Of a stretch of DNA of 64,000 nucleotides, positions 1 to 64,000 are shown piece after piece (position 1 is the stretch's first letter; each line of letters begins with the position of its first letter). The notes under the pieces are model-generated. The model was not told the DNA's origin and did not search any database. It saw nothing but the letters and a program-made list of their open reading frames with translations. Source of the DNA: Brachyhypopomus gauderio (taxonomy: Eukaryota > Chordata > Actinopteri > Gymnotiformes > Hypopomidae). The stretch spans positions 4,723,713 to 4,787,712 of the forward strand of contig NC_135223.1 of assembly GCF_052324685.1 (NCBI RefSeq), in the 5' to 3' direction. The position numbers and the translations under genes were made by a program.

Positions 1-570
1 ATTTAATTTGCGCTCGCGCAGCGTCCTGTGCTCGTCGTTGTTTGAGTCACACATGTTCTATGTAAACGTGTTTTATGTGCGCTGTCTGCACTTCGGTAAA
101 TGTAATAAACGTAACGATTTGGAAAGTGCAAAGGATTCTGTCTCGTCCATCGCCTTGCGCCCAACGTTACAAGAGCATTTTTAACTTTTTTAAACTGTAA
201 AAACACTGGGTAAACTGTCAGTGACACGGACTAACTGTAAATAGTCACTGACACTGGATAAACTGTCCTTCTGTTTTTAGATTGCCGATTTGATTATCGT
301 CGTTACCGGCACTGTCCGACACCATGTTGTTTTACAGTTAGTTAGACCGAGCGCGCCTGCGTGAATTTAGTGACGAGGCGGGGGTAAAAGTTAACTAAAA
401 AATCGATCTTTGGACGTACGAATCGATTATCAGATCATCATATGCGAATCGATTCTGAATCGGAAAATCGATTTTTTCAACACAGGCCTAACACTGACGC
501 AGACACGCCCCTTTCATATTTAAGATAAGGTGGCTATACCTCATGTGTCTCTGTGTGCGTGTGTTTGTAG
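1..570. other. Intron of the Rab11-FIP gene, no exon seen
   Basis: No coding exon is visible. Around 385-485 there are repeated atcgat-type motifs ending in a tttttcaacacag-like string, resembling decayed fish DNA-transposon ends. The rest is AT-rich unique sequence. Confidence 0.5.
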
Positions 571-684
571 CTCATGGAGGCCGTCCAGAAGCAGGAAGAG
601 ATTAACTTCCGCCTGCAGGATTACATCGACCGCATCATCGTGGCTATCATGGAGTCCAACCCTTCCATTCTAGAGGTGAAGTAA
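571..684 (+). CDS. Last coding exon of a class II Rab11-family interacting protein (RAB11FIP3/4-like)
   Basis: The exon opens after a tttgtag acceptor and reads 37 codons to TAA. It encodes a C-terminal peptide with the Rab11-binding FIP signature YIDRIIVAIM followed by NPSILEVK. In the family this C-terminal amphipathic helix dimerises and binds Rab11-GTP on recycling endosomes, and in class II members it also supports cytokinesis traffic. The rest of the gene lies to the left, outside the window. The NPSILE ending separates it from class I FIPs, which end in an EETPxILR-type sequence. Whether it is FIP3 or FIP4 cannot be decided from 37 residues. The identification rests on memory of the family; the exon itself is clear. 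Confidence 0.8.
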   Translation, partial: LMEAVQKQEEINFRLQDYIDRIIVAIMESNPSILEVK

Positions 685-843
685 TCGCCATGGCAGCAGC
701 CTAAGGGATCTCCAGCCAATGGCAGGACAGGATGCGAGGACTCCAGTGGATCCCAGCGCACTTTCTGGATTAAAGTGGATTTATAGAACCTCTGTTTGGA
801 CTTTTCTAACAGATCTAGCAGGACCCTGTTCTGTGGACAAATC

Positions 844-874
<31 letters not shown>

Positions 875-969
875 CACGTGTGTGTAGCTTACGCACAAGT
901 ACGCACCTGCATATGGCTGTTGGTTCCTGTGACTTCCCTGTTTTGTGGGATTGAGGGGCCCAATCCCTG

Positions 970-1054
<85 letters not shown>

Positions 1055-1188
1055 CACCATGTGTGATCACTGTGGTTACTCACACCACATGCACGGTTAG
1101 CAAAACCCCACACACACACACTGTCGCACATAGACCTACAGCTGCTGATATTTGGCAGTGTTAGGTTTTGCGTTTGTCTGAACTGAGT
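685..1188. repeat. 3' UTR/downstream of Rab11-FIP with TG microsatellites
   Basis: Two TG tracts (about 842-871 and 973-1052) dominate. The CVCV and HTHT open frames here are microsatellite artefacts. A polyadenylation site for the Rab11-FIP transcript was not fixed. Confidence 0.7.
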
Positions 1189-1468
1189 CCTGGTACGGCT
1201 CTCTGAGTGAACCCGTGTGAGGGACACCCGGTGTCCTGGTACGGCTCTCTGAGTGAACCCGTGTGAGGGACACCCGGTGTCCTGGTACGGCTCTCTGAGT
1301 GAACCCGTGTGAGGGACACCCAGTGTCCTGGTACGGCTCCCTGAGTGAACCCGTGTGAGGGACACCCGGTGTCCTGGTACGGCTCCCTGAGTGAACCTGT
1401 GTGAGGGACACCCAGTGTCCTGGTACGGCTCCCTGAGTGAACCCGTGTGAGGGACACCCGGTGTCCTG
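1189..1468. repeat. 46-bp minisatellite, about 6 copies
   Basis: The unit begins cctggtacggctctctgagt and repeats every 46 bp with single-base variants (ctctct/ctccct, ccggtgt/ccagtgt). 46 is not a multiple of 3, so all frames show the same peptide phase-shifted; it is not coding. Confidence 0.9.
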
Positions 1469-2112
1469 AGGGAGGGTGTTCACGGGACTCTGGGTGTTTC
1501 CCCTACTGCTGAAGTCATTATACCACTGAATTTCATTTGCTGACATTATTAAGAAACTCACAGAATGTTTGCTGTATTCATGATTTGTGTTTACTTTGAT
1601 TTTTTTTTTATCTTTCATGTTGTTTATTTATTACAATGAAGCAGAAAGCAAGGGGTCAAAACAGACAAAATTCCACAAGTCACCTCAATCCTCCCAACCA
1701 AGGCCAACTGCCCATGTTCCCAGCAGGAAGGCATCTGGTATATGCTGACTGGGGAGGTGATGCATTGTGGGAAGTGTAGTTCTGTGCCCATGTGCACTTT
1801 CTTGCTGAGTGAGATGAGCTGAACATGGCGGACCTCCTCCTGTGGCCTGGATTACAAAGAGAAACTTTCAATTCTTGTACAGAAAAGAGACTTTTCTTGT
1901 TAACTTTGAATGGAAGAAATGATATATTTCCTCACATATCTGGAAGAAAAATGATTGCACTTTGAAAAGTAATTTGAAGAGTCCTTCAGTTGCTTGGACA
2001 CCTTATGATAAGCTGCCTGCAAGTTTTACTGAATTCTCCTCGAGAGAGAGGCGCGTGATTGGATGAAGACAAGCTCATAACAGACTACTCAGAAAAGCAT
2101 GTGCACACGCAA

Positions 2113-2118
<6 letters not shown>

Positions 2119-2176
<58 letters not shown>
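2119..2176. repeat. (CA)n microsatellite
   Basis: Uninterrupted CA dinucleotides. The surrounding 1490-2815 interval shows no exon. Confidence 0.9.
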
Positions 2177-2178
<2 letters not shown>

Positions 2179-2814
2179 AAAGTGTTTTTCCCTCATCTGA
2201 CCATTTCTACTTTTAGACAGAAAGAAGATTTAGTTTCAGTTTGTCTTCCATGTTCTCACACTCTTTGACCATGTGTCGGGGTGTGTGAATGTGTGTGAAT
2301 GTGTGTGAATGTGTGCACGTATGTGTAAGTCTCTCACTGCAACAGCCATGGAGAGCTTTTGATTGTGTGTATTAAACTACTGTCCACTGCCTGATTTAGG
2401 ATCAGTTTATGCACATCATGCAGAGTGACCTTAAAGGGGCAGACCGACAGAGCTGATCTCAGGTCAGTGTGAGGCTTGCTGACCCCTCTGGTCTCTCTGT
2501 GTGCTGGTACGAGGTGGCCAGCCACCTTAGGAACATGTTGGAACTGAGAGCACAAATGAACGATGTGGGACGTTCCTGCTTTTGAGGGGAAACTAGGGAT
2601 TCGTTTTTCTTTCCTCATAAAAATAAATCCTTTTTCCTCAGCTCAGCATAATTATACACTGCACAGCCACCCCAAACCACCTTTTTATGGAGGGACAGGG
2701 GTGGGATGTGTGAGTGTGTGAGTGTGTGTGTGTGTGTGTTTAGACAGTGCTTTTAACAAAAGCTTTACACATGCCCCGATGTAAAGGCAGGGGGTGGGGG
2801 GATGGGTAAATCCT

Positions 2815-3065
2815 ATTTGCTCTTCCTGGACTCGCGTCAACCAAAGAGTGCTCGGATCTGCTCTGCTGCGTGAGACGACGGAGCCGCACACGCGTCGGAC
2901 GACGTGCGCCGCACCTCCCGCTGGTTGGTATCTCTGCTCCGCTGACTTGTGCGAGCGTTCGCGCCATTTTCTGAGTCCTGCTCTTCTTCTGGCAAATGTG
3001 ACGGCTGAATCAAACTCCAGACACACTGGCTGCCCTCTGCTGCCTCTCACGAGGAAACGGAAGTA
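2815..3065. promoter_or_regulatory. CpG-dense patch, possible agl promoter/first exon
   Basis: A local cluster of CpG dinucleotides (for example cgtgagacgacgg and gcgttcgcgccattttc) stands out in AT-rich sequence about 2.3 kb before the first recognised agl exon. A second, smaller CpG patch lies at 5220-5300. Either could be the transcription start of agl. No TATA box or confirmed 5' UTR was identified. Confidence 0.3.
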
Positions 3066-3669
3066 CTGACAACAACGTGTACAGACGTTTTAGCGAATCC
3101 GCACTCACGCTTTCAAACGTCCAAAGAAAACATTTCACTGCTGAGCAGGCATCTCACTGGTCACTTAGAATACTAATTTTAGTTACAAGTAAACATTAAA
3201 AAAGGGGGGTGGGGGTCTTGTTGTAAAGTATAAAATTGTAAAATGAAGTTTATTCTGATTATCAAGCAACATGTATAAAGAGATCAGTATTGTCTTCTGC
3301 TGTAAGGAGATTTTGTTTTTTCATTTTGAGTTTCTTTTGAAGATGCCCCACAAGATGTATCACTTATTGTTTGGGGCTCCTATAAATTTTGAAGTAATTG
3401 TACAAAAGTAAACATGAACTTAGACATGAATAAATAAAATGAACATATCTCCTATACCTGTGGCTTCCCTTTAATGAGAGCTGAAGAGGAACCACCGTCT
3501 CCATTTATTTTCGTGTGTGGTACTAGTGGAGGATTCTGGACAGCCTATTAAAGCTGCAGTCAGTAGGATTGAGAAATGATTAGACTTGTTTTGAAAATTC
3601 AAATCTCTCCCAGGCCCCTCCCTCTCTGCACTCCAGCCCCGCCTACAAAAAAATTGACAACAATATGTA
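3066..3669. other. Intergenic, nothing recognised
   Basis: AT-rich unique sequence with a short G-run near 3205. No exon or repeat family was recognised. Confidence 0.5.
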
Positions 3670-4335
3670 CAGGTGCATTGCAGTAAATTAGGATATCATC
3701 AAAACGTTTTATTTCAGTAATTCAATACAAAAAGTGAAATGCAATATATAGATTCATCACAGAGTGATCTATTTCAAGTGTATTTCTGTTAATGTTGATG
3801 ATTATGGCTTGCAGCCAATGAAAACCCCAAATCATTATCCCAGAAAATTAGAATATTATATAAGACCATCCTGAAATGCACTTAATACTTGGTCAGGGCT
3901 CCTTTTGCACAAATTACCACATCAGTCCAGCGTGGCATAGAGGCAATCAGCCTGTGGCCCTGCTGAGGTGTTATGGAAGCCCAGGTTGCTTTGATAGCAT
4001 CCTTCAGCTCGTCTCCATTGTTGGGTCTGGTGTCTCATCTTCCTGTTGACAATATCCCATATATTCTCCATGGGGTTTAGGTCAGGTGACTTTGCTGGCC
4101 AATCAAGCACAGCTATACTGTGGTTATTAAACCAGGTATTGGTATTTTTGGCAGTGTGGGCAAGTCCTGCTGGAAAATGAAATTTCCATCTCCAAAAAGC
4201 TTGTTGGCAGAGGGTAGCAGGAAGGGCTCTAAGTTCCTGGTAGACAGCTGCACTGACTCTATTGTGTTGAGTCTGGAGGAAGTGATGCGGCGAAAAAAGA
4301 TGAGCCCATGCAAATGTTATGCAAATGACATCCAA
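3670..4335 (-). mobile_element. Truncated Tc1-like transposon
   Basis: A terminal repeat starting caggtgcattgcag follows a TA dinucleotide (3668-3669). The minus strand encodes the C-terminal third of a Tc1/mariner transposase, including the PAKSPDLNPMENIWD region that carries the last catalytic acidic residue. The reading frame shifts once near 4140: the upstream piece, including FQQD, is in another frame. The N-terminal DNA-binding half and the second terminal repeat are missing, so this is a dead 5'-truncated copy. Confidence 0.85.
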
Positions 4336-5358
4336 AACTATGTAGCTGTTCAGATAGAAGGTAGCTACTGTTCGTGTGAACCACCAGTTCCATTTTCAAA
4401 TGCTCCAGATTAGTATGGAAGTTAAACCTGTTCCATACTCCATACTGTTCCCACCTGCATTATCAGGGTTCCCTGTCCTTTTACGATGCAGCCCTGCTAA
4501 AATTTAAGAATTCGGATCAATGCAACAATGCCTGGAGAAACGTTTCAGAGATTGTTGTTGTCTAGTAGGTTTAGAAAAGTACTAATATACCAATATACTA
4601 GAAAAGTTAGCCTTTGTTAGTTTATGCTAGCACAAATGAGAGCCTTTTACAAACTTTGACCACACAGGTCACATGTACATAGCTGAGGTTGGGAGCAGAA
4701 GTTTGGGAATTAAAATACTAAACTACTATTACATGTCGCTACAAACAGTTGATCTTTCTTACTACAGTTACACACTCATGCTCTTTCATTTCAAATGAAG
4801 TTTTGTAGACCAGTGCAATCATGGAAAACCAGCACGTGTGTGAGTTGTAATAATGTTCCAAACTGTTTCTCAGTCACCACTGTCTTCAGATTTCACAGGT
4901 CCTGGTAACATCAAAGGACCAGTGAATTGTAACGTCGTATGTTAATGTTGGATTCAGTAGGTTGCTCGCACCCTAGATCACAAGGTCAGAAGTTAAACTA
5001 CATAAATTAACACAATCAGACACTCCTTGCTCTGATTGGCCGCTTTCCTTTGGGAGAGGTTGATTCTTGTGAATGGTATGCAGAGGATTAGGTGGATCAA
5101 ATCACGTTTTTAAAAATGCACTAGTAATGTAGTTCCTGCCTTTTTCATGGTGATTGTAACATATCATAAACTCTTTAAATAACTCAAGCTACAGCAGACA
5201 GTTACGCAAACTCATACTAATCCTGGGGCTCGTGGGTCGTGTCCCGCGCCCGGCCTTCTCCCGCTGTTCACAGTTGCACTGTTGAGTCCAGAGGTGGCGT
5301 TTCCGACGTGTAAAGGGCACCCTAAAAAAAGACCAGCAGTGTGTTCCACCTGCTGTAG
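4336..5358. other. Region before first recognised agl exon
   Basis: No exon was recognised. The exon carrying the canonical agl N-terminus is either here, unrecognised, or absent (see exon 1). CpG-rich sequence lies at 5220-5300. Confidence 0.4.
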
Positions 5359-5419
5359 ATCCAGAACGTCTTCCTGAAGGACATGGACATGGAGAGGACT
5401 CTGTTTCGCCTGGAGCAAG
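5359..5419 (+). CDS. agl: agl exon 1 (first recognised coding exon)
   Basis: Ends LFRLEQ + G, matching the conserved N-terminal motif. An acceptor-like gctgtag precedes 5359, which would allow eight more in-frame residues from an upstream exon. The first in-frame ATGs are at 5383 and 5389. The true start is uncertain. Confidence 0.75.
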
Positions 5420-6064
5420 GTACGTCCAGGAAAGACGTCTGGTTTATTAGGATGTTGTTATTCAGTGCATTTGACCCTGGGATGCACAGTAGATATTACT
5501 ACAACACAGAGTTTAATTATGCTGTTGTTGGCATGTCTGTTGTTGGCATGTCTGGCATGTCAGTGAGACCACTGATACACACAGTGGTCTCACTGTCTTT
5601 TATTTTGCATGACCTGAGTGTATCGTAGAAAAGCCAGAACTCTCTTTTTATTGAGCTGTTTGGGTTTTGTGCCAGGTCTAACTGGGCAGTGCAGTCAACC
5701 ACAGCCCAGTGTCGATTGCGTGTGTCATGGGCAGGGCGGACATGTAAAGGGTGATGCCGGGTTGAGAACATGAGGGAATGCTCGAGAATTATAGTGCACA
5801 AAACGTGAGCTTTTGACCAGAGGGGCCCAAGTTACAGTTTATATACATATAATTCCAGGTATATGTATAAGATTGCAGGAAGTGCAGGTAAGTGTCTACG
5901 TATGTGTAAACCTCTCAACTGAGCTACAACGAGCCTTGATTGGGTGAATTAAACTCCTGTCAGTTGCCTGACTTGGGATCAGTTGATGAAGCACTTTGCT
6001 TGCACAGCTGATGAAGGACCTGTGTCCGAATCGTCCAGTTTCTCTAGTTTTTCCCAATAACTAT

Positions 6065-6108
<44 letters not shown>

Positions 6109-9100
6109 GTTAAGGTTTCGAGCTCCAGTTTCGTCTGGGGCCCACCCTGCAGGGCAAGAGCGTGCGTGTGTTCACTAACTACCCGTCACCTGGGACGCCG
6201 TTCGCCAGCCAGGAGTTCCGAGCTCTGGAGTGGATGGTCCCCGCGGGCGGGCGGGACGACTCCGACACGTACTGCAGGCTGGACCTGGATGTGGCGGGCT
6301 CCTACCGATACTACTTTGAGTGCGGGTGAGAGTGCTGTGGTCCCTCCGCGCTAACACCTGCGCCCACAATTCTTCTGCGGTCTGGAACGGGCGTGCGAAT
6401 CGTGTTTACCTGCCGTGACTTTGCTGTCAGGGTCGAGGGGAGGGCCGGCGGGGGCTGCATCATGGTGGACCCCGTGCTGCACGTGGGCCATGAGGGCAAG
6501 ATACTGAGTTTGGACAGCGTCCGCGTTCAGACCCACCTCGCCAAGTGCCTGGGTCCCCTGGACGAATGGTTAGACCGACTGAGGGTAGCCAAGGAAACCG
6601 GTGAGAGTCTGAATGCATGTTATTAGTGGTTAACTGATAATGTTGTTTCAGGATGAAGATGATGATGAAGTTCTAGAGTGTGCGTCCTGCAGTTATCAGT
6701 AATGCAGTCTAGCAAGACACTGTAAGACTTGCATTGCTGACATCACTGTGCTGTTATTATGGTGCTCAGAATCAGTTTGCGGAAGGTTCACGTATTCAAT
6801 ACTGTGACAAAGCTTGTCAGGGTCGTCCTGTAAATATGTCACTTCCTGTGACCTCGTGCTTGCTGTGTGATCGTAGTGTTAATTCGTGCCTAGCTTAAGC
6901 CTATGCATGAGCAATAGCTCGGAGCACGTGGGCACACGAATGTGACTGTGAAGCAACACAAATGGCTGTAGAGAAGTTCTGAAGGATCTGATCTCCACAC
7001 GCAGGCTACAGTATGATCCACCTGACACCCGTACAGAAACTTGGCCGGTCTGGATCCTGCCGCTCCATCGCTGACCAGCTGGAGCTGAACCCCGAGTTTT
7101 CCCCGTCTGGGAGGAGCTACACCTGGACGGACGTAGGGAACTTGACAGAGAAGATCAGGAAGGAATGGAGAATGATCTGCATCACTGACCTGGTGTACGA
7201 CCACACAGGTGTGCGGCTCTCCATCAGCAGTCTAGAACACAGAAGCCCATTTGGATCTTCTAGGGCAGAACACTTTCACACTTGTTGATTGCACAAGCAT
7301 TCACATATTAATCCAAACATACATCTTCAAAATAATCTAATGCAGGCCATGCCACTTTATCATAATATTTTACTCCATAGCACACTGTGAAAGGTAGCAA
7401 TATTACAGCAGTTTACTACCGTTGTCCTCGTGCCGATCTCCTCCAGTGAACCCTTGACCTTTTACAGCGCCCGGGCTGAGTTGCGTGTCCGCTGTTTAGC
7501 ACACAAAGCTCAGAGCTTAAGCTGCTCTGGCCGCGAGGAGCGAGGGAGGTGCAGCTGTCCTGGCTGCGTCACACTCCATGACACTCGCGTTTCATCCGAG
7601 GGTTCACCGCTGCAGTTCGTGATCGCCGAGAGGCAACGACTCGCCGCACGTTACTCGCCGAGCCGTCCGACTGTCGGAGAGGCCAGCCGGGCGGCGAGCG
7701 GCCACGAGTCTCGTCTGTGTGACGACGCCGTGCTCTTTAGCTGCTTCCCTGACATTGCACAGTTCTAAAAGTGGAGGTCGGTGTTATGTGTGGCGCGACA
7801 GTGTTTCAGTCTGTGCTCTCTCGGTGCACTGAGAGGTTTTCAACACTCTGCCGTGGTAGAAACTGCATTTATTTTTATGGATAAGGGACTCGACTCATAA
7901 CATTGGCAGTTTGATGGTGCAACTATGTTGACCGGTGCCATTAGGTTGAATAATGTGATTAATCTGACCACAGGTAAATGGTAAAGTATCATCAAACTTA
8001 TGAGGAAGTCCTTGATAACACCCAGCCTCTAAATGAATATGCAAACAGAGTTGAACCAGAAGCCTCGTTTCAGAAATAGCACGAGCGCCAGGGAGAGCAT
8101 CAGACGTGTGCCAGGACACACCACTTTGAAGCCCTTAATGTTCATATGAATATTCATAAAAACCATCAAATACATCTTAATGACTGAATTTCAATGCACT
8201 TAGGAATGTGCACCCTCACCAGTTTTGATTACAGGTTGTATCGGAACATTTGCATTCGAAATCAGCAGTTTTTAACAGGAGTGAGTTGACCTTTAAAGCA
8301 GACGTGGTCCAAGAAACCTGGTTTCACTGATGTCGACTCACTACATACTGGGTTCAGTTCTCACTACATACTGGGTTCAGTTCTCATGTCCCTTAACACG
8401 GCCTTCATTATGTCATCAGTGCTGAAGGCAAGCACTGTGAAAGCCACCATGTTCACCATGTCCACCATGTCCACCATGTCCTCTGACCTGTCTACTGAGC
8501 ATGCATCGCCAGTCCAGCAAAAGGAATGAGCGTTGTGGTTACCAGTCACACTATGTGTCACCGTAACAGTAACACCGTATCTGTTCATAATCTCATTTAT
8601 ACTCTGGCTATTTTCTATCAAATGAATATGAAAAATACTACAAAATGATATTATGCACAAGCTAATCACATAATGTGTTTCCAACTCCCACACTGTTCTT
8701 ACATTCATACATTAGTATCAGATCACACTTCTAAGCAGGAAAACATAAACATTTTCAATTAGCCAAAGATTCTACTTGATTTTGAAAGTGTGGTAACGCC
8801 CTGCCGTTTGAATATGAACAACACATTCACAACATATAGTGTTACCACGCCATATGTTAACATTTAAGAATATCTTAGAAGTCTGTACCGTCTAAATCAG
8901 GTTGGCTTTCTCCATCTGGGCTCAGTGTGCTTACTGTGTCTCGCTAGCGGCTAGCAGCGAGTGGCTGAACCTCCACCCGGAGTGTGGCTACAACCTGGCC
9001 AACTCCCCCCACCTGAAGCCGGCCTGGCTGCTGGACCGAGCCCTGTGGCACCTGGGCCGCGACGTGGCCGATGGAAAACATGCGGAGGCGGGCCTGCCGG

Positions 9101-12100
9101 CCCTCGTCACGCACGAGGAGCAGCTCCACGTGAGTTTGGGCTTTTCACGCCCTGCTCCACAACAGCTGGAACTGTCACACAGTTCACAATGAATCCATCC
9201 GGAATCTGGTTGACAGCCAATATTGCAAAGCTCGGCTTAAATGCAAACCCTGAAGTGGGGAATGCACAAAGACAAGGACAGATTTAATTGATATATTAGT
9301 ATTTGAATAGTGTATTTATGTTCCGCTCGATAGAATCAGATTATCGCATTCAGAATGGACCAGAATGGATCAGAATCGATGGATCATTACACACTTATTC
9401 CAAGCAGCATTAGCCTCAATGTAGAGACCCATGTGTGAACCATTAAGAAGTAACGTTGCCATGGAGAAGTAAGAGACGGTTAGTAAATACAAAGTTGTTT
9501 TGAAGGCCCTCCCATCATAAGGACACTGGTCTGGAGTCCCAACAGGGAACAGCTGTATGATGTTTCCTGTTCTCCCTGACCTGTCCGTGCCAGCCCAAAG
9601 CTTCGAGGAACTGTGAAGGCTCTTATGAGAAGCATCAGCTGTTTTTAGAAAACTGAACTCAGCAGTATCGTCCAGTTATTTGTCATTCCTACTGGTCTAG
9701 AGCTGGGAACTATTTGTTTAGAAAAGTCTTGGAGTTCACTGTGATTTGAATGCTCACTGAGTCACATTTAGAGTTTTATCCAACCATATAATGTCTGCGT
9801 GAGTAGGAGTCCTAGAAGATCTTGTTTGTATTCTAAGAGTTTTAACGTTTTTATAGCGTTTAATTTCAGACATATCAACATTGACACTGACCAAGCGAAG
9901 TTTAAGAGAGCTGCCTTGGGAAAAGCTCGACTGCTGCTGTAGTGCTTTACGGAATAAACACAAGTGGCACGCGACTGTCTCAGGATCAGTCTCCATGGTC
10001 CTTGCTGGTGTGGCCTCTGTCTCCAGACCCTACGCAGGCTGCTGTGGCAGGACCTTTTTCCTCGGCTGAAACTGTGGGAGTTTCTCCAGGTGGACGTGCA
10101 CAAAGCCGTGGAGCGGTTTGAGGAGGCGCTGCAGGACGGTGAGCAGGTCCCCGCCCGTCCATGTCGTGACACCAGCGACCCATCGATCTGGGCTGACACT
10201 CGACATGCGTGCTGTCGTGCGGTGGTGATGGTGTGGCACAGGTGCAAAGCCCCCTGGGTCGAAGACGGCCGGGTTGCGTAAGCTGAAGATCATACAGGAC
10301 CCTCAGTACCAGCGCTTCGGGAACACCGTGGACATGAAGATGGCGCTGGAGATGTTTGGCAGGAAGGCGTGAGTTCTTTACCACAACACATGGCAGTTCC
10401 TTCAGGCTTGGATGGCCAATGTGTCCAGAGTTCCACATTGGTATGTCGCCTCCTAGTGGCTACAGAGAAGAAAGCTGGAACCAACTTTGTTCTTCAAATG
10501 TGCTCACCATTATTTTTGTCTAACCAAGAAATCCTTGTCATTTTCACTGTATTTATTTGTGTTTATACTAATTTGCCCTTTTATGTTCTATGAATCAGTA
10601 TTGGGAAAGAACACAGTGTTGGTGTTTTGGGGAGCTACCAGTTTACAATGTTACACTGTTGCAAATCCTGAGAATATGGTTACGTTTATGTGATTACATT
10701 CGACAGTAGCTAAACATGAACACTGACTTTTATCAGAGGCATTTTTGTAATATTTAACAGGAATGGCCCTGCAGCAATCCAAGCGTGCTGTGATTGGTTT
10801 AAGAAAGCCCTGGAGGAACTGAACCTAAAGTGCTATGAGGAAATGTGCAAACATCACGAGCAGGTCCGTCTCAAGTTGACTCATGTGTTCCCAGTCCTTC
10901 CCAGAATCCTCTACTGCCCATGTGCATTTCAGCCCTACGGACATATACTGGTTTATCCTATTCAGGCCGTAAACTGCATCGTGGACGTCGTGCGTTATGA
11001 GCGTCTTGCGGTGAATGGCCCCCGGCTTGGACCAATCACAAGAACGTGCCCCCTAGTGGCCAGGCGAGCACTGTGCAACGCTTCACACACATGCTTGTTA
11101 AGCTCCTTGGTGAGTTGTCTTGGGGTTTCATGTTGGTCCTCTTTTCCAACACAGATACTTCACCTTCCCCTTTGAGGACATGGCCATGGAGAAGGAACTG
11201 GAGCTTCTCCACAGGTCTGAAGACGCGTGTCGCCTCCTGGCCCACAGTGGATGGGTGATTGGAGCCGATCCGCTCCAGGACGTCGCAGTACCAGGTGGGA
11301 CGCTACGCACGCAACACGGACCTCCACTCCCACTGCTGAGAACTATCAACAGAGCAAAGAAGGCATTTAAAAAACTTATAAAGACAAGGACAAAAACCTT
11401 TATTACTTTATTGGTTGTTAAACCTCCAGTGCTTTCTTCATTCATTAATCCCCTTATCCCCTAATCTCCTCATCCCCTCACCCCCTTGTCCCCTAACCCC
11501 CTCATCCCCTCACCCCCTTGTCCCCTAACCCCCTCGTTCCCTCATCCCCTTGTCCCCTAACCCCCTCATCCCCTCACCCCCTTGTCCCCTAACCCCCTCA
11601 TCCCCTCACCCTCTCGTCCCCTAATCCCCTCGTTCCCTAATCCCCTCACCCCCTTGTCCCCTAATCCCCTCATCCCCTCACCCCCTTGTCCCCTAATCCC
11701 CTCATCCCCTCGTTCCCTAACCCCCTCATCCCCTCACCCCCTTGTCCCCTAACCCCCTCGTTCCCTCATCCCCTCACCCCCTTGTCCCCTAATCCCCTCA
11801 TCCCCTTGTCCCCTAACCCCCTCATCCCCTCACCCCCTTGTCCCCTAACCCCCTCATCCCCTCACCCCCTTGTCCCCTAACCCCCTCATCCCCTCACCCC
11901 CTTGTCCCCTAACCCCCTCATCCCCTCACCCCCTTGTCCCCTAACCCCCTCATCCCCTCACCCCCTTGTCCCCTAATCCCCTCATCCCCTTGTCCCCTAA
12001 GCCCCTCATCCCCTCACCCCCTTGTCCCCTAACCCCCTCATCCCCTCACCCCCTTGTCCCCTAACCCCCTCATCCCCTCATCCCCTCACCCCCTCGTCCC

Positions 12101-15100
12101 CTAATCCCCTCGTTCCCTAACCCCCTCATCCCCTCACCCCCTTGTCCCCTAATCCCCTCATCCCCTCACCCCCTTGTCCCCTAATCCCCTCATCCCCTCG
12201 TTCCCTAATCCCCTCATCCCCTCACCCCCTTGTCCCCTAACCCCCTCATCCCCTCACCCCCTTGTCCCCTAACACCCTCATCCCCTCACCCCCTTGTCCC
12301 CTAACCCCCTCGTTCCCTCATCCCCTCGTCCCCTAATTCCCTCGTTCCCCGTCCACAGGCTCTAACGTGTACCTGCGGAGGGAGCTGATTTGTTGCAGCG
12401 ACAGTGTAAGGCTGCGCTATGGCAACAAGCCCGAGGACTGTCCGTACCTCTGGGCGCACATGAAGAAATACACGGAGATCACGGTCAAGCACTTCCACGG
12501 CGTGCGACTGGACAGACGTGACTCCGCCCCTCTGCACGTGGCTGAGGTACGCTGGGATAACCCGAGACACGCTCATGACATAAACTAAAGGATAAGATCT
12601 TGTTGAGGAGTTATATCTTAAAAGATATTGAATACTGCGGGACATATTTTCGATATTGCGATTGGAAACTCTGCTGTCATGACGTGTGGCATTGGAACCT
12701 TTGTCAATAATTTGTGTACTAAATGGACACGTGCTCATTAGTATCCTTGACCAGGCCGTTGATCCCATCACTGCAGTGCGTCTCACGTGTTCACGCCGCC
12801 TCTCTACTAATGAGCACGTGTCCACACGCCACTCCGGTCCTGCTGCTGACCGTCAGCCCCTTTCTCTCGTGCCAACTTGTTAAGCCTCCCTCGTATGTTC
12901 TATTTCTGTCTCCCTTTTTCTCGTGTGTGTGTATATATGTGTGTGTGTGTGTGTGTAACTGCAGTACATGCTGAGGACTGCGCGGGAACACAGGCCTGAT
13001 CTTTACGTTGTGGCGGATCTGTTCACGGGGAACCAGGATCTGGACAACACCTTCATCACTCGGCTGGGCCTCACCGCCTTCATCCGGGGTAAAGGTCACA
13101 CAGAGGGAGGCAGGATAAGACTCAGGATCCAGACTAGGGCTGCACAATATATTGTTTGTGTATCATTATCGCAATATTTTTTGCGATACTGAAAAAAGTT
13201 TTACTGGATGATCCTGACTAGACCGAGGTAAGATCTTTCAGATAAGAGGGCTACAGGTCATCCAGCATTAACATGAATAAAGCAGCCTGACCTTTGACCC
13301 TGACAGTGGATTACCAACACAAGCCATGTCCCAGTTACAGTATTTAACAGTGTGTTATTTGGTGTGTCATACAGGCCTTTTGTGAGTTCTCTTTTGCACT
13401 TTTGAGTTACGGAATCTTGTGTTCATAGTGAGGGTGGTGTTCATGGTGAGGGTGGTGTTTATTATGAGGGTGGTGTTCATGGTGAGGGTGGTGTTTATTA
13501 TGAGGGTGGTGTTCATGGTGAGGGTGGTGTTTATTATGAGGGTGGTGTTCATGGTGAGGGTGGTTTTCATGGTGAAGGTGATGTTTATAGTGAGAGTGGT
13601 GTTTATGGTGAGGGTGGTGTTTATTATGAGGGTGGTGTTCATGGTGAAGGTGGTGTTTATAGTGAGGGTGGTGTTTATTATGAGGGTGGTGTTCATGGTG
13701 AAGGTGGTGTTTATAGTGAGGGTGGTGTTTATTATGGGGGTGGTGTTCATGGTGAAGGTGGTGTTTATAGTGAGGGTGGTGTTTATTATGGGGGTGGTGT
13801 TCATGGTGAGGGTGGTGTTTATTATGAGGGTGGTGTTCATGGTGAAGGTGGTGTTTATAGTGAGGGTGGTGTTTATTATGGGGGTGGTGTTCATGGTGAG
13901 GGTGGTGTTTATATTGAGGGTGGTGTTCATGGTGAGGGGGGTGTTTATAGTGAGGGTGGTGTTCATGGTGAGGGTGGTGTTTATTATGAGGGTGGTGTTT
14001 ATTATGAGGGTGGTGTTCATGGTGAGGGTGGTGTTTATTATGAGGGTGGTGTTCATGGTGAGGGTGGTGTTTATTATGAGGGTGGTGTTCATGGTGAGGG
14101 TGGTTTTCATGGTGAAGGTGATGTTTATAGTGAGATTGGTGTTCATGGTGAAGGTGGTGTTTATTATGAGAGTGGTGTTCATGATGAGGGTGGTGTTTAT
14201 TATGAGGGTGGTGTTCATGGTGAGGGTGGTTTTCATGGTGAAGGTGATGTTTATAGTGAGATTGGTGTTCATGGTGAAGGTGGTGTTTATTATGAGGGTG
14301 GTGTTCATGGTGAAGGTGGTGTTTATAGTGAGGGTGGTGTTTATTATGGGGGTGGTGTTCATGGTGAGGGTGGTGTTTATAGTGAGGGTGGTGTTCATGG
14401 TGAGGGTGGTGTTTATAGTGAGGGGGCTGTTCATCGCCTCCACAAACCTGCCCGACGTGCTCATAACGTGGAGGGACTGTCGCTGTGTCCCGCAGAGGCG
14501 ATGGGAGCGCGGGACGCTGAAGACGAGGGCCGGCTGGTGTACCGGCTCGGCGGGGAGCCTGTGGGCTCCTTAGTGCAGCCCAGCCGCAGGCCTCTGCTTC
14601 CCGGTGTAGCGCCCTCCGTCTTCCTGGACGCCACCCACAACGACGAGAGCCCCATCCAGGTCGGTGAAGAAGGAGGTGGTGTACGTTTCCAGTCCTGTAG
14701 CGCCACCTGTCTGCAGGGCTAAGTTACAGCCTGCTTGGGTCTCATATTGAACACAGTACTGATCACCTTGGTTTACTTTGTTAACTTTACCAGGACAGCT
14801 GTGTGACCTAACGTAACGAATAATATATACACTGTAGTGTTTTTAATATTGGATTAATATCAGGCTGGCCTGAACAATCTGAATTTACATGGTAATTCAT
14901 AATAATTCAAGTACAATAAATCTCTGATCCAACTGTAATGAATTTCATCACCCCAGGCATTAAAGCAACTGTTGTTAAAGGAGCTTCACCCAAAGCTACA
15001 ACCCTTTATAGGGAGAAGTTTTGCCAGGAGACCCCAGGGGTCTCCATCCTCTCTAACAGCTGGCACTGTGGACTGGGCCAAGCCTTTACTTTACAGGCAA

Positions 15101-18100
15101 AATGGAAGGTGTAGCATAAGTGAATTGTAGCTGGTTCAGGGTACAACAACATGAAATGCCACCACGCAGACACACAGACATGGACACATGGGGTGAGGCA
15201 GACATGTGAAGACGCAGACACGCGGAGACGCAGACACGCAGACGTGCAGACACACGGAGACGCAGACATGTAGATGTGCAGACACACGGAGACGCAGACA
15301 CACAGAGACGCAGAGGGTGTTGATGTTAAGGTGCCGATTAAAGCAGCTGTCAGGAGAAGAAAAGAGCTTAGGACATACTCCAACATAAGTTCACACAGCA
15401 CTGTCCTGCCTCCAGGGTCACGGGATAGGTTATATTATATGGATATAATTGGAAGTCCAATATCAAACATGCCTTACATTACAGTAAATTATGAAAATTT
15501 GGGGGTATTTAAAAATCCTGTAAAATGGTATTTGGTCCAACCCTGAGTGATTATGCTAACACTTCATCAAAAGCATATATTTATTTAAGTTACATTAGCT
15601 AAAGCCTTTGGATAACATATTAGTCTTAAAAACGTAAAACCATTGAGTTTGTGTGTGAGCAAGCAGTCTGTTTTTCGTCTTAAAGGTCCGCTCCGTGTAC
15701 GACTGCCTCCCTAGCTCTGCCATCGTTTCTATGGCCTGCTGTGCCACAGGCAGTACTAGAGGATACGACGAGCTGGTCCCTCACAAGGTATGAAGTCACA
15801 CTTCCTGTTAGCTCAGCTCTCAGAGGTCACCTGGGCGTTCAGGCACACTGGTTTCCTAACAAATATTAGAAAAATAAAAACAAAAATAACTATCTTTACA
15901 TTTTAGAAGCATTAGCATATTTTAACATACATTAACATATTTTAACATGCATTAACATACTTTAGATAAATATGTTGTAGACATTTCACCACCACTGTAG
16001 AAAACCACTCTCAACACGATGATCTGTAATGGCACCGTCTTGTTCAGATGTTGCTCTTTCAGCGTGAGTGTTTGACCTCAGGTTTCGGTGGTGAAGGAGG
16101 AGAGGTTGTATCCCAAGTGGAGCGACGGGGAGCAGCCCTCCTGTCCCTGGGAGGTGAACCTCCGGACGGGCATTACGGCAGGGAAGCTGGCTCTCAACAG
16201 ACTGCACCAAGAGCTCGCAGAGAAGGGCTTCACCCAGGTCTATGTAGACCAGCTAGATGAAGACACCGTAGCAGTGACCAGACACTGTCCAAGCACACAC
16301 CAGTCCGTGGTGACTGTGTCTCGCACCGCCTTCAAACACCCCAAGAAACACCGCTACAGGGGGAGAGTTGCCCCCATGTTCATACCAGGTTTGCACTCAA
16401 ACCAAAATTCTAATTCACGCAAACTCACCTGAGCTCGTTTATTCAGACCGGCGTGCTTAGGAATGCAGATATGCACGATGAGCAGTGACACCTCAGACCT
16501 GCGTCACGTGACCTGAGTCACGTGACCTGCATCATGTGCGCTCCGCACCCTTCTTGCCATGCAGGTCAGATAGAGGAGGTGATCTTGGAGGCACGCACAG
16601 TCAAGACAGCGGCCAGCCCGTACGTGAAAGACGAGAGGAACATTAACGGCCTGCCCGACTACACCGTCGAGCTCCGAGAACACCTCGAGGTAAATTGAGC
16701 TCCGAGAACACCTCCAGGTACCTCTCCAGCTAACTGGAGCTCCAGGAACACCTCCAGGTACCTCCAGGTACCTCTCCAGCTAACTGGAGCTCCGAGAACA
16801 CCTCCAGGTACCTCTCCAGCTAACTGGAGCTCCGAGAACACCTCCAGGTAACCGGAGCCTGGGTGCTGCTCTCTGTCAAGATGTTACCCAGGAGGAACGA
16901 TGTCTCATAATTACACACTAACACTCCGAACTCAGATCTTCTCATCTGGACCTTTGTCTGGTCATTTTGTTTATGTCATGCTGTGATGTTTGACAATTTG
17001 GACCTAGTGACTGTTCACCCAGTATCTAGAAAGTTCCATGCAAAAGACCCTTCTCCTAAGATGTCAGATGATGCATTAGGCATTATTTCTCACTGAGCAT
17101 ACAGGGAGTTACCCTAGAGACTGCCCTCTGGTGGAGTGTGGTGTGCATACACACGAGAGTGTGGGTTCGTCTCATGGGACATGTTAACTCATTGATTCTT
17201 TAATTGACACAGCCGTTTGCTGTGCTTTCTTTCAGCTTAAGGACAGCAACGTTGTGAAACAGGGAAATGTGGTAGTAAAAGGAAGCAGTGAGTTCGTCCA
17301 GGAGATCGTGTTCGACCAGCTTACTCCAGGCACTGTGATTGCCTTCAGGTAAACGCACACACACACATATGCCAGGTGTGCTGCATTAGGTTTGGGGCCA
17401 CTCTGCTGGAAACTAGATCACCACGACCAGCTTTTCCAGGCTTTGTGATTGAACCATGAATATCATGGAGACCTTAATGAACCTGTAACTCTGTTCAGAG
17501 GTTTCCTATGCACACTCCGACCATAATTACTCATTAGTTTAAACTGATTCATTTGAATACTTCTGCCCAATGATTCATTTGAATACTTCTGCCCAATGAT
17601 TCATTTGAATACTTCTGCCCAATGATTCATTTGAATACTTCTGCCCAATGATTCATTTGAATACTTCTGCCAAATGAATCATTGAATACTTCTGCCACAT
17701 GATGAATGGTGTACATACTCACATATTTGAAGTGAACTGAAGTGAATGTGAGTCTGTAACAGGGTGAGCCTGGCGCCCCAGTCTCGGGATGCGGTGGGCT
17801 TCCTGCGTACACAGCTGTCCCAGTTCCAGCGCCAGTACCAATCAGGCAGCTCTACAGACCCACACCTCCCTGCCATCCTGAAGGTTCCCCTAGATACGTA
17901 AGCACTCTGCATTGCTCATCATTCTCTCCACGACCACGCTGTCCTCTACACCATAGTCTCACGTCAGCTGTTCTCTACAACGTGGTCTCACGTCAGCTGT
18001 TCTGTGCTCTGTGGTCTCACGTCAGCTGTTCTGTACTCTCTAGTCTCACATCAGCTGTTCTCTATGCTGAAGTCTCATGTTAAGGCTGTTCTCTTCACTG

Positions 18101-21100
18101 TAGTCTCATGTCAAAGCTGTTCTCTATGCGGTAGTCTCACGTTAGCTGTTCTTTAATCTGTAGTCTCATGTCAAAGCTGTTCTCTATGCGGTAGTCTCAC
18201 GTTAGCTGTTCTTTATTCTGTAGTCTCATGTCAAAGCTGTTCTCTATGCGGTAGTCTCACGTTAGCTGTTCTTTATTCTGTAGTCTCATGTCAAAGCTGT
18301 TCTCTATGCGGTAGTCTCACGTTAGCTGTTCTTTATTCTGTAGTCTCATGTCAAAGCTGTTCTCTATGCGGTAGTCTCACGTTAGCTGTTCTCTATTCTG
18401 TAGTCTCATGTCAAAGCTGTTCTCTACGCTGTAGTCTCACGTTAGCTGTTCTTTATTCTGTAGTCTCATGTTAAAGCTGTTCTCTACGCTGTAGTGTCAC
18501 GTTAACTGTTCTTTATTCTGTAGTCTCATGTTAAAGCTGTTCTCTACGTTGTAGTGTCACGTTAACTGTTCTTTATTCTGTAGTCTCATGTCAAAGCTGT
18601 TCTCTATGCGGTAGTCTCACGCAGGGGTGGAAAGTAACTATTACATTTACTCACATTACTGTAATTGAGTACTTTTTATGAGTAATTTGTTTATTCTGAG
18701 TAGTTTTTGAAATATGTAATTTTTACTTTTACTTGAGTACATTTTGACCCAAGTAGTTTTACTTCACTACATTTGAACGCCCTCACATTACTGAGTAAAA
18801 AAATATTGATGGTGAAAAATTAAATGCGGGCAGAAATTTAAACTTCTGAGTCCCAGAACTGAAGGCCAATTGCGTGACCTTGCCTTGCGCGCCCTTTCTA
18901 TTGTCTCATAATCAGGTCGTAATCTGGTGCACTTTTTTTTCCAAAAGGATGAGATTGTCAGGTTCTGTGGGATCCTGTGGACATTTTATTGTGAAAAGTG
19001 GAATCCTGTGGGCACTGTATTTTGAATAGTTGGATCCTGTGAGCGTTTTAAATAGTGGAATCCTGCGCACATTTTGTTTTACTTTGAGATGTGGGATCCT
19101 GTGGTCATTTTATATTTTATTTTGAGTTGTGGCAGCCTGTGGGCATTTTATTGTGAATAGTGGGGTCCGGTGGGCACTGTATTTTGAATAGTTGGATCCT
19201 GTGAGCACTTACTTTTAAATTGTGGGATCCTATGAGCATTTTTTTATTTTTGATGTGGGATCCTGTGGGCATTTTATTGTGAGTAGTGGAATCCTGTTGC
19301 ATTTAATTTGATTTGTGGCATCTTGTGGGCACTTAATTTTGTTTATTTTGTTTTTTGAATAATTTGTAAATTAAATTTCTTTATTCTTATCATAGTGTTG
19401 TCCGTTGGACAATAGGACTGAAAATTGTTTGCACTTTATGGTACAGGTTGTAACTGTCCTTGTGCTGTGAGGAAGGTGAGCTGAGCCCAGCTGATCTTTT
19501 TGCAAGTGTGGATGTGCACTTAAATACGCTTTGTAATCGATTAAAACAACTTGTGCTGAATTTGGTTCATGATTCATCCATGCATTAAATAACTGAAAGT
19601 AACTAAGTAACCTTTACTCAAATTACATTTTAAATGAAGTAATTTTGTACTTTTACTCGAGTAAATTTTGAGATGGGTAATTTTACTTTTACTCTGAGTA
19701 GATTTTAGTCAAAGTAATGATACTTTTACTCAATTACAATTTTTCAGTACTCTTTCCACCTCTGGTCTCACGTTAGCTGTTCTTTATTCTGTAGTCTCAT
19801 GTCAAAGCTGTTCTCTATGCTGTAGTCTCACGTTAGCTGTTCTTTATTCTGTAGTCTCATGTCAAAGCTGTCGTTGGCTGACCTGAACATGTTGCTGTTC
19901 CGCTGTGACGCTGAGGAGCAGGAAGATGGTGGAGGGTGCTACAACATCCCCTCCTGGACAGCTCTAAACTACTGTGGCCTTCAAGGTACAAATCACACCC
20001 TCAGAACTGCACATCCTCATTGTTCAGCCACTACTGTTTGACTTCACTCACTGTGAATTGAATTTCCTTGCGTGGTCTGTTAGAATGGCGTTGCCTTCTC
20101 TGAATGCAGGGTTTGTGTCGGTGCTGTCAGACATTCGGCCCAGCAACGACCTAGGCCACCCCTTCTGTGACAACCTGAGGCAAGGAGATTGGATGCTTGA
20201 TTACATTAGCTCTCGTCTCTTAAATAAAGGTGGAGCTTTGCAGGAGGTAAGACACGAACATCTGTTTTTTTTTTTACTTCTTCAGAAATTATATATTGCA
20301 TATTTATTTTTTACATTTCTGTTTTATCTCACAGGTGGGTCAGTGGTTCCACAGCATATTTACCTACCTTAAGCACATCCCACGGTACCTTGTGCCATGC
20401 TACTTCGATGCCGTCATCGTTGGGGCGTACGCTACGGCCGTGGATGCCGTGTTTAACAAGATGTCAAGGTCTGGTCTCTTGGACTCGATATTAAGTTCAG
20501 CTGCACATACAATAACACTGTCTGTTTTGTTCCACGTACTGCACCCATGTCGTTGTAAGCAGCTAGCGTTCTAAGTCTGGAGTGTTAGGAACGCAGTGGT
20601 AGATGCTAAAGGATATTGCGCACACATGCACGTTCTGACTGGTTCTGGAAATGGCAGCTTTGTATGGCGCGGCACGACCGCAACGAAGCAGCTGGCGCTG
20701 GCCTCGGTGCAGATGTGCGGCGTGGGGCGGGTTCCCGCTCTTCCCGCACTCTCGCCCGCCCTGCAGGACGTCCCGATTCGCCTCAACCCTGCCTCCCAGC
20801 TAGAAGAACAGTGCTGTGTGTCTCTGGCCGCAGGTAACCCCCCCCCCCGGCCAGACATTTACCACAGGAGATGGCAGAAAGACTGATGGGTCTGATTGTT
20901 CTATTTGAACTGGCTAATTAGTTGATCCAGATGTCACAATCCAGATCTCATAAGCATGAATATTAATAAATTCAGTACTTCTTCCTTTTAAAACTGAATT
21001 TAGAACCTTGTTTTGTGTAGATATGGCATGAGTTGTTTTGAAACCTGTTTTGAAACTACCACAGGAATAAAAAATACCTTTACTTTCTCCCCTGGTTGTG

Positions 21101-24100
21101 TGAACATTTAAATGTTTAATGTGAATTGAGCGCCTTCGTGAGAGTAATTGAAAGGTTTAATTGTATGATCCCAGTGTAGCTGGTCTGCATATGTGCACAC
21201 CGCGCGTGAAAAAGCACGGGCATCTTCTCGATGTCATGGAGCTCAGTTCTGGAACGTTCTCCTTCCTCACAGGGCTGCCTCACTTCTCGTGGGGGGCATT
21301 CCGCTGCTGGGGCCGTGACACGTTTATAGCCCTGCGCGGACTCATGCTCGTCACGGGGAGACACCTGGAAGCCAGGTGCGCTTCAGCCCAGCACTCACCG
21401 CATGCCAACGGAAACCTTTTACCTAAACGTGTTAACGTAACGACTCCTGAATGATGGTTATTATGGGCTAGTGCAAACTAAATGATGGCGAGGAGCTCCC
21501 TTTAGCCTCATTAACCTTATAAAACCTTCAGAACAAGGTCATGCTAACATCCATTCAGGTGAGCTAGCTACACGTTCGCGAGGTTTAGCATGTAGGGTTT
21601 CCTCTCTGCAGGAACATCATCCTGGCCTTCGCGGGCACCTTGAGGCACGGTCTGATCCCCAACCTACTGGGACGGGGCGTGGAGACGCGCTACAACTGCC
21701 GGGATGCGGTGTGGTGGTGGCTCCAGTGCATCCAGGACTACTGTGTCATGGTGCCCCATGGCACCGACATCCTGGCGTGCCCCGTGGCCCGCATGTACCC
21801 TACAGATGACTCGGACCCTCGGCTTGCTGGCACTGTGGTGAGCGGTGAACGTTTTTGACACCAGCAGGTCTGCTTGGGTCTGGCTTGGATGCCCGACTCA
21901 TTGTGGTTCAGCAGTGTTCAGCAGCACCGGACTTTGCTGCAGAAGGCTAGCTGTGATCTGGACGGTTGACGTTCGCTCTCTGCACTTGCGGTGCCTGTTT
22001 TCCAGGAACAGCCTCTGCACGATGTTGTCCAGGAGGCCATGCAGTGCCACGCACGAGGGATTGAGTTCCGAGAGAGGAACGCTGGACCCCAGATCGACAG
22101 TAACATGCGAGATGAAGGTTGGTTCCACTTTTCTGACGTTCTTCATGCTGTGGTCTGTGAGCATCCCATCCTTAATGCTACTGTCTCTGTGGGTCGTCTG
22201 TCAGGGTTCAATGTTGAGGCTAAAGTCAACCTGGACACGGGTTTCGTGTACGGGGGCAATCGCTTCAACTGTGGCACCTGGATGAACAAAATGGGTGAGA
22301 GTGACAAAGCCGGCAATCGTGGGACACCGGCCACGCCCAGGTACCACGGTCACCGTGGATCTTTTTCATTAGTCGAGCTCTTCTTCCTCATTGCTGGGAT
22401 CCAGATGGGCCTGTCAGGTGTCCTGGCAACACGGATGGTTTGATTTCTAGGGACGGTTCTGCAGTGGAGATCGTGGGTCTTTGCAAGTCTGCCGTACGTT
22501 GGTTGGTGCAAATGAACAAGAGCGGCCACTTCCCCTACTCCTCCGTCAGTGTCCGTGGAGACGGTATATCTTACAGTAAACACATACCGCTAAATATAAG
22601 ACTGGTGTGTGAGGGCCAACTGCTGAGTCATCGTGGGAATCATGGATATAAACGTTTTTGTCCAGGCATGACCACTCTGTGCTTTTGTTTGCCAGAAGAA
22701 TCATTGACCTATGAGGAGTGGAACCAGAGGATCCAGGACAACTTTGAAAAGACATTCTACGTGTCACGTGACCCGAAGGACCCGCACGAGCACCTGCACC
22801 TGGTGCACAAGACGGGCATTTACAAAGACAGCCATGGTGCCTCCAGCCCCTGGTGTGACTATCAGCTCAGGGCCAACTTCACCATCGCCATGGTGGTGGT
22901 AAGCCCTGACTCAGGAGGCCTGCTTGTAGCAGAATCTCAGATGAAGGTCCCCACATACAGAAGATGTGGAGTCCACACGGGTCGGGTTCTGTGTTAAAGT
23001 GCTTTTTTTTCTCCAGGCACCTGAAATGTTTACTGTTGAAAAGGCTTGGGGAGCTTTGGAGATGGTGGAGAAGAAGCTGATTGGTCCTTTGGGAATAAAG
23101 ACCTTGGACCCAGAGTGAGTGGCACCAGCATTTCTGAATATTTCTGCTGCTACGTTCACTGTGCAAGTGGAGACGTTTTTCCACTGTATAAGACCTGTGG
23201 TCTTAAGATGGGTCTACAACATGCAGGCGACATGTGAACATTGTCACAAACAACAAAAGCAGATCAGAAGCTCTAAAGCTGCTATCTTGAAGCATGGCCC
23301 ATTACACACTCAAAGTCCATAAGTGTTTAATGTTAAATGTTTTCCCAAAACATTTAACGATCTGCTATCATCATCTGCAATAGCATCATCATGATAATTG
23401 CAATGTAAACCAACCTTCACCCATAAACAGGCAAGATTTATTACACTTTACATTCAATAGCTGGAATAAGAATCCATATGCCAAAATAATGGTGATGAGG
23501 CATGAAATATGAAGGGTATCTTGACCAGTTTCTGGCTACTGGTTAATTATTCTGCACCAACAATTTGAATGGACCCAGTCGTTAAAGTTGGGGAGGGGTA
23601 GCGTGTTTCCAGTGCCAGATCATGTGAAATCATGGGTGCCTTTTCCTACAGTCATGGTGTGTATAGCCAGTAATGGTGAATTTAGTGATTCCATAGTGTT
23701 GTTTCAAATCCAGATACTGCAATCGAATCCAGCACGGTTAGTCTCAGCAAGCCTAGACTCTTTTTCCACTCCCATTGTTCAAATATCATAAATTTCAGTA
23801 TTTGATTCATGTTAATGATTTGACACTTGACAGTGACATGGTTTATTGCGGTGTCTATGACAACGCCCTGGACAACAACAACTTCAACCTGGCCAAGGGC
23901 TTCAACTACCACCAAGGACCGGTACGTTGTCTCGCTGTCATTACAGTCAGTCGATTTTGCTTGTATAACCCAGAGCAAACATGCTGGAGGCACAACACAG
24001 CTTTTCACTTTGTAGTATAGAAACAAATATATCACAAAACGATTTGTTTAGAAGCTGGACATTCTGGCTTTGTAAGGCGTAGCGCAAATAAAATTAGTTC

Positions 24101-24592
24101 AATACATAGCCTAATCCAGATAAAAATGAATGAGCCAGAAAAAGTGGTGAGTCTATAAATTTTTTTCCTGGGGTTGTAGGAGACAGACACGTTCATGAGG
24201 CATTTCAAACATCTTCTTTTTCAGGAATGGCTTTGGCCAGTCGCCTACTACCTGAGAGCCAAACTTTACTTTGCCAAGCAAATGGGTCAAGAGGTGTATG
24301 ACCAGCAGGTGTGTCTGGTGAAGAATGTCCTCTCCAGACATCGCGTCTACTTAGAAAGGTACAAATAGCAACACACACAGAGCTCAGACCCACAGGTGAA
24401 TTCTTATAATGCAAGCCTCACCATTTCTCTTTTTATGTTGGGGGCGGGGCATGCAGATCTCCCTGGAAAGGCTTACCTGAGCTGACCAATGAAAACGGAC
24501 AATATTGCCCATACAGTTGTGAGACTCAGGCGACGTCGATCGCCACTGTCCTGGAAGTGCTATATGATCTCCGTGAGGCTGAAGGCCTCTAG
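5359..24592 (+). CDS. agl: Glycogen debranching enzyme (amylo-alpha-1,6-glucosidase, 4-alpha-glucanotransferase), 32 coding exons
   Basis: Exons (join): 5359-5419, 6115-6325, 6431-6600, 7005-7208, 8948-9129, 10027-10138, 10242-10368, 10761-10863, 10966-11063, 11155-11294, 12359-12546, 12965-13088, 14496-14659, 15686-15787, 16082-16388, 16565-16689, 17236-17348, 17763-17897, 19855-19985, 20110-20246, 20335-20468, 20658-20833, 21273-21375, 21612-21837, 22006-22117, 22205-22340, 22451-22563, 22696-22898, 23017-23114, 23834-23921, 24225-24358, 24457-24592. Every junction keeps phase and they total 4,593 nt. From the ATG at 5383 the protein is 1,522 residues (human 1,532). The family is cytosolic and has two activities: an N-terminal GH13-type 4-alpha-glucanotransferase and a C-terminal GH133 alpha-1,6-glucosidase. 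Domain order and length are normal. The oddity is catalytic: D205 for Asn in region I, D542 for the acid/base Glu, N614 for the HD-motif Asp, and N1248 for the GH133 Asp. The nucleophile D513 and E1500 in SCETQ remain. Splice sites are canonical except the GC donor after exon 9. Numbering counts from 5383. Confidence 0.95.
6115..6325 (+). CDS. agl: agl exon 2
   Basis: Starts after a long CT tract and ttaag acceptor. Encodes [14 protein letters not shown], the N-terminal beta-sandwich region. Donor cgg|gtgaga. Confidence 0.95.
6431..6600 (+). CDS. agl: agl exon 3
   Basis: Encodes MVDPVLHVG and [12 protein letters not shown]. Donor ccg|gtgaga. The preceding intron is only 105 bp. Confidence 0.95.
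7005..7208 (+). CDS. agl: agl exon 4 (GH13 region I)
   Basis: Encodes [11 protein letters not shown] and [13 protein letters not shown]13 region I normally reads D-x-V-x-N-H; here codon 7199-7201 (GAC) puts Asp in place of Asn (residue 205). Confidence 0.95.
8948..9129 (+). CDS. agl: agl exon 5
   Basis: Encodes [16 protein letters not shown], a near-invariant AGL segment. Acceptor gctag, donor cac|gtgagt. Confidence 0.95.
10027..10138 (+). CDS. agl: agl exon 6
   Basis: Encodes [20 protein letters not shown]. Acceptor ctccag, donor acg|gtgagc. Confidence 0.95.
10242..10368 (+). CDS. agl: agl exon 7
   Basis: Encodes [17 protein letters not shown], matching the conserved IIQDPEYRRFG block. 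Donor ggc|gtgagt. Confidence 0.95.
10761..10863 (+). CDS. agl: agl exon 8
   Basis: Encodes [20 protein letters not shown]. Acceptor aacag, donor cag|gtccgt. Confidence 0.95.
10966..11063 (+). CDS. agl: agl exon 9, followed by a GC donor
   Basis: Encodes [15 protein letters not shown] and GPRLGPITR. The frame into exon 10 (AR|YFTFPF) is kept only if the donor is cag|gcgagc, giving a GC-AG intron of 91 bp. Confidence 0.93.
11155..11294 (+). CDS. agl: agl exon 10
   Basis: Encodes YFTFPFED and [11 protein letters not shown]. Donor cag|gtggga. Confidence 0.95.
11450..12350. repeat. C-rich 32-bp minisatellite filling agl intron 10
   Basis: About 28 copies of a 32-bp unit made of octamer-like pieces (cccctcat, cccctcac, cccttgtc, ccctaac). 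The last copies run into the exon 11 acceptor and supply its pyrimidine tract. The complementary strand has regularly spaced runs of four to five G. Confidence 0.95.
12359..12546 (+). CDS. agl: agl exon 11 (GH13 nucleophile)
   Basis: Encodes [20 protein letters not shown] and GVRLD. The Asp of GVRLD (residue 513, codon 12511-12513) aligns with the transferase nucleophile and is kept. The acceptor sits directly after the 32-bp C-rich array. Confidence 0.96.
12547..12964. other. agl intron 11
   Basis: Unique sequence ending in a TG microsatellite (about 12923-12955) before the exon 12 acceptor ctgcag. Confidence 0.6.
12965..13088 (+). CDS. agl: agl exon 12 (GH13 acid/base position)
   Basis: Encodes [10 protein letters not shown]. 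The human sequence, as recalled, is LYVVAELFTG, with the Glu as general acid/base. Codon 13016-13018 is GAT, so residue 542 is Asp. Confidence 0.96.
13137..13198. mobile_element. Decayed DNA-transposon fragment
   Basis: The string gggctgcacaatatattg followed by cgcaatatttttgcgat resembles the ends of abundant fish hAT-type elements. No partner end or target duplication was found. Confidence 0.35.
13425..14432. repeat. G-rich 18/36-bp minisatellite in agl intron 12
   Basis: Alternating 18-bp units of the type gagggtggtgttcatggt and gagggtggtgtttattat, about 55 units. The unit length is divisible by 3, so it gives open frames of 365 (minus) and 384 (plus) codons that are not genes. It ends about 60 bp before the exon 13 acceptor. 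Confidence 0.95.
14496..14659 (+). CDS. agl: agl exon 13 (GH13 region IV)
   Basis: Encodes [14 protein letters not shown] and DATHNDESP. The family motif is THDNE, whose Asp is the third transferase catalytic residue. Here the codons are AAC then GAC (14639-14644), giving H-N-D. Confidence 0.96.
14660..15685. other. agl intron 13
   Basis: No exon. A degenerate purine-rich tandem array of about 17-18 bp (cagacacacggagacg) runs from about 15170 to 15315. Confidence 0.6.
15686..15787 (+). CDS. agl: agl exon 14
   Basis: Encodes [20 protein letters not shown]. Acceptor taaag, donor aag|gtatga. Confidence 0.96.
16082..16388 (+). CDS. agl: agl exon 15
   Basis: The longest exon (307 nt). Encodes [20 protein letters not shown] and [12 protein letters not shown]. 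Confidence 0.96.
16503..16526. promoter_or_regulatory. Two perfect GTCACGTGAC palindromes in agl intron 15
   Basis: Sites at 16503-16512 and 16517-16526 match the E-box/CLEAR consensus bound by TFEB/TFE3/USF-type bHLH-Zip factors. They arise from a 14-bp tandem duplication. A role in agl control is only inferred. Confidence 0.4.
16565..16689 (+). CDS. agl: agl exon 16
   Basis: Encodes [12 protein letters not shown] and ends VELREHLE at gag|gtaaat. The last 20 bases of the exon and its donor are repeated in the intron immediately downstream. Confidence 0.94.
16690..16853. repeat. 40-bp minisatellite copied from the agl exon 16 donor
   Basis: About four copies of a unit beginning gagctccgagaacacctc and continuing caggtacctctccagct. 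The first part copies the end of exon 16, including its donor. Confidence 0.92.
17236..17348 (+). CDS. agl: agl exon 17
   Basis: Acceptor tttcag, donor cag|gtaaac. Encodes [13 protein letters not shown]. Confidence 0.94.
17536..17690. repeat. 27-bp minisatellite in agl intron 17
   Basis: Five to six copies of a unit with gattcatttgaatacttctg. Confidence 0.9.
17763..17897 (+). CDS. agl: agl exon 18
   Basis: Acceptor taacag, donor tac|gtaagc. Encodes [13 protein letters not shown] and ILKVPLD. Confidence 0.94.
17925..18621. repeat. 60-bp minisatellite copied from the agl exon 19 acceptor (left part)
   Basis: The 60-bp unit is made of two related 30-bp halves. One half contains tctgtagTCTCATGTCAA, the acceptor and first bases of exon 19. 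About 11 copies, then interrupted by a hAT element. Confidence 0.94.
18622..19764. mobile_element. Non-autonomous hAT element, 1,143 bp
   Basis: Ends are CAGGGGTGGAAAG and, inverted, CAGAGGTGGAAAG. It is flanked by a perfect 8-bp target duplication GTCTCACG (18614-18621 and 19765-19772), diagnostic of hAT. No transposase frame. The interior (about 18955-19345) is an imperfect array of roughly 35-bp units around tgggatcctgtgggcatttt. Confidence 0.95.
19765..19854. repeat. 60-bp exon-19 minisatellite (right part)
   Basis: About one and a half further copies after the hAT element, leading straight into the real exon 19. Confidence 0.92.
19855..19985 (+). CDS. agl: agl exon 19
   Basis: Starts at tctgtag|TCTCATGTC. 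This acceptor gives [12 protein letters not shown], aligned with the family TLAELN block, and is the only one that keeps phase. Encodes [12 protein letters not shown]. The same junction is repeated many times upstream. Confidence 0.93.
20110..20246 (+). CDS. agl: agl exon 20
   Basis: Encodes [20 protein letters not shown] and [10 protein letters not shown]. Confidence 0.96.
20335..20468 (+). CDS. agl: agl exon 21
   Basis: Encodes [19 protein letters not shown]. Acceptor cacag, donor aag|gtctgg. Confidence 0.96.
20658..20833 (+). CDS. agl: agl exon 22
   Basis: Acceptor tggcag. Encodes ASVQMCGVG and [11 protein letters not shown]. Donor cag|gtaacc just before a C-run. Confidence 0.94.
20834..21272. 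other. agl intron 22
   Basis: Unique AT-rich sequence. Starts with a C-run after the donor. Confidence 0.5.
21273..21375 (+). CDS. agl: agl exon 23 (GH133 core)
   Basis: Encodes LPHFSWG and [14 protein letters not shown], the hallmark GH133 motif, intact. Confidence 0.96.
21612..21837 (+). CDS. agl: agl exon 24 (GH133 core)
   Basis: Encodes [20 protein letters not shown] and [18 protein letters not shown], intact. Confidence 0.96.
22006..22117 (+). CDS. agl: agl exon 25
   Basis: Encodes [13 protein letters not shown]. Acceptor ttccag, donor aag|gttggt. Confidence 0.95.
22205..22340 (+). CDS. agl: agl exon 26 (GH133 catalytic Asp position)
   Basis: Encodes [19 protein letters not shown]. 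The family motif is TWMDKMGES, whose Asp is the alpha-1,6-glucosidase general acid. Codon 22285-22287 is AAC (residue N1248). Confidence 0.96.
22451..22563 (+). CDS. agl: agl exon 27
   Basis: Encodes [18 protein letters not shown]. Acceptor ttctag, donor acg|gtatat. Confidence 0.95.
22696..22898 (+). CDS. agl: agl exon 28
   Basis: Encodes [12 protein letters not shown] and [20 protein letters not shown]. Confidence 0.96.
23017..23114 (+). CDS. agl: agl exon 29
   Basis: Encodes [11 protein letters not shown] and [12 protein letters not shown]. Donor cagA|gtgagt. Confidence 0.95.
23115..24224. other. agl introns 29 and 30
   Basis: Apart from exon 30 no exon or repeat family was recognised. 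Confidence 0.5.
23834..23921 (+). CDS. agl: agl exon 30
   Basis: Encodes [14 protein letters not shown] and [11 protein letters not shown]. Confidence 0.96.
24225..24358 (+). CDS. agl: agl exon 31
   Basis: Encodes [16 protein letters not shown] and LVKNVLSRH. Confidence 0.96.
24457..24592 (+). CDS. agl: agl exon 32 with stop
   Basis: Encodes [20 protein letters not shown], then [18 protein letters not shown] and a six-residue tail to TAG. The GH133 base Glu (E1500) is kept, but the Trp of the family motif ETQAWS is Thr (codon 24533-24535). Confidence 0.95.
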
Positions 24593-25343
24593 ATCTGTCT
24601 AGATGTATAAATGAGAAGAATGTTGAAGTATCCCAAACTTACTGAAGCATATGAGCAAACAAGGAGAAGGCCCGTACTGTTCTGTGGTCGATTAAAATGC
24701 CTTAAACATGCTCCATCGTCACTTCCTAATGGTCTGAAGCTCTCACCTATTGAGTGACTATGCTGACCCTTGACCTCTGTTAGCTAACCAGACTGCTTAG
24801 CCCCACGTTTCCTGTGTCCTAGATCAGTAATCCTCCTGCTCTACTATATCTGTCAGTATTCTAATGATTGTTTATTATGAGCTTAATTACTGACTAGGTG
24901 GACCAGGTGTGTGGAAACAGGGACAGCACAAACGCTACAAGACTGCAAGACTGGGACCAGAAAACTGGCTTCTGGTTTAAATCAAATTAACTCATATTCT
25001 ATAAAACTCTCAAATCTCAGGCTACAAGCCTTACACATGGAGGATTTGAGGGGGGAGGTCTTCTGAGTTGTGCTGTTAGGTAATAGAACAGGTCAGTTAC
25101 ATAATATAATATGTTATGTTTATAATATAATAATATGTTTTACGGTATGTGTTTAGTTACTGTGCATTCTCTTGTGTGGGCAAAGAAGCTCACATCTGTT
25201 CTCATTTCAAATCTTGGAAATGATTAATGTCTGTGATTTGATACGAGTGCATGAGATGAGGTGTTCATGGAATGTGTTAACAGCTGGCACTTCAGATTAG
25301 GACAACGGACCTGTGACCTCTTCTTCTTCCTCTGTGGTTCATT

Positions 25344-25349
25344 AATAAA
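25344..25349 (+). terminator. agl: Candidate agl polyadenylation signal
   Basis: AATAAA about 750 bp after the stop codon. It is the first good hexamer seen in the 3' flank; the choice is inferred. Confidence 0.4.
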
Positions 25350-25688
25350 AACAACATGGAGTGAAATGGCTCAACACTAGCCTGTGGTTTCTCTCGTTCA
25401 GAAGCACTTCTGCACTTATATCTGCTGATGCTGCACTACTGTAACCATATGTTTATGAATCAGAGTAGGAGGTCATTTTACAGAATATCATAGACTTTGT
25501 TTAGGGGAGATGAAAATGCTATCATTCATTTTGAAGTTGTTTGATTGATTCAGGTACTTGACTGGATTGTTATTCTGCTCGTGCACATTCTGGACATATT
25601 ACTATTTGTCAAGCCGCACATCAGACACTGGATATGGAGAAACTTTCCCTCACTTAATCCTGAGAAAATATTGTGTTCTGATGTCATC

Positions 25689-26868
25689 CAGAGGTAGAGA
25701 TAGGTAAAGAATACATCCAGAGGTAGAGATAGGTGAAGAATACATCCAGAGGTAGAGATAGGTGAAGAATACACTCAGAGGTAGAGCTAGATAAAGAATA
25801 CATTCAGAGGTAGAGATAGGTAAAGAATACATCCAGAGGTAGAGATAGGTGAAGAATACACCCAGAGGTAGAGATAGATAAAGAATACATTCAGAGGTAG
25901 AGATAGGTAAAGAATACATCCAGAGGTAGAGATAGATAAAGAATACGTCCAGAGGTAGAGATAGGTAAAGAATACATCCAGAGGTAGAGATAGGTGAAGA
26001 ATACATCCAGAGGTAGAGATAGGTGAAGAATACACCCAGAGGTAGAGATAGGTAAAGAATACATCCAGAGGTAGAGATAGGTAAAGAATACATCCAGAGG
26101 TAGAGATAGATAAAGAATACATCCAGAGGTAGAGATAGGTGAAGAATACATCCAGAGGTAGAGATAGATAAAGAATACATCCAGAGGTAGAGATAGGTGA
26201 AGAATACATCCAGAGGTAGAGATAGGTGAAGAATACATCCAGAGGTAGAGATAGATAAAGAATACATCCAGAGGTAGAGATAGGTGAAGAATACATCCAG
26301 AGGTAGAGATAGATAAAGAATACATCCAGAGGTAGAGATAGGTGAAGAATACACCCAGAGGTAGAGATAGGTAAGGAATACATTCAGAGGTAGAGATAGA
26401 TAAAGAATACATCCAGAGGTAGAGATAGGTGAAGAATACATCCAGAGGTAGAGATAGATAAAGAATACATCCAGAGGTAGAGATAGGTGAAGAATACATC
26501 CAGAGGTAGAGATAGGTAAAGAATACATTCAGAGGTAGAGATAGATAAAGAATACATTCAGAGGTAGAGATAGGTGAAGAATACATCCAGAGGTAGAGAT
26601 AGGTAAAGAATACATCCAGAGGTAGAGATAGATAAAGAATACATCCAGAGGTAGAGATAGGTGAAGAATACATCCAGAGGTAGAGATAGGTAAAGAATAC
26701 ATTCAGAGGTAGAGATAGGTGAAGAATACATCCAGAGGTAGAGATAGATAAAGAATACATCCAGAGGTAGAGATAGGTGAAGAATACATCCAGAGGTAGA
26801 GATAGGTAAAGAATACATTCAGAGGTAGAGATAGGTAAAGAATACATCCAGAGGTAGAGATAGGTAAA
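25689..26868. repeat. 29-bp minisatellite downstream of agl, about 40 copies
   Basis: Unit agaggtagagataggtaaag followed by aatacatcc, with variants gataaa/ggtgaa and catcc/cattc/cacccc. 29 bp is not a multiple of 3, so the minus strand reads SISTSGCILHLSLPLDVFFT-type repeats in every frame; not coding. Confidence 0.96.
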
Positions 26869-28235
26869 GAATATTGTTTAATACATTAATTGCACTGATA
26901 CCCAGCAGTGCCCTGATTCACTTCAAATCAAGATAGCTGTAATCCACCGTGAGCAACATAGAAGTGTCTCGTTAATATTTATGATACTACCTGAACACTT
27001 TGATCTTAATTACATTCATGATAATGAGTCAGCCATAACTTGCCTTTAATTTCATGCAGGTTCAACTGATGAACCTTTAAGGTTACGCAACGGGGTAATC
27101 TGGTTTGTTTCAAAATCAGCACGTTGATTAGGCACTAGTTTCATAGCTTAGGAAAAATATCTTATTGAATTAAATTGTACTGCCGTTTCTTGGATATGTG
27201 GCAATATTTAAAAAAATGCCCATCTAGAAATTTTGCCGTGGTCTCTAGCTATATTGGGCATATGCTTGAAACGTGTAATAGGCCTATATATAAAATGCAT
27301 ATTTAATATTGTGTATTTTGTGTTTATACACAATATCTTGGTCAGTTCATACAATAAGGCTACTGCCGTTTAAAGTCATCTCGTCTGACCGAGAATGGCG
27401 GGGTTGCCATGGAGACCAAGCAGGAGGCCGCGGGCGCTCTGGAGAGAAAAGCTGCACCTGTCTTCTCTCATCATCATAACGTCGGCTCCAGAGGAGAGCA
27501 GAAAGGCTCCGTCTACAAAGAAATCCAGTTAGTACCGTCCGACCTGGCTTGTAGCCGTCCTGCGGCTGGGTAGAACAGAAGTGCACACGATGCCTTGTCA
27601 AACATGATAACCTACCTCAAATGTAAACAGGCTTATACACATTTTGTACGCAGCGCCTATGAATGGTCAATATAGATGTAACAAACTCTGAAGATGTGAA
27701 AACTCTTTTATAAACGTAAAAATACTTGAATAACATTTGAATAAAGTTTGCGGCCGATTGCCTTGGCATTTGAATTGTGGATTTCACAATTTTACCACTC
27801 ACATGGTAGTTTTGTAGTTTGAGCAGGAATTATTGGGTGGGAACGTGTACTCTTGTGCCTTAATAACAGGGTTCAAGGAGCTGAGAGAGTGTATGAGGGT
27901 CATTGTGCATCCACCGCACTGACAACTCCAGGAAAGCTTCCATTTATATGAAAACCTATTCTGATTTCATGCATCTTTAGAATGTATAAATGTTCTACAT
28001 ATTGGTGCACGGCACAGTAGTGCTTTAGTCACAGTATACACACTGGGATACAGCAGCTTTGATCATGGGCAACGCAGGAGTCTGCAGAAATCCATCATTG
28101 GCTTCCCTGCATTGGTGTCCCTGTCACTTTAGTCTGGCCTTACTCAAAGTTACTTATATATGTAAATGATTAATCGGTCCATTTGATTGGTTAAGTCGTT
28201 TATTAGGCTAACTGTTAGGATAAGGGTGAACTTAG
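26869..28235. other. Intergenic between agl and the retrovirus
   Basis: AT-rich, with nothing recognised except the small GC-rich island at 27380-27560. Confidence 0.5.
27411..27536 (+). other. Possible first exon of an unidentified gene
   Basis: In a small GC-rich island an ATG in strong context (gccATGG, 27409-27415) opens METKQEAAGALERKAAPVF and continues to about 27536 before degrading to a stop. No family was recognised and no clear GT donor follows. It may be chance. Confidence 0.2.
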
Positions 28236-28853
28236 TGTCGTGGAAATTTCCTAATAAATGGATGAGGACTCAGACGTGGTTAAATGATTAATTTATTACA
28301 AAAATATAAATATATATAAATAGGACAAAGACAGATACAAGACAGACACAGACATGAGAGTCTCATTCAAGCATGACAACTCTGAAGGCAGGGGGGCGCT
28401 CCCCCTGCTTATATACAATCTTAAACACAATTCAGCAGTTCTAACAGCAGGTTATCTTTAGCACAGCATGTTCCAAAACATAAGCGTCCAGCAAGCTACT
28501 TTGTCTCACATGTGTGTATCTCCTAATATGGACTTCCCTAGAGTTAGCGGAAGCAACTGATGTATCAGTTCAACACAGAGAAAGCTAAATGACCCAAGAC
28601 TAGTAGCCTAGTGACTACCAGTTAACAGAGTGCTCTTACCCCCAGCACTCTCCCTGACCTGGGTCACGTATAGCACACATGCATAATATGAACTAAACAT
28701 GGTTACACTGAATCACACTACTTCATTATTGTAGTCCTTCTGCTTAGTCAGAATGGACAAATACTAAATTATAAAGTTCATAATGATCTCTTATAATAAC
28801 TAAACATGATCTAATCAATGATGATTAGTCAATAATCAATAATTTCTCTCACA
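28236..28853 (-). repeat. 3' LTR of the endogenous retrovirus
   Basis: Starts TGTGAGAG and ends CCACGACA on the minus strand. Direct repeat of 35952-36569. Confidence 0.96.
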
Positions 28854-28866
28854 CTTCCCCCCTTTG
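28854..28866 (-). other. Retroviral polypurine tract
   Basis: Minus strand AAAGGGGGGAAG immediately before the 3' LTR, the expected plus-strand primer position. Confidence 0.85.
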
Positions 28867-28944
28867 ATTCCGTGTAATCATTAAAAAGGAGAGAATAAAT
28901 CATTAAGTCTATCATAAATCATCAACTTAAAACAGGCCCTGGAG

Positions 28945-30110
28945 TCAGTTAAGCTGCTCAGGGCCATCGGGCACAACCCAGCCAGTCGCCAGGTCGTCCC
29001 AGACGTCTTCCTTAAACAGACGTCCCAAGGAATCTGCTATCTCAGGCTCCTTTAAGTCGTCGTGCAAGGCCATCTGAAAATGCTGACGCATAAGGCCATT
29101 AAGCCACGACGAACAGCAAGACAAAATACAAGGCACTAAACACAACAACAGCTAAATGATTATTACAATTGGTAAAATCATAGTCAGCATCCAATGTCCC
29201 CATGGGCCTAGCCATGAAGTGATCCACCCAAACCAGATTCTTGAACCTCGGCCTTCATGTGATCAATTCAATCAGTAATATTGTCATAGTAATCTGGAAT
29301 TCTGAAACAACATGAAACATTGATCTTCTTACACACATCTCCTTCCTTTGTGAGGAGGAGGTCTAAAGCTAGTCTATTCTGGACCTATACTTGTCTAATT
29401 TCGTTCACTTCTTTGTTTAATAGGTCCAGGGCAGTCTCGGTACGAGAAGCCAAAGTCAGAACTTGCCATGCAAGTCTGTTGATCTTATTCATTGTTGCTG
29501 CAGTTCCTCCTCTGAGGAACACTGATCATCCCACAGCAACCGCTGGGGTAGTCCAGGGGTCTGCCAGCGTGTAACCTTTAAACTTACCAGGGATCTCCTC
29601 CAGTGAGGCCTCCCGTGGGACACGATCTGGTATGGTATAAATTGACACTGGGGGGGTAAGGAAAACTGGAGTACAACACCCTCCCCAGGCGAACTGAAAA
29701 CTGACCCCTGTTGTATGATCTCTCAGGTAGAGCAGAGTAGGTTTTCTCTCTGCATGCCCACATCGTCGCCCAATCTGTTACTGGGTTCACGATGCCATGA
29801 CAGGAGGTGAAACTCCATTTTGCAGAGGAGTTATTTAGTCTAATGGTGCATGTTGATTCGTCTCTGCCTGTTGCTACCAGATCAACCTGGCACCTATCCA
29901 AAGATGGCCTTCAAGGCCCCCTCTGAGCATAGACACCACTCTCTCTCAACAGGGGCGGTGTCAAATGTCATGTTGCGAATGCCGGCTTGTGACACCTCGT
30001 CATTTGAGTCGCAGTCGTTTATTTCCTATGATCCATACTTGCAACATCATCACCTACCCAATCAGGAACCTTACCACTGTGAATGATAGTGTGAGACATG
30101 TTGTAGAATT
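28945..30110 (-). pseudogene. ERV env remnants
   Basis: A surface-subunit-like piece (29901-29584) is followed on the minus strand, near 29400-29310, by QNRLALD and a CX6CC motif (C-KKINVS-CC) of gammaretroviral transmembrane subunits. A tail piece (29148-28945) follows. Frames differ between pieces, so no Env protein is predicted. Confidence 0.75.
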
Positions 30111-30317
30111 GACCTGTTAACCTATCAGTCTCGCATATGGGTCTGTTAATTAACATTGTAGCCATTTCATAAGTGATTGGTGTTGGTGTTCACGGCATGT
30201 GGAAAGGATGGCAAACCAGACAGGGCTGGTCATTGGACATTACACATGCTTTCTTTCCCTCACACCTCTCCTCCGGTGTGGGGGAGATGACAGTTGCCCC
30301 TCCTGTTGAGAAAAGCA

Positions 30318-30571
30318 TCATGTAAAAAACAACAGCATAACATTCATTCTGGCGGCTGCTCTGGAGCTCTTTAGCAGTGGGTGTGGTGTGTCCACGTGGC
30401 TCGGCCGCTGGTCTTTACAGCTGTGTTGGTTGTTAGCAGCACGTGGATCTCTGATCAGCACCCAGTCTCCCGGCTGGAACTCGTGCAGTGGATTCTCCGA
30501 CACCTCTGACAGCTTTGACCTGCTCAGACAAAATAGAGACAAACTTGTGCAGGATAACATATTAATGGCTC

Positions 30572-30613
<42 letters not shown>

Positions 30614-33609
30614 ATTCCGGCGGCACTACTCCCATGTTTGGAGGCCTTCCAAACACAATCTCAAAGGCTGATAAGCCTGTGCGAGCTTGGGGCAGAGTGC
30701 TGCTCTGCCACAAAACCAGAGGCAGACATTTCAATCCTGTTTCCTGAGATAATTTCCTTTAAAATTTAGTTAATTTAGCTCCTTTAGCCCTTCGTGTACG
30801 AAGGGAGTGCCATTGTCACTCGACACCCTCCTGGGTAACCCCCATCGTGGGATTATTTCCCTTAGTAGCATCTTTGCCACCGTATCTGTATTCTGCTTTG
30901 TGGTGGGGAAGGCCTCCGTCCATTTGCTAGACATACATACACACAAGCCTGTATTTCAGCAGGTGTTAGTTCAACAAGATCAATTTGCCAGTGTTGAAAG
31001 GGTCTGGTCGGCGGCAGGTGTCCGGCGGGTGCATGTTTAGGTCTGTTATATCCCTGTGGTGGGATACCAGACATCGTGTATAAAAATTTTGGGTGAGTGT
31101 GGTTATTCTTAGTGCATGCTAGTGCATGCCACTATCCCCCCTTTGCTCATTGTGACTCCTACCATGAGCAATTTCAATCAGTCCTCTCATGTAGGCTGTA
31201 GGGACACACGTCTTACCTGTCTCCGTGTGTGTGTCCAGACTCCCCCCATTGTTTTGCACCCCCCTTTTGCCCATCTCTGTTCGTCTTACATTGTGGCTTG
31301 TGTTTGTATCGCTCTGGTTGTTAAGGGTGTGTCTTCTCTGTTACTGTGATCCGTTAGCATCATTTGTGTGTTTGGAGCCTGCAAAACTGTGTGTTGGGCT
31401 GTGGAGTCTGTGAAGGCATTGCCTTTTGCTACTGTGTCACCTGTTCTGGTGTGTGCAGCACATTTGATGATTGCAGTTGTGAGATCAGTTGGTGCTTTAT
31501 CTTTGACCTTGAGCTGGTAAAGAATGGTGAGCTCAGCTGCTTGGGCAGAATAATGTGGCAGGGGTGATATTGTTTACAAAACCTCTGTGTGGATAAATGT
31601 GCTTTTTTTTCTCTGGTCCTTTAAAATTCGAGAAACAGCATGTTTGACCCAAAGGGCGAGTTGAGCGTACCCCACTATATCTCTGAATGCTACCAGTGCC
31701 CACACCCCGGCTGCCCCAGGGTCTAGTTTTCCTGAAAAGTAGGCTACTGGCCTCTGTCTGTCACTGTGGGCTTGAGTCAAAACACTGGTCCTTTAACGTC
31801 AACACTCCCCACACACATACGAACACTGAACACACACACATAACTTCTGAACTTTTATTTCAGAATTCAAAACTCAGAAACTCAGAACTTTTATTTCAGA
31901 CTCATTTTTCAAACGGGCTTATTCTCTTTAACAAATGTTACTTTTATCTCTGTTTGTTGTGTTAGAATTTAAATACACACTACGTCATGACCCAGGAAGT
32001 GCACTTTTTGTCAGCAATATTGCAATTTTGCTTAGGAACCTTGTGGCCTTCCCTTGCTAGGTGATGTAGCAATGCCACTATGGCCCTCTTTGCATACTTC
32101 TCATGTGTTTACACAGAGTATCAGAACATCTACGTAGTGCAACAGTGCAATGCCCTCTGGAAGTTTCAGAGAGGCCAGACTGTCTCGCAGCGCTGCATTG
32201 TAAATGGTGAGTGATGTGTATGTTTTTTTACTTCAAAGGAAAATGCCAACCAGTACTGGCTATCTGGATGCACTGAAAATGCATTTGCTAGGACCACTAC
32301 ACTGAACCACTGGCTATCTGGGGGAATCTGGGAAAGAATATTGTGAGGATTTGGCACTTTTGGGGCTCTAACGTGTACTGCTGCATTGACAGCCAGCAAA
32401 TCCTGCACAAACCGCCATTCTTCCCGCCCTGGTTTCTTAACTGGAAAAATTGGAGTGGGCACGGGTGAGTTAGGGCACAGTACGATCACTCCAGCTTGCC
32501 TAAGTGATTGGAAAAACTGGCCTAATTTCCTTTGAGCACCTCAGGCTTCAAAGGGTATTGATGTTGTTTTGTCCTATAGTCAGATTTTGGGGTGATGTGT
32601 ATGGGCTCACACCCCCTGTATGAGCCCCAACATCGCTCTTACCTTGTGCCCATAATGCTGCAGGAACAGTTCTGAGTTCCTCTTCCTCTCATTTTTTTTT
32701 TCTCTGAGAGGGTAAGGGAGGCGGCTAAAAAAATACCAAGGGGGATAATCAGTTCCACTCCCCGCCTGCAGGGGAGCCAGCACGGCGCCGGCTGCATCCA
32801 CGCCCTCCTGCTGGGCTAAACATGGTGTTCCTGCCAGGAACTCTCTCCCAATCGGTAATGTCAGACATCTCTGTCATCCATTCACCGATGTCCTGCCATT
32901 GAGGCTCCTCGCACACGTTTGCTAGTGACACGTGTGGTTTAGATCGAGGAAATGAGAACAGGTCTTCCTGTTCTAATGGGGTTTGCACCATTGCCGCAGC
33001 CCACACGCAATCCCACACAATAGCAGTGACAACCAAGCAATCATGTTTTCCAACCTTAAATTTATCCTCAAAACCTCTATCGGGGCCCTCACTCACATGC
33101 AGCGTGCAGTGCAGTGACCCCTACGGTCTCAACATCAAATCACCTGGCAACAAACTACACACTTCACACATGAAGTGTTCCCAACACTCTCCTCCTGCAC
33201 TCTGCAGCTCATAAGCATACAGTGGAACTCCTGCTGATAACTGAACCCCAACACAGCTAACTCCCACTGCACAAACAACCCCTCAGGCCTGCTACTCAGG
33301 CCCAATTTACACATTAAATCAAAACCCATAACATACATTTAACAGTTAAAATTAAAAATTAATGTTCAAATGTATTATTTCATCTACATCGGAGAGGCTT
33401 TTTTTTTCTTTTCTTTGAATGGGTGGCACCACTATAAACCTAAATCTTTTATTTTAGTGCCGTTTACAGTCAGTGTTATTTTAGGCAGGCCCTGCGGCCC
33501 TACACTAAACTTCTGCGAGCATTGATAAATTAAATGATAATTTAAACCAGTTACTTTCCTTTTTGTCGTCTTCCAGTGGTCCTGTACCGTCCAGCCTCTC
33601 CGCTGCCCG
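30318..33609 (-). pseudogene. ERV pro-pol remnants
   Basis: Recognisable islands in order: protease fragments (about 33674-33432 and 33338-33135), reverse transcriptase start with PVKKPGREEWRFVQDL (32489-32166), an RNase H-side linker with RPVAYFSGKLDP (31780-31574), the integrase core with PFQHWQIDLVELTP (31074-30862), and an integrase C-terminal piece with FQPGDWVLIRD (about 30490). Frames differ and long stretches between islands are missing or scrambled. The RT catalytic region is not seen. Confidence 0.85.
30572..30610. repeat. (GT)n microsatellite inside the ERV
   Basis: Uninterrupted GT tract within the integrase/env interval. Confidence 0.9.
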
Positions 33610-35287
33610 TCAATCTCTGAAAGTTCTGTTTCTCTGCTCAGCATTTTCTTCATTTTCAGGACAATCTCTTGCAAAGTGTCCTAGTTTTCCACAGTTGTAA
33701 CATTCACCACCTCTCCTCTGGGGTAACTCTCTCGTCTCCATCCACCTCGTCTTCTTCCTCAGCCTCTGACGCGGCCCCTCCCGCGTTCTCTGTACCATGG
33801 TCTCAGCTTGCTTCTGGATTTTCTTGTTCACTCTCCATGCCAGCTGTGCCTCGTGATGCTTGGCATGATCTTCTATGGTTTTCAGGGTGGCGTTGTTGTA
33901 CCCAATGCACTGGGCTCTGATGAGGTCACTGATGTCTTTTCTCATGCTTACCAGGAAGCTGTTTCTCAGGTGGGCTTCCCATGGGCTGGCCTCCGCCGGC
34001 CTCCGCTCGTGTGCTGGTGCTACAAGACCGCTGTGGTCGGTGTGAACTCTGGTCAGTCTCATGAGGAAGTCGCTGACAGGTTCTCCATCTTCTTGTTTAC
34101 ATGCAGCTATTTTGGACGTGTTGATAGTGGCTGGGTGTGCAGCTTCCAGCCTTGCGACCAGGCGTCCTACAATCTCTCTGTAGGGCCTGTTTGGATCCTC
34201 CTGTCCAGCTGCTGTTCCCACTCAGTGTTGTGGAGATGGACGTCTCCCGGTGTCCGGTCTCGGTCTATCTTGTTTGACTGGATGACAAGACTGAACAAAA
34301 TCTGTTAGTTCTTCGCCGGAGCGCTTACCTCCCATCTCTGCCGGTTTACCCAGGCCCACCACCGCCTTCATGATTTCATCTCCTGTCCAGTGACGGTGGA
34401 CCATGATGTCTCCTTCAGGGCCTGCGACCTCGACCATTGGGAAGGTCGCTGCGCACCCTGGGGTGGTCAGTTCAAGCAACACCTGACCCTTTCTTTCTGT
34501 GGCACGGCTTCTTGTGTGTGCTGTCACGGGTGAAGCTGGCGGCGGGGGTGGTGGTGGCTGCGGGTGGCGGGGGAGGTGGTGGCGTTGGGGAGGTGGCGCT
34601 TCCCATCGTCCGGCTGGCGCATTCCATCGCCTGGCGGACGTCATCATACGGGACTAGCGGCCCTGGGTGCAGCGGCAGCTGTTGGGCTGGTGGGAGTGAG
34701 GGAGGCAGAGGTTGTGGTTGTGATACCGGAACTGATGGCGCTGGAGCTCGCAGTGCAGGTGTGGCAGACAGAGTTTGCTGTCGTGGTGGCGCCAGAGCTG
34801 GTGGCGCTGGAACTGGCGGTGGAGGTGTGGGAGGCAGGGGTAGCGGCTGTGGGTGCATCTTGCAGTTGGTGCAGTAGCTGAGCCGGGATGGCTGACGCAG
34901 ATCTCGGTGGGGCAGCGTCGAGGTCTGGTCGGCTACAACAACACACTGAGAGACTTTGTTAGTACACTTTTTAATCCCTACCTGTCATGCTTGCCTTTTC
35001 TCGGCTTCTTCAAGCCAACATTTTGCTTTTTCTTCCATATCTGCTTTATGTTTAACAAAATACTTGCGCGTTTTTCTATCTGCGCCCTTGGGCTCTGTTT
35101 TTACTCTCTCAACTAGTCGGCGCAGATAGTCTACACTTAATGTTCCCTTTGAACCAAACCCATAATGCTTAGCCCAAAAATTCACATGTCGAGTTACATC
35201 TTCCCCATAATCTCTAGTCATTTGGTAGGCTACATTACTCTGAGTCTCCGATGGTTTACTTTGTAATTTACTTTGTGTTTTACCCAT
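33610..35287 (-). pseudogene. ERV gag, broken into several frames
   Basis: The first frame starts MGKTQSK, with Gly2 available for myristoylation, and continues as a matrix-like domain ending in a stop near 34985. Proline-rich linker, capsid and nucleocapsid pieces follow in other frames. The capsid piece includes VMVHRHWTGDEI-type sequence (34222-34647). The last piece (33610-34221) has a CCHC zinc knuckle, CYNCGKLGHFARDC. At least three frame changes are needed, so no Gag polyprotein can be made from this copy. Confidence 0.9.
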
Positions 35288-35930
35288 GATTCCAAATAAT
35301 CCCAAAGATGACCCTTCACACTTTTTTTTTTTTTTTTTTTTTTGTGTGGGGTCCAAGAAATAAAAAAAAATAAAAAATTAGGAAAGAAAAAAAATCCCAA
35401 ATCAATTAAACACGTCAAAGAAGGTCCTCAAAATTTAGATCCGCTCCTCATACCAACGAAGCAAACAGTGCCCTCCCCCCCTGGGGGATATCTCTGCCGC
35501 TCCGGAGCTAGCCAACACTGTATTACGTCTAATCAGTGCGCTTCTGCCCAGCTGGATCTCTGGCCAGACTGACGGGCGCTAGGCTAAGTCCTATCCCGCC
35601 TGGGCAATACCGCAGTATCCCCACCGTATAGACTTCCTGTAGGCGATATCTCACTATATCCCTATCGTATAACAGAGATCATCCGGCGGGCGGACACTGG
35701 CGGATATTTAACACTTAAACTAAGAAATTAAACTGAAAATTCCCACTTACTGCGGTTTTCGTTTGATCGGGCGGAGAACACCACCGGAGACTGGCGGTGA
35801 CATCACTCCCTGGATAGGTACTTTCCCTTTGCTCGTGGGGTTCCCACTTTGCCCAGCCCAGCCAGGGATCTCATCCCCCGGGGAGCGTCCTCGAAGATCA
35901 GTCACCGCCTTTCCGGGGTGCCTCTCGCCG

Positions 35931-35948
35931 ATCCTGTTCGTGACGCCA
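35931..35948 (-). other. Retroviral primer-binding site, Ser-tRNA type
   Basis: On the minus strand, three bases after the 5' LTR, TGGCGTCACGAACAGGAT is complementary to the 3' end of a serine tRNA whose acceptor stem reads GTCACG, by recollection of vertebrate tRNA-Ser sequences. Confidence 0.7.
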
Positions 35949-35951
35949 AAT

Positions 35952-36569
35952 TGTCGTGGAAATTTCCTAATAAATGGATGAGGACTCAGACGTGGTTAAA
36001 TGATTAATTTATTACAAAAATATAAATATATATAAATAGGACAAAGACAGATACAAGACAGACACAGACATGAGAGTCTCATTCAAGCATGACAACTCTG
36101 AAGGCAGGGGGGCGCTCCCCCTGCTTATATACAATCTTAAACACAATTCAGCAGTTCTAACAGCAGGTTATCTTTAGCACAGCATGTTCCAAAACATAAG
36201 CGTCCAGCAAGCTACTTTGTCTCACATGTGTGTATCTCCTAATATGGACTTCCCTAGAGTTAGCGGAAGCAACTGATGTATCAGTTCAACACAGAGAAAG
36301 CTAAATGACCCAAGACTAGTAGCCTAGTGACTACCAGTTAACAGAGTGCTCTTACCCCCAGCACTCTCCCTGACCTGGGTCACGTATAGCACACATGCAT
36401 AATATGAACTAAACATGGTTACACTGAATCACACTACTTCATTATTGTAGTCCTTCTGCTTAGTCAGAATGGACAAATACTAAATTATAAAGTTCATAAT
36501 GATCTCTTATAATAACTAAACATGATCTAATCAATGATGATTAGTCAATAATCAATAATTTCTCTCACA
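35952..36569 (-). repeat. 5' LTR of the endogenous retrovirus
   Basis: 618 bp, read as identical to the other LTR. Confidence 0.96.
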
Positions 36570-36574
36570 CTTAG

Positions 36575-37770
36575 TCATTTCTTTGCAGAGAATACAGTCA
36601 TTTATTAGATTTTTTAAATATTTGTACTAATTTAATACTAAAACTATATTGGAAAAGGTATATTATTCAATTGAAATTATTGAATTAAATGTGAACAACA
36701 ATTAATCTCATTCACTTCTCTGAAGTTATCATCATTGTTTGTTTGATGTGAATGAAATGACAAATTCTGGAATAAAATTAAACGATGTATATTTTTTCTC
36801 AGATTTTAACTATCTTGATAGTGGATTGTTATGACACCACCAAACATGATTCATACAACCAAAGTTAATTTAATTCTAGGAAATACTGACTACGTTACTC
36901 AAGCTAGTAGCTTTGCTTTTTTTTACAATAAATATGAAATTCACAACCAATATTAATTTCCATAATTTCATGTTTTATATTAGCATATGCGCTAATGCCG
37001 TGCTTAAAACCAGCGCGTTTTTAAAGAGAAATTAGCGCCTCTGTCCTATTTGAGGTAGGACTGCACACGAGCTTCCAGTTAAGAACTTTGTGAGTTACGA
37101 ATGGGTCCGAATACTCTTAATGTACAAACCACTGTATGTACGACGTAAGTTACAAAGAGTTTCGGAAAACACTCGTAAATTTAAGAATATTATTAAGTAC
37201 GCAGTTACGAACGTTTTGGGAAACGCGACCCAGAACTGCGCGCGAGTAAAGACAACGTCGCGTGGCCAGACAGATGTGATGTTTTTATTCGCTTCAGGGG
37301 TCACTGGAGTAAACATTACATTAAAGCATTGGCAGGTGATGTGGCATTTTATAATTCATCCAAGTCAACATTTCATCACATCAAATAACAACATACGTTT
37401 GTCTTGTTTTGGTGTTTTGGCAAGCTGTAAGTCATATACTCGGTACAGTACTTAATGCAGAGTCATTGCAATGCAGTGCAAAGGTCCACTAATCCTCTGT
37501 ACATTATGATGCGGTAATATCCATATATTATATATATATATTATTTGATATGTAGGCTACTTCATCTCTCAACAGTGAATTCGGACTCACATTCATATTC
37601 AAAACACTCATAAACGCACAAGCATGGGGAAAATACAGGCACAAACCAGACGCACATAGAAAAAAGTCACCAAAAGTGCTGCTGTTTACATACAGGCGCT
37701 GTCTCGGTTGGTGAAAATAAACACTTAGACAGGTGGATCAGCAGGTGTGAGACAGTCGGGTCGGCCGGGC
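36575..37770. other. Intergenic, 3' flank of ddc
   Basis: AT-rich with no gene recognised. A minus-strand AATAAA near 37280 (plus strand tttatt) could serve ddc, but the assignment is weak. Confidence 0.4.
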
Positions 37771-53738
<15,968 letters not shown>

Positions 53739-54900
53739 CTGGGGGAGACGGACACAGATGCCACCTGATGCTCCAACTCCAAATACTGGAGTCGAAGGAA
53801 AATACTTCAACACTGGAGTCCACAGGCCATACAGGGCACTATGTATTTTTCATTCATGTAAAGCTGTGGTAGTATTGTATTGGCCTGTACTGAGTGACAT
53901 TATACAACGTTATAACAACGACATTATACAGTAAATTCTGTTTTTTTATTTAATTGTCACACGTGTTATTATGGCACAGATTCAGTGGAACCAACGCTGG
54001 TGGTCTGACACGGCTCATTTCCACAACCCAACTATCTTAAATGTGAGTAAATGAAATGTGCGTATGAATTAAGCAAATAAGTCAATACGTTTCAAAGGTT
54101 AGCTATAACACAGTCATAAAGCACTTCTTCATTTGAATGTCTGTATTGACACGAAACAATCAAGACGAATCCAGAGGCCAGAGGATGTTAACAGTGACAT
54201 CGGCAGCCTGACTCACTTTCATCTATTTCATGTACCTTCTGACCTAGTACGAAGCACGAAATTATTGCAGAATGACCACACTAGGAGCTTTGTAACCCTA
54301 ACCCACAAAAGCACAATAATCACACCGAAATGTACATTTATTTACAATTAAGATTCATTAACTCTCCCCAAATCAGGCAACAAGCCACATAAAGCAGAAT
54401 AACCTTTTAATTAGACTTCAGAACAAGCAAAGCGAAGTGTGAAAAACCACTCGTTTTCCACTGGCTCTACTCCGAACAGGGTGGCGAATAATGTCTTGAT
54501 AATTAAACTGGACACAGCAAAGTTCAAGAATATACCAAGTGAATTGCAGATACGACTTGATAAGGCTGAAAGCTGTTGTTGTGTCGAATTTATGCACAGT
54601 ACAACTTTCACTCAAAAACACATGCAATTCCAATTCCGATATATTTTATTTGTATACTGATCAAAAGAAAAAGCATACGTTTCACATTTTATTTCAGTAC
54701 TTTTTAACTGACACGTAAATACATTATATATACATTTTGTGGTATTACATCCATTAATCTTATGCAGGAAGCATTATCTGGTTATTCATGTCTACGTAAC
54801 GTTCCTTCAATTGATCCTAGCTCAAAATTATACAACCTGTCTGTTCAACCTGACAGGTTAAAAATTGGAACCTGTCTGTGATTACTGAACCTGTCTGTGA
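53739..54900. other. Upstream of ddc coding region
   Basis: AT-rich. A noncoding ddc exon is expected somewhere in the upstream interval but was not identified. Confidence 0.4.
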
Positions 54901-54911
54901 TTACTGTACAA

Positions 54912-55510
54912 GTGTCATGGATATAACATCAGTGTAGCCAGAATTAAGAGGGGATGAATATTCTGGTGGGTGGTCTGCCATAAAAAAGTTTGTCCTTGTG
55001 ACTTTCATTCAGTTGATCCTAGCTGTTTATTTGCATTACCTTATCAAACAACTGCTTAGCATTAAGAACCTCTTAGAGACAAACAAGCATTAACAGATAT
55101 ACTGTATTACGGTGGGCGCAAAGAAGTAATGATGGAAAACTTGCTGCATAGGATGTAAGAGAGACAACATGATGTCTAAAAGTACGCAGATGAGCACAGG
55201 TGTGACAACGGTGAAAGGGTTCTGAGGACACATTTGGTGCAGAATGACAGGCAGGTAGATTTTAGAGAAACAGGCAGGTAGTTTTTCAGACAGGGAGATT
55301 TCATGGCAGAAAGGGTGGGGGCCATACTCAGGTCAACTATAAAGAAGGAACAGAAGTAGTCTGTTTTTGCAACCTACACAGAGAACTACACGCTGAACAC
55401 AGAGTACAATAGTTCAGGCGTTTGCTGCGTCCTCTCCAGAGATCTCTGTATTTTAACTACTTCAATAAAAGATCAAAAGACATAAGACTGTTGTTGTTTT
55501 CATTTACATC
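54912..55510 (+). repeat. Possible solo LTR
   Basis: ctataaag (55337-55344) followed 120 bp later by aataaa (55464-55469) in otherwise non-coding sequence looks like an LTR U3-R-U5. The ends and target duplication could not be fixed. Confidence 0.3.
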
Positions 55511-56157
55511 AACAAACACGCTGCGCTAGATAGGAGAACAAAGCACAACACCACATAATCTTATTTGATCTATACAGTCATTGAAAACTAGTTTATGTTT
55601 GTTTTTTATAATGTTTTAACCAGTTTATGATTTGCCTTTGGGCAAAAGAAGCGTACTGCCTGGCGTGGCTGCAGCGTGCACTTCTGGAGAGTGATCTGAA
55701 GGAGTGATCATGCAGATTATTAATCTCCCAAGCTCTTCTCCTCCTCCTAATTCTCTGGAGTAAATACTTTCTTCACCTTAATCCACATTAATACGCACTA
55801 ATGCAGGTGAGGTGTGGGTGCATGTGTGTGTCATATATCTGGGTATAGGTCACCAGCTCACCCACAGGGCTCCAGGTCTATTTGATTACATGACAGCAAA
55901 TACCATTAAAGCTCTTAAGGCCACTACTATTGCTACCTGCATTACATTTACACTGAACTGTAGCGTAATGACTAGGCCGACTTAACAGTCCACACTGAAC
56001 GAATGCTAATCTAGTACATTGTCCACTGTATCCACATATCCACTGTAATCACCAGAAAGGTGAACTTTGGGTGTGCTTAAAGGATGCCCAAAGGCCTGAG
56101 TGAAAGAGTGAAAGATGAAACACCCCCCGTGTTCCCCACAGTGACAGACAATAAGAA
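55511..56157. other. Intergenic, nothing recognised
   Basis: No exon or repeat family recognised. Confidence 0.4.
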
Positions 56158-56285
56158 GCCATCAAATGCAAGCCAGTGAATTCAAATGCAAGCCAGTTAG
56201 TTCAAATGCAAACCAGTGAGTTCAAATGCAAGCCAGTGAGTTCAAATGCAAGCCAGTGAATTCAAATGCAAGCCACTGAATTCAG
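56158..56285. repeat. 20-bp minisatellite
   Basis: About six copies of aatgcaagccagtgagttca. Confidence 0.9.
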
Positions 56286-56756
56286 CACGTGTGTAATCTC
56301 TTTTGACTCATTACAGACAGGACCCATTCAGGAGAACATTCTGAACACTCAACATGAACCTTGCTCTCCGGTCTAATCAATCATTTAACAAGTGTTTTCA
56401 CTCTGCCCCCTCCCCAACCCCATATGCACCTGGACACATACCTTACTGAAGAGCAGAGGGGCGTCTAACTTACCAGGTCAACCAAAAGAGAGCGTAGCCT
56501 TCCTCGTCGTCCTGATCCTCCTCCCTCTCCTGACTGTTCACAGGCGCTCCTTGTGTGTATGGCAAATGCACGCAGGCACACACGCATGCACAGAGGAGCA
56601 ACAGTGTGTTGAGGAGGAGGAGCCCGGCTCTTTATCTCTCCACGCACTCTTCAGCCGGCCAATCAGAGCAGGGGTTTTGGCCAAAGCATGCACGCAGCCA
56701 AAGCAGGAAGAGCTGATTCACGAAGACTTAATGAGATCCTCCTCCCATTCCATTCA

Positions 56757-56760
<4 letters not shown>

Positions 56761-56823
<63 letters not shown>
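56761..56823. repeat. (CA)n microsatellite
   Basis: About 31 CA repeats. Confidence 0.95.
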
Positions 56824-56826
<3 letters not shown>

Positions 56827-59030
56827 GTACACAAACATGGCAACCTGTTGATTTTTATCATCACATTCACTTTGTGCCACTGTCACTCTTTTTACAACTG
56901 ACATAGATCAGGAAAGCAGTAAAAGATGGCAAAGATCACTGTCCCTAGCTCACACCCCTGCCTTACACCACGCAGGTACTGCAAGGTGCATCTTAGCACT
57001 CTCTTGTGGTCACTCAGTCACATGTGCCACCTACCGGCAGGGCTACACTAACTTTCATGCTTTCGTGGTGCAACTGACTCGATAAATGCGATAAATGGAA
57101 TACATACAGTACTTTAGTAGGACTAAACTTTGGAGCAAACTTTTTCTAGCACTTGCATTTACCATTATTTATTTCTTCTCCACTGATCACTTTCATGCGA
57201 GGGGCCAAAAACGACTGACTCCTCGTAGCCTAAACACAGCGCTCAAGAACACGGATCGGCACCATGCAAGGTCCCGCCGCCCTGCTGGCTGATTATGATA
57301 ATACCGGGTGATTGTCGTCTTTCCAAGGACATTAACCTCTGAGCCCTGACCAAACCATAAATACAGAAATGCTAGGTCTGCCACCTAGTGGCGATAGCGT
57401 AAAATATGTACAAGTGATTATGAGTGTATTTAGCTCAGAATTTCACTTCACAATGAAAGATCTCTGAGGCGGATAAGACTTGTTGCGATATTGTACCTCA
57501 GAAAACTTATTTTCTTTACATTACACTTTAAGCCATAGTCTTGTTGTCTTTTAATCATGTTGCCTCTTGAATAAAACTTTAAACATGAGCCAAAGCGCTA
57601 AACACAAAAGCATTTTAGATGTTGACAGATGTGTAAATGAAGTGTTAACTGACTGACAGTAGCTGTTCCCGTTATCAGGACAAACCACATTTCCAATGTC
57701 CTACCTGAACTTATTTTGGAAGTTAATGCTGTGCTCATAATATCTGAAATCAGCTTTAAATAATACACGTTTATACTGTAAACACACTTGAAAATACTAT
57801 CACTTTTCCTTTGGTCTAACACAGTTCACTCCAGCAAGGGGCCAATAGCTAATTTAGGTATATTCTATATAGAACGGGCAGTTTCTTGAATTCAGATACA
57901 ATAGTAGTTCCAGTATAGGTGGATTTAAATTTATGGAAGTCTATTAGGTGGTTATGGATTAGGTGTTGTTGTGCTCTAGTTTTCTCCTGCACAGCGTGCT
58001 TGTTGATGCAAAAGAAATAATTACCAGTACCATTCTTGTACCTTTTAACCATTTATTAAAACCAAGATATCTCAAGGGATCTTACAACACAGCACAGTGT
58101 GAATGAATGTTCAATGAATGAATGTTCAATTTCAGGATACCCAAGGCGCTTTACAATTTTACAGCGCTTTACAGTGTGCTCGTCTACCAGGGAGTAAGAT
58201 CTAAAGTTTAACATTTAAAACCGTTACTTATATCCCAGCTGATCCATCCCAAATCATGAGTGTCCCTTGACACTGTTTACAGTCTTCTCTTAATACCAAA
58301 CATGGAATCATTTTAACATTCTACAATGTTTGTTTTGCCAACGTCTAAGTTCCTCATTCTGTATCTATGTTGCAAGTTGTTTTTCAGGGTCCGTCTGTTT
58401 GGCCCTACATGAGATCAGCATGTCTCTACTTCAGAGACCTTATCTCCTAAAACAGAACATTCTGTGTCTAGCTTCAGGCCATCTCACTGACCCCCATGAC
58501 TTGATCTTCTGATCTTGACAATATCAAAACCTGTACATTGTATGACAACTTTTGAATAACAAAATGCACGTTTATATATCTTATTAAGTTGGATAAGACT
58601 CGGGGTCCCAAACTTCTTCTGTGATGCAGTTTCGTCTTCCCGCTCACAGATGCTACTTTCTAAGTTACTGTTTACTATAATTCCCCATCTCTGCATGTAC
58701 CATAATATGTTCAGTAACTTTGTTATCTGTCAAGAATTTTAATGCAAAGCAACTGATTAATAAAAATAAAATAATGCTTGTAAAATGTAATGCCATTAAA
58801 ATATAATTTTCCACAGTGTGCATAATGAAATGATCACTCAAAGTGTGTGTGTATATGTTTGTGTGTGTGTGAAAATATATTTTTCCTCTGCTTATGCAAT
58901 CCCTGAAAGACATATTTTCATACATACAGTATTTATATTATTATACACATTGCATTTAGAGACACTTCCTCCTGTCAATATTTTTAAAAAGCTCCTAAAA
59001 TCTACTCTTACAGAGCATTGCCATTGCTTT
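56824..59030. other. Intergenic, upstream of ddc
   Basis: No gene recognised. A string aaggcgctttacaatttt near 58145 resembles an L2 tail fragment. Confidence 0.4.
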
Positions 59031-59179
59031 TAAATATGATGTCCATGAGTCTATTTCTCTAAATGTATTGTCAGTTGTGTTTATGAGAATTGTCTTGTTT
59101 TAGTTTTCTTTTTCCTTAGTGTATGTTGCATGTTTTAGTTTCATTCATATTTTATTTCTTTATTTGATTTTGTAGTTTG

Positions 59180-59358
59180 ATTTTTGTCTTCAGTCCTCTT
59201 GCAGTTTTGTCCTGTGTCTTTGTATTTTTATTTTAAATGTTTAACTTGCTGCCTGCCACTCTTGGCCAGGACTCCCTGGAAGAAGAGCCATTGTGGCTCA
59301 ATGGGATTTTTTCCTGGTTAAACAAGGGTTAAATAAAATAAATAAATAAAAATAAAAT
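59180..59358 (+). mobile_element. 3' end of a LINE
   Basis: ggactccctggaagaagagc, then cctggttaaacaagggttaa and an (AAATA)n tail, the usual ending of a fish non-LTR element. No coding part remains. Confidence 0.6.
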
Positions 59359-59429
59359 TTACAGTCACTCTTAGGAGATGAGAGAGAGAAGGGGACTAAG
59401 CCTACTATAGCCCTCTGCTCTTCACTGGG

Positions 59430-59705
59430 TATTGTGTCCTCACCAGTACCCAGTGTTCTATCCTGGGCATTGTGACCTCACCAGAACCCAGTGTTCTATG
59501 CAGGGCATTGTGACCTCACCAGTACCCAGTGTTCTTCACTGGGGATTGTGACCTCACCAGTACCCAGTGTTCTCTGCTGGGCATTGTGACCTCACCAGTA
59601 CCCAGTGTTCTCCACTGGGAATTGTGACCTCACCAGTACACAGTGTTCTCTGCTGGGCATTGTGACCTCACCAGTACCCAGTGCGCTCCGCTGGGCATTA
59701 TGACC
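59430..59705. repeat. 38-bp minisatellite, about 7 copies
   Basis: Unit attgtgacctcaccagtacc followed by cagtgttctctgctgggc. Confidence 0.93.
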
Positions 59706-60880
59706 TCAGCCAAAAAACATAGCCAAAGTTACCCCTACTTGCTCTTATGATAATCTTCACTAGGCTAATGAAGTGTCACCTGCTAGACTTTAGCCTTCAA
59801 GACATAAATGGGGCTAAAATACCCAAAAGACTCAATACGTTTCAGTACACTGTAGAATGTTACGATATAATCTATCTAAAATTATTAAAGAAGTGTTTGG
59901 TATATCCTGAAACTCAATGAAATCACCACAAGTAGTCAAATGAAAAAGAAGAAGTTGTATAGACGCTGGCGGTTCAAGTGACTGGGTCTCACTGAACTTC
60001 ATGACAACCCTGAGCTTCCCATTTACATTCATTTCTCTAAAATATAAAAACTGACATTTATTTCATTCGTTGATATACCCTCAATGGTTCACACACATAA
60101 TGTTACCAGCTCATCTGAACAACAGGACAGTAGGCAAGGAATTAAAAAGAAAACATTAAGAAAAGAATCTCGTTTTCTTCCTTTCAAATGTATTTGATCA
60201 ACCAATATGTGCTTTTGGTGTCCAAAACTTTGCTTTAGTGTTGGAGTTATCTTCTGCACTGTGGTAACGCAGCTAAAGTAGTTAATAAGTGATGTCATGT
60301 CCATGAATCTGCATCAGGACGTGGCTGATAAAGTACACTTGTAGCTTTTGATTCAAGAAGAAGAAAAAAAACAAACAAACAAAAAACCAAACCTTGTAAT
60401 GAGTATCCATGAGTTCATTAGCATTTTCATCACGAACATATTCAATGACTAACAAAAACCAAAACATCCATTTAGCTTAAAAGTAACCTTTGACCCCTCT
60501 TGTTCTCCCTGGACTCCACTTTTTGACCAGCTTAACTGAAACTTAAGCAGTTTTTAAGGTAATTTATTATGAAAAGATATTTAAAAACAATATTAACTCT
60601 ACTAAATAAATAATCAAGTCAACTTTCTTCATTTTGTAAGCCATTATGAATAAAAAACATGATTGAAACATGATTGAAAACTTAAATTACAGTGTGACAT
60701 CTATAGGCTGTTTATATAGCTGTATGTGGGTCAGTGACAAATAAGGGTTGGTATGACATCCAAATCACAAATATGCTTTAAACATGTTAAAACAACATGC
60801 TTTCTGTTGGTGCCATAGCATTTTATATGACATTTCCACCATTTTTAACCAATTAAAGAATCACAGCCACAAAAGCATGA
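59706..60880. other. Intergenic, nothing recognised
   Basis: AT-rich, no exon seen. Confidence 0.4.
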
Positions 60881-60885
60881 CAAGT

Positions 60886-61309
60886 TGTAACGCAGCTCGC
60901 GCTGCGGAGCGAGAGGACGGACACAATTGCTGAGAAGAGCGAGATTTATTACAGGGAATACCATCATCGTCGTCAGAGAAACAGTCCGGGGTCATAACGG
61001 GAGGGCAGTCAGAGTAACACAGGTACACGGGCATACTGAACACGACGGGGGAAACACAGCGCAAACTTACAAGCAAGATAAACAGAGAACAGCCAAACAT
61101 CCAAAACAACCGACGAGGGACAAGGGACACTCAGGGACTATATATACAGGACTTTAAACAGGGAACAGGTGCGGGCAATGACACGGGGGTGTGGTAACAA
61201 ACGAGGAATCACGGAGACAAACGAGCAGGGCGGGATAAACAGGCGAGGAACACAGACACAAGGGAACCCGGAGTGACAGCTAGGAGAGGGGGCGTTGCCA
61301 TACGTGACA
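60886..61309 (-). mobile_element. Solo LTR, 424 bp, Ty3/gypsy-like
   Basis: On the minus strand it runs TGTCACG to GTTACA, with a TATATATAG box (plus 61138-61146) and AATAAA (plus 60948-60953). It is flanked by a 5-bp duplication CAAGT (60881-60885, 61310-61314). No internal region remains, so it is a product of LTR-LTR recombination. Assignment to Ty3/gypsy rather than another LTR group is tentative. Confidence 0.85.
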
Positions 61310-61599
61310 CAAGTATTACATAATTCAGCCTTCTAGAAGTTATGTAAGTGTACTGATGAAAATAAGTGATTTATTATTAAATATCATTTAAAATTATATT
61401 TAAAATATTATATTTCTAAACTAAGATAATTTTGTTTTTTGATGTACTGAGCAAGTCAATATGCCATAGACATTAATAACAGACAATAATCTTTTCTCTC
61501 TAAGCCCTCAATGTAGAACCTTTGCTTACTATAATGAACTATTCTCTGAGCCTGGGCTACATTCCCAGTTCATTTAAACTTGCAGCTTGCCGGTGGATG

Positions 61600-61976
61600 T
61601 GCTGATGCTGGGGTTGGATGTGCCATTGCCACAAGAGGATGTGCTGATGCTCCTACCTGAGGCTCACCATCTGCACTGAAGGGACTGTGACTACTTGGCC
61701 AGGGAACATGAACCTTAACTATAATTGTAGAACCACCTTTTGTCCACAAATATGGACTTGTGCTAATGGGTCATCCAATTGAGGATGGGTTACCTTTTGA
61801 GTCTTGGTCCTCCCGAGGTTTCTTCCTAATCCCCACCATCATAGGGAGTTTTTCCTTGCCACTGTCGCCTTTGGCTTGCTCATTAGGGATCTGGAACCAT
61901 ACGATTGTAAAGCTGCTTTGTGACAACATGTGTTGTAAAAAGTGCTATATAAATAAATTTGACTTTGACTTTTACT
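61600..61976 (+). mobile_element. L2-clade LINE 3' end or derived SINE
   Basis: Contains cctcccgaggtttcttccta, gggagtttttccttgccac and the terminal gtgctatataaataaatttg, an abundant fish 3' module. The final box matches the tail of the LINE at 45575 in inverted orientation. Confidence 0.75.
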
Positions 61977-62223
61977 TAAATTTCATTTTTACAGTATAGT
62001 ACAGTGCCGAAATCATATTCATAGTAACTTTTTTGTGCAATATTACATTTCTATGAGAAACATTGGTTAAGCCAATTGACATTTAATGGTTACACTAACT
62101 GACTGCAAGCAAACAACAAGCAATTAAAGTTGAATAAAAAGTCATGAAGTTAAATGATGTACAGTTTTATCTCAGTTTATTTCATTTATCACATCATGAT
62201 TTACACTGGTATCACAACTAGTG

Positions 62224-64000
62224 CATTTCTCAAAACAGTTAGTGCAAACAGCAAAACTCAATGAAATACCTGCAAAAGCAGATACTTCACTCAAAATTAT
62301 TTGTTTTTGCCCCAAAAGCAAATATTTAGGTCAGTCAATTTGCCTGAAGGGAGGTCAGGTGAAGCAACACACAGGTGCTGTGACCGGCATTTTAGATAAG
62401 GTGCTGGTCACAGTCCCTGGTCAGACGGAGGAGGAGCCAGGCCCGGAGCATCCCCACAGTGCCCGGAACCTCCGAGCTGCACCAGTCCCCCTTCAGAATG
62501 GAAATCCAGATGTACGTCGGGTCAAGTGGCCTGCCGCCAACAACAAGGAATGGCTTCAGCTGGACACAGACATAGACAAGATCTTGGAAACAACAGCAAA
62601 GGGCAACGTTGACCACAAACTCCAGGCTATGTGCACCCTCATAATAACCATTGGAGCCGAACGTTTCGGGGTGTCAGAGAGGCCCGGAAATAGACAGCCA
62701 GCAAAACTCAACCGGCGAGAGTTCCAGATCAGTCAGCTGAGGCAGGAACTAAAGACGCTAAAACGCCAGTACACAACAGCAAAGGAGGAGGAGAGAGATG
62801 CCTTGTCTGAGCTTAGACAGATTCTGAGAAGAAAGCTCGTCACACTCAGGAGAGCTGAATGGCATAGAAAGAAGGGAAAGGAGAGGGCCAAGAAGCCCTA
62901 TAATTATTATTATTAGATTATAACCAATCCGATCACCTTCACCAAGCAACTTCTGGGGCAAAAGAAAAGCGGCAACCTGACTTGTCCTGTGGAGGAGATC
63001 AACCAGCACCTCAACATTACGTTTGGCGATCCCTTAAGCGAACAAGTTCTTGGCCCATGCAGGGCTCTGGTAGAGCCCCCAGAGCCCACGGTACAGTTTA
63101 ACATCACAGAGCCCACCCTGAAAGAGGTAAAAAAAACAGTGATGGCCGCAAGATCAAGTGGAGTCCCATACAGAGTCTACAAAGCAGTGTCCCAATCTCC
63201 TTGTTCGACTCTGGAAAATCATGAAGGTTATCTGGCGGAGGGGAAAGGTAGCCACTCAATGGAGGTCACCAGAGGGAGTTTGGATACCAAAGGAAGAAGA
63301 GGCAAGTAACATCGAGCAGTTCCGAATCATCTCGCTGCTATGTGTCGAAGGGAAGATTTTTTTCAAGATAGTGTCCCAGCGGCTCACAGACTTCCTCTTG
63401 AGGAATGGCTACATAGACACCTCAGTTCAGAAGGTCGGAGTCCCAGGTGTTCCGGGATGCCTAGAGCACATAGGGGTGGTATTGCAGTTGATTCGTGAGG
63501 CAAGGGAGAGCAGAGGGGATTTGGCAACACTCTGGCTGGACCTCATGAATGCCTATGGATCAATTCCCCACAAGCTTGTTGAAACAGCACTGGCAAAACA
63601 CCATGTCCCAGTGAGAATTACCAACCTCATCTTGGACTATTATAACAACTTCCAGCTGAGGGTAACATCAGGATCACAAACATCTGCCTGGCAACGCCTG
63701 GAGAAGGGTATTATAACAGGCTGCACTATATCAGTGCCACTCTTCTCCTTGGCAATGAACATGATCGTCAAATCAGCTGAGGTGGAATGTAGGGGCCCTT
63801 TGTCGAGAACTGGCACTTGGCAGCCCCCCATAAGAGCGTTTATGGACGACCTAACAGTGACGGCAACCTCTGTTCCTGGCTGCAGATGGCTACTCCAGGG
63901 GCTGGAGCGGCTCATCTCATGGGCGAGAATGAGTTTCAAGCCCGCCAAGTCCAGGTCTCTGGTCCTGAAGAAAGGCAGAGTGGCTGACCGGTATCGCTTT
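62224..64000 (+). mobile_element. Non-LTR retrotransposon with reverse transcriptase, continues past window
   Basis: A 231-codon frame (62221-62916) has a basic coiled-coil-like segment (LNRREFQISQLRQELKTLKR). After a frameshift near 62915 a second piece has FTKQLLGQKKSG and PPEPTVQFNI (to about 63170). From about 63190 an open frame runs to the window end with WRRGKVATQWRSPEGVW, the RT motif A region LWLDLMNAYGSIPHKL, and FMDDLTVTA at the usual YxDD position. The style resembles fish R2/NeSL/HERO-type (restriction-like endonuclease) LINEs, but the endonuclease lies outside. Clade assignment is tentative. Confidence 0.8.

Follow-up and report, generated by a model that had tools for sequence, protein, structure and literature searches.

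Glycogen debranching enzyme (AGL) is a textbook two-activity enzyme, and its loss causes glycogen storage disease III (GSD III). Can a gene of this family stay open from start to stop after its catalytic residues have changed, and what would its product then be? The question is raised by the window analyzed here, a 64,000-nucleotide stretch of the Brachyhypopomus gauderio genome (G000:C13:4723713-4787712; the assembly totals 796.5 Mb over 840 contigs), in which a preliminary description had reported an AGL gene with an intact 32-exon frame and an altered glucanotransferase (GT) triad. The frame is indeed intact. The aglb-type, glycogen debranching enzyme-like gene occupies positions 5383..24592 on the forward strand, with a coding sequence of 4,566 nt including the stop, and reads through 32 exons from the ATG at 5383 to a termination codon whose last base is 24592, with 1,521 amino acid codons before it. 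Thirty of its introns are GT-AG and one, intron 9 (11064..11154), is GC-AG. The spliced coding sequence translates to 1,521 residues that match, letter for letter, the NCBI model P0001 (glycogen debranching enzyme-like isoform X2, B. gauderio), a model that may derive from the same assembly as the window and so lends the aglb sequence no independent support. The protein contains the N-terminal, glucanotransferase, central, and glucosidase domains in that order (PF14699, PF14701, PF14702, and PF06202) and scores 1924.4 bits against the NCBIfam equivalog TIGR01531, above the cutoff of 1399.55. By sequence, aglb belongs to the glycogen debranching enzyme family by descent.

An in-frame TAG lies at 5356-5358, upstream of the aglb ATG. 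As read from the sequence, and barring the splicing of a further exon onto this start, the protein has an N terminus 15 residues short of the one encoded by agla, the partner gene described below. Long minisatellites occupy parts of introns 10, 12, and 18 (11450-12343, 13419-14431, and 17954-18621); those of introns 10 and 12 lie on either side of exons 11 and 12, with the intron 12 repeat stopping 64 bases short of exon 13, so that they surround exons with transferase-site changes. Elsewhere in the window, on the reverse strand, we found a transposase fragment (3925-4395; DDE_3, PF13358) and pieces of a pyridoxal-dependent decarboxylase gene (~48382-53838; PF00282 in two pieces), which we guess to be of the aromatic amino acid decarboxylase type. 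Open stretches at ~33613-35377 and 45947-47448 (both reverse strand) and at 62200-64000 (forward strand) resemble, to our eye, retroelement gag (with a zinc knuckle) and reverse transcriptase.

To locate the active sites, positions were fixed by alignment to two solved chains, human 8zeq and the Candida glabrata enzyme (CgGDE), and are given in human numbering unless CgGDE is named. In the conservation counts, human numbering was carried by a proxy, the 1,532-residue cattle protein P0096, which agrees with the human chain at N219, D526, and D1261. The residue letters in the C. glabrata stretches as numbered here agree with those that the structure paper (PMC4837477) gives for its named residues. 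Both alignments agree with the preliminary description on the placement of the three transferase residues, and the constant 13-residue offset that it had given holds at each of them: aglb residues D513 (GAC), D542 (GAT), and N614 (AAC) correspond to human D526, E555, and D627. The codons that it had read at 12511, 13016, and 14639 are likewise as reported. Exon 11 (12359..12546) keeps the nucleophile D526 (12511-12513); exon 12 (12965..13088) carries E555D at the acid/base position (GAT, 13016-13018), in a region of 11 letters; and exon 13 (14496..14659), in region IV (THNDESP), carries D627N (AAC, 14639-14641). We take D627 to be the third catalytic Asp of the transferase, from the general GH13 scheme. 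Of what an active transferase would need, the nucleophile is present, and the acid/base Glu and D627 are absent.

The damage to this site extends beyond what had been described, to N219D, W487C, N527R, C528R, H529D, and N628D. The first lies in exon 4 (7005..7208), in GH13 region I (DLVYDHT; GAC, 7199-7201), an exon that also carries V216L (7190-7192) and Y173R (7061-7063). In exon 11, W487C (12394-12396) replaces a substrate contact (W496 in CgGDE), and the residues next to the nucleophile are changed at 12514-12522 (N527R, C528R, and H529D) and at 12526-12528 (T531A); a compensated frameshift, judged from the codons, was considered for the replacement of DNCH by DRRD. N628D (GAC, 14642-14644) directly follows D627N. 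In CgGDE, transferase activity is reported to be lost in the D535N and E564Q mutants and severely impaired by the counterpart of the GSD III substitution N219D; the main text of that paper names D535 and E564 and does not mention D670 (PMC4837477). The N219D of aglb is the very substitution of the human disease, and E564 corresponds to E555. The D535 equivalent, D526, is kept in aglb. By analogy with these mutants, loss of transferase activity in the aglb paralogue is well supported, although Gln rather than Asp was tested at CgGDE E564 and E555D alone may leave some residual activity.

The preliminary description had treated the transferase alone as affected. In the glucosidase (GC) site, however, the catalytic Asp is also replaced: exon 26 (22205..22340) carries D1261N (AAC, 22285-22287, within a stretch of 10 letters), equivalent to CgGDE D1241. 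The other residues expected of an active glucosidase are present, namely, D1102 in exon 23 (21273..21375; GAC, 21317-21319; CgGDE D1078) and the acid E1502 in exon 32 (24457..24592; GAG, 24479-24481; CgGDE E1492), as is R1147 (CgGDE R1123). Exon 32 further contains W1520T (24533-24535) and the stop. Altogether, three of the six catalytic residues are changed (E555, D627, and D1261). CgGDE D1241A is reported to have no significant debranching activity and unaffected transferase activity (PMC4837477). From such tested C. glabrata equivalents we predict that aglb loses both activities, with the qualification that E555D and D1261N themselves differ from the substitutions tested. Y408, W958, and D1400, glycogen-binding residues for which CgGDE mutation tests exist, have the same letters in aglb, which makes glycogen binding plausible, although three kept letters are expected anyway at such divergence. 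Laboratory and patient alleles (E564Q, D535N, and N219D) affect one active site; in B. gauderio aglb both sites are affected, naturally, and in a duplicate.

To gauge how unusual these changes are, we collected 153 AGL-like proteins, the best-ranked hits of two protein searches. N219, W487, N527, H529, E555, and D627 are kept in all 152 of the others among these best-ranked hits, and neither these six transferase-site changes nor D1261N was found in any of the 152, which sets E555D and D627N apart from ordinary variation. Position 1261 is Asp in 146 of the 152, the rest being two gaps and four proteins with E or P (P0122, P0124, P0125, and P0126), all short models; across the 153 proteins, gaps number two at D1102, two at D1261, and eight at E1502. 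Five fused or aberrant proteins (P0003, P0027, P0035, P0048, and P0055) were dropped before conservation was counted, which left 116 of 121. A set of 114 other proteins shares 391 invariant columns; B. gauderio aglb is changed at 25 of these (20/180 in GT and 2/144 in GC) and the electric eel aglb at 18, relative to a median of 1 over the 116; the next protein after the eel, the Sinocyclocheilus model P0052, has 10. Domain borders (117, 846, and 1045 in human numbers) and site windows were our choice, the transferase-site windows comprising regions I to IV plus ligand contacts from the GH13 scheme and PMC4837477.

An intact second copy exists in the same genome. The eel agla protein gave 43 matches in the assembly (30 of 53 candidates scored), all of them either in the window or at C16:9.69-9.71 Mb. 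The latter locus holds agla (G000:C16:9688560-9711409), which has 33 exons, 32 GT-AG introns, and a stop and encodes 1,534 residues. All six catalytic residues are present, with the motifs GVRLDNCHST, IAELFTG, VTHDNECP, and GTWMDKMGE, and by these residues we regard agla as the intact paralogue, a second gene with Glu and Asp at the sites, for which the preliminary description had proposed a search. Like vertebrate AGL (human 8zeq and B. gauderio agla), aglb is full length, with the four Pfam domains and a TIGR01531 match, and its exon plan is nearly identical to that of agla. It differs from both in the loss of E555, D627, and D1261 and in the six accompanying transferase-site substitutions, and from agla in its GC-AG intron 9 (GT-AG in agla) and in a 307-nt exon 15 (16082..16388), whose length is the sum of two agla exons, 15 and 16 (156 and 151 nt), so that aglb has one intron fewer.

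In an unrooted tree of 52 of the 116 retained proteins, the a and b copies each comprise elopomorph, clupeiform, euteleost, and otophysan fish, which implies that the AGL pair is old; the split between b copies and a copies plus non-teleosts has support of 87/92. The pair fits the teleost genome duplication. Electric eel aglb (P0002) and the aglb of other otophysans lie on the same side of the tree as B. gauderio aglb. Unlike the latter, eel aglb retains all six catalytic residues. Both gymnotiform proteins carry V216L, and both are changed at N224, N459, and F471, to different letters. Four sites that are otherwise invariant are substituted in eel aglb (N224D, N459D, F557V, and H1090Q), and judged from its sequence its activity may also be impaired. 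The aglb gene evolves fast in both gymnotiforms found: B. gauderio and the eel share 93% identity in agla but 79% in aglb (76% in GT and 85% in GC), and the terminal branches are 0.187 (B. gauderio) and 0.125 (eel) for aglb versus 0.043 and 0.042 for agla. No further gymnotiform aglb appeared among the best 120 of 1,059 hits in our first search or among the best 120 of 1,280 hits to the eel GT region, where hits are clusters at 90% identity, each named by one source.

We then asked where the B. gauderio changes fall, counting positions at which B. gauderio departs from a letter shared by the eel and other otophysan aglb. On this branch, 9 of 31 invariant positions are changed in the transferase site, 7 of 151 in the rest of GT, and 2 of 145 in GC; the eel branch gives 1/31, 7/151, and 4/145. 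The excess in the site over the rest of GT is significant (P = 0.0002) and is weaker when adjacent changes (527-531 and 627-628), which may be single events, are merged (5/27 versus 7/151; P = 0.02). Catalytic residues are likewise changed more often (3/6) than other invariant columns (22/385; P = 0.004). In GC the conservation gradient is retained (2/145 at invariant positions versus 14/141 at positions of mid and low conservation; P = 0.0016). Over the whole GT domain, by comparison, 16 of 182 invariant and 29 of 276 variable positions are changed (P = 0.63), and the change rates by conservation class are 8.8, 9.0, 9.7, and 11.6%. For these classes the fair comparisons are eel aglb and both gymnotiform agla proteins, which were kept out of the definition of invariance, the zeros of the comparison fish at invariant positions being there by construction. 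At GT positions that are nearly invariant and lie outside the site, B. gauderio has 12 changes in 133 versus 3 in 133 for the eel; at nearly invariant GC positions it has 7 in 124 versus 4, and its N-terminal and M domains carry changes as well. The flat GT gradient and the 12 changes at nearly invariant GT positions fit, as far as protein comparisons go, a loss of constraint over the whole domain. Given that other invariant positions have not been lost at the rate of the site, however, the counts argue against a wholly unconstrained aglb.

Taken together, aglb is probably either a non-enzymatic relative or a copy early in decay. The best explanation, to which we give slightly better than an even chance, is that it is a teleost AGL duplicate turned pseudoenzyme, possibly still glycogen binding. 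Catalytic residues are lost within an intact 1,521-codon frame, and at the protein level the GC domain and the fully invariant GT positions outside the sites are conserved, even as the whole-GT gradient is flat and nearly invariant GT positions are changed. The serious rival is early decay, in which aglb escaped selection in the gymnotiforms, beginning with the transferase domain, and in B. gauderio is functionless although still free of stops and frameshifts; we consider it distinctly less probable, though far from negligible. It would account for the long aglb terminal branches in both species, for GT changes nearly independent of conservation class, for their reach into the N-terminal, M, and GC domains and into nearly invariant GT positions, and for a frame that begins 15 codons later than that of agla. 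It accords poorly with how seldom fully invariant positions have changed beyond the transferase site, where B. gauderio equals the eel in the rest of GT, and with the intact frame and splice sites. GC3 is also undecayed (0.73, versus 0.446 for the GC content of the gene's own introns and 0.71 for agla GC3), and the 98 polarized B. gauderio-specific missense changes are accompanied by no stops, where about 5 would be expected were all neutral and every base change equally likely (P = 0.007). The preliminary description had left the choice between a pseudoenzyme and very recent inactivation open; loss of the transferase in a paralogue is well supported by the intact agla and the CgGDE mutants, and on the choice itself the counts lean toward a pseudoenzyme.

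Two other readings are less probable. The protein could be a specialized half-enzyme, with a dead transferase and a live glucosidase acting in trans with agla. GT-defective and GC-defective CgGDE mutants, when mixed, are reported to have wild-type potency (PMC4837477), and the well-conserved GC domain, with E1502, D1102, and R1147 in place, points the same way. Despite this trans-complementation we rate the idea lower, as improbable, because of D1261N: the catalytic residue, nearly universal in the sample, is Asn here, and mutation of its CgGDE counterpart (D1241A) leaves no significant debranching activity. Such an enzyme could, however, describe an ancestral stage. We regard as very unlikely that sequencing, assembly, or alignment error has created the pattern, or that the enzyme is altered but fully active. 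P0001 may share the assembly, and E555D alone differs from the substitutions tested; nevertheless, many separate changes are spread over five exons (4, 11, 12, 13, and 26) with clean frame and splice sites, and the positions are anchored to two solved structures, for which reasons misalignment or assembly artifact was set aside as unlikely.

Under the preferred explanation, a pseudoenzyme, aglb would be the b copy of an old teleost AGL pair, a full-length protein dead at both sites, with debranching done by the a copy, agla. GT-domain relaxation would likely have preceded the split from the eel, as suggested by V216L and the shared positions N224, N459, and F471, and the transferase center and glucosidase Asp would likely have been lost afterward, on the B. 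gauderio branch. The duplicate would thus be freed from catalysis and not wholly from folding; the folded b protein might persist, attach to glycogen, and work through occupancy, scaffolding, or regulation. That it is expressed, folds, binds glycogen, and has any function is inferred here. A precedent for a non-catalytic role comes from AGL mutants null for transferase or glucosidase, which are reported to restrain tumor-cell growth still (PMC5908281). More tentatively, and with rather less confidence than in the pseudoenzyme itself, we suggest that a gymnotiform-lineage AGL paralogue without both centers, its fold and glycogen contacts kept, could, while bound to glycogen, regulate agla or phosphorylase or serve as a decoy for one of them, perhaps linked to the energy demand of electric signaling.

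We found no report of an AGL pseudoenzyme paralogue of this kind in the largely open-access literature searched, and nothing on AGL in B. gauderio or in gymnotiform genomics among the records listed; the main text of the electric-fish genome paper (PMC7952227) contains no glycogen, agl, or glycolysis. The gymnotiform pair suggests a graded loss, in which the fast-evolving b copy of the eel keeps its catalytic residues and half are gone from that of B. gauderio. A paralogue that occurs in nature with both centers altered, and with a known disease substitution among its changes, would separate AGL binding and scaffolding from catalysis, and the presence of an intact gene next to a naturally dead copy would open a non-catalytic role of AGL to testing in an animal.
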